Assembly: GCF_000166335.1 (NCBI RefSeq)
Contig: NC_014657.1
Coordinates: 1,842,501 to 1,906,500, forward strand
DNA length: 64,000 nucleotides
Direction of reading: 5' to 3'
Origin: Caldicellulosiruptor owensensis OL
GTDB lineage: Bacteria; Bacillota; Thermoanaerobacteria; Caldicellulosiruptorales; Caldicellulosiruptoraceae
Of the stretch, positions 1-64,000 are shown piece after piece (positions within the stretch are counted from its first letter, which is position 1; each line of letters starts with the position of its first letter). The position numbers were made by a program, and so were the translations under genes. The notes below the pieces were generated by a model. It was given only the letters and a program-made list of their open reading frames with translations. It made no database searches and was not told the origin of the DNA.

Positions 1-66
1 TATCCTTGGGTCAGAAGCTGGAAGCCCTTCTACTATTCCATTTTCTGTAGTTACTCGTCTTAGCAT
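1..66 (-). CDS. Carboxylesterase type B, N-terminal fragment
   Basis: Only the first 22 codons lie inside the window; the gene runs off the left edge. The residues read MLRRVTTENGIVEGLPASDP, the typical opening of type B carboxylesterases (para-nitrobenzyl esterase family, alpha/beta hydrolases). A strong GGGAGGAATT ribosome site precedes the ATG and a good promoter lies upstream on the same strand. It is divergent from the LacI-type regulator at 435, so it may belong to that regulon. The catalytic residues are outside the window, so the substrate cannot be judged. Confidence 0.7.
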   Translation of the reverse strand, partial: MLRRVTTENGIVEGLPASDPRI

Positions 67-208
67 ATAATTCCTCCCATTAAAATATTATTTGTTGCTT
101 ATTTTTTATAACACTATGCCCAAAAACATATATCTATGGTGAGTGATGGTACAAAAGTACTTGCAGAACTTTTTTATATTCATATAGATAAAACTTTACC
201 CTGTTTTT

Positions 209-237
209 ATTGTAACGTTGTAGCAATTGGGTGTCAA
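209..237 (-). promoter_or_regulatory. Sigma-A type promoter for the carboxylesterase
   Basis: Read on the minus strand there is TTGACA (237-232), a 17-base spacer and TACAAT (214-209), about 140 bases ahead of the carboxylesterase start. Confidence 0.7.
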
Positions 238-303
238 CTTTTTTGATTCTTGTTTAACTTTCTTTAAAAATAGTTTTTTACAAGTATATAATGTTAAATA
301 AGT

Positions 304-332
304 TTGACATAATTGAAAAATACCGTTATAAT
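304..332 (+). promoter_or_regulatory. Sigma-A type promoter for the LacI-type regulator
   Basis: TTGACA (304-309), a 17-base spacer and TATAAT (327-332) form a consensus promoter. The expected start of transcription is near 339, about 95 bases ahead of the regulator's start codon. Confidence 0.8.
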
Positions 333-337
333 TTTGG

Positions 338-349
338 TATATCGATATA
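338..349. promoter_or_regulatory. Palindrome at the transcription start, candidate LacI-family operator
   Basis: TATATCGATATA is a perfect 12-base palindrome with a central CG, the form usual for LacI-family operators. It sits at the predicted +1 of the regulator's own promoter, which would suit autoregulation. This is inference from position and symmetry. Confidence 0.4.
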
Positions 350-434
350 GCTAAGATAATATATACATCTTATCATGCTTATTTCCAAACAATATGCACA
401 ATACATAAAGACTTGTCAATGGAGGATACATTTT

Positions 435-1481
435 ATGGGTAGCAAGAAAAAAGGTACAATAAAACTAATAGCTGAAAAAACAAATGTTTCACCAATAACA
501 GTATCAATTGTCCTAAATGGCCGTGGAGATGAAATGCGAATTTCTAAAGAGACACAAGAAAAAATAATAGAAGAAGCAAAAAAATTGGGTTATCAACCTA
601 ATGTCTTTGCAAGAAGGCTAAAAAAATCTAACCAAAACTCATCTCCTCTGCTAATAGGAATTTTATGGCCAGCTACTTATTTATCTGATTTATTAGTACG
701 CTTTTTCAATGGTCTTCAAAACTGTATTTTAAACAAAAAAATGAATATAGAAATTGTCTTCAAACCTTATTATCCATCAAATTTGGTACAATTAAAAGAA
801 CTTTTTGTTGAAAACCTATTCAATGGAGTAATAGTAGTCGGAACTACTGACAGTGACATTGAATTTTTGGAAAATCTAAATACCGTTATGCCAATTGTAA
901 TGTTCAACAGACAGAGCTCTAAATACAGTTGTATTTATGTTGACGAATATAGTTTGGGTGAAAAAGTGGCTAAACTGTTTGCTGCAAGAGGTCATAAAAG
1001 TGTTGGATTAATTGGACCTTCTTATCTTAACAGGAATTTTAGTATGAGAAGAATAGGATTCCTTGATTCATGCAGAAAACTCAATTTATCAATCTCAGAT
1101 AACCACATAATAACTGATGATGAAGTCGACATAAAAGCAGGTAGAAACTGTATGAAAAAATTGTTAAGCAGTGGTAATTTGCCAACTGCCATTTTCATTC
1201 TTTCTTCTACTATGGCCTATGGAGTTTATTCTGTTTTGCAAGAAAATGGATATTCTATTCCGAATGATGTTGAAATTGTAGGATGCAGTGATCTTTTAAC
1301 ATGTGAACTGTTGAACCCCAGATTAACAGTTATTGATTATTCGATTGAAAAAATGGTATACAAATCTTTGAATTTAATTACTGAAATGGTAACAGGGATT
1401 CACCGTGAACCTGTTTGTCTTATTGAAGATTCATATTTTATATTTCGTGAAAGTTGTGGAAGCTTTCCAGAATTAGATTAA
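435..1481 (+). CDS. LacI-family transcriptional regulator
   Basis: A 348-residue DNA-binding sugar sensor. The N-terminus carries the LacI helix-turn-helix (TIKLIAEKTNVSPITVS, then VLNGRG) and the hinge helix (FARRLKK); the rest is a periplasmic-binding-protein-like effector domain (NGVIVVG, GHKSVGLIGP, PTAIFI). The ATG at 435 is chosen over an in-frame one at 375 because GGAGG lies nine bases before it. The gene sits between a divergent carboxylesterase and a downstream secreted esterase, so a local operator role is likely. The effector is unknown. Confidence 0.88.
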   Translation: MGSKKKGTIKLIAEKTNVSPITVSIVLNGRGDEMRISKETQEKIIEEAKKLGYQPNVFARRLKKSNQNSSPLLIGILWPATYLSDLLVRFFNGLQNCILNKKMNIEIVFKPYYPSNLVQLKELFVENLFNGVIVVGTTDSDIEFLENLNTVMPIVMFNRQSSKYSCIYVDEYSLGEKVAKLFAARGHKSVGLIGPSYLNRNFSMRRIGFLDSCRKLNLSISDNHIITDDEVDIKAGRNCMKKLLSSGNLPTAIFILSSTMAYGVYSVLQENGYSIPNDVEIVGCSDLLTCELLNPRLTVIDYSIEKMVYKSLNLITEMVTGIHREPVCLIEDSYFIFRESCGSFPELD

Positions 1482-1541
1482 TAAATTTCATAGAAATATT
1501 TTTACTTACGAAAATTAATAAAGTAATTAGCGAGGAGGTAA

Positions 1542-2882
<1,341 letters not shown>

Positions 2883-2904
2883 AATATGACAATATTTTTA
2901 AGTA

Positions 2905-3023
2905 AACGGGACTGCCCAAAAGGGTATATCATACTTTTTGGTTTAAAACAACACATAATTTAGTCCAGTGCCAATTATATGTTGTTGAAATGAAATTTTT
3001 TTTGCTTCCAGGACAGTCCCGTT
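2905..3023. repeat. Nested inverted-repeat element, MITE-like or bidirectional terminator
   Basis: The outer arms 2905-2917 and 3011-3023 (AACGGGACTGCCC against its complement) match at 12 of 13 positions. An inner pair, 2947-2960 and 2973-2986, matches at 13 of 14. The element fills the gap between the convergent esterase and GH31 genes. Its left end resembles the GGCTGTCCAAAA-like ends of IS1182-type elements. It could serve as a terminator for both genes. Confidence 0.5.
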
Positions 3024-3037
3024 ATCTTTTTTAAATT

Positions 3038-5023
3038 TTACCAAAGTTCAACTTGATTTTTTATAAAAATCGGTATTGTGTTTAAAGGAGCTTGGCAAAT
3101 AATTTCTTTTCCACCTTCATATACTTTTCCTGTTCCCCACTCTCTCCAGAGAACTCCTTCAGGCAGATAAACACTCCTTTCTCTCATACCTTCATACAAT
3201 ACAGGAGCTACTAATATATCAGGTCCAAACATAAATTCATCTTCTATTTCCCATGATCTTGTATCAAAGGGGAAATCATAAAATAATGGTCGCATAATCG
3301 GTGTTCCTTTTTCATGTGCAAGTAACATCTGCCTTTTTATATATGGCTTAAGCTTTTCACGAATATAAAGATACTTTTTAAAAATCTCATAAGCTTCCTC
3401 ACCATAGCTCCATACTTCATTTGGTCCACCAGTGCCCATTTTCCCCCCACCTTTATTACTTGTTGGTGGAGTATAAGGTTTTCTATCCCCATGCAGCCTA
3501 AATACAGGACAAAATGCTCCAAATTGGAACCATCTGATTATCAATTCTCTAAAAGAAGGATCCTCTGGATCGCCACCATAGAAACCTCCTATGTCACTTG
3601 TCCACCAGGGTATTCCCGCCATTGCCATATTTAAGCCACATGCAACTTGATTTCTCAATGATTCAAAGGTGGATGCAATATCCCCCGACCACACAACCAC
3701 TCCATAGCGTTGGGAACCAGCCCAAGCACAACGAATTAAGTTAATTATCTTTTCTATACCTTCCTTTTTCAATCCATCATAAAAAGTTTTTGCATACAAT
3801 AGAGGATAAATATTTCCTATCTCTAAACATGGTCCCAAATAATATCTATAATTATCAAATTCATATTTATGGAATTCTGGCTCGGCTTCATCAAGCCAGT
3901 ACATTTTAATACCTTTTGAAAAATAATTTTCTTTGACTTTTCCCCACATAAATTCACGTGCTTCGGGATTAGTCATATCAACAAAAAGAGTGTCATTGAC
4001 AAACTGCATAGTTACTCGCGGTCCCCGGTCGGTACTCATAAGTAAGCCCTTTGAAAGCATCTCTTCATAATTTTCGCTTTCTTTCTCAACAGTCGGCCAT
4101 ATAGATACCATTACTTCAATACCCATTTTTCTGAGCTCTTCTACCATTTTCTCTGGATGAGGCCAGTAATCTTCATCAAACTTCCAGTCTCCCTGATGTG
4201 GCCAATGGAAAAAATCAATCACAATTACATCAAGAGGAAGATTACGCCTTTTATATTCATACGCTACATCCATTAATTCTTGAGTATTTCTATACCTCAG
4301 TTTACTTTGCCAAAATCCCATTGCATAGTCAGGCATCATTGGAGGTGTGCCTGTAACTTGCATATATTGTTCTAAAATTTCAGCAGGATTATTACCTGCT
4401 GTTATCCAATAATCCATAGTTTTAGTTACAAATGCTTCCCACTCAGTTATATTTTTGCCAAATACAACCCTTCCAATTGCCGGATTGTTCCACAAGAAGC
4501 CATATCCAATGTTTGAAACTAAAAAAGGAACACTTGACTGTGTGTTTCTATGTGCAAGTTCTAAAGCACATCCTTTTAAATTCAAGTATGGCTGTTGATA
4601 TTGCCCCATTCCATAAATCTTTTCCTTAGGTTCTGACTCAAAACGAACGGTTAATCGGTAACTACCACCCGGGATTGGTTGAAACTCTCGACCTCTTTTA
4701 CGCAAGCCTGCTGCAAATCTTGATGTATATTCTTTTAACATAATCCTATTTTCATTGTTATAAAACGTAATATCACCAGTCTGTTCTATTACTGCATATA
4801 TGTTACCATTTCTTATTGCTGCTCTATTTCCGTCAATCTCTATTTCCACGTTACTATTGTTATTCTTAGCTTTGGGTAATAAAGCCCAGTCATTTTCTGG
4901 CATATTTCCTTCTTGGGTTGCACGAACTCGCAAGCCATTTTTGCCCCATGCTTCAATCCACAGAATTTCTCTGTCATATTTACTTATCAATTTATCTTCA
5001 CAAGCAGTAAAAAGTCTTGGCAT
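3038..5023 (-). CDS. GH31 alpha-glycosidase (alpha-xylosidase/alpha-glucosidase type)
   Basis: A 661-residue cytoplasmic retaining glycosidase with no signal peptide. The GH31 signatures are the nucleophile Asp in YWLDEAEPE (about residue 378), the acid/base Asp in WSGDIAS (about residue 448), and HGDRKP. A beta-sandwich precedes the (beta/alpha)8 barrel and a proximal C-terminal domain follows it. The ATG at 5023 is preferred to an overlapping GTG at 5032 because GAGGTGA then has normal spacing. It is the last gene of the minus-strand cluster, 20 bases after GH4. Substrate may be xylose from xyloglucan or alpha-glucosides; motif reading alone does not decide. Confidence 0.85.
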   Translation of the reverse strand: MPRLFTACEDKLISKYDREILWIEAWGKNGLRVRATQEGNMPENDWALLPKAKNNNSNVEIEIDGNRAAIRNGNIYAVIEQTGDITFYNNENRIMLKEYTSRFAAGLRKRGREFQPIPGGSYRLTVRFESEPKEKIYGMGQYQQPYLNLKGCALELAHRNTQSSVPFLVSNIGYGFLWNNPAIGRVVFGKNITEWEAFVTKTMDYWITAGNNPAEILEQYMQVTGTPPMMPDYAMGFWQSKLRYRNTQELMDVAYEYKRRNLPLDVIVIDFFHWPHQGDWKFDEDYWPHPEKMVEELRKMGIEVMVSIWPTVEKESENYEEMLSKGLLMSTDRGPRVTMQFVNDTLFVDMTNPEAREFMWGKVKENYFSKGIKMYWLDEAEPEFHKYEFDNYRYYLGPCLEIGNIYPLLYAKTFYDGLKKEGIEKIINLIRCAWAGSQRYGVVVWSGDIASTFESLRNQVACGLNMAMAGIPWWTSDIGGFYGGDPEDPSFRELIIRWFQFGAFCPVFRLHGDRKPYTPPTSNKGGGKMGTGGPNEVWSYGEEAYEIFKKYLYIREKLKPYIKRQMLLAHEKGTPIMRPLFYDFPFDTRSWEIEDEFMFGPDILVAPVLYEGMRERSVYLPEGVLWREWGTGKVYEGGKEIICQAPLNTIPIFIKNQVELW

Positions 5024-5052
5024 TATTTTCACCTCACTAGACTATTTGATAA

Positions 5053-6369
5053 TTATTTGTAAAAACTATCTGGCAGCCATTCTTTTTCAGCTTCAAACAT
5101 CTCATCTACCATCTGGCGTATTTCATCCAAATCCAAAACAGCACTTGTGAGAGGATCCATCATAATCGCATGATAAACTACTTCCCTGTCACCTGTCAAA
5201 GCTGCAATCACAGCAAGCTCTTGAACATTTATATTTGTTCTGTTTAAAGCTGCAAGCTGTGGTGGAAGATTTCCAACATAAGTTGGCTGAATACCATTTT
5301 TGTCAACTAAACATGGTACTTCTACGCAGCATCCTTCAGGTAAATTTGTTATCAAACCCTTGTTCTCAACATTACCATTTATCACACTTGGCGTATTTGT
5401 CTCTATTGAATGGATGATAGTTGCACAGTATTCGTTACTTCTTTTCGGGTCGATGTAATCTGCCTCTGCCATCTTCTTCAGGTCTTCAAGTAAAGTTTTC
5501 GCAGCATCTAAGCAACAGTGTAGATACATGCCATTGTAATGTTCTTTGTGCCATGAATGGGTTTTATGGATTCTATTTATCCAATCGTCGCTCTTTCGAA
5601 AATAGGGAACATATTCAGACATGTGAAAACTTGACTCTGAAACATAATACCCAAAATGCTTTAATATCTCGAATTTAGTAACATCCTGCGTATAGATTTC
5701 TGGATCATTTGCTTTTTCCCTTATAAGAGGATATGCATCTTTCCCATTCCACTCAAATTTTAAAAACCATGCCATGTGGTTTATACCTGCACATAAGTAT
5801 GAAATCTCTTCCATCTTTGCACCAATAATCTTTGCTAAAAATTCTGCAGTTCCTTGAACACTATGACAAAGCCCTACATTTTTTATATTCGTAGCTTTAT
5901 TTAACGCCCAGCAGTTCATTGCCATTGGATTTACATAGTTAAGAAGAAGAGCATCTGGACACAGCTCTCCCATGTCCTTTGCAATGTCAAGCAAAACTGG
6001 TATTGTTCTAAGAGCCCTGAAAACCCCACCTGGACCTATTGTATCACCAACTGCCTGTTTTACACCATATTTTAGAGGAATGTAAATGTCATATTCGTAA
6101 GGTTTTAAACCTCCAACTTGTATTGTGACAATCACATATTTTGCACCTTTTAGAGCTTCTTTTCTATCAGTTGTGGCTTCAAGTTTGGTTGGATACTTTT
6201 CCTGATCAATGAGTTTTTGCAAAGCTTTTTTCATAAATTCAAGCCTTATACTATCAATGTCCATAAGCGCTATTGTAGAGTCTCTTAACTCTGGGTACGA
6301 CAAAATGTCTCTTACCAGGTTTCTTGTGAAAACTCCACTTCCTGCACCTATGATAGCTATTTTGAGCAT
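5053..6369 (-). CDS. GH4 glycosidase (alpha-galactosidase / alpha-galacturonidase, MelA-like)
   Basis: A 438-residue NAD+- and Mn2+-dependent glycosidase that acts by oxidation-elimination. The N-terminus has the Rossmann motif IGAGSGVFT. Cys168 in GLCHSVQGT and His198 in GINHMAWF are the expected metal ligands, and NYVNPMA is typical. The ATG at 6369 has AAGGAG eight bases upstream; an upstream ATG at 6387 overlaps that site and is not used. In a pectin cluster, alpha-galacturonidase (LplD-like) and alpha-galactosidase are both plausible. Confidence 0.85.
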   Translation of the reverse strand: MLKIAIIGAGSGVFTRNLVRDILSYPELRDSTIALMDIDSIRLEFMKKALQKLIDQEKYPTKLEATTDRKEALKGAKYVIVTIQVGGLKPYEYDIYIPLKYGVKQAVGDTIGPGGVFRALRTIPVLLDIAKDMGELCPDALLLNYVNPMAMNCWALNKATNIKNVGLCHSVQGTAEFLAKIIGAKMEEISYLCAGINHMAWFLKFEWNGKDAYPLIREKANDPEIYTQDVTKFEILKHFGYYVSESSFHMSEYVPYFRKSDDWINRIHKTHSWHKEHYNGMYLHCCLDAAKTLLEDLKKMAEADYIDPKRSNEYCATIIHSIETNTPSVINGNVENKGLITNLPEGCCVEVPCLVDKNGIQPTYVGNLPPQLAALNRTNINVQELAVIAALTGDREVVYHAIMMDPLTSAVLDLDEIRQMVDEMFEAEKEWLPDSFYK

Positions 6370-6404
6370 ACCCTCATCTCCTTCCATTAATGAATTTATT
6401 CTTT

Positions 6405-6433
6405 ATTTTAACTTTTCGGCTACTGTAGTTGAA
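6405..6433 (-). promoter_or_regulatory. Candidate promoter for GH4-GH31
   Basis: On the minus strand TTCAAC (6433-6428), 17 bases, then TAAAAT (6410-6405). The -10 is good and the -35 weak. It lies downstream of a terminator, so GH4-GH31 may be a separate transcript. Confidence 0.5.
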
Positions 6434-6462
6434 TCTAATAATTTTGAAATTTCTATTAGATT
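6432..6462. promoter_or_regulatory. Inverted repeat at the -35 of the GH4 promoter, possible operator
   Basis: AATCTAATA (6432-6440) and TATTAGATT (6454-6462) are exact reverse complements separated by 13 bases. They abut the -35 of the GH4 promoter. A regulator site is possible; this is inference from position. Confidence 0.35.
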
Positions 6463-6475
6463 TTATAAAACAAAT

Positions 6476-6517
6476 AAGACAGCTTCTTAAATTTTATACT
6501 CTTTAAGAAGCTGTCTT
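6476..6517 (-). terminator. Hairpin after GH51
   Basis: A perfect 15-base stem: AAGACAGCTTCTTAA (6476-6490) with its complement 6503-6517 and a 12-base loop. On the minus strand it is followed by ATTTGTTTT. It lies 20 bases after the GH51 stop codon. Confidence 0.7.
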
Positions 6518-6536
6518 GCTTGCTAAGTGAACACAA

Positions 6537-8099
<1,563 letters not shown>

Positions 8100-8138
8100 T
8101 TATTTATACCTTATTGCCTTTAAGTTTTCATCAAACAT

Positions 8139-10397
8139 TTACATAGAAAAGTCATTATAAGAGATTACTTTTTCTTCTCCTTGATTGCCTCTGATTTCAA
8201 TACAACTTTTTTTATACTTTAAAACAACACTTTCTTTAAATCCCAGAATAACTTTTGCTTTCTTAAAAATACCATTCTCCCAATAAATATCAACTGTATG
8301 TCCGCCACGTGCTTTTAAACCTTTTATATATCCGCTTTCCCAATTCCTTGGGAGTGCAGGCAGAAGTTCAATCGTGTCGTCATATGACTGCATAATCATC
8401 TCTGCAATACTAGCAGTAACTCCAAAATTTCCATCAATCTGAAACGGTGGATGGTTGTCAAGCAAATTGGGCAGAGTTGATTTTTTGAGAAGTTCTAAAA
8501 TATTTTCATAAGCTTTATTCCCTTCTTTAAGCCTTGCCCAGAAACATATAATCCAAGCCCTGCTCCAACCAGTATGTCCAGAACCATGTTCAAGTCTTCT
8601 TTGCAGCGTTTTCTTTGCAGCTTCAAAAAGCTGTGGTGTTTTTTCAGGAGTTATCTGGTTTTCAGGATAAAGCCCAAACAAATGAGAAATATGTCTATGG
8701 CCTGGCTCTGCTTCTTCATAATCTTCTATCCACTCTTGAATCTGTCCATATTTACCAATCTTAATTGGTGGAAATTTATTTAATGCATATTCTATTTTTT
8801 CAACAATCTCATCATTTAATTTTAAAATATCATTAGCTTTTTTGACTTTCTCAAAGAGTGCGCTAATTACTTGAATATCCATAGTCGGCATATATGTCAG
8901 ACTGTATACATCACCATTCAGCTTATAGCTATTCTCCGGTGAACAGGAGGGACATGTTACAAGGTAGCCGTTTTCATCTTCAATGAGATAATCTAATAAG
9001 AACAACGCTGCTTCCCTCATTAAATAGTAGTATTTTTTTAGAAAATCTAAATCTCCTGTGTATTCATAATGATCCCATATATGAAGACAAAGCCATGCAG
9101 CCCCCATTGGCCAATATGTTGCAGGGATGTAAATATCCTGAGGAGCAGTATCTCCCCAAATATCTGTATTGTGATGTGCACAAAATCCTCTACATCCATA
9201 CATTCTCTGGGCAGTAATCTTACCGTTTTCATACATTTTCTCTAGTAAATCAAATAAAGACATATGACATTCTGAAAGATTACAAACCTCAGCAGGCCAA
9301 TAGTTCATCTGTAGATTAATATTTATTGTATACTTACTGCCCCAAGGTGGCTTCATTTCTTTGTTCCAAATTCCCTGCAAATTTGGTGGCAGACACCCTG
9401 GGCGGCTACTTGATATTAGTAAATATCTTCCAAATTGAAAAAGTAGTACTATTAATTCTTCATCTTTATATCCTTCTTTTAATAAGTTAATCCTCTCTGG
9501 AGTTGTCAATTCAATACGGTTGTTAGTATTTGCTGTATCGATATAAAACTCGACTCTGTCAAACAATGATTTATAATCTTCTGTATGCCTCTTATAAAGT
9601 TCTTCAAAATCATGTTTAGATACTTGTTCTAATGTTTTCAAACACCAGTTAAAATAATCTTTCTCTTTGTAGCTGGTTGTTGAGGTAATTAAAAGCATAA
9701 CCTCAGTTGCATTTTTTACAAACAAATTGTCACCAATTGTATAGACATCCCCATCTTTTGATACAGCCTTTAATACAGCAGAAAAAGAAACTCCCCTTCC
9801 ACTACCAGCCGAGCATTCAAAAAATATTTTATCATTATCTACTCTTCCACACCTGTCTATGTCTTCCTGATACTCACGTCTAAATTTTGCTCTCAAGAAG
9901 ATTGCCCCTTTTTTGCTACAGCATATCTTTACTACAATCACCTTATCTGGATAAGAAGAAAAGTAAGTCTTTTCATATCTGATATCATCTACATTAAATT
10001 CAACTTTACAAGTAGCATTTGAAATATCAAGATATCTGGTATATTTTTCAACTTTATCTGTCTTAACCCCTTCAAAATATATATCAAGATAACCTAGCGG
10101 TTCATAGTTTCCTTCGCTATGGGGTGTTCCAGAAAGAGCAAAAACAGAAAGCTCTTCAGCTCTTTTTATATTCCCTTCTAAAATGCTTTTTCGTATCACC
10201 TGCAAATATTTTAGTGCATCTGGATTTTCTCTCCTCCGAGGCCCACATGACCAAATACTTTCTTCATTTAGTTGGAGGGTCTCATATTCAACTCCACCAT
10301 ATATCATTGCACCCAAACTTCCATTACCTATTGGAAGTGCCTCTTCCCAGCAGCTTGCTGGTTTATCAAAAATTATTTTTAAGTTTTGTGAACTCAT
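8139..10397 (-). CDS. GH95 alpha-L-fucosidase / alpha-L-galactosidase
   Basis: A 752-residue inverting enzyme without signal peptide, the normal size for bacterial GH95. The N-terminal beta domain opens with the family motif [17 protein letters not shown]. The alpha/alpha barrel has [10 protein letters not shown] followed by [12 protein letters not shown], and [11 protein letters not shown] near the end. GH95 enzymes remove alpha-1,2-fucose from xyloglucan or L-galactose from pectin and hemicellulose. TGGAGG precedes the ATG. It lies 36 bases after GH127, which suggests one operon. Confidence 0.9.
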
Positions 10398-10433
10398 GGA
10401 TATACCTCCATTTAACTTTTAATATTTTGTCCT

Positions 10434-12197
10434 CTAATCAACCAAAAAATATACTGTATATTTTTCATCATCTATATAACAAAGCGGTAAAAATATTATA
10501 TCCTCAATTTGACCATATGTTATATATCGAATTGGCCCAAAACCTCTTTCGTTAATGGGTATAATTACATCCTTTATTTCTTTACCATTAATAGTAATCT
10601 TCTTCCTATTTTCACACAATCCTGCCAGCACAACAGGTCCTATCATGAAAGCTACTTGCTGGGGATCGTCTGGCATTGGACAGGTTTCAACCGTTTTGTA
10701 GAAAGTAATTTTTACTTTATCGTTATTCCATCTTTGCATTAATTGAATATATGAAGAATCATCAATACTGTAGTATAAGTCTTCATTTACTGCTACTTCT
10801 ATTTTCATAGCCCACCACGGCTTTCTTATTGCAAGCTCAAATTCTATAGGATTCTTGCACTGAATCTCTATACATATTTCATCCTTTTTGGCTGTATATG
10901 CAAAACTTTCCTGCCTTCTTCCATAGTATTGCTTTATTGTAATGTCATTTCCTTTGTCATCTTTCCAAGTTACAAAAGAAGGTATAAACTGACTTATTAC
11001 TATTCCATTTTGGCCCTTGTAATAAATTATGTCATTGTAAATAGTATGTGCTTGCACTAACGTCCCATGACAACACCAGAAATCATTTGTCGGTGTTCCC
11101 CATCTTTTTTGGCTGCCTGGCATCAGCGGTAGAAAATATGTTACCATCCCATCTTTAAGCCTCTGCTGGGCAAATAATCCATTATAAATATTTCTCTCTA
11201 TATAATCACTATATCTCTTGTCCCCTGTCCATCTAAATAGAAATTCAGCCAAGCGTATCATATTATAAACCACACAATGCTCTTGATTTGTTGGACCGAG
11301 ATAATTTTTTATTTTTTGTTTGGGTGTCCATACTTCTCCTAATGTCTGACCACCTGTACAAAAATATCCACGCTCTTCTACAGCTTCTCTCCAATAAGAT
11401 TCAACTATCTTTCTAAACTTCTCTTCCCCTGTAACTTCCCATACTCTCGCCGCTCCATGTATTTCTGGTATTGTAGTATTTGCATGCCTACCTGTCAATA
11501 CATCTTCACCGTTTAACAATCTGTCAAATAAGCGACCTCTGTAATAACGTTCCATCAAATCTCTATATTTGATATCTTTTGTTATATTGTATAGCTCTGC
11601 CCATATCTCAAGCATACCACCAGTTTCATAATCTAAAATGTCGTCCATCTTCTCTCGAGAAAATTGTCCACTCCATCTGTAAAACCAATTAGCCCATCTA
11701 TCTACTATCTCTAACGCTTTTTGATTTGAGGTATATTTGTACATATCTACAAGTCCCATGAAAGTCTTATGAACTGTATAGTGTGGTGCCCATACCCATT
11801 TCCCTCTTGCCATCCATTCAAAGTATTTCTCAGGAATAGAACCTACCCATTCTCCCCCATTTTCTTTCTGACACCTTTCAAGCTCATCAACAATATAATC
11901 TGCCTTTCCTTTTATTTCTTCATCCCCAAAATTTGCATATATTCTTGCTGCTGCTGATAACCAGTGTCCTAAGAAATGCCCTCTTAATTGACATGTTGGT
12001 GACTCCCATCCACCATGAATGTCTTGTGGTAGAAAACTCCAACTCATTATTCCAGATTCTAAGTAGAAATTCTGAAGCAAGTTTTCGGTTTTCAAAGAAA
12101 GCATATAGCTTCTGTTTAATTTAAATCTCTTGTAATATTCACTATCACTGTAAAGAGATGCTCTCAAAGGTATTAAAAATTGCTTTTGTTCTTTCAT
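10434..12197 (-). CDS. GH127-type beta-L-arabinofuranosidase (former DUF1680)
   Basis: A 587-residue alpha/alpha-barrel enzyme of the GH127/GH146 group. It has no signal peptide. In HypBA1 the catalytic Cys and a zinc ion are held by a Glu and three Cys; here NQEHC (Glu306, Cys308) and WCCHGT (Cys375, Cys376) are the apparent equivalents, and WAPHYTVHK is typical. Members remove beta-L-arabinofuranose from arabinan or extensin-type glycans. A GGAGGAG site precedes the ATG. Assignment within GH127/142/146 cannot be settled by eye. Confidence 0.82.
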   Translation of the reverse strand: MKEQKQFLIPLRASLYSDSEYYKRFKLNRSYMLSLKTENLLQNFYLESGIMSWSFLPQDIHGGWESPTCQLRGHFLGHWLSAAARIYANFGDEEIKGKADYIVDELERCQKENGGEWVGSIPEKYFEWMARGKWVWAPHYTVHKTFMGLVDMYKYTSNQKALEIVDRWANWFYRWSGQFSREKMDDILDYETGGMLEIWAELYNITKDIKYRDLMERYYRGRLFDRLLNGEDVLTGRHANTTIPEIHGAARVWEVTGEEKFRKIVESYWREAVEERGYFCTGGQTLGEVWTPKQKIKNYLGPTNQEHCVVYNMIRLAEFLFRWTGDKRYSDYIERNIYNGLFAQQRLKDGMVTYFLPLMPGSQKRWGTPTNDFWCCHGTLVQAHTIYNDIIYYKGQNGIVISQFIPSFVTWKDDKGNDITIKQYYGRRQESFAYTAKKDEICIEIQCKNPIEFELAIRKPWWAMKIEVAVNEDLYYSIDDSSYIQLMQRWNNDKVKITFYKTVETCPMPDDPQQVAFMIGPVVLAGLCENRKKITINGKEIKDVIIPINERGFGPIRYITYGQIEDIIFLPLCYIDDEKYTVYFLVD

Positions 12198-12252
12198 TTA
12201 CTCTCCTCCTGTTCCATGTTATTGTTTTTGTTATTTTCCTTTAAATTGCCTT

Positions 12253-13089
12253 CTATAATTTTATTATCCTTCCAAGAATTGTTTTAGAAAAACCTTTATA
12301 TGTGTGATCAAAGGTAATTATCTCTGTTTTATTAAAATCTATTTCACCTGTATGTTGTACTACGTATGGGTATATTTCCAGCTTAGAGCCGGCAACACAA
12401 TATACAGGCATTCTTTCCAGTGGATAATAAACATCTTTGAGCACAACTGGACCTTCAATAAGTTCTCCTGACCAAAAATCTACCCAATTTCCTCTGGGCA
12501 AATAAATGCTTCTTCTTCCTGCAGAATTTATAATCGGAGCCACCAAGAAAATATCTCCACAATAAAATTCATCGTCAATATACCAGCAATATTCATCATC
12601 AGGATGATGAATAAGCAACGCTCTTATGAAAGGATATCCTGTCTTTGTAACTTTTTCACCCTGCTTAACAAAATATGGAATCAATGCATATCGTAATTTC
12701 CACCATTCTCTGACAACATCAGATACATTGGGATAATTATAGGGTTCTCGTGGGGAAGCCCCATGGTATCTCATATGCGAAGTGAATACACCTATCTGTG
12801 TCCAGCGAACATAAATATCGTCATCAGGCCAATTATTCATAAAATCTGGAAGACCATGAAATCCGGGAATATCATGACTCCAAAAACCAAAGCCTGATAC
12901 ACCTAAATGTAAACCACCTCGAATTGTGGCTGCTAAGCCGTCCCATGTACTACTACTATCACCACCCCAATGAACTGGATATCGCTGACATCCTATCCAA
13001 CCTGCTCTTGCCCATATAACAGCTTGTCCTTCTCCTTTAGCTCTTTCTGCATTAAAAAAATATTGTGTTTTATAAGGTATTAATATCAA
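12253..13089 (-). pseudogene. GH31 C-terminal remnant (alpha-xylosidase type)
   Basis: A 278-residue open frame matching only the second half of a GH31 enzyme. It begins just before the acid/base segment (HWGGDSSSTW) and continues through FGFWSHDIPGF and the beta-sandwich. The N-terminal domain and the barrel half with the catalytic nucleophile are missing, and a stop codon lies just upstream in the same frame. It cannot be an active GH31 by itself. A 5' deletion is the simplest explanation. It is distinct in sequence from the intact GH31 at 3038. Confidence 0.8.
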
Positions 13090-13276
13090 TATATTACAGC
13101 TGCTTTTCTATAAAGGAGAATTAAACATATCTAAACGTTTTACTTTAAACAAATAAAAATAAAGCTTTTAATTTTATTAACACAAAAATATAGATATACA
13201 AATTTACTTGTCAACCATAATTTTAAATTATTGAAAATATTTTATACTTTAAATCGAACAAAAGCCTTGAAAATAC

Positions 13277-14290
13277 TTATACTATATTTTTGACTGAATT
13301 CTTTATCAAAACTTGTGCATTCAACTTTTTCTGAAGAGGAAAATCAGTTTTATCTCCTTTTAATCTCTTTAACAACAAAGATGCTACAACTTCTCCTATT
13401 TCTTCCATAGGTTGGACAACAAGTGATAACGAGGGTTTTACTATCTTTGCCATCTCTAAATTGTCAAAACCTATTACTGATAGATCATCTGGAACTTTTA
13501 TATCTTTTTCATTTACAGCAATAATTGCACCAAGTGTCATCTCATAATTTGTAATAAAAACTGCTGTAGGAGGGTTAGGAATTTCCAATAACTCAATCAT
13601 CTTTTTGTAACCTGATTCCATATTATGAAATTCTCCAAATTTTATATATTCTTCATTTACAGATATTTTATAATCAATATGCGCTTTCATGTAGCCATTT
13701 AATCTCTCTTGAGCTGTATAAATATTCTGTGGACCACATATTATTCCAATTTTTCTGTGCCCCATTAAAATCAACTTCTCAACTGCCTGATACGAAACTT
13801 CAAAGTTATTCACAAGTACTGTATCACACTCAAAGTCTTCAATTGGCCTGTCAACTGCCACAATTGGAATGTCTCTTTTTATAATCTTTTTAATATCGCT
13901 TTCTTTCAAATATGTGGGAATAACTACTAATGCATCAACTCTTTTTTTATAAAGAAAATCTAACCTTTCCTTTTCTAACTTTTCATCATCTCTGTAATCA
14001 CATACGATAACACTATAACCGGTTTCAAGTAATATGTTTTCTAATGAGGATATAATTGTATTAAAGAAAACTTCAAAAACAGGAATTAAAACACCAATCG
14101 TCATAGTCTTATTAGTTCTAAGGCCTCTGGCAATTTCATTGACTTCAAAATCTAAAGCTTTAATTGCTTCTTCAATAAGTATTCTATTTTTTTCTAATAC
14201 ACTACCACCATTTAGGTATTTAGATATAGTTGCTATTGAAAGTCCTGTATACCTTGCTATATCTTTTATTGTAGCTGGAATCTTAACCAC
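13277..14290 (-). CDS. LacI-family transcriptional regulator
   Basis: A 337-residue regulator with the LacI helix-turn-helix (TIKDIARYTGLSIATISKYL), hinge (IARGLRTNKT) and sugar-binding domain (TIGVLIPVFEVF, GHRKIGIICG, IGFDNLEMAK). It lies between the side-chain glycosidase cluster and the divergent GH106-like gene, so it is the likely regulator of one or both. The start is unusual: GTG at 14290 directly abuts GAGAGGA, whereas an ATT codon at 14281 has the normal eight-base spacing. The listed start is the GTG. Confidence 0.88.
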   Translation of the reverse strand: MVKIPATIKDIARYTGLSIATISKYLNGGSVLEKNRILIEEAIKALDFEVNEIARGLRTNKTMTIGVLIPVFEVFFNTIISSLENILLETGYSVIVCDYRDDEKLEKERLDFLYKKRVDALVVIPTYLKESDIKKIIKRDIPIVAVDRPIEDFECDTVLVNNFEVSYQAVEKLILMGHRKIGIICGPQNIYTAQERLNGYMKAHIDYKISVNEEYIKFGEFHNMESGYKKMIELLEIPNPPTAVFITNYEMTLGAIIAVNEKDIKVPDDLSVIGFDNLEMAKIVKPSLSLVVQPMEEIGEVVASLLLKRLKGDKTDFPLQKKLNAQVLIKNSVKNIV

Positions 14291-14425
14291 TCCTCTCAGT
14301 TTGAACTTTTCTAAAACTCCTTTATTGTTTATTTTATCACTTTGTCTTTATTCACTTCAATAATCAAGATAATTTGGGCTTTTTAAATATTATAGCATAC
14401 TGTTTTTGTTTTGTTTAATTCTATG

Positions 14426-14454
14426 TTGATTGTATTTAACTTGTGGAGTATAAT
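14426..14454 (+). promoter_or_regulatory. Promoter for the GH106-like/oxidoreductase pair
   Basis: TTGATT (14426-14431), a 17-base spacer and TATAAT (14449-14454). T-rich TTTTTGTTTTGTTT lies just upstream and an A-rich counterpart just downstream, and may be regulator sites. Confidence 0.75.
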
Positions 14455-14526
14455 TAAGAATATAATCAATCAAAAAACAAAATAAATAAAATTTAATGCA
14501 AATTTCTCTACTTAGGAGTGAAAGAA

Positions 14527-17500
14527 ATGAATATTAACTTCAAAATAAAACCATTCTGGTTTTGGAACGGAAAAATAAATAATGATGAAATAGCAGAGCA
14601 AATAAAAGAGATGTACAACAAAGAAATTGGTGGATTTTTCATTCATCCGCGTCAAGGCCTTGAAATACCTTACCTCTCTCATGAGTGGTTTGAAAAGATT
14701 TCTGTTGCAGTTGAATGCGCTAAAAAATATAATATGGAAGTATGGCTTTATGATGAATATCCTTATCCGAGTGGAATTTCAGCTGGTGAAGTAATTGTCA
14801 AACACCCTGAATATCAGGCCTTTATATTAGATTATAAGATTGTTGATGCAAAAGATAATGAAGAGATTTGCATTGAAATTCCTATGGGCGAAGTTTTACT
14901 GGCAAGAGCTTATAAAGCAAGAAATAATACTATAATGTGGAATGAATACATAGATTTGATTGATTGTATTGGTATAATCTACAAAGAACACATCTACCAA
15001 GAAAGTGGACTTACATTTTACAATAGAAAAAGATACTTTGTTGGAGATAATGCAAAAGTTCTCAAATGGAAAGCACCAAAAGGAAAGTGGAAAATATTTT
15101 TATTTTACCAATATCCATTGAAAAACTTTAAATACTTTGGAACATTTATTGACCCTCTAAATAAAGATGCTGTAAGACTGTTTATTCAAACCACTCATGA
15201 AAAATATAAAAAATACTTAGGCCATGAGTTTGGAAAAACAATCAAGGGAATTTTTACAGATGAAACAGCTCCAGTTGCCGGCAAACTTCCCTGGTCAAAG
15301 CTGCTTCCTGAACTTTTTGAACAAAAATATGGAGAAAATCTTATTGATAAACTACCATTGATTATTTGCTCAGACATATTCGATATGTCCAGTTCGGAAA
15401 TTAAGTATCAATTTTGGAAACTTGTTGTAGACACATTTATTGAAAGCTACGACAAGCAAATCCTTGAATGGTGTCATCAGAACAATCTTTTGTACGTGGG
15501 CGAGAAGCCAATTTTGAGAAGTTCACAATTAGCCTTTATGGATATTCCTGGAATAGACGCAGGGCATCAAAAGGCTGGTGACATCCCACAGGTTGTATCT
15601 GAAAACTACAGAGCAAATCCAAAGATAGCATCATCTGCTGCCCACTTTTATAAAAAGGAAAGGGTTTTGTGTGAATGCTTTCACAGCATTGGCTGGAGCA
15701 TGACAATGCAAGATATGAAATGGATCTTTGACTGGCTAATACTGCAGGGAATAGATATGTTTGTCCCCCATGCCTTTTATTATAGTGCAGACGGACTTAA
15801 AAAGCATGATGCTCCACCTTCAGCCTTTTTCCAGATGCCATGGTGGAAACATCAAAAAACAATGTCTGAGTATGTAGAAAACATCACAAAAATGCTTAAA
15901 AATTGTAAAAGAAAGGTTGATGTACTCGTAGTAGACCCAATTACAAGCCAGTGGACTTGTTTTAACGACAGAGAAGTAAAAGAGAAGATTTCGAAGGATT
16001 TCTGTAGAATTCAGCAAATTCTTTTAGAAGAAAATGTAGACTACTATGTGATTGACCAGTCATTAGTGGGGAGTTTGGAATGCAGAAATCAGAAGATCTA
16101 TTATGACAATGAAAAATTTGAATTATTGATCATTCCACCTGTGACCAATTTAGAAAAAGAGGCTTACATGAAGATAAAAGATCTAATATTGAAAGGATGC
16201 AAAGTTATATTTATTGGTTGTTTGCCATTCCAAAACATCGAAGATTTTGATGTTGCCAAAGATATTAGCAATTTTCTTGGAGTAAATCCTATGGACATCG
16301 CAAAGGCATATACAACAGATTCTAAATTGAACAATACAGTATTTCTTAACAGTTGGATCTTCATTGGTAATATAGAAGATTTAGCAACAAAAATTGACAA
16401 GATTTATAAAAAGCCTGTAAGCATATCATCTGAATCTTCTAATGACTGCAGTATTCTCTGTGCTTACTTTGAGAACACAGAACATGACTTTTTATTTATG
16501 ATAAACCCAACTAATGAAAAGAAAATCTGCAAGGTATACTTGCGGTACAGGCCTGATGAAATAAACAAAATTTATTCGGTGCCTTTGACATCGCAAGAAC
16601 TTGATGAGAAAATAAATTTCGAAAATTCTTTAGATAAAAAGCAAATGACTTTTTCCATGAGTTTTGAGCCTTTTCAATCGTATTTAATCAAATTAGAAAA
16701 AAGTTCTTCTAAGAAGAATGACCATAAAAATGATATTGAAAAAAGAGATTTTCAATACAAAATTCCTCTTGAAACTGTCTGGGAATTTTCAATTGAGAGT
16801 TTAAATCCTTTAAGGCTTGGCAGATGGGATTTAAAATTGAATTTCAATAATGAAAATGAACAGTACTCAGTCACTTCAAAAATTCCAGTTGCCCCAAAAC
16901 CGATAATTGACCAATTGGAAGAGGCAAAAATTGCAGTACCAATAAAAACAAAAAGTTCCTTTGGATGTCCAAAAGAAATAACGTTGCCAAGCTTTGAGGC
17001 AATATACACGACTTCATTTTTTGTAGATGATAAAGCCCAAAAATTCTGGCTTGTGATTGAAGATGAAAGTATAAAAGGGGAATGGTTTATACTTTTAAAT
17101 GATTATATTATTATACCAAAGAATTTTGTTCCAAAAAGATTTTATTCTCATACTAATTTAGCGTATGATATTACCAATCTAATAAAATTAGGAAAAAATC
17201 AACTTTCATTATGCGTAAAAATTAACAAATCATCTGACGGACTTCTTACACCTATTTATATCTTCAGCATGGCAGGTGTATTTAAGATAAATGACAGCTG
17301 GCATATAGCTAAGTTTCCAACTCAAGGCTGTTTTGGTAAAAACCTTGAAAATGGCATTCCTTTTTATGCTGGTTTTATAAAGTACGAAAAGGAACTTCAA
17401 ATGCCGTCTTTGGAAAGTGGATTTGTGGAATTCTTTATTGAAGATAACATAGATCAGTGCGTAAGTCTTTACATAAATGATGAATTTGTAGGTACAAGGT

Positions 17501-17646
17501 GCTGGCAACCTTACAGGTGGAAGGTAGCTTCTGATTTACTTTCTTCAAAGAAGATAAAACTTACACTTGAAGTGTCAACTTCAATGCTACAGTTTTTTGA
17601 AGGTGAAGTGATTGACTCCAAAACACATGAAGTTAGGGCAATATGA
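14527..17646 (+). CDS. GH106-like glycoside hydrolase (putative alpha-L-rhamnosidase)
   Basis: A 1,039-residue protein without signal peptide. The N-terminus (PFWFWNGKIN, GGFFIHPRQGLEIPYLS, VWLYDEYPYPSG) matches a large bacterial family related to GH106 alpha-L-rhamnosidases. The C-terminal third has beta-sandwich, galactose-binding-like sequence (SLYINDEFVGTRCWQPYRW). The start is the ATG at 14527 with AGGAG eight bases before it; an upstream GTG at 14518 overlaps that site. It shares a transcript with the Gfo/Idh gene and has a shorter, frameshifted relative at 36693-39228. Rhamnosidase activity fits the context but is inferred. Confidence 0.7.
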   Translation: MNINFKIKPFWFWNGKINNDEIAEQIKEMYNKEIGGFFIHPRQGLEIPYLSHEWFEKISVAVECAKKYNMEVWLYDEYPYPSGISAGEVIVKHPEYQAFILDYKIVDAKDNEEICIEIPMGEVLLARAYKARNNTIMWNEYIDLIDCIGIIYKEHIYQESGLTFYNRKRYFVGDNAKVLKWKAPKGKWKIFLFYQYPLKNFKYFGTFIDPLNKDAVRLFIQTTHEKYKKYLGHEFGKTIKGIFTDETAPVAGKLPWSKLLPELFEQKYGENLIDKLPLIICSDIFDMSSSEIKYQFWKLVVDTFIESYDKQILEWCHQNNLLYVGEKPILRSSQLAFMDIPGIDAGHQKAGDIPQVVSENYRANPKIASSAAHFYKKERVLCECFHSIGWSMTMQDMKWIFDWLILQGIDMFVPHAFYYSADGLKKHDAPPSAFFQMPWWKHQKTMSEYVENITKMLKNCKRKVDVLVVDPITSQWTCFNDREVKEKISKDFCRIQQILLEENVDYYVIDQSLVGSLECRNQKIYYDNEKFELLIIPPVTNLEKEAYMKIKDLILKGCKVIFIGCLPFQNIEDFDVAKDISNFLGVNPMDIAKAYTTDSKLNNTVFLNSWIFIGNIEDLATKIDKIYKKPVSISSESSNDCSILCAYFENTEHDFLFMINPTNEKKICKVYLRYRPDEINKIYSVPLTSQELDEKINFENSLDKKQMTFSMSFEPFQSYLIKLEKSSSKKNDHKNDIEKRDFQYKIPLETVWEFSIESLNPLRLGRWDLKLNFNNENEQYSVTSKIPVAPKPIIDQLEEAKIAVPIKTKSSFGCPKEITLPSFEAIYTTSFFVDDKAQKFWLVIEDESIKGEWFILLNDYIIIPKNFVPKRFYSHTNLAYDITNLIKLGKNQLSLCVKINKSSDGLLTPIYIFSMAGVFKINDSWHIAKFPTQGCFGKNLENGIPFYAGFIKYEKELQMPSLESGFVEFFIEDNIDQCVSLYINDEFVGTRCWQPYRWKVASDLLSSKKIKLTLEVSTSMLQFFEGEVIDSKTHEVRAI

Positions 17647-17744
17647 AAAATCATTATGTTGACCAATGCACAAGCTCTTTGCATGGTCATTATTTGAGAC
17701 AATTATGTTTTAAAAAATTTGAAACGAAAGGTGTGAGATTTTAA

Positions 17745-18734
17745 ATGAAAATTTGCATAGTAGGCAGTAGTGGGCACTATGTATATGCTTTAAGAGGAAT
17801 AAAAGAAGACCCTGATGCCAAAATTGTGGGAATTTCCCCTGGATGTGAAGGAGAGAATATTGAAAGATTATTTTCTCAAGTAAATGAGTTAGGATTTGCT
17901 CCTGAGGTCTATAGCAATCCTATAAGGATGTTTGAAGAACTCAAACCTGACATTGCTGTGATTAATACATTTTTTTATAAAAATTCTGAGCTTGCAATTG
18001 AAGCTATGAAAAGAGGAATTCACGTATATGTTGAAAAACCTATTGCACTATCAATAGAAGAACTTGAAGAACTAAAGAGTGTGTGGAGGCAAACAAAAGT
18101 AAAACTCTCGTCAATGCTGGGATTGCGGTATACACCCCATTTTTGGACAGCTTATAAACTTATAAAAGAAAATAAAATAGGCGAAATTAGACTTTTACAT
18201 GCTCAAAAATCTTATAAGCTTGGAAATAGACCCGACTTTTATAAGCAGAGAAGAACATATGGTGGAACAATTCCCTGGGTTGGTATTCATGCTATTGATT
18301 GGATTTATTGGCTGAGTGGCAAGAAATTTAAATTGGTCTTTGCAAGACATTCAAGACTTTATAATAATGATCATGGTGAGCTTGAAACTACTGCTTTTTG
18401 TAGTTTTGTAATGGAAGATGAGATTTTTGCCACAGTAAACATTGACTATCTGCGTCCTGCTACTGCCCCTACTCATGATGATGACAGAATAAGAATTGTG
18501 GGAACAAAAGGAATATTGGAGGTGGTAAATGAAAAGGTATATTTGTTAAATTACGAAACTAAAGAAATGACTGAAGTACTACTTGATAATCCACCTGTTG
18601 TGTTTTTGGACTTTATTAATGAAATAAGAGGTAAAGATAAGTGTCTTGTGAGCGGTGAAGATAGTTTTTACACAACTTATATCTCTCTTCTTGCTAGGAA
18701 GTCAGCAGATGAAAATAAATCAATTTCATTGTAG
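17745..18734 (+). CDS. Gfo/Idh/MocA-family oxidoreductase
   Basis: A 329-residue NAD(P)-dependent dehydrogenase. The N-terminal Rossmann domain (ICIVGSSGHY) is followed by the EKPIALS motif, whose Lys is the usual catalytic residue, and by the C-terminal alpha/beta domain (GGTIPWVGIHAIDWIYW). Such enzymes oxidise or reduce sugars, inositols or uronates. It follows the GH106-like gene by about 100 bases with a GGTG-type ribosome site, and ends in a strong terminator. The substrate is unknown; a sugar released by its partner is the natural guess. Confidence 0.85.
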   Translation: MKICIVGSSGHYVYALRGIKEDPDAKIVGISPGCEGENIERLFSQVNELGFAPEVYSNPIRMFEELKPDIAVINTFFYKNSELAIEAMKRGIHVYVEKPIALSIEELEELKSVWRQTKVKLSSMLGLRYTPHFWTAYKLIKENKIGEIRLLHAQKSYKLGNRPDFYKQRRTYGGTIPWVGIHAIDWIYWLSGKKFKLVFARHSRLYNNDHGELETTAFCSFVMEDEIFATVNIDYLRPATAPTHDDDRIRIVGTKGILEVVNEKVYLLNYETKEMTEVLLDNPPVVFLDFINEIRGKDKCLVSGEDSFYTTYISLLARKSADENKSISL

Positions 18735-18763
18735 AACTGTATAAAATAGTAATGATATAAAAA

Positions 18764-18890
18764 TGGAGGCTGTTTAAAAACAAAATTTTAAAATTTTTAT
18801 TTTTCACAATATATTCAAAACTAAATAAATCAGAAACGATATATTGTAAAAAGGGGCTATCCAAGTATTTCTTGGACAGCCCCTTTTAAT
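18764..18890. repeat. Nested inverted repeats ending in a bidirectional terminator
   Basis: The segment begins GGAGGCTGTTTAAAAAC. It contains an inner exact pair ACAATATAT (18806-18814) and ATATATTGT (18839-18847), and ends in a 13-base stem with one mismatch (18853-18865 with 18871-18883) followed by TTTT on the plus strand and TTTTT on the minus strand. The final hairpin serves the convergent oxidoreductase and rhamnogalacturonan lyase genes. The layout resembles the element at 2905. Confidence 0.7.
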
Positions 18891-18897
18891 CTTCCTA

Positions 18898-21800
18898 TCA
18901 TTTATTCATATTTTCAATTGCTCTTATTAACATTGCTATAAATTCTGCCCTTTTTACTGGTTTGTCAGGTTTAAAGCTCCCATCTGGATAGCCTTTCACA
19001 ATACCTAATTTATATGCTTTTGCTACAATTTCAGTATACTCTGCAGTATTGATATCTTTGAACTTAACATCTTCTGGTTCAACTTTTTGCCCTTGTTTTT
19101 CTAAAATCTTTACTATAAATTTTACGGTCTCAATCCTAGTTACTATCCCACTAAAAGCGTTTGTTTCGTTAAATATCTCATTAGATACCATATTCGTAAT
19201 TGCATCCTGAGCCCACTCTGGAACATTAGCTATATTTGGATTACCTGATTTTTTCAAATTAAATGCTCTGTCTAAAATAACCGCTGCTTCTAGGTATGTT
19301 ATTAATTTTTCAGGTTTCAACGTTAAATCAGCGTAACCTGTAATTATTCCTTTTGAAATAGCCTTATTAAATAAACTGTAAGTCCAATTATTTTCTTTTA
19401 CATCGCTGTATATATCACTCAGTTTAGCAGCAACTACCTGAACAGTTCCTGTTTTGTTCAGTTCTAATTGAACTGTATTTATGTTTTTCTTAGTCAATAC
19501 AGGTGTCCATTTCTTGCTTACAGAATCAAACATGAAACCTATAACAACTTTATCATTCTTAACAATCTCGGGAGCTATTTTAATTTCAACTAATATTGGT
19601 TTTTGAATTTTCCCCTTTTCAATACTTATATTTACAGGTTCTATAATCTGAACACCTACACCTACCTTTTCAGTATAACTGCTAAGTGTCTCAACCTTTA
19701 TAACAGGATTGTTCCCTTCAACAGCTTGTGGTGGAACAGAAATCTTTACTTGAGAATTCAGTTGAACGTTTGTTACATTGTTTGTATCTATCTTGGCAGT
19801 TACAATATTCTTTTCAGATGTTTGAGATTGAGGTTTGGGTTGCTGTGTCTCGCCCTGTGTTACTTGTGTTGTCCCTTGCTGATTTTTTTCTTGTTCTTTT
19901 GAAGATGTACTAGTTGTTGATGAAGTTGTTTGTGACTGAGGATTTAAAATAATAGTGGTCACTGTACCAGAAGATGGAGAAGATTTTGTTCCAAAAATAC
20001 CATATATACCACCTTCAGCATCTATGAATGAAATAATATTCTTAGCAGTGTCAATAACCTGACCACTTACAAGCTCCCATTTTGCTGTTGTATTATTATA
20101 TCTGTAAAGTTTTAATGAATTTAAATTATAGCTATTTAAATTTGTAGGATTGAATTCAACCTCTACCTTAACTGGCAATTTTGCTATATTTTCACTCTTA
20201 TTAATCTCTAAATAATTATTTGTGGCATTCAAATCTGAAGGCAATGATATACCACTCAGAGCACCAAGACGTTTTACAGAAATCTTACCACCAACAATTT
20301 CCTCATCATTCTCAATTATAATTTTAACCTTGCTATTTTTAAAGTATAAATCTATCTTGCTCTCAGAAGGTGATTTATAGAACAATTTCTCTTCTGGATC
20401 ATCAATTTTCTTTGGTTTGTTCGGATAATATACATCTTTAACTGGCAAATTATTTGCAAGAACAACATCTCTTATATCTTCACCAAGATAAAAGCTTGTA
20501 TGTGGCGGTTGATTATATGCAACATTCTGCCATGCTATTCCAAGTCTATATACTGGATCATGCATGAGAGTGTAAATTCTATATTGGGTGGGAATTGTCG
20601 TACTATAAATCCTAAGCTCAGTATTATCAAAAGTTGGATATATTACTTCTTCTCGCCAATCTCCCAAGATGTCTGCTTGTAAACACGGGTTTGCTTTTGT
20701 ACCATTTATACTTTTTACACCTTCAAATGTTCTTATTATATCTGTTTTATCTTTAGTTTCATCATATTTGAAAATACTTACATCATCAAGAAGTTCTTGC
20801 ATTAGATCTCCATCCCAGTAAAGTGCAAAGTTCATAGGAAGACCAGCTGCTCGACAATCATTGCTGATTACTTTACCATAAACATTATATATACCTGCAC
20901 CCTTGTTAACATCATAGAAATCTCCCGCACCCCAGAATTCATAACCTGGTTCTGAAGCAATATTTGCACAAACACCACGACCTGTATCTTTGTATGCAAA
21001 ATAAGCCTGCAATGTTTCGCCAGTTGCAGCATCATGAAGCTCAAGTGAGGCCACCGAAGAAACTTCATGAACACCAAATACCTGTAATCCTTCTCGATCT
21101 GGGAAAAATGCTCCAACATGCAAAGCATCACCATGAGAGCCCAGTTCTCTTCCCATTTCACCATCCATTACATATAATATCTTTCCATCATGGTCTAATG
21201 TCAACGAACCTGCTATTATTTCATCACATCCATCATTATCTACATCAGCAACAGATATGTTGTGATTACCCATACCTTCTCCTTTTCCGCCAATTTCTTG
21301 CGTATCAAAATGCCATCTTTCCTGCAGTTTTCCATTGACAAAATCATATGCAACAAATGTTGTCCTCGCGTAATAACCTCTTCCAAAAACTATTGAAGGC
21401 GTGGTTCCATTTAAATATGCAACAGTTGCCAAGAATCTATCAGATCTATTGAACCATGTATCGCCCCAAGACGCAACACCAGTCTTTTCAATTGAATATC
21501 TATATTCTATGCTATCTAAAACTGCTCCTGTTTCACCATCAAATATTGAAATGTATTCTGGACCTCCCCATACTTTACCCGGAAATGAACCACTTGGTCC
21601 ATATCTATATGCTCCATTTTTAGCTGGATCTCCAATTACACTTATCACTTTATTATAATCAACCCTACCATATGTTGCACCATAAACTGTTGTTCCATCG
21701 GCTGTCTTAACAACAAACTCAGATTTTCCATCTCCATCAAAGTCATACACTAAAAACTGATTATAATGCGCACCTGAAGTAAGATTAAGGCCCATATTAA

Positions 21801-24270
21801 TTCTCCAGAGCAATGTGCCATCAAGCTTATATGCATCAAATATTGTTGGACCAGTCAAACCTGTTTGTGAACTGTCAATTGCATTAGATGGTAACCATTT
21901 AACAATTATTTCATATTCGCCGTCTCCATCCAAATCACCAACGCTACAATCATTTGCTTCATATGTGTAAGTTTCTCCTGCTTCATTTACTCCATCTTCA
22001 GGTTTTTGAAGTGGAATTGAAATATAATCCTTGTCAAGTGCTTTTACTCTTGTCTCTTCAATCTTTATGCCATTCATCAGTGTCTCTACTTTATATTCAT
22101 CGCCTGGATTTCCGTTCACATCCAAATAATTTGTCACAGAAAGAGGAGCTGTATTTAGTTTCTGTCCATTCCTATATATATTGAATTTTACGTCCTTTTT
22201 ATACTCATCAGCTAACAATCTCCAGCTTATAAATATCCCATTTTCAGCCTTTAAAGCTATCAATCCTCTGTTGAGCCACTCCATTTGTCTTACAGCTTTC
22301 GATGGTTGTAATCTGTTATATACATAACAAATTGCATATTTACCATAAGTATTGTCAACTGAACTATCTTCTTTTAAAACTCCTTTGAAAGTATAAATTC
22401 CAGGTTTATCCGCTATCCATTGACCTGATAATATCTCCCATTTCGCAATCTCAACTTCCTTTTTCGTACCATCTGCAAGAGTTACTGTAACTTTTGTTGG
22501 AAAACCTATTTGAGATATATCCTGCGCAGTATTCACATATATAGTCTTGTAAGGCAGCTTATCTACATTAATTATTCTGTTAGGTGGAATAGGTTTGTTA
22601 TAAATCCATACATTATCTAGGTAAGTAGTCCAAGTTATATTATTACCTGATGTTCTTATTCCAACAAGGCTTATCGATTTGAGTGTTCCATCAAACGCAA
22701 CACCATCTAAAGAATAAGTAAACTCTACCACTGTTGATGTTTCTGTATCAGTAATTTTAGTTGAAATTACTTTATTCAGAACATCACAATTAATCTCAAT
22801 ATCATACCATTTTTCAGGATCAGTAAAGTAAGTGTTGAATACAACCGAGTTACCTAATATAAGCTGGAGAGGAAAATTTCTCGTATTGTTTAGTTTCCAG
22901 AAACCATTACCAGAAGAATCTATAAGTCTTAGCTCACCGCCATTTTCATATGGATTTGATCCTTTGTCGTTTAAAAGTCCGGGATACCAATTCATTTTTA
23001 CAAGTATTGCATCACCTTTTATAGCTTCTCCAAAAGTCTTTGTCGCAACCCTTCCACCTGTTTGATTAACCTGAGAAAACTCAAGTTTAGGAGTTGAATT
23101 TCCTTTTATAGTATTTGTATTAATATTAAGAGTAGCATTTTGAGTAGTAAATCCCCAATATTTCGGTACAACTGTAATTGTATCACCAAAATCAGTAGCA
23201 TAAACAGCCTCATAACCTGGAATTTGAGGTGGTACAAATGAAAGATTTAATAATCTTACATTGATTTGAGCTGTTATATTGTAATCATTCTTTACCCCCG
23301 TTATTCCATCTACAATAAGATTGCCCACAAACAAATAATTACCTTCTAGGGTTGGATTGTAACTGTAACAGCTCCAGTTAACCGGAACATTGTTAACAAT
23401 TACATCATTTTCTAATTTTACATTTAACACTGTGGGGAAAAATGAAATAACATCATTTATTGAAGTACCCAAAGGAAAATCATAATTATATGTGTAGCTA
23501 CTTACTATTTCTACTATATTTTTAGAACCTTGAATAGGTGCATCAGTTGTAGAAGTATAAATATAAATGTTATCCACATTAGTTGTAAAGTTTAATGTAT
23601 TTCCACTTGCTCTGTTACCAATAATAGATATCTTTTTGATTTTGTTTAAATACACAATATTCTTCAAGTCAAGACCATAAGCTGAAAAATATTTTGATGG
23701 GTCGTCTTTGTTGTAAATCTCGAAGGAAACTGTTTCAGCAACAAAATCAAATAAAATGCGAACAGCTAACCACTTCTGAGATGTATCTATCGCATTAATA
23801 TAAGTAACTTTAGAAAGGTCTAACCCTGTTGTTCCTACACTGTAGCCTATAGAACCATTTGTTCCACCTTTTTTAACCAATCTGAAAAGTGGGTTGTTAT
23901 TCTCGTCGCTGATTAATACTTCACTATTATTTGCTGCGGTTGATACATCCATCGGTTGCCAGTCAAATATAATTAACACTTTGTCTTTTGTAGTAGAATT
24001 AGAAAATGTCTTAACAACTGAACGTGGTCCTGAACCTGATCCCTTTGCCTCTAAATATTTGTTACCATAAACATCTGTTACAACTGTTGCAGTAGCACCT
24101 GAACTTGCCGTAAATCCCCATGTTGAACCATCTTCAAAATTCGTTCCATCAAACAACACATAATTTGATGGATCAAAAATATTATTACTTTTACCAACTA
24201 ACACATTCCCGAAAACATTAAATAATAAAAACGAAACCAATAAAATTAACGAAATTATCTTTTTCTTCAA
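18898..24270 (-). CDS. Surface-anchored rhamnogalacturonan lyase (PL11) with SLH domains
   Basis: A 1,790-residue exported enzyme that cleaves the rhamnogalacturonan-I backbone by beta-elimination. Domain order: signal peptide; a beta-sandwich module (about 35-250); an Ig-like segment; a second related beta-sandwich (about 360-570); a bacterial Ig-like domain (about 575-660); the PL11 YesW-like catalytic propeller (about 665-1,280), rich in calcium-loop motifs such as VGDLDGDGEYE and DFDGDGKSEF; a further beta region; a Ser/Thr/Gln-rich linker (about 1,440-1,490); and three S-layer homology repeats from about 1,620. The SLH repeats anchor it to the cell surface. TTG at 24270 is preferred because AAGGAGG lies nine bases upstream; the alternative TTG at 24294 precedes that site. 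Confidence 0.93.
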   Translation of the reverse strand: MKKKIISLILLVSFLLFNVFGNVLVGKSNNIFDPSNYVLFDGTNFEDGSTWGFTASSGATATVVTDVYGNKYLEAKGSGSGPRSVVKTFSNSTTKDKVLIIFDWQPMDVSTAANNSEVLISDENNNPLFRLVKKGGTNGSIGYSVGTTGLDLSKVTYINAIDTSQKWLAVRILFDFVAETVSFEIYNKDDPSKYFSAYGLDLKNIVYLNKIKKISIIGNRASGNTLNFTTNVDNIYIYTSTTDAPIQGSKNIVEIVSSYTYNYDFPLGTSINDVISFFPTVLNVKLENDVIVNNVPVNWSCYSYNPTLEGNYLFVGNLIVDGITGVKNDYNITAQINVRLLNLSFVPPQIPGYEAVYATDFGDTITVVPKYWGFTTQNATLNINTNTIKGNSTPKLEFSQVNQTGGRVATKTFGEAIKGDAILVKMNWYPGLLNDKGSNPYENGGELRLIDSSGNGFWKLNNTRNFPLQLILGNSVVFNTYFTDPEKWYDIEINCDVLNKVISTKITDTETSTVVEFTYSLDGVAFDGTLKSISLVGIRTSGNNITWTTYLDNVWIYNKPIPPNRIINVDKLPYKTIYVNTAQDISQIGFPTKVTVTLADGTKKEVEIAKWEILSGQWIADKPGIYTFKGVLKEDSSVDNTYGKYAICYVYNRLQPSKAVRQMEWLNRGLIALKAENGIFISWRLLADEYKKDVKFNIYRNGQKLNTAPLSVTNYLDVNGNPGDEYKVETLMNGIKIEETRVKALDKDYISIPLQKPEDGVNEAGETYTYEANDCSVGDLDGDGEYEIIVKWLPSNAIDSSQTGLTGPTIFDAYKLDGTLLWRINMGLNLTSGAHYNQFLVYDFDGDGKSEFVVKTADGTTVYGATYGRVDYNKVISVIGDPAKNGAYRYGPSGSFPGKVWGGPEYISIFDGETGAVLDSIEYRYSIEKTGVASWGDTWFNRSDRFLATVAYLNGTTPSIVFGRGYYARTTFVAYDFVNGKLQERWHFDTQEIGGKGEGMGNHNISVADVDNDGCDEIIAGSLTLDHDGKILYVMDGEMGRELGSHGDALHVGAFFPDREGLQVFGVHEVSSVASLELHDAATGETLQAYFAYKDTGRGVCANIASEPGYEFWGAGDFYDVNKGAGIYNVYGKVISNDCRAAGLPMNFALYWDGDLMQELLDDVSIFKYDETKDKTDIIRTFEGVKSINGTKANPCLQADILGDWREEVIYPTFDNTELRIYSTTIPTQYRIYTLMHDPVYRLGIAWQNVAYNQPPHTSFYLGEDIRDVVLANNLPVKDVYYPNKPKKIDDPEEKLFYKSPSESKIDLYFKNSKVKIIIENDEEIVGGKISVKRLGALSGISLPSDLNATNNYLEINKSENIAKLPVKVEVEFNPTNLNSYNLNSLKLYRYNNTTAKWELVSGQVIDTAKNIISFIDAEGGIYGIFGTKSSPSSGTVTTIILNPQSQTTSSTTSTSSKEQEKNQQGTTQVTQGETQQPKPQSQTSEKNIVTAKIDTNNVTNVQLNSQVKISVPPQAVEGNNPVIKVETLSSYTEKVGVGVQIIEPVNISIEKGKIQKPILVEIKIAPEIVKNDKVVIGFMFDSVSKKWTPVLTKKNINTVQLELNKTGTVQVVAAKLSDIYSDVKENNWTYSLFNKAISKGIITGYADLTLKPEKLITYLEAAVILDRAFNLKKSGNPNIANVPEWAQDAITNMVSNEIFNETNAFSGIVTRIETVKFIVKILEKQGQKVEPEDVKFKDINTAEYTEIVAKAYKLGIVKGYPDGSFKPDKPVKRAEFIAMLIRAIENMNK

Positions 24271-24404
24271 AACAACTTCCCTCCTTAATTTCAATTTTTT
24301 TAGATAAATTACTTCTCTACTTCGCCTTTCAGATGCAGTTTTGTTTATATATTTTGCTTATATGTTTTGTTTTGTGTGCGTTTTGTTAATATATTTCTGT
24401 ATTT

Positions 24405-24433
24405 ATTTTATATCTACTATTTTTTATTGTCAA
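24405..24433 (-). promoter_or_regulatory. Promoter of the rhamnogalacturonan lyase
   Basis: On the minus strand TTGACA (24433-24428), 17 bases, then TAAAAT (24410-24405). The 130-base leader after it contains several AAAACAAAAC-type repeats. Confidence 0.75.
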
Positions 24434-24479
24434 TAGAATTTCTAATATGCCTATTTATTATACTAATACAAAAATAAAA

Positions 24480-24512
24480 GAGGATTATCAACATTTATCC
24501 AAGATAATCCTC
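24480..24512 (-). terminator. Terminator of the redox operon
   Basis: GAGGATTATC (24480-24489) pairs exactly with GATAATCCTC (24503-24512). On the minus strand it is followed by TTTTATTTTTG. It lies about 95 bases after the Gfo/Idh stop codon and just upstream of the lyase promoter. Confidence 0.8.
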
Positions 24513-24605
24513 ATAATATCCAAATTACATCTTTGTTTTATGTATTGTTTTTTAAACAATAATTTTTGAAATATTGTATTGGAATTTATTGTTTTGCTAT
24601 AAAAC

Positions 24606-25823
24606 TTACATTGATTCTTTATATAGACTGAAATAATTATAGTTACCCAAATCAAAAACACTTGTTTTTTGTGCCCACTTAATACCAATCTCAGAATATA
24701 ATCTTTTATGAAAAGCTGCTTTATCAATAATTTCTTTTATTCCTTTTATGTATGTATATACCTTCCCATTCTCATTTTCAATTTCTATATACTCATCTGG
24801 AATATCGAAAATTCTTTTAGACGATTCAAAAGCCCCGTTTGATGCCAGTACAAAATTGCGGGTTATTTCCAGCGGACAATAAAGCTGTTTACCTTCAAAT
24901 AAATGTTCCACCATATTTACATACATATTAACAAACAAGTCTTCTTTGCCACCATCAAATTCTTCAACAGAACCATCACAATATTCAATCTTAAATCTAT
25001 TAGAAAACCACCAATTCGCTTTAGCTTTTTCAGCTTCAATAATTATAAAAGGAGATTCTTCTTCTCTATTGCAAAGGGTCGAGTAAAAATATACCTCTGT
25101 GCCTCCATGAGTAATTATTCTCACACATGCTGTGTCTTCACCTTCAATTTTATGACCATGATAGAGTTCTGCTTGCACTTTTTTAGGTACTCCTCCACCT
25201 GGTTGAGCTGTTTCAGCAATAATTAGTTCATTGTTTAAAAGATGTGCAAGAGGATTGTTTATTGTTCCATCCAAGACATAATTGCCATCAACAACGAGCT
25301 TACCAGCCCATGCATTTCTTTGATAATAGCTTTCATCCCTTTTCCATCGTCCAATACCTACAATTGATTTTATCCTGCCAAGTCGGCCTTCTTTTATATA
25401 CTCAAGAAGTTTTCTAAATGCTTTACCAGAGGTATTTTGAAAGTTCACACTACAAACCTTATTTGTTTTTCTTTTTGTCTCAATTATAGCGTCAATATCT
25501 TGAATTGTCACAGCAGGAGGTTTTTCTAGCAAGACATTAAAGCCTTTTTCCATTGCTTCAATTGCCATTGGAGTATGTAAATGAATGGGCGTTGATATAG
25601 CAACAAAATCTAACTCTTTATGATTCTCAAGCATCAGTCTGTAATCCTGATAATACTTAACACCTTGCAAAGTCAATCTATCAATCACTTCTTTATTTTT
25701 TTCGTAGCTTGTTGCAACAATTGCTTTCAAGTCAATCATCTTCCCCTGGAGCTGTTCTATTGACCGCAGGTGTATACTCCCAAATCCACTAATTCCAATA
25801 AGACCAACCTTTGCAATGCTCAA
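24606..25823 (-). CDS. Gfo/Idh/MocA-family oxidoreductase
   Basis: A 405-residue NAD(P)-dependent dehydrogenase: Rossmann motif VGLIGISGFGSIH, EKPPAVT with the expected catalytic Lys, and a C-terminal domain (NYVLDGTINNPLAHLL). It is the last gene of a four-gene operon, 27 bases after the zinc dehydrogenase. The start is a TTG with AAGGGGG nine bases before it. It is longer than its relative at 17745 and clearly a different subfamily. The substrate is not known. Confidence 0.82.
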   Translation of the reverse strand: MSIAKVGLIGISGFGSIHLRSIEQLQGKMIDLKAIVATSYEKNKEVIDRLTLQGVKYYQDYRLMLENHKELDFVAISTPIHLHTPMAIEAMEKGFNVLLEKPPAVTIQDIDAIIETKRKTNKVCSVNFQNTSGKAFRKLLEYIKEGRLGRIKSIVGIGRWKRDESYYQRNAWAGKLVVDGNYVLDGTINNPLAHLLNNELIIAETAQPGGGVPKKVQAELYHGHKIEGEDTACVRIITHGGTEVYFYSTLCNREEESPFIIIEAEKAKANWWFSNRFKIEYCDGSVEEFDGGKEDLFVNMYVNMVEHLFEGKQLYCPLEITRNFVLASNGAFESSKRIFDIPDEYIEIENENGKVYTYIKGIKEIIDKAAFHKRLYSEIGIKWAQKTSVFDLGNYNYFSLYKESM

Positions 25824-25850
25824 GACTGTATGCCCCCTTTTAAATTATCT

Positions 25851-26939
25851 TCATGGCTTCAGAACAGATTTTATTGTATTTCTGTTTCCCATATCCTCAA
25901 GTGCTTTCGTCGCATCAGTCAATTTATAAATATTCGTAATCATTTTTTTAAAAAGTTCTTTATTTTGTAACACCACATTAACTGCCATATTCAAATGTTT
26001 TGTATCACTGACCCATACTCCTTGATATCTTAAATTTTTCCTTACAATGTCATAATAACAATCAAGTGTAACGCTGCCGTTTGGATCACCAAAACCAAGT
26101 GATAAGTAACTTCCACCATTTCGTACAAGTTTTATTCCCTCACTCACTGCTGATGGATGTCCCACAGCTTCAATTGCCAAATCAACACCACGCCCACTTG
26201 TAATATCCATTATTATTTCCTTCCTTTGTTCAGATGTAGTTGAATTTCTATCAAGTACATGCGTTGCCCCAAATTCCTCACACATTTTAAGTCTTTCTTT
26301 GGTACCGCCAATCACAATTATATTTCTTGCTCCTTTGAGTTTTGCAAAAATAATCGCATAAAGCCCTATAGGACCTGGTCCTTGAATTAGAACACTGTCT
26401 CCAAAGTCAGGTGAAACAATGTCAAAAGCGTGAGCACATGTTGCACCAGAACATGAAGCAGAGACTAAAACTTCTGGCTCAATATTTTCTTTGATTTTTA
26501 GAACCTTTGTATCTTTGTGAAGATAAATGTACTCCGAATAGCAGCCTCTCAAATGCGGCGGCGCCATGCAACTAACACTTATCCCATATGTCCATCTATT
26601 AGGGCACAAGTAGGGTTCTTTTTTAACGGCACAAAAATAACACTTTCCACACGTAACACCTCTGTCCCAGATTATAAAATCCCCCTCTTTTATCTTTTCG
26701 CCGTTTACATCAAAACAGATACCTGAGATGGCATATACACGTCCAACACCTTCATGCCCTAAAATCATGGGAAGTTTGGTGCGCGGGTCATTCCCTTTGA
26801 ATATATGTACATCAGATCCACAAACACCTGCCGCTTCAATTTTAACAAGAAGTTCACCATCAGAAGGCTTGATTAGTTCAAACTCTTTTGCTCTTAACGG
26901 CTTGTTAAATTCTTCTAAAACCATTGCATAAGCTTTCAT
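25851..26939 (-). CDS. Zinc-dependent alcohol/polyol dehydrogenase (MDR family)
   Basis: A 362-residue medium-chain dehydrogenase. The catalytic zinc site is read in GVCGSD and GHEGVGRV. A structural-zinc Cys cluster follows (CGKCYFCAVKKEPYLC), and the nucleotide fold is seen at VLIQGPGPIGLYA. Such enzymes oxidise secondary alcohols of sugars or polyols, as in threonine or sorbitol dehydrogenase. It lies 12 bases after the flavoprotein gene. Together with the following Gfo/Idh gene it gives the operon two NAD(P)-linked sugar dehydrogenases. Confidence 0.87.
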   Translation of the reverse strand: MKAYAMVLEEFNKPLRAKEFELIKPSDGELLVKIEAAGVCGSDVHIFKGNDPRTKLPMILGHEGVGRVYAISGICFDVNGEKIKEGDFIIWDRGVTCGKCYFCAVKKEPYLCPNRWTYGISVSCMAPPHLRGCYSEYIYLHKDTKVLKIKENIEPEVLVSASCSGATCAHAFDIVSPDFGDSVLIQGPGPIGLYAIIFAKLKGARNIIVIGGTKERLKMCEEFGATHVLDRNSTTSEQRKEIIMDITSGRGVDLAIEAVGHPSAVSEGIKLVRNGGSYLSLGFGDPNGSVTLDCYYDIVRKNLRYQGVWVSDTKHLNMAVNVVLQNKELFKKMITNIYKLTDATKALEDMGNRNTIKSVLKP

Positions 26940-26951
26940 TCCTGTTTCCCC

Positions 26952-28745
26952 CTACACTGTTGGTTTCACCGGTTGCATTGGAAAGACTTCAATTTGATTA
27001 ATCTCTTTATTTAGTCTGCATACATGATATACATTGTACTTTTCATTCCTTGGCTTTGGCCACAAATCGCTCAAGTTTTCAAACATCAAGTGCGGTCCTC
27101 TGCTTTCATCTCTTAAAATACAGCTTTTTACCACTGCCTCTGCACACAAAAGCATGTTCTTCAGCTCCAAAAGATATTCATACTCAACAGGCTTGATTTT
27201 TCTTGTTTTCAATTCCTCAATTTTCATAAGCGCTTTTTGAAGTCCATCTTGATATCTCACAACACTTGCATACAAATCCATAACCCTATTTAGTTCTGAT
27301 ATGGCATTCTCCAAATCAATGCCATCTTCAGCTATATAGCTTTTATAACTTTCAAACAGGCGGTTTGCTTCAGAAATTGCAGATTCTTCATCGATTGAAG
27401 TGTTTGAGGCAAATTCAAAGCTACTTTCCCCTGCTATCTTACCAAAAACCTGAGTATCCAAAAGTGCATTTCCGCCTGGTCTGTTTGCTCCATGTTGCCC
27501 GCCTGCACACTCGCCACAAGCATACAAGCCACTAATTGCTGTATTTGTTTTTTCTCTAATTTTTACACCACCCTGGAAATGCTGAATTGATGGCGCAATT
27601 TCTATCATTTGGTTTCTAAGGTCAATTCCCCTTTTCAAAAACCACTCAACAGTCTGAGGATTTATTTCACACAGTCTTTCATATGGAGTAGATCTTTTAT
27701 TTGTAAGATTTTTAATTTCCGAGTAATATCTTTGTTTTAAGTCTTCTCTTAGCTGTTCAAATTCAAAACCTTTCGGATTTTGAGTAAAGTCTAAAAACAC
27801 TTTACCCCCACGGGCAATTTCTCTGAACACTGCAATGTCTATCAAACATGTCTTATGCTCGTAGCTTATTGGCCACGTTGCACCTTTTTCAAATACATCA
27901 TTGTACGTGAGAGGATAATTTAACAAAAACTCTTCTCCTTTTTCATTTACAAACCTGGGAACACATCTCATTATACTTCCCGAACACGCAAGTTTTGTGT
28001 TGGGTGATGAAAGGCCTATTTGAATAAACTCCATATTCACAAGCAAAGCCCCTGCACGAAGTGCCATTGCATAACCATCACCTGTCATACGCGGTGGAAA
28101 AACATTGCTTTTATAAATACTTCCTGCACCGCCTGTTGCGAGAATAACGGCTTTTGCAAGTATTATAATATTTTGATTCCTTCTGAACCCAATCGCTCCA
28201 CAAACTCTGTTATTCACAATAATCAAATCAGCTATCATTACATCTTCTAAGACTTCAACATCCTTCATCTCTCCAAGTTTTCTAATTAAAGCCTTTTCTA
28301 TTTGGACAGCAGTATCTGGACCTGTAAAACAAGCACGTGCATATATAGAGCCATCTGTTACAAATTGAATGGGTACTCCACTTTCTTTTACAAAGGGAAC
28401 ACCAAGACTATCTAAATAAAAGAAAGCATCAGCCGAGTTTTTTGCTAAAATCTCAGCCAGGTCATAGTCGGAAACACATCCTCCAATCTCATATATATCT
28501 TTTGCATGGTATTTCCAGTTATCCTCACCTTTAGGTTCAGTTGTAGGAAGTGTTGCATGAAAAGCCATTCTATCAGAGTATGCAAGAGCAGTTGTTCCAC
28601 AACTCCCCAGTTTGCCCTTTACTGTTAATAAAACTTTAACTTTATTTCCTGTTTCATAAGCCTTTTCACATGCAGCAATTGCTGCCCTCAAACCTGCACC
28701 GCCACCACCTATTACCAGTATATCTGTTTTATATATCACTTTCAA
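26952..28745 (-). CDS. FAD-dependent oxidoreductase, fumarate reductase/aspartate oxidase-like flavoprotein
   Basis: A 597-residue protein of the SdhA/FrdA/NadB group. The FAD-binding motif DILVIGGGGAGLRAAIAA is at the N-terminus. The capping domain and the FAD segment GECAGGQHGANRPGGNALL are present, as is HFQGGVKI near the active site. The C-terminal helical domain of true SdhA is retained. It overlaps the preceding DHOD-like gene by four bases (TTGA), so the two are translationally coupled. No SdhB-type iron-sulfur partner is encoded nearby; the coupled gene supplies ferredoxin-type clusters instead. The substrate is unknown. Confidence 0.85.
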   Translation of the reverse strand: MKVIYKTDILVIGGGGAGLRAAIAACEKAYETGNKVKVLLTVKGKLGSCGTTALAYSDRMAFHATLPTTEPKGEDNWKYHAKDIYEIGGCVSDYDLAEILAKNSADAFFYLDSLGVPFVKESGVPIQFVTDGSIYARACFTGPDTAVQIEKALIRKLGEMKDVEVLEDVMIADLIIVNNRVCGAIGFRRNQNIIILAKAVILATGGAGSIYKSNVFPPRMTGDGYAMALRAGALLVNMEFIQIGLSSPNTKLACSGSIMRCVPRFVNEKGEEFLLNYPLTYNDVFEKGATWPISYEHKTCLIDIAVFREIARGGKVFLDFTQNPKGFEFEQLREDLKQRYYSEIKNLTNKRSTPYERLCEINPQTVEWFLKRGIDLRNQMIEIAPSIQHFQGGVKIREKTNTAISGLYACGECAGGQHGANRPGGNALLDTQVFGKIAGESSFEFASNTSIDEESAISEANRLFESYKSYIAEDGIDLENAISELNRVMDLYASVVRYQDGLQKALMKIEELKTRKIKPVEYEYLLELKNMLLCAEAVVKSCILRDESRGPHLMFENLSDLWPKPRNEKYNVYHVCRLNKEINQIEVFPMQPVKPTV

Positions 28746-29887
28746 ACTTCACCTCTTTTTACCATTGAAATTGCTTTGACTGGACAAAGTTCCGCACAAA
28801 GGCCACAGCCATCACAATTTTGATTAACTCTAAACTTTCCATTATCCTTTTCAATTGCATCATATATACACACTGTGAAGCACTTGCTACATGATGTGCA
28901 TTTCTCTTTGTCAATCTTAGCAACAGCCCAATGTGTTCTGTCAACAGAGTCCATGTCAAGAATTTTGCTGCACACCTTTCCTTTAAAATCATCAATCGTG
29001 TAGTAACCTTTTCTCTCCATATACTCTTCTAAATACTTGTTTATCTTGTTTATAACTCCATAGCCATTCAAAATCACAGTGGTGCAAACTTGAACAGCAG
29101 ATGCTCCTGCCAGTATGTATTTGACTACATCCTCACCGTTCATAGCACCGCCACTTGCACTGATACTACATTTTACTTTTGGGGCTACAGCACTTATCCA
29201 TCTCAAACCATACATAATTGCCCATGGACCCCCATGCCCTGCATAACCACCGTGCAAAATAGGTGCTTCTTTTTCTATATCAATGTCAAGCCCAGTGAAT
29301 CTGTTAAACATGACAAGCCCGTCTGCTCCTGCTTGATCAAGCCTTAAGGCATCAGACCCCGGATTTGTAGATTGAGGAGTCATTTTTGGTATCACAGGTA
29401 TTTTGACATTGCTTTTGACAAGCTTTGTTGTGTGGACCATCTCTTCAATTACATCCATACCAGACATTATATGAACACCGTGCGGGCAAGATAGATTTAG
29501 CTCTATTGCATCAGCTCCTGCTTGTTCCATAAGTTTGCTATACTCAATCCAAGCATCATCTGTGTAACAGTTTATACTCGCAATGACGGGAATGCTTAGT
29601 TTTTGTTTCGCTTTGAATATAAATTCAGCATATTCCTGAGGGTCAAACTCGCTTGCCTGTTCATATGAGTAAAGCGTAAATGTATTTTCATGTTTAACTA
29701 TTTTAAACCTTGGAGTGGGGGCAATTCTGCACACTTCCTTTTGAAAAAGACTTTTTGTCACAACAGCACCAGCCCCGTTTTCTTCACATCTTTGAAGCCT
29801 CTCCACAGTTCCGGTAATCCCAGCAGATGCAACAATTACAGGGGTTCTTAAATTAAGTTTTGCATATGTTGTTGATAGGTTTGGCAT
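28742..29887 (-). CDS. Dihydroorotate dehydrogenase-like protein with two 4Fe-4S clusters (PreA-like)
   Basis: A 381-residue protein. About residues 1-310 are an FMN-binding TIM barrel of the class 1 dihydroorotate dehydrogenase family (TPVIVASAGITGT, AIELNLSCPH, GADGLVMFNR, SISASGGAMNGEDV). The C-terminus has two ferredoxin motifs (CTSCSKCFTVC and CDGCGLCAELC, each with a trailing CP or C). This is the layout of PreA, the C-terminal half of dihydropyrimidine dehydrogenase. No pyrimidine genes are nearby; the gene leads a four-gene operon in a pectin locus, so another substrate is likely. An AGAGGAGG site and a consensus promoter precede it. Confidence 0.85.
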   Translation of the reverse strand: MPNLSTTYAKLNLRTPVIVASAGITGTVERLQRCEENGAGAVVTKSLFQKEVCRIAPTPRFKIVKHENTFTLYSYEQASEFDPQEYAEFIFKAKQKLSIPVIASINCYTDDAWIEYSKLMEQAGADAIELNLSCPHGVHIMSGMDVIEEMVHTTKLVKSNVKIPVIPKMTPQSTNPGSDALRLDQAGADGLVMFNRFTGLDIDIEKEAPILHGGYAGHGGPWAIMYGLRWISAVAPKVKCSISASGGAMNGEDVVKYILAGASAVQVCTTVILNGYGVINKINKYLEEYMERKGYYTIDDFKGKVCSKILDMDSVDRTHWAVAKIDKEKCTSCSKCFTVCIYDAIEKDNGKFRVNQNCDGCGLCAELCPVKAISMVKRGEV

Positions 29888-29930
29888 TGATACTAAGAAC
29901 CTCCTCTTATTACATTAATTTTGACAAAGT

Positions 29931-29952
29931 AAGGAGTGGATTACCACTCCTT
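29931..29952 (-). promoter_or_regulatory. 5'-leader hairpin of the redox operon
   Basis: AAGGAGTGG (29931-29939) pairs exactly with CCACTCCTT (29944-29952) across a four-base loop, between the promoter and the first gene. No U-run follows on the minus strand (ACTTTGTC), so it does not look like a terminator. It may stabilise the transcript or bind a regulator. Confidence 0.5.
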
Positions 29953-29981
29953 CTTGGTTTAAATTATTTGTGTTTAAGCTG

Positions 29982-30010
29982 ATTATATCATTTCTTATTT
30001 ATAAAGTCAA
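29982..30010 (-). promoter_or_regulatory. Promoter of the redox operon
   Basis: On the minus strand TTGACT (30010-30005), 17 bases, then TATAAT (29987-29982). A T-rich stretch on the plus strand (CTTTTGTTTTTATTTTGTTTG) lies immediately upstream. The remaining sequence from 30042 to 30214 shows nothing recognisable. Confidence 0.8.
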
Positions 30011-30214
30011 TTAATTCTTTTGTTTTTATTTTGTTTGTTGTGGATTTATTGAAGTTTATGGGAGCAAAAAATTATTTTTGTTTAATTGTTTTATCTTCGA
30101 AAAATATTTTTTCAGTCTTTATAATTTGAATACTTTTCTTTAACTCATTTATGCTATGCAAAGAATTTAGATTGCCATTTCACTAGTATTGGTTGTATTT
30201 TTCTTGTTAAAAGT

Positions 30215-32821
30215 TTAAAGTTCTTGTAGCTCATCTCCAATAAATTCAAGCGCAAGCAATGCATTTATTGACCACTGAGAAGCTATATTAGTTGAAATAA
30301 ACGGAACTTCAACAACAGGCACAGGTATAGTGGATAATTGTAAATTGATACCACCATTACAAATAAATTTAAGCCATGGATTTTTGTTATAGTCTAAAAA
30401 CATCTGCCAGATTTCCTTTTTTAATTCAGGAATATTTTTCTTCATTGCTGCAAAGGCAGCCATTCCAATGTTGAAGATATTTAATTTAAATCCAAAGTTT
30501 GGAACACCCCAGCTTTTTAAAATCTCATTTTTGTTTTCCTTAAATTCGGTATAAAAAAGCCCTTGCTGAGCACATAACTCTTCAAATTCTTTATCTTCAA
30601 AATTTTTGGCTATTTCAAGCCAAACAAGTGTATTTCCGAAACAAAATACAAAATTTGAACCTCCTGTGTATTCAATTGGTTTTACCTGGTTATTTTCAGG
30701 ATCATAGTCAAATATGCCACCCGAAATAAATGCTGCTGGATTTTTCTTTAAAAAGTCCAGTATCTTTATTATCTTTTGTTTGTAAATATCTTCCTGGTAT
30801 CTTTCCCATCTTACCAACCAATTTGCACAAAAGGTCATAATATCAGGTCCAACTCTTATGTGTACTCTATTTTCAGGATCATTCGTAAAATACGCACGCA
30901 TAGGATCCATGTGCATAATCTGTTTATCAATATCTTTTACATCATCCATAAGCTGCCCTATTCTTTCATCGGCAGTTAGATAATAATAATATCTGTGAAG
31001 GTATGCCATGCTAATTCTTACTTCTTTGCAACCACATCCCCAATGAACCACATTATGCCTGGAACCCAATCCTTTGTATTCTCCGAGATGATACATGTCT
31101 ACTTCTGATGTATGTCTTGTCATTGCTTCAGCCATTTTAAATATATCAAAACGTCCTGTTCGTAAAAACATAAGCCACAACCAAATATTTGGTACAAGTT
31201 CTGTATTCTGCCATGCATACCCACCAATATCATATTTCCACATATGTCTTACTGTATCATAGCTATGCATAAAATCACCATAGTCCCAAAAACCGTACCA
31301 CTTTCTTCTCTCAACTTCTTTCAGATAAAAATCGACAATAGCTGTCAGTATTCTTTCAATCTTTTCTTTCTTGGAGTTGCTATTATCCGGTAAATTTAAT
31401 CCTTCAAATATCTCTGTTTCTTTATACCTTTCAGGACTATATACAAGAAGAGGAGAAAATCCTTGCATTTTTGCATATTCCAAAAGCTGCTCACTTGTCG
31501 GAGGATAATCAAAACAGTACAGCCACAGCTCATTTGTATTAGCTATACCATAGGGAGTACTTCTATACTCATCAAACCCTTCATATGAAGAAGATGTGTA
31601 TGTACCAAAATCATAATGTCTCAAATCCATAACTTCACCATAAGGTGGCCAAAGCCAAATTGTTAAAATTGCTTCAGAAGAAGTTAAAGCTTTTACCTCA
31701 AATCCTGAAGGATATTTTTGCCAAAAATCCTTTAAAGCTACTCCAAGTCCACCATTCTCATCGCCAACATAAGCAAATCCCATAGCTCTTTTGCCTTCTG
31801 TTGCTTTTATAAAATTGCACTGGTAAGACGTACGTTTTTTAATAACATAGTGCTCGGAGGAATCTTGAAAAAGAATAAATTCATCCCACTCTGGAGTATT
31901 GTTAATCTCCCTAATATAATGGTGGTCCTCGTCAATATCAAAATTTATCGGTTGTCCATTGACCTGATTTTGAAACATTGTCTTGTATCTCTCTTTTCTG
32001 TACACATCTATCAAATTTTTTGGTGACTCGCAAAAAAGTCCACTGTCCCCTCCAAATCTTACAAATCTATTGTACAGAGGAGAGTGCAAAGGAAGATTGA
32101 ATTTTAAGCCTAATCCTTTTATAAAATCTTGATGGGGATTTCCGTTGTAAATAAATGTATGAACAATCTTAATTTTATCTGAATTTGCATAGAAATATAA
32201 TCTCAACTCAAAAGGTAGCCACCCCTGTTTGAGCAAAGAACCATCAAATGTCATCTTGGTATTCCGCAAATGTCTTCCCCACACTTTTATAACACTTCTC
32301 AAAGGTCCGCAAGATTCTATCTTTGCACCTAATATTTCAGGGATATATTCTTCCTCTACTTTAGTTTTATAGCCCATGAGATTGGAAATTTTTTCTGTCT
32401 TAATGACCTGGGCAAGATTTGAACAAATAACTTTTTCTTTAATTTTTATGTATTCAATAATTTTACTTCCGGTTTTGCAAAGTTTACACTCAAGTTTGCC
32501 TGTTGTAATATTAATATGAGTTTTATCTTCAAAAACTCTAATCATTTCTTCAAATTTTTTAGCAGCAACTTCTTCAATACATGCAAACACTTCATCAGGT
32601 AAATTGGTACCAAAGAAAGCAGCATGACCACTTACTTTTACTGACCCGTCACCCCAGTATGAGAGTACCCAACTTTGAGCAGGAATTATACTCCCATCCT
32701 CGCTTCTTAAAACAATATTTTTTATATTATTTAATTGTCCTTTTTTCCATGGAATACAAAATGTTACCCCAATGTTGTCTATCCGAGGTTTTTCAAGCCA
32801 TTTTAGTTTTACTTTCTGCAT
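30215..32821 (-). CDS. Exo-rhamnogalacturonan lyase-like protein (PL26, PcRGLX family)
   Basis: An 868-residue protein without signal peptide. The N-terminal RIFT-like region (VTFCIPWKKGQ, AQSWVLSYWGDGSVKVSGHA) and the helical barrel that follows match the Penicillium PcRGLX family, exo-acting lyases that release unsaturated galacturonosyl-rhamnose from RG-I ends. Recognition is from pattern memory of the N-terminal motif. Cytoplasmic location suits processing of imported oligosaccharides. TTTGGAGG precedes the ATG. The gene starts only 38 bases beyond the terminator after the solute-binding gene, so it probably depends on read-through from the transporter operon. Confidence 0.78.
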   Translation of the reverse strand: MQKVKLKWLEKPRIDNIGVTFCIPWKKGQLNNIKNIVLRSEDGSIIPAQSWVLSYWGDGSVKVSGHAAFFGTNLPDEVFACIEEVAAKKFEEMIRVFEDKTHINITTGKLECKLCKTGSKIIEYIKIKEKVICSNLAQVIKTEKISNLMGYKTKVEEEYIPEILGAKIESCGPLRSVIKVWGRHLRNTKMTFDGSLLKQGWLPFELRLYFYANSDKIKIVHTFIYNGNPHQDFIKGLGLKFNLPLHSPLYNRFVRFGGDSGLFCESPKNLIDVYRKERYKTMFQNQVNGQPINFDIDEDHHYIREINNTPEWDEFILFQDSSEHYVIKKRTSYQCNFIKATEGKRAMGFAYVGDENGGLGVALKDFWQKYPSGFEVKALTSSEAILTIWLWPPYGEVMDLRHYDFGTYTSSSYEGFDEYRSTPYGIANTNELWLYCFDYPPTSEQLLEYAKMQGFSPLLVYSPERYKETEIFEGLNLPDNSNSKKEKIERILTAIVDFYLKEVERRKWYGFWDYGDFMHSYDTVRHMWKYDIGGYAWQNTELVPNIWLWLMFLRTGRFDIFKMAEAMTRHTSEVDMYHLGEYKGLGSRHNVVHWGCGCKEVRISMAYLHRYYYYLTADERIGQLMDDVKDIDKQIMHMDPMRAYFTNDPENRVHIRVGPDIMTFCANWLVRWERYQEDIYKQKIIKILDFLKKNPAAFISGGIFDYDPENNQVKPIEYTGGSNFVFCFGNTLVWLEIAKNFEDKEFEELCAQQGLFYTEFKENKNEILKSWGVPNFGFKLNIFNIGMAAFAAMKKNIPELKKEIWQMFLDYNKNPWLKFICNGGINLQLSTIPVPVVEVPFISTNIASQWSINALLALEFIGDELQEL

Positions 32822-32858
32822 CTATCCAAACCTCCAAATATGACAATGTTTTAAAAAA

Positions 32859-32897
32859 AATCTCGTGCGAAACATTTCTGAGGTTTCGCACGAGATT
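32859..32897 (-). terminator. Strong hairpin between the solute-binding and PL26 genes
   Basis: A perfect 15-base stem: AATCTCGTGCGAAAC (32859-32873) with 32883-32897. On the minus strand it is followed by TTTTTTTT, the classic form of a rho-independent terminator. Confidence 0.9.
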
Positions 32898-32912
32898 ATA
32901 TATAACTTCATT

Positions 32913-34478
32913 TTAATTGAGTATCTTGTACAAATCCTCTTTATACGGAATATTCTTTTTGTACTTACGATACAGTGCATTTACTTCTTTTATAATCTGG
33001 TCTCCACCCTGCTTTCTCCAGTTGTCAAGGACTTTTTTAAAGCCCTGATCGTTGATTTGACCAGTAATATACTTAACACGTGCATCCTCAATCATATTAT
33101 CAAGTGTTACACCACGTTTGATGTAAGTTTCTGACATACCCATTAATGCTTCTGCCGGATTTGGCACAAGAATATTGAGTTTTTCATTCAAAGCCTGCAT
33201 ATCTGTTTGTAGTTGCAGAAGCGGTGTCATATATCTTGGTGTTCCACCGTTCGCAGGATAAAAATGCAAAACCTGATTAAGTCCACTTATCTCTCTTGAC
33301 AAATCTGCTGGCAAGTTTGGAATAGGATCTATTTTTCCATCTACAAGTTTATAATGTCTGTTCGGTAGTCCATAACCAAACAGATCTTGCATTGTTCTGT
33401 CGCCAAACTTATCCAATATCGACATTACTTTCTTGAATGTATTCATATCTTTTACACTTGTCTTTGAAACCATCAGATACCCCGCATAACCAGAAGTCGG
33501 CATATTTCTTAGACCATACTTACCTTTTACAGAGACAACAATATCCATTATATCTGTATCCTTTGCATCCTTAGGAATAAACCCATTGTTTTTTAAACCG
33601 TTGTAAATTCTGTTTGCAGAGTCTATAACGTCAATCTTTACTCCACCTTTGCCCTGTGAATAATAATCTTCCCATCTTGCACCTGGAACACTTGGGAAGT
33701 CATGGTTAAACAGCTTTTCTTGATACATCTTTCGCCAGAACTTTAAATTTTCAAGATATGCATTTGTTAAGAAAGACGGAACCAATTGGCCGTTTTTGTT
33801 CAGCCCCCATCCATTCGGACCACCAAACCATGTAAGAGTAATATAGAATGGTCCATTGTAATTGCAAACAATCATTCCATATGTGTCATTTTTCCCATTT
33901 TTATCTGGATCATTGTAAGTAAACTTCTTTAACATGTTGTATAAATCGTCAATTGTTTCAAGTTTAGTGATACCAACATTTTTAGCCCAATCTTTTCTAT
34001 ACACAATACCATTTCTTCCCAACGTTCTTGAACGCGGAATACCATAAATTTTACCATCAATAGAAGAGTTCCAAAGAACTATATCCGGAATTGTCTTCAA
34101 ATTCTTATATTGCTTTATATATGGCCCAAGTTCCCAAAATGCTCCAGCCTTGCAAGCACCAATTATTGAGGCTGTTTTGCCCGGAACATAAACTACCATT
34201 GGAAGATTTCCACTTGCTAACATAATGTTTAATTTATCATTATAACCGTCTGCAGGTACCCATGTAAATTCCAGATCAGTTTTTAGGTACTCTTCTGCTT
34301 TTAAAATAACTGGACTATTTGAAGGTGCAGGCTCTGTTCCAAAATACTGAGCCATGAGTGTAAGTTTAAATGAATACTTTGATTTTGAAGCGCCAAATAC
34401 TCCCATTGATGTTATTAACAAACCCACGATACAGATACTAACTACAGTTAACCTCAAAATCTTCTTCACTTTACTCAT
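32913..34478 (-). CDS. ABC transporter extracellular solute-binding protein (LplA-like)
   Basis: A 521-residue exported binding protein for oligosaccharides. Two permease genes lie directly upstream in the operon, the arrangement of Bacillus lplABC/ytcQ-yteP systems for pectin fragments. The signal sequence ends near VFGASKS. No Cys lies close to the cleavage site, so the usual lipoprotein anchor appears to be missing. GGGAGGG precedes the ATG. The ligand is inferred from the rhamnogalacturonan context. Confidence 0.85.
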   Translation of the reverse strand: MSKVKKILRLTVVSICIVGLLITSMGVFGASKSKYSFKLTLMAQYFGTEPAPSNSPVILKAEEYLKTDLEFTWVPADGYNDKLNIMLASGNLPMVVYVPGKTASIIGACKAGAFWELGPYIKQYKNLKTIPDIVLWNSSIDGKIYGIPRSRTLGRNGIVYRKDWAKNVGITKLETIDDLYNMLKKFTYNDPDKNGKNDTYGMIVCNYNGPFYITLTWFGGPNGWGLNKNGQLVPSFLTNAYLENLKFWRKMYQEKLFNHDFPSVPGARWEDYYSQGKGGVKIDVIDSANRIYNGLKNNGFIPKDAKDTDIMDIVVSVKGKYGLRNMPTSGYAGYLMVSKTSVKDMNTFKKVMSILDKFGDRTMQDLFGYGLPNRHYKLVDGKIDPIPNLPADLSREISGLNQVLHFYPANGGTPRYMTPLLQLQTDMQALNEKLNILVPNPAEALMGMSETYIKRGVTLDNMIEDARVKYITGQINDQGFKKVLDNWRKQGGDQIIKEVNALYRKYKKNIPYKEDLYKILN

Positions 34479-34566
34479 AAATTAACTCCCTCCCGCTTTT
34501 TTGTTTTTGAAAAATAAATTTTTGAATTATCTCCTTGTTTATAGTATCTCATTTTACATCTTTACA

Positions 34567-35445
34567 TCACTCCTTCAATGAACCAATAAACATACCTTTT
34601 ATGAAGTACTTTTGAAGCCATGGATACAAAAGCATTATCGGTAAAGTAGCTACAACAATTATCGCCATCTTTAGTGACTCCTGTGGAGGTTGGAAATTGG
34701 GATCAAATTGTGTTAGATCTGAAGCAAGCGTGGTTGACAGCATTACTATTTGCCTTAAAATTAGCTGTACAGGCCATTTCTCAGCATCGTTTATATACAA
34801 AAGCGCTCCAAACCATGAATTCCAATGCCCAACTCCATAGAACAAAGCAAATGTCGCAATAATAGGCTTTGAAAGAGGAAGTATTATCTTCCACAACACT
34901 TGAGCTTCTGTACATCCATCAATTCTTGCTGCATCCTCTAAATCCTGTGGCATTTCCTGGAAAAAGTTTTTGACAACAAAGAAGTTAAAGGGGCTAATTG
35001 CACCTGGCAACCACAGTGCCCAATAAGAGTCTAATAAACCCAGACTTTTTACAAGCAAATATGTAGGAATCATTCCACCACCAAAAAGCATTGTAAAGAT
35101 AACACCATTCAATATAATACTTCTACCTATAAAGTGCTTTTTTGAAAGAGCATATGCCATTGTAAATGTGAAAAACAGATTTACCAACGTACCTCCTACC
35201 GTGATAATCACACTGTTGAGCATACTACGAAGAAAATAGTTTGAAGCAAAAATAAACTTATAAGTCAAAAGAGTAGGATTATGAGGAATTATAAAGAATG
35301 TCCTCGTTTTTATTTCCGAATCTGAAGCAAATGAGGCAGCCAAAACATATAGAAAAGGTAAAACAGTTATTATCGCCCATATTCCAAGGAATATATGATT
35401 AAAAACATCAAAAATAGTACTTGCTACTGTTTTATTCTGTTTCAT
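34567..35445 (-). CDS. ABC transporter permease (LplC-like)
   Basis: A 292-residue inner-membrane permease of the carbohydrate uptake family 1 with about six hydrophobic segments. The EAA loop contacting the ATPase is seen as DLEDAARIDGCTEAQVLWKI. The ATG at 35445 is chosen over a GTG at 35454 that overlaps AGAGGTG. It follows the other permease by 33 bases. No ATPase gene is in the window; such importers often share a distant MsmX-type ATPase. Confidence 0.9.
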   Translation of the reverse strand: MKQNKTVASTIFDVFNHIFLGIWAIITVLPFLYVLAASFASDSEIKTRTFFIIPHNPTLLTYKFIFASNYFLRSMLNSVIITVGGTLVNLFFTFTMAYALSKKHFIGRSIILNGVIFTMLFGGGMIPTYLLVKSLGLLDSYWALWLPGAISPFNFFVVKNFFQEMPQDLEDAARIDGCTEAQVLWKIILPLSKPIIATFALFYGVGHWNSWFGALLYINDAEKWPVQLILRQIVMLSTTLASDLTQFDPNFQPPQESLKMAIIVVATLPIMLLYPWLQKYFIKGMFIGSLKE

Positions 35446-35478
35446 TTTTGTCACCTCTCATATTCTCGAAATAAAAGA

Positions 35479-36393
35479 TTAGAACAATGAAGTTTCAGTA
35501 AATTTCTTAGACAGATAGTTAGAAACCTGAATCAAAATCAGTCCAACAACAGATTTAAAAAGACCAACTGCTGTACTGTAACTATACGCTCCTTGTGTAA
35601 CACCAATTTGATAAACATATGTGTCAAACACTTCTGCTACTGACCTGTTGATAGGATTTTTCATCAAAAATATCTGTTCAAAGCCAGTATCGAGAAGATG
35701 TCCTAATCGCAAAATGAAAAGTATGATTACCGTACTCATAATTGAAGGAATAGTGATGTGCCAAGTCTGCTGCCACCTTGTTGCCCCATCCACAATAGCA
35801 GCCTCATATAAAGTTGGATCAACATTTGAAAGAGCTGCTAAGAAGATTATTGTTCCCCATCCTGCTTCTTTCCATATGCTCTGAATTATTATAAGGGGTC
35901 TGAACCATCTTGGATCTGTCAAAAATTCTATTTTTTTACCCGTTAAGCTATATAGAATATTATTTATAACCCCTGTCTCACTTGAGAGAAGCACGTATGT
36001 AATACTTGCTATGACCACCATTGAAACAAAGTGAGGAACATATACACATGTCTGGACAATCCTCTTATAAACCTGATTTCGCACCTCGTTGATAAGTAGC
36101 GCTAAAATAATTGGCACAGGGAAATAGAAAAGTATATTGTAAAATGAAATTAACAGTGTATTTCTAAACAGCATCGGAAAATCAGGGTCGGTGAAAAGTG
36201 TTTTAAAATGCTCAAAACCTACCCACGGACTTTTCCAGAACCCTAAAAACGGATTAAAATCTTGAAAGGCAACTACTATACCAAACATTGGAATGTACCT
36301 AAAAATGATGAAGTACAAAATACCAGGCAGAGCCAAGATATAAAGCCATTTGTCTTTTTTGAGTTTTTTCCATACGGAAGTGTTAGCTGTCAT
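35479..36393 (-). CDS. ABC transporter permease (LplB-like)
   Basis: A 304-residue permease with about six membrane segments (WLYILALPGILYFIIF first). The EAA loop is DPTLYEAAIVDGATRWQQTW. The frame stays open to 36537, but the consensus promoter for the operon lies inside that extension, so the ATG at 36393, with AAAGGAG upstream, is the credible start. It is the first gene of the importer operon. Confidence 0.9.
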   Translation of the reverse strand: MTANTSVWKKLKKDKWLYILALPGILYFIIFRYIPMFGIVVAFQDFNPFLGFWKSPWVGFEHFKTLFTDPDFPMLFRNTLLISFYNILFYFPVPIILALLINEVRNQVYKRIVQTCVYVPHFVSMVVIASITYVLLSSETGVINNILYSLTGKKIEFLTDPRWFRPLIIIQSIWKEAGWGTIIFLAALSNVDPTLYEAAIVDGATRWQQTWHITIPSIMSTVIILFILRLGHLLDTGFEQIFLMKNPINRSVAEVFDTYVYQIGVTQGAYSYSTAVGLFKSVVGLILIQVSNYLSKKFTETSLF

Positions 36394-36508
36394 TAAAACA
36401 TTCTCTCCTTTCTTTTTTGGTCCCTTGATAATATTGTTTTTCATCAGATTTCCATTATTTTTGTAGGTATTAATATTGAGATTTGAATTTTGTTTTTGGT
36501 TTAATTTT

Positions 36509-36537
36509 ATTTTAATACTTTGTTTTTGTTGTGTCAA
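36509..36537 (-). promoter_or_regulatory. Promoter of the importer operon
   Basis: On the minus strand TTGACA (36537-36532), exactly 17 bases, then TAAAAT (36514-36509). The spacer and flanks contain CAACAAAAACAAAG and CCAAAAACAAAAT, a motif seen near other promoters of this island. Confidence 0.82.
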
Positions 36538-36692
36538 TACCTATTTTTTTATTTTATTTTTGAACAGCTACAAAGATTTTTTTATTTTTAAAGTGAGCTA
36601 AATATTGCTACAAGGAAAGACTTACAAAACCAAAGGCAGTTACCTCTCTTCCAAAAAGAATGATTCCTCCAAAAGATAGAGCTTTAAAATAT

Positions 36693-39228
36693 TCATTCGA
36701 AAGAAACAATAGCAACTGGAGGCAACAATCCTGATTGGACCATTTCCAGGTCAAATTTTAGAGAAATAGAAAGATAAAAGTTCTTCTCTGCCTCTTTTCT
36801 TAATTTTTCCAATTTTTCTTGTGTTCCAAGGAGAGCTGCTGCAGGAGTATTTTGAACTTCTATCACAAGTTCATTCTCACTAATTTTTAATGCCTCTGTT
36901 ATATCCCATATAAATGGCGAAAAAGCTCTTGCACCAAGATATTTTTGATTCAGCCAGACCTTTGCAGAATATTTTACATTGGGACAATAAAGGAAAAGAT
37001 GTTTATTTTTAATAAAGTCATCTTGAGAAAATGAAAATGTTTTTCTATAAACCACATTGCCAGAATAATCACCAAAGCCCAAGCTTTGCCAATCTTTTAA
37101 ATCTGAAAACAAAACAAAATCTTTATCAAAATGAATTTCCCAGTTATCGTTTAATTCCAAGACTGTTCTTGGTAAACTTCCAAGCAGATCTGTTTTTTGA
37201 ATTCCATCTACATACTTATCACTTGCTATTAAAACCAAAGTCTGATATGGATGCATGTAGAGATCTAATTGTATGTCTTTCCCATTACTTTTAATATTTG
37301 AGACCATCAAAAATTTATTTCGCATTTGATCCCATATATATACATTTTTCTTGGAAAATTTCAATATTATCTTACCCAAAAATGAAGTAGATGAATTGTT
37401 GAAGAGAAAAATCAGTTGATTGCCTTCTATTTTTTTATGAAGAACTCTAACATCCCTGCTATTTACAACAGTGATACCTTTCTCAACCATTTTTGAAAGC
37501 TGCTCGATACTGTCAACAACCACACCTATCTCTCTATCTGCAAAGTGTAAAAACGATGTAAAGGTTTTGTTATAAACAAACAAAGGAGAGTTTTCCAGGA
37601 AAATAATCTTCCCACCTTTGCTTGAGAAAAGCTTTAAAAATCTAAACATCTCTTGCGGCAAATACTTTACAGGCGGAAAAATTACAATATTATATTCTTT
37701 TCCACCATTGGTATATATTTTTTGGTTTCTAATTTCTAGATATTCTAAAAGAGAATGGTCAAAAAAATCAAAATCAATCTGGTTTTCTAAAAGTACATTT
37801 CCAATTTCCATTGCTTTCAGAGCAGATTTATTTTCATCTGCCCACAGATCCGATGTAGGAAAGTAAACCAGAACCTTTATACAAGGGGTGCTCACATAAA
37901 GAAGATATGAAATGGTATTAATATACTTAATTACCTCTGGAAAGAAATAATTTTGCGGATGGTCATGAAGATACTTGAAGATTGAGGTCAAAAATAGATT
38001 TATGTCCATTACAAACTGGTAATCAATCACCCATTTGATTTGCTCAACTGATATACCCCGTCCATACACTGCAAAACTCTCTGAAAAGGTCTGAGCAATA
38101 TTTTTAATATGAGAAACAGAAGAAGCGTATTTAGGGAATATTGCTTTTTTGTCATACCAGACTTGTCTCCAAATTACATCAATTGCTGGAATATGAACAT
38201 ATTTCATGTGCGAAAAGAACTGTCCTTCAGATTTGGTAAGGTGTTCTATCATATCTTCATGATTTAGATGTACTACAAATTTGAGGCCATTTGCTTCACA
38301 CCAGTTGGAGAGCTGCTTGAAGAAAGTATTTGTAAAAATATTGCTCCATACATCCCAGTAATCTGCTTTTATTCTTTTTATGTCTTCATCTAATTGTTCT
38401 TTAAAGAAATAAGGTATGGTACTTTTTAACATCGTATCCTTTTTCCTTGTAAAATATATCAAATATATTGTCCGTATATGGTAGTCCAGAAATAGAATAA
38501 TCAGGTTCATCAGCAAAAAATCCAATTATTGTCTTTCCAAATTCTTCTCCCATATAAACTTTGTATTTTTCATATACCTCACTTATGAATAGGCTGACAG
38601 CTTCATAGTCAAGATAATCACAAAGCGAATATGTAGTATCTTTAGCACCTGTTGGATGGTGAACATACCTTGTTGGAGATGTCCTGTAAGCTGAAGATAT
38701 TACTTTTATTTGCCAGGTCGAATGATATGGCAAGTATAAAAATCCAGCACTAAATTCAAACTTTTCAAAAGCAAAATATTTATTTTGGTTTGTGTCTTTG
38801 GCCAAAATCCCAATTGTACCAGAGTGAGGTTCAACTTCACATAAATTACCCTCAATAATAAACTCTTTCTCAACAACGATAGCCTTCATCCTTTTGTGAG
38901 GATACTTCTTATTAAAAGTTTCGCCAGCAAAGCCACTTGGATATGTCCCTTCATCCGCAATCCACACTTTAATTCCTCTTTTTTTAGCTTGAACAACTGC
39001 AAATTTTACCATTTCAAACCAGCCATGTGTCAAATATTTAGGCGAAACATTGTGTCCTGCTGCAATTAATACTTGCTTAAAGCCAAGATTTGAAATATAA
39101 TCAAGCTCAGCATTTATTCTGTTCTCGTTCATCTCATCAGAAAAAATCCACCAATGAATAATACTGGTAGTAGCTGGAGGGTTGTTGATTTCATCAAAAA
39201 GAGAACTCAATTTTATACTCTCATTCAT
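36693..39228 (-). pseudogene. GH106-like glycoside hydrolase, interrupted by a frameshift
   Basis: Two overlapping frames (38401-39228 and 36693 upward) form one protein of about 844 residues if one A is removed from the A5 run at 38423-38427 (minus strand); the join would read GYDVK then STIPYFFKEQ. The N-terminal part (IIHWWIFSDEMNENRI, VWIADEGTYPSGFAGE) and the C-terminal beta domain (VWLNQKYLGARAFSPFIWD) match the intact relative at 14527. A good ribosome site and promoter suggest recent inactivation, sequencing error or recoding. Activity, if any, would be on rhamnose-type linkages by family analogy. Confidence 0.78.
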
Positions 39229-39282
39229 TGGATATTTCCCCTTTCACATTTGTTAGATTGATTTTAGCTTTATTTAATAAAA

Positions 39283-39311
39283 ATTTTACACAAAAACATT
39301 TCAAATATCAA
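39283..39311 (-). promoter_or_regulatory. Promoter of the frameshifted GH106-like gene
   Basis: On the minus strand TTGATA (39311-39306), 17 bases, then TAAAAT (39288-39283), about 55 bases before the ATG. Confidence 0.65.
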
Positions 39312-39340
39312 TAAATATTAAATAAAACCACACAAAAATA

Positions 39341-39378
39341 AAACCTCCTTCTACTTTATCACTGTTAGAAGGAGGTTT
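39341..39378 (-). terminator. Terminator of rpsF-ssb-rpsR
   Basis: AAACCTCCTTCTA (39341-39353) pairs exactly with 39366-39378. On the minus strand TATTTTTG follows. It begins 28 bases after the rpsR stop codon. Confidence 0.85.
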
Positions 39379-39405
39379 ATTTATATTCTTTTTATAAAAA
39401 GGATC

Positions 39406-39684
39406 TTATTCAACTATAAACGGCAAAAGTGCCAAGATTCTTGCGCGCTTGATAGCTCGTGTTAACTGTCTTTGATGTCTTGCGCAGTTGCCTGTTGTTC
39501 TTCTTGGTAAAATTTTGCCTCTCTCTGTCAGGAATTTCTTGAGTCTGTTCACATCTTTGTAATCTATTTCATATATTCTCTCCACACAAAATGAACAAAC
39601 TCTCTTTTTCTTCTTCTGTCTTGAACTAACTCTTTCGACCATTTGAACAGCTTGAGTTTGCTGCTGATTTTGATTGTTGTTCAA
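39406..39684 (-). CDS. rpsR: 30S ribosomal protein S18
   Basis: A 92-residue small-subunit protein that pairs with S6 on the platform. The core [21 protein letters not shown] and [19 protein letters not shown] is typical. CSFC together with the later Cys and His suggests the zinc-binding form. The N-terminus has an extra Gln/Asn-rich stretch. The start is a TTG behind AAGGAGGGG. It is third in rpsF-ssb-rpsR. Confidence 0.97.
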
Positions 39685-39720
39685 ATCTTTCCCCTCCTTT
39701 TTCTTAAATTTCCACTTGAT

Positions 39721-40206
39721 CTAAAATGGCAGGTCGTCTTCTATACCCTCATCAACATCATTATTTTTTGATGGAATTTTTACATCCTCTTCGAAAAAGT
39801 TCTCAAGTTCACTTTCAATTGTCTCATCATCTAAGTCAGGCAAAATAATGTCTTCTTTTACCTCTGCTTCGCTGTCAACCGGTACATCCTTAGGTTTTGG
39901 TTCTGCAAAGTAAATCTCTTCCGCCACAACCTCGGTGATGTAGTGACGCCTATTTGCCTCATCATCCCATGTGCGAAGCTGAAGCCTTCCTATTACCACA
40001 ACTTGCCTTCCTTTTTTTAGATAGTTTTTTGAAAACTCGGCAAGCCTGCTCCACGCAACAATGGGAATAAAATCGGCATCCTGATCATTTTCGCGTTTAA
40101 AACGTCTGTTGACAGCAAGCGTGAAATTTGCAACGGGGGTATTGTTGGCAGTAAGCCTAAACTCCGGGTCGCGGGTTAAGCGACCCATCAAAATAACCTT
40201 GTTCAA
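39721..40206 (-). CDS. ssb: Single-stranded DNA-binding protein
   Basis: A 161-residue SSB. The OB fold covers about residues 1-105 (MNKVILMGRLTRDPEFR, GRQVVVIGRLQLRTWDD). An acidic, disordered tail ends in DDLPF, the conserved tip that recruits replication and repair proteins. The gene order rpsF-ssb-rpsR is conserved in Firmicutes. The start is TTG. Confidence 0.97.
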   Translation of the reverse strand: MNKVILMGRLTRDPEFRLTANNTPVANFTLAVNRRFKRENDQDADFIPIVAWSRLAEFSKNYLKKGRQVVVIGRLQLRTWDDEANRRHYITEVVAEEIYFAEPKPKDVPVDSEAEVKEDIILPDLDDETIESELENFFEEDVKIPSKNNDVDEGIEDDLPF

Positions 40207-40221
40207 AAAAGCCGCCCCCTC

Positions 40222-40512
40222 TTATTTTTCAAGCTTTACAGTTAAGAACCTGATAACCCCATCTGTAATTCTATAAACCCTCTCAAGCTCGCGCGGGAAC
40301 TCAGGCTTGCTTATAAATTGCATCAGAACGTAATACCCTTCTGCGTGCTTATCAATCTTGTACGCAAGCCTTTTCTTCCCCCACTCTTCAACTGTAAGAA
40401 GCTGTCCATTGCTTGAGATAAGGTTTTTGAACTTCTCTATGAGGTTTGCTCTTGCCTCATCGTCAAGTGTGGGGCTAATTATAAATACTGTTTCATACTT
40501 TCTCTCAACCAT
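40222..40512 (-). CDS. rpsF: 30S ribosomal protein S6
   Basis: A 96-residue protein (YETVFIISPTLDDEARANLI, WGKKRLAYKIDKHAEGYYVL) that binds S18. The ATG at 40512 follows GGGAGGTGA; the frame upstream is open but has no ribosome site. It leads the rpsF-ssb-rpsR operon, 15 bases before ssb. Confidence 0.97.
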   Translation of the reverse strand: MVERKYETVFIISPTLDDEARANLIEKFKNLISSNGQLLTVEEWGKKRLAYKIDKHAEGYYVLMQFISKPEFPRELERVYRITDGVIRFLTVKLEK

Positions 40513-40540
40513 ACCTTTCACCTCCCTTGTAGACTTAAAG

Positions 40541-40588
40541 GCCCCCAAAATCTATTTTGGGAGCAAGGGAAGAATATTTTATCTTCCC
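40541..40588 (-). promoter_or_regulatory. Two-hairpin leader of the rpsF operon
   Basis: Two stems lie between the promoter and rpsF: 40567-40573 with 40582-40588 (GGGAAGA/TCTTCCC), and 40541-40550 with 40555-40564 (GCTCCCAAAA/TTTTGGGGGC, one G-U pair). Leaders ahead of rpsF in many bacteria bind S6:S18 for feedback control. That this one does is inference. Confidence 0.5.
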
Positions 40589-40600
40589 ACAACATGCAGT

Positions 40601-40630
40601 ATTTTATCATAAAATTAGCCTTAAAGTAAA
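40601..40630 (-). promoter_or_regulatory. Candidate promoter of the rpsF operon
   Basis: On the minus strand TTTACT (40630-40625), 18 bases, then TAAAAT (40606-40601). The -35 is only moderate. Confidence 0.5.
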
Positions 40631-40639
40631 TAATCAATT

Positions 40640-41770
40640 TTATTTCGAAAAATATTCTGCAACTTCTTTTAAAAGTTTTCTGATCGGAAGGTTCTGCGGG
40701 CACTTTGTTTCACAAATACCACATTCAACACAATTTTCAGCTCTTTCCTTTTCCTTCTTCATGTAATCATTCTTCATTTCCTGATACATGTTATACATAT
40801 ACGCTTGATTGTAAATGCTAAAATTCCATGGAATATCAATACCTTGCGGACATGGCATACAGTATTTGCATTCTGTACAGTTAACTTTTCTCAGCTCATT
40901 ATACTTTTGCGCAACCTTTTCAACAAGTTCAATCTCCTCCTCTGTCAAACTTCCAACTTCGTACTTGCTTGCATATTCAATATTTTCTTTTACCTGTTCA
41001 AGTGTACTCATACCACTTAAAACAACTGATACTTCTTTCTGGTTCCACAACCATGAAAGCGCCCATTCAACAGGTGTTCTTTTGTTCTTTGCTTGATTCC
41101 ACAGCTGCTTTATTTCTTCTGGAGGTTCTTTTGCAAGCCTTCCACCTAAAAGCGGTTCCATAATGATAACTGCCAATCCTTTTTCGGCTGCGTATTTGAG
41201 CCCCTCTTCTCCTGCCTGATAGTTTCGGTTGAGGATATTGTACTGTATCTGGCAGAATGTCCAGTTGTAACTGTCAACAATCTCTTTAAATGTATTAAGA
41301 TCATCGTGGAAGGAAAATCCTATATACTTTATCTTCCCTTCAGAGAGCACCTTTTCAACCCATTTGAAAATGTTCATCTCTTTTAGCTTCTTCCAGCGGT
41401 CTTTGTTGAGAGCATGCAAAAGATAAAAGTCAATATAGCTTGTGTCAAGTCTTTTAAGCTGCTCATCTAAAATTCTATCAGCATCGTCAAAATTATTTAC
41501 TTGCCAGACAGGAAGTTTTGTTGCAATCTTAACCTTTTCTCTATATCCTCCTTTCAAAGCTTTACCAACCAAAACCTCGCTGTTACCACCATGATATACA
41601 TATGCTGTGTCAATGTAATTGATTCCACTGTCGATTGCAAAATGAAGCATTTCAATTGCTTTTTCTTCATCAATTTTGGAGTAGTCTCCATCTAAAATTG
41701 GTAGTCTCATTGCACCAAAGCCAAGAGCAGATACCATAAAGTCTGTTTTTCCAAAGGGTCTGTACTTCAT
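40640..41770 (-). CDS. Aldo/keto reductase with C-terminal ferredoxin-type domain
   Basis: A 376-residue protein. The TIM-barrel aldo/keto reductase part has the catalytic Asp-Tyr region (SGINYIDTAYVYHGG) and a Lys/His set (TKLPVW, YLLHAL). The C-terminus carries Cys motifs CTECKYCMPCPQG and CVECGICETKCPQ, so it may hold an iron-sulfur cluster. This architecture is common in anaerobic Firmicutes. The substrate is unknown. It is monocistronic between rpsF and leuB. Confidence 0.88.
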   Translation of the reverse strand: MKYRPFGKTDFMVSALGFGAMRLPILDGDYSKIDEEKAIEMLHFAIDSGINYIDTAYVYHGGNSEVLVGKALKGGYREKVKIATKLPVWQVNNFDDADRILDEQLKRLDTSYIDFYLLHALNKDRWKKLKEMNIFKWVEKVLSEGKIKYIGFSFHDDLNTFKEIVDSYNWTFCQIQYNILNRNYQAGEEGLKYAAEKGLAVIIMEPLLGGRLAKEPPEEIKQLWNQAKNKRTPVEWALSWLWNQKEVSVVLSGMSTLEQVKENIEYASKYEVGSLTEEEIELVEKVAQKYNELRKVNCTECKYCMPCPQGIDIPWNFSIYNQAYMYNMYQEMKNDYMKKEKERAENCVECGICETKCPQNLPIRKLLKEVAEYFSK

Positions 41771-41854
41771 TTCAAAAACCCATCCAGTGTATGGTTTATT
41801 TAAAAATTTGTTATGTTTATATTTTACCTTACTTTAAAAAGATTATAAATACAA

Positions 41855-41884
41855 AAAAGCTGCAGAAAATTTTCTGCAGCTTTT
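41855..41884 (-). terminator. Terminator of leuCDB
   Basis: An uninterrupted 15-base inverted repeat (AAAAGCTGCAGAAAA with its complement) with little loop. On the minus strand it is followed by TTG and A/T-rich sequence. It overlaps the leuB stop codon. Confidence 0.75.
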
Positions 41885-42950
41885 AGATATTTTCACAAAT
41901 AATTTTTCCCATCTGCTTTGTTCCAACAAGTTTGCAATTTTCTGTGTAGATATCTCTTGTTCTATATCCTTCTTTGAGAGCAATCTTCACAGCATTTTCT
42001 ATAGCCTTTGCCGCATCCTCCATGTTAAAGCTGTAGCGAAGCATCATTGCAGCAGACAAAATTGTTGCAACAGGATTTGCCAAATCCTGTCCTGCAATAT
42101 CGGGAGCTGTACCGTGAATAGGCTCGTAAAGACCTATACTTCCCTCGCCAAGTGAAGCTGAAGCTAACATTCCAATTGAACCTACTATCATCGAGGCTTC
42201 ATCAGATAAAATATCACCGAACATATTGGACGTAAGTATAACATCAAACTGTGATGGGTCTTTTACAAGCTGCATTGAAGCATTGTCGACATACATGTGA
42301 TTCAGCTCAATATCAGGATAGTCTTTTGCAACTCTACTTACAACCTCACGCCACAGTCTTGAAGATTCTAAGATATTCGCTTTGTCAACCGAAGTTACCT
42401 TTTTTCTCCTCTTTTTTGCAGCCTCAAATGCAACTTTTGCTATTCTTTCTATTTCACTTACTGAATAAATCTCAGTATCATACGCAACCTCTTCACCATT
42501 TCTTATTTCTCTTCCCTTGGGTCCAAAATACATACCACCAATCAGTTCCCTTACAACCAGTATATCAATCCCTTTAGATACAATTTCTCTTTTAAGAGGA
42601 GATGAATCTTTTAACTCATCATATAGCACAGCAGGTCGAAGATTAGCATAAACTTTTAGACCACCTCTTAACTTCAAAAGAGCTTGTTCAGGTCGTAAAT
42701 TTCCGGGAAGGTTATCCCACTTCGGTCCACCAACAGCACCCAAAAGTGTTGCTTCACATTTTTTAACCAGTTCCAAATCTTCATCTCTAATTGGTACACC
42801 ATATTTGTCAATTGCACACCCGCCAGCGTCAATGAAGATATAATCAAATTTTATTCCAAATTTTGAAGATATTTTATCAAGAACAAGAAGTGCTTGCTCA
42901 ATTACCTCAGGACCTATTCCATCACCAGGAATTACAGCTATTCTATGCAT
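41883..42950 (-). CDS. leuB: 3-isopropylmalate dehydrogenase
   Basis: A 355-residue NAD+-dependent enzyme that oxidatively decarboxylates 3-isopropylmalate in leucine synthesis. [13 protein letters not shown] at the N-terminus, [21 protein letters not shown] and the NAD-site [13 protein letters not shown] / [12 protein letters not shown] are all present. It overlaps leuD by eight bases, and a terminator lies at its end. Confidence 0.97.
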
Positions 42951-43446
42951 CTTTTTTCAACTCTCCTTTTACAAACTCTATAAGTCCGCCTGCCTTCATT
43001 ATATTTTGCATAAACTCTGGAAACGGTTTTGCATTGAACTCTTTATTTTTTGTAATATTTTTTATAACTCCATTTACAAGATCAACTTCCACCTCATCGC
43101 CTGCTTCTATTCCATCTACTGCCTCTTCGCATTCAACAATTGGAAGACCAATGTTTATAGCATTTCTGTAAAATATTCTTGCAAACGACTTAGCAATCAC
43201 ACAAGAAACTCCGCATGCCTTTATAGCAATTGGCGCATGCTCCCTTGACGAACCACAGCCAAAGTTTTTTCCTGCAACCAAAATATCGCCCTTTTTAACT
43301 TTGTTGACAAATTCTTTATCTAAATCTTCCAAACAGTGTTTTGCAAGTTCAGCCGGGTCAGATGTATTAAGATATCTTGCGGGGATTATAACATCTGTAT
43401 CAATGTTATCATAATACTTGTGAGCTTTCCCTTTGAAAATCATCAC
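42943..43446 (-). CDS. leuD: 3-isopropylmalate dehydratase small subunit
   Basis: A 167-residue swivel-domain subunit that completes the aconitase-like LeuCD enzyme. [16 protein letters not shown] and [19 protein letters not shown] are diagnostic. It overlaps leuC by four bases and leuB by eight. Confidence 0.97.
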
Positions 43447-44732
43447 TCTTCATCTCCCTTCATACCAAGCTCTTCTGGTGACCCGATATAGCCTAAAACT
43501 GCTGATGCTGCAGCAATTGCAGGTGATGACAGATAAACTTCACTATTTGGATGACCCATTCTACCAACAAAGTTTCTGTTTGTTGTAGCAAGAGCTTTCT
43601 CACCATCTGCCAAAATTCCCATATGTCCTCCAAGACATGGACCGCACGTTGGTGTTGATACAACACATCCAGCGTCGATGAATATTTCAATGAGCCCCTC
43701 TTTTAATGCTTGCTTGTATATATTCTGTGTTGCAGGGAATATGATACATCTGAGTCCTTTTTTAACCTTTCTACCTTTTAAGATCTTTGCTGCAATCCTC
43801 AGGTCTTCAATTCTGCCGTTTGTACAAGAGCCAATTACCACCTGGTCAATATAAATCTTTTCTGTTATCTCATCAATTGTCTTTGTGTTCTCTGGAAGGT
43901 GTGGGAAGGCTACTGTAGGTCTTATTTTCGAAATATCTATCTCAAACACCTGTGAATACTCTGCATCCTCGTCTGCCTTGAAGATTTTATAAGGCTTTGT
44001 TGAATGTTGTTTTACATATTCAATTGTCTTTTCATCAACCTCAAATATACCATTCTTTGCGCCTGCTTCAATTGCCATATTAGCAATGGTAAACCTGTCA
44101 TCCATTGAAAGTGACTTTAAACCTTCACCTGTGTATTCCATAGACTTATAAAGTGCACCATCGACACCTATCATACCAATAATGTGAAGTATGATATCCT
44201 TTCCAGATGTCCAGCCAGTTTTCTTGCCGTAGAGAACAAACTTTATAGCCTCTGGAACTTTAAACCAGCATTTTCCTGTTGCCATTGCACATGCCATGTC
44301 AGTCGAACCTATTCCTGTTGAAAAACTACCGAGAGCACCATATGTGCAAGTATGTGAGTCTGCACCAATTACCAAATCACCAGGTACAACCAAGCCTTTT
44401 TCTGGCAAAAGTGCATGTTCAATTCCCATCTCGCCAACTTCAAAGTAGTTTGTAATCTCATACTTTTTAGCAAACTCTCGAACCATTTTACACTGTTGAG
44501 CAGACTTTATATCTTTGTTTGGAGTAAAATGATCAGGCACAATCGCAATTTTGTCTTTATCAAAAACCTTATCAACTCCTATTTTTTCAAACTCTTTTAT
44601 TGCAACAGGTGTTGTAACATCATTTCCCAAAACAAGGTCAACATTTGCAAAAATCAAGTCTCCTGGCTCAACATATTCTTTTCCTGCATGGTACGCTAAA
44701 ATCTTTTGAGACATTGTCATAGGTTTTGCCAT
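43443..44732 (-). CDS. leuC: 3-isopropylmalate dehydratase large subunit
   Basis: A 429-residue 4Fe-4S aconitase-family subunit that isomerises 2- to 3-isopropylmalate. The iron-sulfur ligands are read in [19 protein letters not shown] and TCGPCLGGH. The length fits the shorter archaeal/bacterial LeuC type. It starts with ATG behind GATGAGGTGA and heads leuC-leuD-leuB. leuA is not in this window. Confidence 0.97.
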
Positions 44733-44767
44733 CTTCTATTTTCACCTCATCATTATTTTTGGATTTA

Positions 44768-44796
44768 ATTTTAGTATACCTGCATACATTTTTCAA
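44768..44796 (-). promoter_or_regulatory. Promoter of leuCDB
   Basis: On the minus strand TTGAAA (44796-44791), 17 bases, then TAAAAT (44773-44768). The leader is short, about 30 bases, leaving no room for a T-box. Confidence 0.75.
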
Positions 44797-44887
44797 TCAT
44801 CCTTTTTCAAAGTAAAAAAATTTTTATAATGTTTTTTGCAAAGAAAAAAGGGCTGAAAAACATATATCAAAGCCCCTGAAATTAAAA

Positions 44888-45343
44888 CTATTGATTTTTT
44901 TCTGTAAGCATATCAGATATTTCATTTTCCTCTTCAATTGTAAGTACATTCTTAAGATCAAGAATGATAATCATATCATCGCCCACCCGAGCAACTGAAT
45001 CAATAAACTTTCTCTTGATTCCTCTGATATTCTCACTTGCCTTTTCAATCTTGTCATCTTCAATCTTAAGTATCTCAGAGACATCATCCACCAAAAAACC
45101 AATAGGAAACTTAGAAAGCTCAACAATCATAATTTTCTGGGTCTCAGCCTTTGAGTCAATTCCAAGCCGCTTTGCAAGATTGTAAACAGGAACAGATGTA
45201 CCTCTCACATCAATTATTCCTTCAACATACTGGGGCATAGCTGGTACTTTTACAATCTTGCTTGGCTTTATAATCTCTACAATCTCAAGTATGTCAACCC
45301 CAAAGCTGAAGTCGCCCACATTGAAAATAACATACTGTTTCAT
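44888..45343 (-). CDS. cheW: Chemotaxis coupling protein CheW
   Basis: A 151-residue CheW-fold protein that links chemoreceptors to CheA. It has EIVEIIKPSKIVKVPAMPQYVEGIIDVRG in outline (start FGVDILEIVEII) and PVYNLAKRLG. It overlaps the prfB stop codon by four bases (ATGA), an unusual partner, so it is translationally coupled to release factor 2. A weak hairpin with a U-run follows at 44847-44878. Confidence 0.9.
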   Translation of the reverse strand: MKQYVIFNVGDFSFGVDILEIVEIIKPSKIVKVPAMPQYVEGIIDVRGTSVPVYNLAKRLGIDSKAETQKIMIVELSKFPIGFLVDDVSEILKIEDDKIEKASENIRGIKRKFIDSVARVGDDMIIILDLKNVLTIEEENEISDMLTEKNQ

Positions 45344-46459
45344 GCAACTTCCTCCTCATTTCTAAACTTTTTCAAATACGCATTTATGAAGACATCTATC
45401 TCACCGTCCATTACTGCCTCAACATTTCCAACTTCTGCTTCTGTCCTGTGGTCTTTAACCAGTGTATACGGACAAAATACATAAGACCTTATTTGATTTC
45501 CCCAGCCAATTTCTGTCTGCTCACCCTTGAGTTTTTGAATCTTCTCTCTTCTTTCCTTTTCTTTGAGCTCTAACAGTTTTGCTTTTAAGATTTTAAGTGC
45601 AATTTCTCTGTTCTTGTGCTGGGACCTCTCATTTTGGCACGTAACAACAATACCTGTTGGAATATGCTTTATTCTAACAGCTGATTCTGTTTTGTTAACA
45701 TGCTGGCCACCTGCACCAGATGCTCTGAATGTGTCAATCTCCAAATCCTCTTCCTTTATCTCAATATCAGTGTCATCTTCAACCTCAGGTAGGACTTCTA
45801 CCGCTGCAAAGGAAGTATGTCTTCTCCCTGCCGCATCAAATGGAGAAATCCTCACAAGCCTGTGAACTCCTTTTTCAGCTTTAAGATACCCATAAGCATT
45901 CTCACCAACTATGCGAACTGTAACATTCTTTATACCTGCCTCTTCACCGGGTAAAATGTCCAGAGTTTCAACCTTGTACCCTTTTTTTGCTGCCCAGCGC
46001 GTATACATTCTTAAAAGCATCTCTGCCCAGTCCTGAGCTTCTGTACCACCCGCACCCGCATGAATTGAGAGTATTGCATTGTTTTTATCATACGGACCGT
46101 TTAAAAGAACTTCTATCTTGAAATCCTCTATTTTCCTCTCAAGGTCCAAAAGCTCTTTTTCAAGCTCTTCTGCCATATCATGGTTTCCTTCTTCCAAGCT
46201 CAGCTCTGTCAGCACCTTTAAATCTTCCCACTGCGAGTATAACTTTTGGAACCTTTCTATCTTGTCTTTTAGCCTCTTTATTTTTTGTAAAACTTTTTGA
46301 GAGTTCTCTAAGTCCTGCCAGAAATCAGGATTTGAAGTCTCACTCTCCAACCATTTTAGTTCATTTTCCAGCCTGTCGATGTCAAAGAGAAACCCTCATT
46401 TCTTTGAGATCTTCTTCTGCTTTTTCGAGTCTCTGTAAAATTTCTTCAAGCATCATCAT
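45340..46459 (-). CDS. prfB: Peptide chain release factor 2, with programmed +1 frameshift
   Basis: About 372 residues when both parts are joined. The first frame starts near 46459 (MMMLEEIL, behind AAAGGGTGG) and ends at an in-frame TGA. The recoding site CTTTGAC is at 46387-46381, with an internal Shine-Dalgarno-like AGGG four bases before it; skipping one T gives Leu-Asp and leads into the main frame. SPFD is the RF2 stop-recognition motif and GAGGQHVN holds the GGQ loop for peptide release. RF2 abundance thus autoregulates its own synthesis. It follows secA by about 40 bases, as in many bacteria. Confidence 0.96.
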
Positions 46460-46500
46460 TTTCTAAAACCACCCTTTCCAAAAAATGATAAGGTTAAAAA

Positions 46501-49047
46501 TCAAACTGCTCCACAGCATTTTTTATATTTCTTACCGCTACCACAGGGGCACGGATCATTTCTTCCAACCTTCTGTGTTTTTACAACAGGTTTTCTCACA
46601 GGTGTATCCGATGGCGCATTTTCATACATCTCTTTTGCTACTCTTTCACGCTGTGGCATGTTCTCAATATTTGCATGAAGTATAATCTTTATTGTATCTT
46701 CTTGTATTCTCTTTATCATATCATCAAACATCTCAAACGCTTCGAACCTGAACTCAACTATTGGGTCTTTTTGTCCAATCGCGCGAAGAGATATGCCTTC
46801 TCTCAGCTGTTCCACTGCATCTATATGTTCTATCCAGTGCATGTCAACAACCCGTAAAAGCACCACTCTTTCAAGTTCGCGCATAAGTTCGCCAACTTCT
46901 TGTTCTTTCTTCTCATACTTTTCTTTTGCAATTGATATGAGCTTTTCTTTTAACTCCTGTTTTGTCATATTTTTTGCATCCTGTTCAGAAAGCTCACTAT
47001 CTAAGAATATAAACTTCAAATCCTGCAAAAGCCCTTTTATATCCCAGTCTTCAGCATGAGGACTTTCACCTGTGTACACCTTTATCTTGTAGTCAACAAT
47101 CTCATCTATCATGCCAAGGATAGAATCTCTCAAGTTTTCGCCTTCTAAAACCTTGCGCCTTTGTGAGTATATTATCTCTCTTTGCTTGTTCAAAACATCG
47201 TCAAACTGCAAAAGATGTTTGCGTATTTCAAAGTTTCGCGCTTCAACCCTCTTTTGCGCCTTTTCTATAGCATCAGACAAAAGCTTATGTTCAATAGGCT
47301 GGTCATCTGGAAGTCCAAGTGATTCAACAAGATTTTTGATCCTCTCAGAGCCAAAAAGCCTCATTAAATCATCTTCAAGTGATACATAAAACCTTGATTC
47401 ACCCGGGTCACCCTGACGACCGGCTCTTCCTCGAAGCTGATTGTCTATTCGCCTGCTTTCATGCCTTTCTGTACCAATTACTTTAAGCCCACCAAGCTCA
47501 GCCACACCCTCACCTAATACAATGTCTGTTCCACGGCCAGCCATGTTAGTTGCAATTGTAACAGCTCCTCTTTGACCAGCCTTTGCAATTATCATAGCCT
47601 CTTTTTCATGATGTTTTGCATTTAAAACCTCGTGCTTTATTCCATGTTTTTTAAGCATTTCGCTCAACATTTCAGACTTTTCAATTGAAATTGTACCAAC
47701 CAGAACAGGCTGCCCTTTTTTGTGAGTTTCAACTATCTCCTGAACAATTGCATCAAACTTGGCTTTTTCTGTCTTGTAAACCTTATCCGGGTGATCAATT
47801 CTAATCATTGGCTTGTGTGTAGGTATTTCTATAACATCAAGCTTATAAATTTCTCTGAACTCCTGTTCTTCAGTTTTTGCAGTACCTGTCATACCAGCAA
47901 GTTTTTTGTACAACCTGAAATAGTTCTGAAAAGTTATTGTCGCCAGAGTTTTGCTTTCTCTTTCAATCCTTACGCCCTCTTTTGCCTCTATTGCCTGATG
48001 AAGCCCTTCTGAAAATCTTCGACCGTACATAAGTCTTCCAGTAAACTCATCAACAATGATTACCTGCCCATCTTTTACAACATAGTCTCTATCTCTTTTC
48101 ATAAGAGCATGAGCTTTAAGTGCCTGAATAATGTGATGATGAAGTGTTGCGTTTTCAGGGTCTGCTAAGTTTGTAACACCAAAATATTTCTCAGCTTTCT
48201 TGATACCCTCTTCTGTAAGTGAAACTGTATGTCTTTTTTCATTTACTATATAGTCATAGCCAGTTGTATCTGGCATTTGCTTATCATCATCACTGTTATA
48301 ATAAAAAGGTTTTAATCTTCTTACAAAATTGTCTGCTCTTTTGTAAAGGTCTGTTGATTTCTCAGCAGGACCTGAGATAATAAGAGGCGTTCTTGCCTCA
48401 TCAATCAAGATTGAGTCAACCTCATCTATTATTGCATAGTTTAACTCTCTTTGTACAAGCTCTTCTTTGTAAATAGCCATGTTATCGCGCAAGTAATCAA
48501 ACCCAAACTCATTGTTTGTCCCATAGGTAATATCACAATTATAAGCCTTTTTCCTCTCTTCATGTGTGAGTCCGTGGACTATAACACCAACAGAAAGTCC
48601 CAAGAAATTGTAAATAGGTCCCATCCACTCAGCATCTCTTCTGGCAAGATAATCGTTGACTGTTACTATATGAACACCCTTGCCCTCTAAAGCGTTCAAG
48701 TACGCAGGCAGAGTTGCCACAAGGGTTTTACCTTCACCAGTTTTCATCTCTGCAATCCTGCCCTGGTGCAAAACCACACCACCAATTAACTGAACTCTGA
48801 AATGACGCATTTTCAAAGTTCTCCATGCAGCTTCTCGCACAGCAGCAAATGCTTCTGGCAGGATGTCATCCAATGTTTCTCCATTTTGTAACCTCTGTTT
48901 AAATATATCTGTCTTTTGTCTCAGTTCTGCATCTGTTAATTTTTCATATTCCGGTGCAAGTGATTCTATCTTGTCAACTATTGGCAAGATTTTTTTTATC
49001 TCTCTTTCGCTGTAGCTTCCGATTAGCTTTTCTATGATCTTTAACAT
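46501..49047 (-). CDS. secA: Preprotein translocase ATPase SecA
   Basis: An 848-residue motor that drives export through SecYEG. The Walker A region is [20 protein letters not shown] in its first part, with the [19 protein letters not shown] Walker B/DEAD segment and [13 protein letters not shown] following. The C-terminus has the zinc-binding tail [15 protein letters not shown]. The length is standard. It is followed by prfB and begins with GAGGGTGG before the ATG. Confidence 0.98.
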
Positions 49048-49133
49048 GTTTCCACCCTCGATTTTTTCAAAAATTTTTGGGACATTTCAAATAATTATTT
49101 TATCACTTCTTGAGGGTATATTCAAACAAAAAT

Positions 49134-49165
49134 CCGCTCAAGGCATTTTCATAAACCTTGAGCGG
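49134..49165 (-). terminator. Terminator of hpf
   Basis: CCGCTCAAGG (49134-49143) pairs exactly with 49156-49165; on the minus strand ATTTTTGTTTG follows. It is about 40 bases after the hpf stop codon. Confidence 0.85.
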
Positions 49166-49204
49166 GGGCAGTGATTCTCTTGTTCTTCTTTTGTGAAAAA
49201 CTTT

Positions 49205-49750
49205 TTAATATTCAGGTTCAATTAAACCATACGCACCGTCGTTTCTTTTATAAACCACATTCACCTTATCTGTATCTTGATTCAAAAATACAAAGAAGTT
49301 ATGGCCAAGCAAATTCATTTGCAATATAGCCTCTTCAACACTCATGGGTTTTATTGGAAACTTCTTTGTCTTGGCAATAACAAACTCACCATTTTCTTCT
49401 GATTCTTCTTCAGGCTCTTCAGGAGCATATGTCATGTATCGTAAAGACTCTACATCTTTTTCCTTTTTCGCTATCTTTGTTTTGAACTTTCGAATTTGCC
49501 TTTCCAAGGTGTCAACAACTAAATCTATCGCACTGTACATATCGTTGCTTCTCTCTTCAGCTCTCAATATCATTCCATGAAATGGTATTGTCACTTCAAC
49601 TATATGTGAGATCTTCTCAACACTCAAAGTTACATGAACATCTGTATTGAGTTTTATATACCTCTCCAGTTTCGAAAGTTTCTTCTCAATCCTATCTTTT
49701 AGTGCATCTGTTACTTCAATGTTTTTCCCACTTATGATAAAGTTCATCAT
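49205..49750 (-). CDS. hpf: Ribosome hibernation promoting factor, long form
   Basis: A 181-residue protein of the HPF/RaiA family. The N-terminal domain (MNFIISGKNIEVTDALKDRI, HVTLSVEKISHIVEV) binds in the decoding channel. The C-terminal domain (KKFPIKPMSVEEAILQMNLL, HNFFVFLN) dimerises to form 100S ribosomes. A 49759 start overlaps the AAAGGATG ribosome site, so the ATG at 49750 is preferred. The upstream region carries a DnaA-box cluster. Confidence 0.93.
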   Translation of the reverse strand: MMNFIISGKNIEVTDALKDRIEKKLSKLERYIKLNTDVHVTLSVEKISHIVEVTIPFHGMILRAEERSNDMYSAIDLVVDTLERQIRKFKTKIAKKEKDVESLRYMTYAPEEPEEESEENGEFVIAKTKKFPIKPMSVEEAILQMNLLGHNFFVFLNQDTDKVNVVYKRNDGAYGLIEPEY

Positions 49751-49788
49751 ATTGATCATCCTTTCTATGTATAAGGTTTTGTTTTGAT

Positions 49789-49794
49789 ATTATA
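49789..49794 (-). promoter_or_regulatory. -10 element of the hpf promoter
   Basis: TATAAT on the minus strand within a TA-rich run about 40 bases before hpf. No convincing -35 is seen at standard spacing, so an activator or other sigma factor may be needed. Confidence 0.4.
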
Positions 49795-49831
49795 TATATA
49801 CCACCAAATGCGACTTTTTTACACAAAAATT

Positions 49832-49922
49832 TTTTCCACAGAATTATTCACAATCCACAACAGACAAATATCCATTCTGTTAAAAATTGAGCTGTGGATA
49901 ATGTGGATAACTCTGTGGATAT
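49832..49922. promoter_or_regulatory. Cluster of DnaA boxes
   Basis: Three exact TTATNCACA boxes occur: TTATTCACA (49844-49852, plus) and two adjacent TTATCCACA boxes on the minus strand (49893-49901 and 49902-49910). Near matches are TTTTCCACA (49832-49840, plus) and ATATCCACA (49914-49922, minus). They fill the gap between the DUF362-gene terminator and the hpf -10. dnaA is not nearby, so an origin is less likely than a DnaA-controlled promoter or titration site. Confidence 0.65.
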
Positions 49923-49984
49923 ATTATTTCCCAAGCTTCTTTGGGTGTTGAAAAATTACTTTTTGCTTTCAAGCAAACAAAAAA

Positions 49985-50016
49985 GGCACATACATCTTCT
50001 TTTACATGCATGTGCC
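49985..50016 (-). terminator. Terminator after the DUF362 gene
   Basis: GGCACATACAT (49985-49995) pairs with ATGCATGTGCC (50006-50016) with one mismatch; on the minus strand TTTTTTTG follows. Confidence 0.85.
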
Positions 50017-50033
50017 CTGAGCATAAATACCTT

Positions 50034-51116
50034 CTATAAATTCTGTTTTAAAAACTCAACAATCTCGTTTGACTTTGGGGGACACCCCTGTTTGCACACA
50101 TCAAAAGCTTTTGTGCAGCTCCCAATTCCAATTCCATCCATAGCTTTTCCTCTATAGCCCTGGCCAATGTACAGTTTTTTTGAAAGTTTTTTCAAAAGCC
50201 CCTGCTCATCCAGTCTCATAAGGCTACTTATTAGATTCGCATAGCAGACTGAACATGCATCTTTTTCTTCAATATACTTTGCGTATCTTGAAACGATAGA
50301 GGACCTTTTCGAAAATTCGGTTGGCTTTTTCTCAGGATTTATTTCTATGAGATTATACTCACCTGCTTTCCCAACACCCAATTTTTCTGACAAGCTTATG
50401 TATTCAATTTCATACGGGTTGTATCCCAGATGTTCAGCAGCAAAACTGTCAATGAGAACTGGGTCAAAGCCAAGGGCTATAAAATCCTTCTCAACAGGAT
50501 TTCCTCCTTCTTCAAAGTCAGGATCTGGCATAATACTGTCTACCACTACAAGATGCGTTTTTATTGCTTTGTTCAAGTATGCAATTGGTTTGTGAAGACC
50601 AAGTGTGTGAAACCTTCTCTTTTCACTGTCAGGAATAAGCCCTTTGAGATTTTTCAAAGCACAGGTAAGTTGTGTCTGGCAGTGCCCTTTCAAAAGTGGA
50701 ACGTTTATTAAAAAGTCATATTCATAAACCTTGCTACAAATGTTCAGCTCAAACCCATCAACATTTACCTTCAAAGGCTTGTCATCTTTCGTGTCAATGA
50801 GCTTTACACTGTATTTTTTGGCAATCTCAGTATACCCGCAAACTTCAAACGCCCTTTTTGTGGAAGCGCCAAGCCATGCACCCTCTAAAATTGCAATGTT
50901 TTCAAACCCATTTTCTCTCAAGTACTCTATGATTCCTTCAACAATATGTGGATTTGTTGTAGCACCCGAGGTGTACGGCTTTTCAACAACCAAGTTGGGC
51001 TTTATAGCAATTTTGCTCCCCAGAGGGATATATCTTTTCGCATCTGCATATTCAAGAAGCTGTTTTGTCATATATTTAGCGTCTTTACCGTAGATAATGT
51101 AAATGTTGTTGTTCAT
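50034..51116 (-). CDS. DUF362 domain protein
   Basis: A 360-residue cytoplasmic protein of the DUF362 family, recognised by GSKIAIKPNLV, NVPLLKGHCQTQLTCALKNLKG and DSIMPDPDFEEGGNPV. The C-terminus has several Cys (DACSVCYANL, GIGSCTKAFDVCKQGC) that could hold an iron-sulfur cluster, as in many DUF362 proteins. The function is unknown. It is the last gene of the run from secG through dnaX, 19 bases after dnaX. Confidence 0.82.
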   Translation of the reverse strand: MNNNIYIIYGKDAKYMTKQLLEYADAKRYIPLGSKIAIKPNLVVEKPYTSGATTNPHIVEGIIEYLRENGFENIAILEGAWLGASTKRAFEVCGYTEIAKKYSVKLIDTKDDKPLKVNVDGFELNICSKVYEYDFLINVPLLKGHCQTQLTCALKNLKGLIPDSEKRRFHTLGLHKPIAYLNKAIKTHLVVVDSIMPDPDFEEGGNPVEKDFIALGFDPVLIDSFAAEHLGYNPYEIEYISLSEKLGVGKAGEYNLIEINPEKKPTEFSKRSSIVSRYAKYIEEKDACSVCYANLISSLMRLDEQGLLKKLSKKLYIGQGYRGKAMDGIGIGSCTKAFDVCKQGCPPKSNEIVEFLKQNL

Positions 51117-51135
51117 ATTTTTTACATTTCTCCTT

Positions 51136-52740
51136 TCACTCTTTTATAGTAATCTCTGTGTCAGGAAAGATGTCTTTGAGCTTGTTTATTATTTCCTGGT
51201 CAGACACAGCATTATCTTTAAAAGGCTCTTGCTTTTCAACCTCAACCCAAACCTCTCCTTCATACCCCACAATCCTCTTCAAAACTGACTTAAAATACTC
51301 CATGTTTCTGCTTAAAACCTCTGCAAACACACCATCTTCCTGCTTGAAACATACCTTTACACCATTTTCAAACCTCAGGCTGGCATTTTGAAGAACATGT
51401 GAAAGTCCTGGCTTTTCCTCCTTGATAGCCTCTTTTATTTCCTGCCACCTGCTCAAAATCTCAGACCATGAAAAAGATGCATTGGTATCTACACCTTCTG
51501 CACTTTTGTCAGCTATATGCAGGGCCTTTTGCTCTTGTTTTGTGGACGAAGTTTTGTCAAGTTTTATGGCTTCAAAAGCTTTGGGATTTTCGGCAAGCTG
51601 CGATAGCTTTGTCTCAAGTTTTCGCACTCTCTCAAGGATTGCTTCAAATGAGGTATCAAACTGGCTATCGCAAAGCTTTATTGTATTTATTTCAAGCAAG
51701 ACCTTTGGAAACCTTGTCCAGCGTATCTGGTTGGCAGTGTCAATAAGCATCTTTATGCTTGACACAAGCCTGTTTGAGTCAACAAGGTTTGAGATGTTCA
51801 TGACAAAAGATTTATCGTCCTCAACCATGTCAACCAAAACATCTTTTGCACCAAGTCGTAAAATCAGTGCATTTCTTAAAAGTTTTATAGTCTCTTCTAA
51901 AAAAGTATTTACATCCATTCCTTCATCCCAAAGCCTATTTATAACTTTGAGTCCTTTGTTTGAATCGTTTTCTACAATAGCAGCAATAAACTCCTTCACT
52001 ATCTCGGTTGATGTAACACCTAAAAGGTTTGCAACAAACTTGTATGTTATATGTTCATCAGATGTATTCATACACCTTTCTAAGATAGTCAATGCATCTC
52101 TCAGTGCCCCTTCTGCCTTTTGAGCAATTAAATACAGAGCATTGTCATCTATGGATATATTTTCTATTTGTACAATCTTTTTAAGCCTCTCATAGATGTC
52201 TTTTACAGAAATTCTTTTAAAGTCAAATCTCTGACACCTGGATAAGATTGTTGCAGGAACTTTCTGTATATCTGTGGTAGCAAGGATAAAAAGGGCATGT
52301 TCGGGGGGCTCTTCCAAAGTTTTTAAAAGTGCATTAAAAGCCCCCGTTGAAAGCATGTGGACCTCATCTATGATATATACTTTCTTTCTGCAAACAGAAG
52401 GCGGATATCTGACTTCATCCCTTATCTGCCTTACATCATTCACACTTGTATTTGACGCAGCATCAATCTCTAAAACATCTAATGTTTTTTCATCTAAAAT
52501 ACTTTTACAAACATCACATTCGTTGCATGGATTTCCGTCTTTTAGATTTAAACAATTAACAGCCCTTGACATTATCTTAGCAGTTGTTGTTTTGCCAGTT
52601 CCTCTCGGACCACAGAAAATATAGGCATGAGCCACTTTATCCTGTTTTATCTGATTTTTCAGGGTTTTTGTAATATGATCCTGCGCAACAACATCTTCAA
52701 ATACTTTTGGTCTGTATTTTCTATAAAGTGCTATATGCAT
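51136..52740 (-). CDS. dnaX: DNA polymerase III subunit tau/gamma
   Basis: A 534-residue clamp-loader ATPase. The RuvB-like AAA+ core has Walker A GPRGTGKTTTAK, four zinc-ligand Cys (CLNLKDGNPCNECDVC), Walker B IIDEVHMLS and the SRC sensor TILSRCQRF. A C-terminal tau-type region follows. The ATG at 52740 is chosen since a GTG at 52749 overlaps AAGGGTGAG. No obvious long A-run for gamma production is seen. The usual ybaB-recR neighbours are absent. Confidence 0.95.
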   Translation of the reverse strand: MHIALYRKYRPKVFEDVVAQDHITKTLKNQIKQDKVAHAYIFCGPRGTGKTTTAKIMSRAVNCLNLKDGNPCNECDVCKSILDEKTLDVLEIDAASNTSVNDVRQIRDEVRYPPSVCRKKVYIIDEVHMLSTGAFNALLKTLEEPPEHALFILATTDIQKVPATILSRCQRFDFKRISVKDIYERLKKIVQIENISIDDNALYLIAQKAEGALRDALTILERCMNTSDEHITYKFVANLLGVTSTEIVKEFIAAIVENDSNKGLKVINRLWDEGMDVNTFLEETIKLLRNALILRLGAKDVLVDMVEDDKSFVMNISNLVDSNRLVSSIKMLIDTANQIRWTRFPKVLLEINTIKLCDSQFDTSFEAILERVRKLETKLSQLAENPKAFEAIKLDKTSSTKQEQKALHIADKSAEGVDTNASFSWSEILSRWQEIKEAIKEEKPGLSHVLQNASLRFENGVKVCFKQEDGVFAEVLSRNMEYFKSVLKRIVGYEGEVWVEVEKQEPFKDNAVSDQEIINKLKDIFPDTEITIKE

Positions 52741-52758
52741 ATCTCTCACCCTTTTTCT

Positions 52759-54909
52759 CTACGTTCTGAGTTTTTCTACAACAGAAAACTCTATCTGTCT
52801 GAGTGGCACATTAGCATCAATGAGCATTACTTTCACTCTGTCACCTATCTTGTACACCTTTTTTGACTTTTCGCCTATAAGCTGATAAGTCTTTTCATTG
52901 AAGACATAATAATCATCCTCTAATGAGCCGACTCTTACCAGGCCTTCAATTGTATTCTCAAGCTCAACAAAAAATCCAAAAGGTGTAACGTTCGAAATAA
53001 TACCTTCGAATACCTGACCAATTTTATCCTGCATAAACTCTACTTTCTTAAGATCAACCGTTTCACGTTCTGCTTCTTCTGCAACTCTTTCTCTCTGTGA
53101 TGTCCATTTTGCAATCTCTGGCATTTTAAGTTTCAGTCTCTGAGCTTTCTTCTCTGTCATTTTGCCTTTCAAAACATCTTTCATAATCCTGTGGATTACA
53201 AGGTCAGGATACCTTCTAATCGGTGAAGTAAAATGACAATAGTAGTCTGTTGAAAGACCAAAATGTCCAAGATTTTCTTCACAATACCTTGCTTTTTTGA
53301 GTGACCTCAAACACAATGTATGAATAACTCTTTCCTCTGGTGTGCCACGACTCTGTTCTAAAACAGCCTGCAATGCTTTGGGATGTATTTTGTTTGAAAT
53401 ACCTTTTAGAACATACCCCATATTGTATATAAACTCTGCAAACTGGTAAATTTTTTCTATGTCAGGCTCTTCATGTACCCTGTACAAAAACGGAACATTT
53501 AGCCAGTAGAAGTGATTAGCAACCGTCTCGTTACAAATTAGCATGAACTCTTCGATTATTTTATTAGAGATTGTAAGCTCATATCGGATAACGTCTACGG
53601 GTTTGCCGTTTTTATCAAGTATGACTTTTGTCTCATCAAAATCAAAGTCCAAAGCTCCTCTTTTCATCCTTTTTTCACGCAAAATTAAAGCAAGCTCGCG
53701 CATTAGCTCTAAGTCTTCTCTTATATGTTCATACCTTTTCAAAAGCTCTTTATCTTCTTCTTTGAGAATCTTTGTAACATTTGTATACGTCATTCTTTCC
53801 TTGCTTCTGATAACACTCTCAAAGATGTCATGTTTCACAACATTTCCCTGTTTGTCAATCTCCATAAGAACTGAAAATGTCAGCCTGTCAACATTGGGGT
53901 TGAGCGAACAGATACCGTTTGAAAGCTTAAAAGGAAGCATTGGAATTACCCTATCTACAAGATAAACAGATGTACCTCGCCTGTAAGCTTCTTTGTCAAG
54001 ATGAGTATTGGGTTTTACATAATAGCTCACATCTGCGATGTGGACACCTAAAAGATAGTTTCCGTTTGGAAGTTTTTTTATAGACACTGCATCGTCAAAG
54101 TCTTTTGCATCTTCACCATCGATTGTAAAGATTGTCCAGTCGCGCAGGTCAACCCTTCCTTCTAAATCCTCTTGTGTAACCTCGTCTGGAATATTCTCAA
54201 TTTCTTTTAAAACTTCTTTAGGAAACTCTTCATCAAGCTCATATTTTTTGATTATTGAAAGAATATCAACGCCTTTAGCATTCTCATATCCTAAAATTTC
54301 AACAATTTTTCCCTCTGGATTTCTTCTTTTTTCAGGATATCTTGTAATTTCAACAACAACCTTTTGTCCTGTCTTTGCTTTGTTTTTCCCACTTTTAGGA
54401 ATATATATGTCATAAATTATCCTCTGGTCGTCCGGAATTACAAATCCAAAGTTTCTGCTATCCTCATATCTTCCAACAACTTTTGTAATACCTCGTTGCA
54501 ATATTCTTTCAACATATCCCTCAATTTTCTTACCTTCAACAGGAACAGCAGAAAGCGCTTTAACAAGTACCCTGTCGCCATGCATAGCACCATTCATATT
54601 CTCAGCCGAAACATATATATCAGGAATATTGGGATTATCCGGTATCAGAAAACCATAGCCCCGCGGATTTACCTCAAGAGTGCCTGCAAAGAGGTTCATC
54701 TCTTCAGCAAGACCAAATCTACCTCGTTTTGTCTTTACAATTTTGCCCTCCTGTTCAAGTTCATCTAATATTTTTTTGAGAGTTTTTTCATCCTTTTCAT
54801 CCCAGTTTAATACTTCCACTATCTCTGAAAACGTCATGGGATGATAACTTTCTTCTTGAAACAGAGCTAAAACCTCTTGTTTTTTCTCTTCAATCCTTGC
54901 CTTTTTCAC
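52759..54909 (-). CDS. rnr: Ribonuclease R
   Basis: A 716-residue 3'-5' exoribonuclease. It has an N-terminal winged-helix part, cold-shock domains (NPRGYGFLIP, NFGFVIPDD), the RNB catalytic domain (TIDGEDAKDFDDAVSI with the metal-binding Asp residues, and HFTSPIRRYPDLVIHR) and a C-terminal S1 domain (GQVFEGIISNVTPFGFFVEL). GTG at 54909 is preferred because AAGGATGTGA lies seven bases upstream; the ATG at 54957 would overlap the preceding gene. The secG-rnr linkage is common. Confidence 0.95.
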   Translation of the reverse strand: MKKARIEEKKQEVLALFQEESYHPMTFSEIVEVLNWDEKDEKTLKKILDELEQEGKIVKTKRGRFGLAEEMNLFAGTLEVNPRGYGFLIPDNPNIPDIYVSAENMNGAMHGDRVLVKALSAVPVEGKKIEGYVERILQRGITKVVGRYEDSRNFGFVIPDDQRIIYDIYIPKSGKNKAKTGQKVVVEITRYPEKRRNPEGKIVEILGYENAKGVDILSIIKKYELDEEFPKEVLKEIENIPDEVTQEDLEGRVDLRDWTIFTIDGEDAKDFDDAVSIKKLPNGNYLLGVHIADVSYYVKPNTHLDKEAYRRGTSVYLVDRVIPMLPFKLSNGICSLNPNVDRLTFSVLMEIDKQGNVVKHDIFESVIRSKERMTYTNVTKILKEEDKELLKRYEHIREDLELMRELALILREKRMKRGALDFDFDETKVILDKNGKPVDVIRYELTISNKIIEEFMLICNETVANHFYWLNVPFLYRVHEEPDIEKIYQFAEFIYNMGYVLKGISNKIHPKALQAVLEQSRGTPEERVIHTLCLRSLKKARYCEENLGHFGLSTDYYCHFTSPIRRYPDLVIHRIMKDVLKGKMTEKKAQRLKLKMPEIAKWTSQRERVAEEAERETVDLKKVEFMQDKIGQVFEGIISNVTPFGFFVELENTIEGLVRVGSLEDDYYVFNEKTYQLIGEKSKKVYKIGDRVKVMLIDANVPLRQIEFSVVEKLRT

Positions 54910-54940
54910 AGAAGTATCACATCCTTTTACTCTTTTAATC

Positions 54941-55498
54941 TCATAAACCAAGTTCATTAGATATTTTTTGCATAGCTCTGAGTGCTATTCCTAAAAATTC
55001 TTCAAGTTCAAGCCCAAGTTCAGAACATGCCCTCATCTGTTCCCTGTTTGCTCCCTTTGCAAAACCTTTTTCATTGAACCTGTTTAACAAAAACGGCACT
55101 GTAACGTCCGAAAGTTTTTTAGATGGTAGAATCAAAGCACCAGCTACAATAAAGCCTGATGTTGGGTCAACACAGTAAAGAGCTTTATCCATAAGAGAAA
55201 GTCTTGGAAGTCCATGTACGTCATTATGAACCTTTACGGCATATACAATATCTTTATCAAAACCTAAATCCTCTAATATTTTTGAACCTACCAGGCTGTG
55301 TTCATCAGGTTTATCTTTTGTCTCTTCATAATCTATGTCATGAACAAGTCCACAAATACCCCACTTATCCATATCTTGTTCAAAATAACATGCAAGCTCG
55401 CGCATGATAGCCTCGCAAGCCAGACAGTGCTTGAAAAGATTCTGTGTCTTTATTCTCTTTTTAAGTTCCTCCAGTGCAAGTTCACGAGCAACAAACAT
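54941..55498 (-). CDS. HD-domain phosphohydrolase-like protein
   Basis: A 185-residue protein with the HD-domain pattern: His in FKHCLACEAIM, HD pair in GLVHDIDYEE, His in DEHSLVG, and Asp in CVDPTSG. These residues would hold a metal pair. Such proteins hydrolyse nucleotides or phosphate esters. The ATG at 55498 follows AAAGGAGG; the frame upstream to 55660 overlaps secG's terminator and is not used. The substrate is unknown. Confidence 0.8.
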   Translation of the reverse strand: MFVARELALEELKKRIKTQNLFKHCLACEAIMRELACYFEQDMDKWGICGLVHDIDYEETKDKPDEHSLVGSKILEDLGFDKDIVYAVKVHNDVHGLPRLSLMDKALYCVDPTSGFIVAGALILPSKKLSDVTVPFLLNRFNEKGFAKGANREQMRACSELGLELEEFLGIALRAMQKISNELGL

Positions 55499-55569
55499 GT
55501 TTTGTGTTCCTCCTTTTGTATTTTTGTTTGATGTAAAATATTTTGAACAAAAATGAGCAGTTAAAATAA

Positions 55570-55600
55570 AAACCCAAGGTTGACATTCAACCTCAGGTTT
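55570..55600 (-). terminator. Hairpin after secG
   Basis: On the minus strand a stem AAACC-AGGTTGA / TCAACCT-GGTTT with a two-base internal loop is followed by TTTATTTT. It abuts the secG stop codon, so downstream genes may be expressed at a reduced level. Confidence 0.65.
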
Positions 55601-55836
55601 TACTTTATTACAAAAAATAAAACTACTGATACAACAAAGAAAGCTGCTGCTATAATCCACGTATATCTTCCAAGCATAGCATCAAGAGTTCTTCCTTTAT
55701 ACTTTCCAAAAAATGTCTCAGCACCACCTGCAATTGAACCTGAAAGTCCTGCACTTTTTCCAGACTGCAAAAGCACAACAATTATAAGGGCTATTGCTAA
55801 AAGAAGCTCTAAAACTGTTAAAATTATTTTCGCCAT
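55600..55836 (-). CDS. secG: Preprotein translocase subunit SecG
   Basis: A 78-residue protein with two membrane segments (ILTVLELLLAIALIIVVLLQ and IIAAAFFVVSVVLFFV). The family motif LLQSGKSAGLSGSIAGGAET is present, followed by FFGKYKGRTLD. It assists SecYE in export. GGAGG precedes the ATG. Confidence 0.95.
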   Translation of the reverse strand: MAKIILTVLELLLAIALIIVVLLQSGKSAGLSGSIAGGAETFFGKYKGRTLDAMLGRYTWIIAAAFFVVSVVLFFVIK

Positions 55837-55878
55837 TGTGTTATAAAACCTCCTAAAAATTTAGTTTAAATACCGAAA

Positions 55879-56043
55879 TTATAGGTCAACATCTCTGCAC
55901 TTTGTTTCAACAAGCTTGATAGCACCTTCTTTGTCCTCACCCAAAAGCAAATCGCACATTTCTTTTGCCTTAGTATTTGACAAAAATACATCTTCAACTT
56001 TTCTTCCATCTTTATACTCAATATTTACATAGAATATCTTCAA
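55879..56043 (-). CDS. Small conserved-looking protein, 54 residues
   Basis: A short open frame starting with TTG behind GGGAAGGTGAG and reading MKIFYVNIEYKDGRKVEDVF onward to VETKCRDVDL. It has a real ribosome site and a consensus promoter, so it is probably expressed. It lies 42 bases before secG and likely leads that transcript. It contains two Cys (KEMCDLL and TKCRDV). No function is recognised. Confidence 0.65.
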   Translation of the reverse strand: MKIFYVNIEYKDGRKVEDVFLSNTKAKEMCDLLLGEDKEGAIKLVETKCRDVDL

Positions 56044-56085
56044 TTAACTCACCTTCCCTGCAAAAAGCCATAAAACCGTATTATA

Positions 56086-56113
56086 ATTATATCACATGCT
56101 GAAAAAAATTCAA
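56086..56113 (-). promoter_or_regulatory. Promoter for the 54-residue gene and secG
   Basis: On the minus strand TTGAAT (56113-56108), 16 bases, then TATAAT (56091-56086). Confidence 0.65.
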
Positions 56114-56420
56114 TCAAAATGATTAATTCAGATATTTTATTTCTTTCTCAAGCAAAAACCAACCGTACATATTGTGTGTTGATTTTAAAAACATACAACA
56201 CTTAAAAACTGCAAACTGCTACCTTCTATTGATTTAAAAATAATAAAAATCACCTGATTCTCGATTATTTTTTTCTTCTGTTGGTTAAAATAGCAGCTTT
56301 TCCCGCCATAAATTCTACGAAAATCTTGCAACAAGTATAAAAATACAACTCTATTGTTTAAACTTTCTATATGAAGATGTAAAATTTTATTTAATCTGCC
56401 TATTGCGTTTTTTTTTTTGA
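56114..56420. other. Non-coding stretch ahead of the subtilase leader
   Basis: AT-rich and without a supported gene. A minus-strand open frame (56185-56448) has no ribosome site or recognisable sequence. A ten-base T run lies at its right end, directly before the shared promoter motif at 56419. Confidence 0.5.
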
Positions 56421-56476
56421 TACAAGTATTTATAGCTATTTTATCCATTGAAAGGAGTTAATAACTATCATTATGC
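56419..56476 (+). promoter_or_regulatory. Shared promoter/leader block, copy 1 (subtilase)
   Basis: The stretch GATACAAGTATTTATAGCTA then TTTTATCC, ATTGAAAGGAGTTAATAACT closely matches 62203-62252 ahead of the secreted-protein gene at 62334. It holds a TACAAG -10-like element and an AAAGGAG that is not followed by a long frame; the real subtilase ribosome site is 50 bases further on. Confidence 0.5.
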
Positions 56477-56528
56477 TTAACACCTCTTAAATACTTTAAT
56501 CCTATTTATTTTGTTAGGAGGTTCTAAT

Positions 56529-57495
56529 TTGTTGCACAAACACAAGAAGCTTTTTTTACTGTCAGGTGCTATCTTTGCAATATTATCATCAATACTTGCT
56601 GCCAATCTCTATATGAGTAATAATCCTTCTACACAAAACCCTCAACAAGCCTATAAAAAGCAAATTGTTCCTTGGAGCTACAAAAAACTTGGTATCACTA
56701 AAATGTGGAAATTTACCAGAGGCAAAAATGTTAAAATTGCTATTCTGGATTCTGGTATTGACCTGAACCATCCTGATTTAAAAAGTGCAAATATTATCAA
56801 AACTATTAACTTTATTGAGCCAAACAAACCCGCATTAGATGAAACAGGACATGGAACTTTTATCACTGGTATTGTTGCAGCTCAAAATAACAACTTTGGT
56901 ATCGTCAGTATCGCACCTGAAGCTGAAATTTACATCCTAAAAATTTTAAACAAAAAACTCCGAAGGAAAAGTTGATTTGGTAATACGCGCTCTTGACTGG
57001 TGTATAAAAAACAAGATTAACATTATAAACATGAGTTTTTCTACCTCATCTGATAATCCAAAACTCAGAAAAGCTGTTTCAAAAGCAGCAAAACATGGAA
57101 TAATCATTGTTGCCTCAGCAAGAAATTCATTTGGTTCAAAAGCAGGCTTTCCAGCATCATACCCCGAAGTTATATCTGTTGCTTCTGTCAACTGCAAAAA
57201 TCAAATATCTCAGTTTTCTTCTCAAGGCAAAATTGATTTTTGCTCTTATGGTGAAAATATTTTGTCCACAGCTCCAAACAATAGCTACAAACTCTCAAGT
57301 GGAAACTCTGTGGCTACTGCACACCTGACAGCAATTATCGCTCTTATCTTAAGCAAACCAGAAAAGTGGGGCTTGTCCCCTAAACACAGCATAAACAAAG
57401 ATAAAATCTATAATGTATTGCTAAAACTTTCTGAAGAGCTCGGTGAAAAAGGTAAAGATAATATATTTGGCTTTGGTCTTGTGAAATTTAAATGA
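56529..57495 (+). pseudogene. Subtilisin-like serine protease (S8), frameshifted
   Basis: Two frames form one subtilase of about 321 residues if one A is removed from the A6 run at 56952-56957 (reading NKN then SEGKVDLVIRALDW). The N-terminus is a signal or membrane anchor (LFLLSGAIFAILSSILAANL). The triad is Asp in AILDSGIDLNHPD, His in GHGTFITG and Ser in SGNSVATAHL, which departs from the usual GTSMAAPH; the oxyanion Asn is in SARNSFG. The TTG at 56529 follows TTAGGAGG. It is followed 25 bases later by an unknown secreted-protein gene. Without recoding, the product would lack the catalytic Ser. Confidence 0.82.
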
Positions 57496-57520
57496 AAAAT
57501 AGTTCGGAGGGGTGTTCAAA

Positions 57521-58384
57521 ATGAAAAATAAAATGAAAAGAATATTAGCTATCATTTTTTGTATTAGTTTTATATTAACCTTTTTGCCTATCAATTCTGT
57601 CAGCTTTGCAAAGCCAAAATATGATGTTTGGAAAGATAAAATAAAAGTATATGATGTGGACAAAAGGTTTAAAAAAGCAGAAGCTGAGTATGAAGGATAT
57701 AAATATATTGCTACACTTGACAAAGATACAAATGAGATAAAACTCAAAGTTAAGCCTATTGATTCTAAAAAGTATGATAAAAGTTTGGATAGTTCAAGCT
57801 TAAATGAAGAAAGAAACTTTTCTGTAAAAGTTGAATACTTTGATGGTGAGAATTTAAAAGCAAAATTGATTGATGAAAAGACAAAAGAAGAGTATAATAT
57901 TGGTGATTCGGACACTGTCTCTGCACAGTTTGCTATAGCTTTGCCTATTGCATTGGGATTAAGTGAGGCATTAATTTCTGCTCTTTTAGCAATCTTACAT
58001 GCAATAGTAATTGGTGGAATAACATGTGTAATCGTTACAGATATAATCGAAAAGATTAAAAACAGCAGTTATGAATATTATGAAGCATATATATACAATG
58101 GAAACGTGTATATTGGTAGAGCTATAGATTTTTTCACAGCAAAAGAAAGAGTTCAAGCAGCTGATTTTGAAAGAGATGATAATAAGGCTAAATTTAATTA
58201 CAATGTCTTTTGTAAAAATTATGTTCTTGCAGAAAAATTAGCATTAGCTGCCACACGTGTGTATGGTATGATAGAACATCATTCAGCTCACAAAGAATCT
58301 CCCAATTATTATCCTCATTTTCATACGGTAATTAGCAATCAGTGGATAAAAATACTTGGTTCTGCTCATATATTCCACCCATAG
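57521..58384 (+). CDS. Secreted or membrane protein of unknown function
   Basis: A 287-residue protein. The N-terminus is a signal peptide (ILAIIFCISFILTFLPINSV, then SFA). A Lys-rich region follows (about 30-130). A long hydrophobic stretch begins at FAIALPIALGLSEALISALL (about residue 145). The C-terminus is rich in His (EHHSAHKESPNYYPHFH, ending HIFHP), reminiscent of short toxin or nuclease-like C-termini, but no family is assigned. The ATG at 57521 has GGAGGGG upstream; a GTG at 57512 is too close. It is cotranscribed with the protease, which may process it. Confidence 0.65.
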   Translation: MKNKMKRILAIIFCISFILTFLPINSVSFAKPKYDVWKDKIKVYDVDKRFKKAEAEYEGYKYIATLDKDTNEIKLKVKPIDSKKYDKSLDSSSLNEERNFSVKVEYFDGENLKAKLIDEKTKEEYNIGDSDTVSAQFAIALPIALGLSEALISALLAILHAIVIGGITCVIVTDIIEKIKNSSYEYYEAYIYNGNVYIGRAIDFFTAKERVQAADFERDDNKAKFNYNVFCKNYVLAEKLALAATRVYGMIEHHSAHKESPNYYPHFHTVISNQWIKILGSAHIFHP

Positions 58385-58403
58385 ATTAATTAAAACCAAC
58401 CGA

Positions 58404-58472
58404 ATAGAGGCACCTATTTTTATATTTTAAGCACTACTTAAAATTTTATTTTTTAAAAATAGGTGCCTCTAT
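58404..58472. repeat. Long perfect hairpin with inner stem
   Basis: ATAGAGGCACCTATTTTT (58404-58421) is the exact complement of 58455-58472, an 18-base stem. The 33-base loop holds a second stem (TTTTAAG with CTTAAAA). No U-run follows. It could end the upstream transcript or be a short mobile repeat. Confidence 0.6.
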
Positions 58473-58505
58473 GCCAATAATGAATGTTATAAGGAGGTTA
58501 ACCAA

Positions 58506-59811
58506 TTGAGGAAAATTTGCTTATTTGATAGTTTAAGAGAATATTTATCAAATTATAACACTAGAGAATTTTCAAACTTTTGTCTTTACAAAAATAATAA
58601 AATTTTTTGTTGGACTTATAAACATCCATTTAAATTATATCAGATAGGAGTATTTTATATTGATACTAAAAAATATAAATCTAAATACTTTAAACTTTCC
58701 AACGATGTTAAAATTTTATATAATGATATGTGCGAAGATATATTTACAATTCATAGCTCTTTTACTTCTTGTCCCAAACTCCATATAAAAAAACTGAACT
58801 CTGAGTTAGAAGAAGAGGATATAATAGACATTCCCCTCCCTTTAGAACTGGAAGACTTTGATAACAGCCTTTTTTGTAAAACTAAATATTCAATACATGC
58901 AAAATTATTAGATAAAAGACATATCTTTGTGAAATTAATGTTATACTTTGATAAAAAAAGCAAATTAGAGGGGTTCGAACCATTGTTTATTTTTATTGAC
59001 ATTATAGCAAGAAAATATCATCTATTGTCTTCTCGATTATCAAAAAAATAAAACATATCGACGTGGTCCAAGTACATCTGTTTGATTCTAAATACTTATT
59101 TTTTGAAATTAGCAACCTTGGAAGTTCCGAAAAACATGATCTCCTTGTCAATAATAAAGAAGGAAGTGATATTGTTTCAACCGATCATTTTACTCAAAAG
59201 CACATAATTTATCCTATTGAACAATTAAAAGTTGATATTTTAAAAGATACAGTAAATTTCGAAAAATACACTTTTACATGTACTCAATTCGATGCTGTTT
59301 TACCCTTTTATTTCATTGAGAATGATAACTATTATTATCTTAAAACATATGTTAATGAAAATAAATCTGAATTTTACAAAATTAATCTTCTTGAGAACAA
59401 TAATTCTTCACATCTTATTTGTACCATCAGGGAAAAAATATTAGAAAATTCCAGTTATACTAATTACAAAATTATTAAAGTAAAGAAGATTGATAAAAAA
59501 GATGTTCTTTACATTGTAAGAGAAATAGTTGAAAATCAAGAAATAAGTATTATAGAAGCTCTCTATTTAGGAAAAAAATAGTTACTAAGAATTACAACAC
59601 ATTTAAGTTTAACAAAAAAGAAAGATGTATAGATATTTGTGAAAGTGATGGCTACCTTGTAACAATGGAATATTTGCAGCCTAATAACACCATTTTTAAG
59701 TTTTTTTCGCTTTATGATAAAAGATTACTACTACAAACTGAACCTTGTTCAAATATTTTGTATTTTAATAATCCTCTAAATAATGAGGAAATTTTGGTTG
59801 TACCATATTGA
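58506..59811 (+). pseudogene. Unknown propeller-like gene interrupted twice at A7 tracts
   Basis: Three consecutive frames (58506-59051, to 59581, to 59811) read as one 435-residue protein if one A is added to each of two A7 runs, at 59042-59048 and 59572-59578. In both cases the run is followed at once by an in-frame stop (TAA, then TAG). The start is TTG behind AAGGAGG. Recurring short hydrophobic/aromatic strands (YQIGVFYIDTKKYKSKYFKL, KYLFFEISNLG, IFKFFSLYDKRLLL) suggest a beta-propeller. No signal peptide is seen. The function is unknown. The intact frame between the runs argues for recoding or very recent decay. Confidence 0.6.
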
Positions 59812-59960
59812 TGTAAAGTTTCTAATCATTAATATTCTTTGAATTACAGTCGTTTTCCAGTTGCCAAAAGGGTTTTGGACAATAATTAGAATAATGTATG
59901 CAAAATAAGCTTGTTACGCCAAAAATTCAAAAATAGAAATATCAATTGAGGTGTAAATAA

Positions 59961-60284
59961 GTGGGTAATGTAACTTTTGTAGGACATTTATTTGCTCCGC
60001 AAAAAAGCATATTGTCTGAAAATCCTTTAAAAATTTGTTCTAAGAGGAGACTTTTGTACCACGAAGACACTTTATTTATCGCAACAAGAGAAGAAAATTC
60101 TTCTAATCTAAAAATTACAAATTTGCTAATATACACTCTTGAGCTGGATAAACGTCTTCACCTTTTGGCTGAATACAGTTTAAAAACACCAATAGATGAC
60201 ACCATTGGAATTGATAAAACGAAAGTAATTGTTTATGGTTTGTCTATAGACCAAAGTTCTTCTGCTTTTTCCATCTTAGTGTAA
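59961..60284 (+). CDS. Short unknown protein related to the preceding gene's tail
   Basis: A 107-residue frame starting with GTG behind GAGGTG. LLYHEDTLFIATREEN then LLIYTLELDKRLHLLAEYSL resembles the tail of the preceding interrupted gene (YLVTMEYL..., FFSLYDKRLLLQTEP), suggesting repeated propeller-type blades or a partial duplication. It may be a remnant. No function is assigned. Confidence 0.45.
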   Translation: MGNVTFVGHLFAPQKSILSENPLKICSKRRLLYHEDTLFIATREENSSNLKITNLLIYTLELDKRLHLLAEYSLKTPIDDTIGIDKTKVIVYGLSIDQSSSAFSILV

Positions 60285-60409
60285 AATATTTATAGGACAT
60301 TGGATGGAAAAAAGCTCCCTCCTCTTGGTAGAAGAGAAAAAATGATGTAGAATATAAGGTTGAAAAAACTAAAAAAGAAAAGAAAAAACAAACCAAAGGA
60401 GGAAGCAAA

Positions 60410-60556
60410 ATGACTAAAAATATTGTATCAAAAATAGAAGAACTTTTAAAGACTTTTGAGGACGGATTAGAGAAGATAGTGCGAAGGGAGAAAGATTTAA
60501 CAGAATATTCAATTGGAGACTTGTCAAGAATTTTGTGTTTCCAATTTATAACGTAA
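60410..60556 (+). pseudogene. N-terminal remnant of a transposase (ISLre2-like)
   Basis: A 48-codon frame with a strong AAAGGAGG site, reading MTKNIVSKIEELLKTFEDGL and ending abruptly after LSRILC. It looks like the start of an ISLre2/UPF0236-type transposase cut off where the IS256-type remnant begins. The family call is from memory of the N-terminus only. Confidence 0.5.
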
Positions 60557-61587
60557 ATTATAGAGTTGGGTTATGTTGTTAATGCATTTTCTAATACTGG
60601 GAACTCCATTTTTCCATTTTGCATAGCGTAAGTTTTCTTGCTGCAAGTAAATATTAATTTCTAAGATACAGGCAGCTGAAAGTATTCACCTAAATTTACT
60701 TCTTGCCTTTTCAATCATGCTATTTACACACAAAGCGGCATTTGTAGAAAAAGCTTTCTTAATTTTTCAGGGTATTTCATATGGACAGAATAAAACTCTG
60801 CTTTTTCTGATATTGCAGCAATAAAATCGAAGATATTTTGAGCGGAAAGCTTTATCTTTTATCATATGTTTTCTGCTATTTTGCTGGAGATAGACAAAAG
60901 CAAGCTCAAGGTCAGCAAAAGGATAAGCAAGTTTGACAGCATATCAAAATATCAAGGAAAGTCATCTACTGTGACAATTAGAATCTTTTTTAGCTCTCTT
61001 GTAATTAAGTCTTCAAATACTTTCATTTAGGTAAGCCTTATATTTTCTTTGCCGAAGAATGTGTTAGGTATCGAAAATGTCTTTTTTACCTTTCTTAGTC
61101 GATACCAAGGCAAGCATTGCAAGTAGCTTGTTTAACCTTAGAATTATCCTTAACTTCACTTTTGAATAACCGTCGATGATGATAGCAAAAGCACTTGCAG
61201 GTAAGTTCTCTTTGTTTGGGAAACTCAAGCTCATTTTTAAGGTCTTCTTTGATTTTTAGTATTTCATTTTCGGAATATGGAAGATTCAAAGCTTTCAAAG
61301 TCTGGACAAGGGAACGCTCAAGAATAACCATTGTGACTGAAGACATAAGCAGGTAAGTAGGAAAACTATCAACTCTTTTGTAGCGGGAAGAAGAAAATAG
61401 AAGGTCGGAAATTGTAAGTAACGTGTGCGAGGGACAGAGATTTCAAGACTTGAGGCAGGTGTTGCAAGTTTTACTTTAAGTTGCTTTAGAGCTGGGCGGT
61501 GAGGATCATCACAAGAAGCAATACATATTTAATACTTGCTTCTTTTGCCATGTTTTTAGCAGTCTCAATAATTTCGTTTTTATTCAT
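60557..61587 (-). pseudogene. Degenerate IS256-family (mutator) transposase
   Basis: On the minus strand the start MNKNEIIETAKNMAKEASIK is followed, across several frameshifts and stops, by LKQLKVKLATPA, LVQTLKALNLPYSENEILKI, DLKNELEFPKQREL, a first catalytic Asp in AFAIIIDGY, EVKDNSKVKQATC, and a second Asp in VTVDDFP. The C-terminal end continues to about 60557. It is clearly inactive. It appears to have inserted into the ISLre2-like gene. Confidence 0.75.
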
Positions 61588-61654
61588 GTTAAATAGCTCC
61601 CTTTGATGATTATTTCAATACTAATTATACAGTGGACACAATTTTATTTTAACT

Positions 61655-61950
61655 CCCGTTGAAGTTTAGCATAAGAGAGATAGCAAGAAAATTAGGGACA
61701 AACCCAAGCACAATTTCACGCGAGATGGAAAGAAGTACAACAGTTCAAATAAAAAAATCTTAGCACATATGAAAAATATTTTGCTGAGACAGGTGAGGCA
61801 GTATATGAGAAGAACAGATCAAAGTGTGGGAGGTAATTTAAACTTTTAGAAGTAGAAGAATTTGTAAAATTCGCAGAAGATGGTGTTAGAGAAGCTTCTG
61901 ATAAAAGCATGAGCTACCTAAATAGAAGAATATATAACACAATATAGCAG
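61655..61950 (+). pseudogene. IS30-family transposase remnant
   Basis: The plus strand encodes FSIREIARKLGTNPSTISRE, the IS30 N-terminal helix-turn-helix, then after a frameshift YEKYFAETGEAVYEKNRSKC and, past a stop, FKLLEVEEFVKFAED. The DDE domain is absent. Confidence 0.65.
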
Positions 61951-62181
61951 CTCCAGTTTCCTTGTAGGTAAGCTGGCATATATTGGCAACTAATATCATA
62001 TACAGTCGCTGTCCTAATCAAATTACAATTTCCAGTTCATTTTAAAAAAGTGTTGCATTTAATATTGCAATTTAGGAACTAATAAATGTTAAAGAAATGT
62101 TGCAAAAAAACATTTAAGATTATATCTGTTATAATACAACAAAATTTATACTTTACCAAACATTAGCTATTGAAAAAACTA
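61951..62181. other. Non-coding stretch
   Basis: No supported gene, RNA or repeat is seen here. It separates the transposase remnants from the promoter of the next gene. Confidence 0.5.
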
Positions 62182-62252
62182 TTGAATTTTTTATGTCTTT
62201 TTGATACAATTTAGTTATAGTTACTTTATTTATTAAAAGGAGATGATAAACC
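62182..62252 (+). promoter_or_regulatory. Promoter and shared leader block, copy 2
   Basis: TTGAAT (62182-62187), 17 bases, then TACAAT (62205-62210). The downstream sequence TTATAGTTACTTTATTTATT followed by AAAAGGAGATGATAAA closely parallels the block ahead of the subtilase. Confidence 0.65.
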
Positions 62253-62276
62253 ATGTTATTTTCAATAATTGGCTAA
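62253..62276 (+). CDS. Possible seven-residue leader peptide
   Basis: ATG TTA TTT TCA ATA ATT GGC TAA (MLFSIIG) follows an excellent AAAAGGAGATGA site at normal spacing, 57 bases ahead of the main gene's own start. It may be a translated leader or a decayed gene start. Nothing beyond position and ribosome site supports it. Confidence 0.3.
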   Translation: MLFSIIG

Positions 62277-62333
62277 AAATTTTCTTTTTTCTTTCTGTAA
62301 TGAATAAAACTTATCACTGGAGGATCATTAATA

Positions 62334-62948
62334 ATGAATAATAGGCGTTTCCAAACACTAGTCATAATTATTTGCCTAACCTTAATTACACTACTTTTCT
62401 TGCCATCAAAAGTATTCGCAGAGTCAGAAGGAAATTTTAAAATAACTTATGAGAATGCACACGAAGTCTTTGAAAAAATGTCAAATGAAGAACTAAATAA
62501 TTTTATAAATAACATTGCTACATCCTATTCTAACTCAAAAACGAGTCAAACCTCAATTCTTCAAACTGTCTCTGTAGAACAGTATAATTCTATTCAATTA
62601 GCATGGCTTGCCGCAGCACAAATTGCAAGAAACTACGGTTATCCGTGTGCAGCTACTCTTGTCGAATGTTCCGTAAAAAATATTCCATACTCCGAATGTG
62701 GTGAAGGTTTATTCACAAATAAAATTAGAACAACATCAGTATACAAAGATTATATTTCAAAACTAAAGTCTGACAGTAAAATACCAAATTCAATCACATT
62801 TAGCAAAAGCGATAACGCAGATTTATTTTATGCACTACACAAAGTAAATATTAAATCAAGTAAAGGATTACTGTCCATTTATACTATAACAATTTTAGAT
62901 ACATTTGATTTTGCATATGATAATAATTACAATGATCTTTTTTGCTAA
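62334..62948 (+). CDS. Secreted protein of unknown function
   Basis: A 204-residue protein with a clear signal peptide (TLVIIICLTLITLLFLPSKV then FAES). The mature part has a central motif QLAWLAAAQIARNYGYPCAA then TLVECSVKN, with CGEGLFTNKIRTTSVYKDYI after it; three mature Cys are present besides the last residue. I have a weak memory of this motif in Firmicute secreted proteins but cannot name a family. The ATG follows TGGAGGATC. It shares its promoter block with the subtilase gene 6 kb away. Confidence 0.7.
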   Translation: MNNRRFQTLVIIICLTLITLLFLPSKVFAESEGNFKITYENAHEVFEKMSNEELNNFINNIATSYSNSKTSQTSILQTVSVEQYNSIQLAWLAAAQIARNYGYPCAATLVECSVKNIPYSECGEGLFTNKIRTTSVYKDYISKLKSDSKIPNSITFSKSDNADLFYALHKVNIKSSKGLLSIYTITILDTFDFAYDNNYNDLFC

Positions 62949-63044
62949 TGTTGTTAATAATTGGGCTTAGCTATGTCAGCAAACACATGTGTTACATCCT
63001 ATTAGTGTAATAATAACTTTATCAGAACAGTAGGTGAACAAATT

Positions 63045-63078
63045 AGAGGCTGTCCAAAAAGATGAGATGACAGCCTCT
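63045..63078. repeat. Hairpin at the left end of the IS1182-type element
   Basis: AGAGGCTGTC (63045-63054) pairs exactly with GACAGCCTCT (63069-63078), followed by TTATTTTTAC. GGCTGTCCAAAAA is typical of IS1182-family ends, so the element probably begins here. The hairpin would also stop outside transcription from entering it. Confidence 0.55.
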
Positions 63079-63153
63079 TTATTTTTACTGTATTTACACT
63101 ATGATATATTTATGATATAATATCTCAAAAATGATTACATAAGGAGGATCAAT

Positions 63154-64000
63154 ATGCCCCGCAAACATGATAAAATCGTCTTTAAAGAATACAACCCCAA
63201 CCAATTAATAATGCCAATCGACCCTGAAGCCTTTATCCCTCAAACTCATCTGGTAAGAGCAATCGATAAAATCGTTGATAAAATAGATATCTCAACCATA
63301 ATAGAAAAATACAAAGGTGGTGGGACTTCCAGCTACCATCCTTTGATGCTTTTGAAAGTTCTTATCTATGCTTACATACAGGGTATATACTCTTCAAGAA
63401 AGATAGCAAAGGCGCTTCAAGAGAATATAACCTTTATGTGGCTTTCAAAACTTCAAACCCCTGATTTCAGAACTATCAATAGATTCAGAAAAGAAATAAT
63501 AGGTGATTGCATTGAAGAAATTTTTGCAGAAGTTATTGAACTTCTTGTAAAACTGGGGTATGTAAACTTTGAGTATTACTATCTTGACGGAACAAAGATT
63601 GAGGCAAACGCGAACAAGTATACGTTTGTATGGGCAAAAAGCACAAGAACATACAAAAGGAAATTAAGAGAAAAAGTAAAAAACATCCTTGATGAAATAG
63701 AAAGGATAAACGAGGAAGAAGACAGAACTCTTGGCGAGTTGGATGTCAATTTAGAAGCTGATTATGATAGCCAAGAGCTTGAACAAAAAGTTGAAGAACT
63801 CTCCCAAAAGCTAGCAGAAGCTAGCTTTGGGAGCAAAAGAAAAGAAAGGAGAGTGAAAAAACTTGTAAAAACTCTCCAAAATGACTGCATATTAAGACTC
63901 AAGAAATATGAGTCTTATGAGCAGATCTTAAGTGGTAGAAATAGCTTTTCAAAAACAGACCATGATGCCACATTTATGAGGATGAAGGATGACCATATGA
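63154..64000 (+). mobile_element. IS1182-family transposase, runs off the window
   Basis: The first 282 codons are open to the window end. The start MPRKHDKIVFKEYNPNQLIM is followed by the DUF772-type domain (SSYHPLMLLKVLIYAYIQG, SSRKIAKALQENITFMWL, PDFRTINRFRKE) and the first catalytic Asp in YYYLDGTKIEANANKYTFVW. A coiled linker and the FSKTDHDATFMRMKDD segment follow. The ATG has AAGGAGG upstream. It seems intact so far, unlike the other transposases here; the remaining DDE residues lie beyond the window. Confidence 0.9.

Follow-up and report, generated by a model that had tools for sequence, protein, structure and literature searches.

The locus raises the question of which compound is handled by four redox genes, encoding DHOD, FRD, ADH and GFO, that lie between two rhamnogalacturonan lyase genes of the thermophilic pectin degrader Caldicellulosiruptor owensensis OL. 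In the window, by which we mean the whole 64,000-nucleotide stretch that was analysed, all four reading frames were found on the minus strand and are flanked by the PL11 and PL26 genes (Table 1), as the original prediction had placed them. The four families were assigned by Pfam and NCBIfam, yet none of the four proteins scored above an NCBIfam cut-off. The predicted 4-base overlap of the first two genes (TTGA, 28745-28742) is present in the window but is not a fixed feature, the pair being 3 bases apart in another locus (L056). The predicted promoter and terminator were also recovered: the former ties for the top score in the region and is retained in two more genomes (L056 and L057). Since promoter-like sites in the region were no more numerous than in shuffled sequence, support for this promoter comes from its position and conservation and not from counts. 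The leader contains a perfect inverted repeat, absent from the original prediction, that occurs once in the window and may be an operator or an RNA hairpin; its stem is kept, with a variable loop, in the window and in L055, L056 and L057, and is absent from L058-L060. An Rfam scan of the window revealed no RNA families, and neither the operon nor the rest of the PL11-PL26 interval contained a gene for an FrdB iron-sulphur subunit.

Table 1. Positions in the window of the operon, its putative signals and the neighbouring genes
Feature	Position	Strand	Basis
Promoter, TTGACT-N17-TATAAT with extended -10 (TG)	30010-29982	-	11/12 match
Leader inverted repeat, AAGGAGTGG-4-CCACTCCTT	29952-29931	-	9-bp, perfect; fold z -5.2
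DHOD	29887-28742	-	381 aa; Pfam
FRD (FrdA-like)	28745-26952	-	597 aa; Pfam
ADH (Zn-ADH)	26939-25851	-	362 aa; Pfam
GFO (Gfo/Idh)	25823-24606	-	405 aa; Pfam
Intrinsic terminator, GAGGATTATC-13-GATAATCCTC then TTTTATTTTT	24512-24480	-	10-bp stem; -13.5 kcal/mol, z -3.5
PL11 rhamnogalacturonan lyase with SLH domains (downstream context)	18898-24294	-	PF21348, PF18370, PF00395
PL26 rhamnogalacturonan exolyase, RglX type (upstream context)	30215-32821	-	PF21345, PF21346
ABC sugar-transporter binding protein and two permeases, RglFGH type (context)	32913-36537	-	Pfam

DHOD consists of a dihydroorotate-dehydrogenase/PreA-like FMN TIM barrel (residues 4-290; PF01180, 2e-29) and a C-terminal ferredoxin domain for two 4Fe-4S clusters (residues 323-378; PF14697), with matches to NCBIfam PRK07565 and PreA falling below cut-off. 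It has no NAD(P)H domain, and the operon contains no gene for a PreT-type NAD(P)H-oxidising module; in the DHOD relatives that carry a PreT-like NAD(P)H module as a fusion (L065, L067 and L069), FRD is not adjacent. Alignment with DPD showed that C671, N668, N736, E611 and K574 are conserved, and that the position of T737, in the pyrimidine site, is occupied by Arg in 12 of 12 aligned DHOD relatives. On the basis of this replacement, a score of 169.7 bits against the curated PyrD model (cut-off 269) and a neighbourhood free of pyrimidine genes, a pyrimidine role was rejected. Elsewhere in the genome lies another DHOD-like gene, about 300 aa long.

FRD is an FAD protein of the FrdA/NadB fold (PF00890, 2e-44; PF02910). 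In E. coli FrdA numbering, H44 is replaced by G in FRD, and among its relatives the positions of H232, R287 and H355 are taken by G (17/17), T (16/17, there or at neighbouring residues) and Q (17/17), respectively, while the carboxylate-binding R390 is conserved and the motifs QHFQ and SDRMAFH do not vary across 15 core FRD members. With these active-site residues replaced and neighbours that are not respiratory, a respiratory role was rejected. The prediction that pyrimidine and respiratory genes are absent is supported. ADH is a medium-chain Zn dehydrogenase (PF00107, PF08240) whose nearest solved relative is 1VJ0 (phmmer E 2e-118, full length), which we take to be TM0436, a Zn dehydrogenase of Thermotoga maritima. 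TM0436 presumably sits in the pectin/uronate gene region of that organism; we know of no function assigned to it and, to our knowledge, neither FRD nor DHOD is its neighbour. GFO belongs to the Gfo/Idh/MocA oxidoreductases (PF01408, 1e-19). AlphaFold models built from three-row alignments were poor, with pLDDT values of 38 for GFO and 41 for FRD.

The operon is carried by 7 of the 12 Caldicellulosiruptor genomes, exactly the seven that have PL26. A scan of genome contigs yielded two useful loci, both from Thermoanaerobacterium, the other 14 being 30-50% or ferredoxin-domain matches. Thermoanaerobacterium has the identical four-gene order, with identities of 70-82% for DHOD, FRD and ADH and 67% for GFO; because the order is conserved in another genus, the arrangement is more than chance adjacency and, to judge from sequence and gene context, DHOD-FRD-ADH-GFO is a genuine, conserved redox unit. 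The locus around one Thermoanaerobacterium copy (L062) includes rhaA, rhaB, a class II aldolase, uxaC, GH106 and a GH4 of the alpha-galacturonidase type, and uxaA/uxaB and RglFGH-like genes flank this copy; the RglFGH-type set of the window has a 50-70% identical counterpart in the rhamnose/uronate locus of G390 (L129). Further copies (L061, L086 and L040) are found in xylan loci that include GH39; L061 has in addition GH52 and GH67, an alpha-glucuronidase. A remnant of rhaB accompanies the xylan copies, and two of them (L061 and L040) have a transposase directly upstream, so the xylan context may reflect recent transfer; in L040 the DHOD reading frame is broken. A glucuronidase also adjoins the operon in the six other Caldicellulosiruptor loci, where PL26 and the operon are separated by a gene for a GH2 beta-glucuronidase (850 bits against PRK10150, cut-off 544); that gene has been lost from the window's own locus.

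A distant set, with FRD at about 50% identity, comprised 17 further loci in 11 genera. In these, ADH is near FRD in 13 of 17 loci and KDG kinase in 9 of 17 (7 of the 11 genera), a linkage with a chance of about 1e-11 by genus under a crude model that takes no account of phylogeny. KDPG aldolase, LacI and monomer transporters are usually present and uxaA, uxaB or uxuA in some, whereas lyases were not seen within about 10 kb. In most of these loci an Old-Yellow-type (OYE-family) enzyme stands in DHOD's place, with the motif CxxCxxC-x11-C in 11 of 11, and both partner types alike lack an NAD(P)H domain. All four families occur together in Thermoanaerobacterium, but in most of the distant loci DHOD is exchanged for OYE and GFO is absent. 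An MtaA/CmuA-like URO-D protein near five FRD loci (OYE-type or contig-end) is a hint only, and no corrinoid protein was noticed adjoining these URO-D genes. TRAP-type neighbours of FRD are related to solved DctP proteins, which look uronate-like by their PDB titles, a point not used as evidence. The proposed tie to pectin and lyase products is not upheld, since close copies occur in xylan loci and no lyase was seen within about 10 kb of the distant FRD-ADH loci; under the refuting condition given with the original prediction, the operon or its core is conserved in other settings, both in the GH67/GH52/GH39 xylan locus and in the KDG kinase/KDPG aldolase loci. The broader proposal, a redox unit for an acid derived from plant polysaccharide and outside textbook pathways, is supported.

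Because KDG kinase and KDPG aldolase are neighbours, 2-keto-3-deoxygluconate (KDG) is the implied end product. We suggest, with a probability of roughly 0.4, that the operon is a redox route from plant hexuronate to KDG, the substrate most likely being of the glucuronate type and freed by glucuronidase. It is probably an undescribed route from a plant uronic acid, perhaps methylated, to a central sugar-acid intermediate; gene context provides the link to KDG and uronates, and we infer the substrate, the order of steps and the electron path. FRD (FAD) and DHOD (FMN and two 4Fe-4S) would act as a single two-site flavin enzyme, in which one flavin site would oxidise the carbon adjacent to the carboxylate, electrons would cross the Fe-S clusters between the sites, and the other site would reduce a C=C or remove the C4 substituent. 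ADH would convert a ketone or aldehyde with NAD(H), GFO would be accessory, probably acting on glycosides or their 3-keto forms in oligosaccharide-importing species, and the product, KDG, would enter the KDG kinase/KDPG aldolase pathway.

For unmethylated glucuronate the operon should be dispensable, since Caldicellulosiruptor genomes carry UxaC and mostly UxuA, and the UxuA pathway should stall at 4-O-methyl-glucuronate because the methyl is on the oxygen that UxuA must expel. We infer that 4-O-methyl-D-glucuronate is the best-fitting and most specific substrate candidate, for which the net reaction, 4-O-methyl-glucuronate + 2[H] -> KDG + methanol, balances. A narrower and rather unlikely version is that FRD and an exchangeable Fe-S/FMN partner, DHOD- or OYE-like, would shuttle electrons within one complex and release the C4 methoxy group as methanol independently of corrinoid to yield KDG, the only NAD(H) step being that of ADH. 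The presence of UxaC and UxuA, the loss of beta-glucuronidase in the window, the absence of GFO from most KDG-type loci, the signs of transfer in the xylan copies and the URO-D genes having no corrinoid protein noticed beside them count against the hexuronate reading and its methylated form. Several simple rules were ruled out: UxaC is no constant partner, being confined among FRD carriers to Caldicellulosiruptor and Thermoanaerobacterium; UxuA is not absent as a rule (present in 23 of 34 genomes); and KduI-family matches occur in many FRD-carrying genomes, including Caldicellulosiruptor.

It is doubtful that the operon represents the missing galacturonate branch of Caldicellulosiruptor, converting UxaC-made tagaturonate to KDG in place of UxaB and UxaA. 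UxaA (PF04295) was found in 0 of 12 Caldicellulosiruptor genomes, the conventional steps downstream of UxaC are missing in the genus (PMC8579813) and the KDG linkage of FRD loci would fit, but the operon shares a locus with uxaC, uxaB and uxaA in Thermoanaerobacterium G390, and uxaA/uxaB lie near FRD loci in G098, G246 and G270, which weakens the case for a replacement. In addition, 5 of the 12 Caldicellulosiruptor genomes lack the operon, and the only one of them in the UxaC sample (G001) has UxaC, while PMC8579813 attributes the use of tagaturonate to different clusters (hem, uxa). Reduction or other processing of the 4,5-unsaturated uronate that PL11 and PL26 leave behind, as originally predicted, seems unlikely. 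The position between two lyase genes, an orotate-like ring C=C adjacent to the carboxylate and the balance C6H8O6 + 2[H] = KDG agree with it; however, no lyase was seen in KDG-type FRD loci, nor in those parts of the Thermoanaerobacterium loci that were retrieved, a KduI-type isomerase family gene is present in all seven Caldicellulosiruptor genomes sampled, a single reductase would suffice, a route for unsaturated galacturonate in Caldicellulosiruptor is already described (PMC8579813), and the neighbours indicate uronates, particularly of the glucuronate type, more than unsaturated galacturonate.

Still less probable is a 3-keto glycan pathway, in which GFO would oxidise glucuronide C3 and the flavin enzymes and ADH would handle the 3-keto or glycal product. 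The top PDB sequence match of GFO is a glucuronide-3-dehydrogenase (8TDI_L), its NCBIfam listing includes glycoside 3-dehydrogenases and it is retained where oligosaccharide transporters occur, but that match is weak (E 1e-13), covers the N-terminal half only (residues 44-184) and falls within a broad family, the operon has no 3-keto lyase or hydratase of known type, and GFO is missing from most KDG-type FRD loci. A role in rhamnose catabolism, for example in disposal of L-lactaldehyde, the enzymes for which are missing in Caldicellulosiruptor (PMC8579813), is very improbable in spite of rhaA-rhaB immediately upstream of the operon in G390, because most FRD-ADH loci have KDG genes and no rhamnose genes, a single dehydrogenase would be enough and Athe_0702-4 are already proposed for the step (PMC8579813).

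Uronic acids, notably 4-O-methyl-glucuronate, are among the commonest side groups in wood and pectin, and the way in which anaerobes pass the 4-O-methyl group is usually passed over. For example, 4-O-methyl-glucuronate is simply routed into the uronate pathway in PMC4194401. In the literature on this enzyme set and on 4-O-methyl-glucuronate catabolism, we found nothing that directly connects the two; the conserved set of FRD and ADH with DHOD or OYE, whose neighbours include KDG kinase, KDPG aldolase and glucuronidases, may offer a concrete candidate for its anaerobic use.

Compared with known systems, the proposed glucuronate-to-KDG route shares its implied end product with the hexuronate isomerase pathway (UxaC-UxaB-UxaA/UxuB-UxuA), whose genes coexist with the FRD module in several genomes, but would use redox flavoenzymes and not one NADH reductase and one dehydratase. 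Like PreTA and mammalian DPD, DHOD combines an FMN TIM barrel with two 4Fe-4S clusters and retains the catalytic Cys, Asn, Lys and Glu; unlike them, it has Arg for Thr737, an FrdA-like partner in place of a PreT/NAD(P)H module and no pyrimidine genes nearby. FRD shares the FAD-binding fold and one carboxylate-binding Arg with FrdA and L-aspartate oxidase (NadB), but lacks the covalent-FAD His, H232, the proton-shuttle R287, H355 and an FrdB, and has invariant motifs of its own. The partner in the sister loci resembles the bile-acid enzyme BaiCD and other Fe-S Old Yellow Enzymes, being an Oxidored_FMN protein that has a Cys4 motif and takes DHOD's place, but is shorter (about 449 versus about 640 aa), lacks the C-terminal NAD(P)H domain and has KDG genes alongside. 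If the proposal is true, two unrelated Fe-S/FMN barrels swapping on one FrdA-like partner would represent an unusual redox-enzyme design.

We found the four genes, the four-base overlap of the first two, the promoter and the terminator in the window sequence just as the original prediction had placed them, in a genome of 2.43 Mb assembled as a single contig. The operon encodes a DHOD/PreA-like FMN protein (DHOD), a FrdA/NadB-like FAD protein (FRD), a zinc dehydrogenase (ADH) and a Gfo/Idh oxidoreductase (GFO); these parts belong to known families, none of the four proteins reached an NCBIfam equivalog cut-off, and no report of the gene combination, the partner exchange or the implied reaction was found in the open-access papers searched. 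The leader inverted repeat, with a conserved stem and a variable loop in four genomes, had no Rfam match and is a candidate operator or RNA switch.

Features of the operon, the window and the compared loci (L-numbers)
Feature	Position	Strand	Content
DHOD	window 29887-28742	-	DHO_dh + 4Fe-4S dicluster domains
FRD	window 28745-26952	-	FAD_binding_2 + Succ_DH_flav_C domains
ADH	window 26939-25851	-	zinc ADH family
GFO	window 25823-24606	-	Gfo/Idh N-terminal domain
Leader inverted repeat	window 29931-29952		AAGGAGTGG-4-CCACTCCTT
GH106-like gene	window 36693-39228	-	two frames, 36693-38525 and 38401-39228
GH106-like counterpart, G390	L129:3-1772		one frame
GH31 glycosidase	window 12253-13089	-	C-terminal fragment without N-terminal part
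IS21-like istA/istB	L056:7085-9072; L057:11869-13856		interrupts beta-glucuronidase gene
DHOD fusions	L065:9596-12148; L067:4895-7459; L069:5854-8448		850-875 aa; DHOD domain, PreT/GltD-like NAD(P)H module, ferredoxin domain

DHOD is present in 7 of 12 Caldicellulosiruptor genomes (94-100% identical), and PL26 in the same seven, a partition expected once in 792 by chance, yet both lie in one linked locus. A GH2 beta-glucuronidase gene (NCBIfam PRK10150 score 850 bits, cut-off 544; its nearest matches in the PDB are beta-glucuronidases) separates PL26 from the operon in all six other carriers but is missing from the window; where the insertion elements interrupt it, the redox operon is intact. 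An ABC transporter (binding protein and two permeases) lies immediately upstream of DHOD in L058-L060 and downstream instead in L057, so spacing varies between genomes. The split of the GH106-like gene in the window is due to a frameshift or an assembly error, since its counterpart is single-framed.

Elsewhere in the phylum, FRD at about 50% identity occurred in another 17 loci, spread over 11 genera; 13 of these loci have an ADH of the same subfamily (45-60%). KDG (2-keto-3-deoxygluconate) kinase was present in nine, counting fetched flanks only, nearly always together with KDPG aldolase, and in 7 of 11 genera (chance about 1e-11 under a crude model that takes no account of phylogeny). Other recurrent neighbours were LacI regulators and transporters of the TRAP, Liv or CUT2 type. 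L119 and L120, containing an Old Yellow-type partner (OYE), FRD, ADH, one sugar ABC transporter, KDG kinase and KDPG aldolase, are almost complete pathways by themselves, and their genomes (G391 and G135) lack UxuA, UxaA and UxaC. L122-L126 have uxaA, uxaB or uxuA inside or near the locus. In L131 and L132 (G098, G110), uxuA and uxaB-like genes are clustered with several methyltransferase-like URO-D genes, and a connection with methylated sugars is possible.

The order DHOD-FRD-ADH-GFO recurs in Thermoanaerobacterium: G390 (two copies), T. butyriciformans and T. saccharolyticum NTOU1. The L062 copy lies downstream of rhaA and rhaB, with a class II aldolase, a DeoR regulator, uxaC, GH106 and two GH4 genes (best PDB match alpha-galacturonidase); uxaA and uxaB follow 2-5 kb past uxaC, and RglFGH-like genes lie on the opposite side (L129). 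The L061 copy, like the corresponding copies in L086 and L040, occupies a xylan locus with GH39; the L061 locus additionally has GH67 alpha-glucuronidase and two GH52. A rhaB remnant (FGGY_C only, 79-82% identical to intact rhaB) precedes all three copies, and a transposase also precedes those in L061 and L040, which indicates that the cassette was transferred out of a rhamnose/uronate locus into a xylan one. In at least one species (G238), the xylan copy was the only one kept at the search threshold used.

The module's constant surroundings are uronate release (beta-glucuronidase, GH67, GH4) and KDG use, and we consider a redox route from hexuronate to KDG its probable role (probability roughly 0.6). 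The fuller scheme, with FRD and DHOD as a two-site flavin enzyme and ADH as the NAD(H) step, is a tentative best explanation of the operon as a whole. UxaC/UxuA/UxaA in several carriers already serve plain glucuronate and, outside Caldicellulosiruptor, galacturonate, making a modified uronate the more likely substrate. UxuA expels the very oxygen that bears the methyl in 4-O-methyl-glucuronate, so this compound, blocked there, would fit; by established carbohydrate chemistry, the RG/arabinogalactan setting as well as the xylan setting can supply it. Xylan is a documented source (PMC4194401). The reaction would be 4-O-methyl-glucuronate + 2[H] = KDG + methanol, which balances, and an MtaA/CmuA-like URO-D protein in five FRD loci also fits; a methylated substrate with flavin demethylation is proposed with low confidence. 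The redox reading of the original prediction partly stands, but its substrate, a pectin-lyase product (unsaturated uronate) or rhamnose derivative, gives way to uronate-to-KDG conversion in view of these neighbours. Compared with E. coli FrdA, FRD retains R390 and R248, and its ligand is likely a mono-carboxylate; the replacements H44 (covalent FAD) to Gly, H232 to Gly, R287 to Thr and H355 to Gln rule out a fumarate reductase. Compared with pig dihydropyrimidine dehydrogenase (DPD), DHOD retains K574, E611, N668, C671 and N736; Arg replaces T737 in 12 of 12 relatives, consistent with an acidic ligand.

DHOD accompanies FRD in distant loci L063, L064 and L066, and in most others its place is occupied by a member of the Oxidored_FMN (Old Yellow) family, about 449 aa long; neither was seen in L118, L121 and L128. 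L074, L075 and L078 again combine a DHOD-like gene (33-35%) with an FRD-like one (33-36%), both more distantly related (two DHOD copies in L078; UbiD-like genes in L074 and L078), which suggests a wider family of pairs with other substrates. Both partner types are FMN barrels without an NAD(P)H domain; DHOD carries Fe-S, and OYE probably does too, judging from CxxCxxC-x11-C near the C-terminus in 11 of 11 proteins. The NAD(P)H-fused DHOD relatives have no FRD gene beside them, and no pyrimidine genes were noticed nearby. Because the partners lack that domain and the fused relatives lack FRD, FRD seems to occupy the place of the NAD(P)H module, and we propose that FRD and DHOD or OYE form a two-site flavin complex, whereas DPD and BaiCD have an NAD(P)H module in that position.
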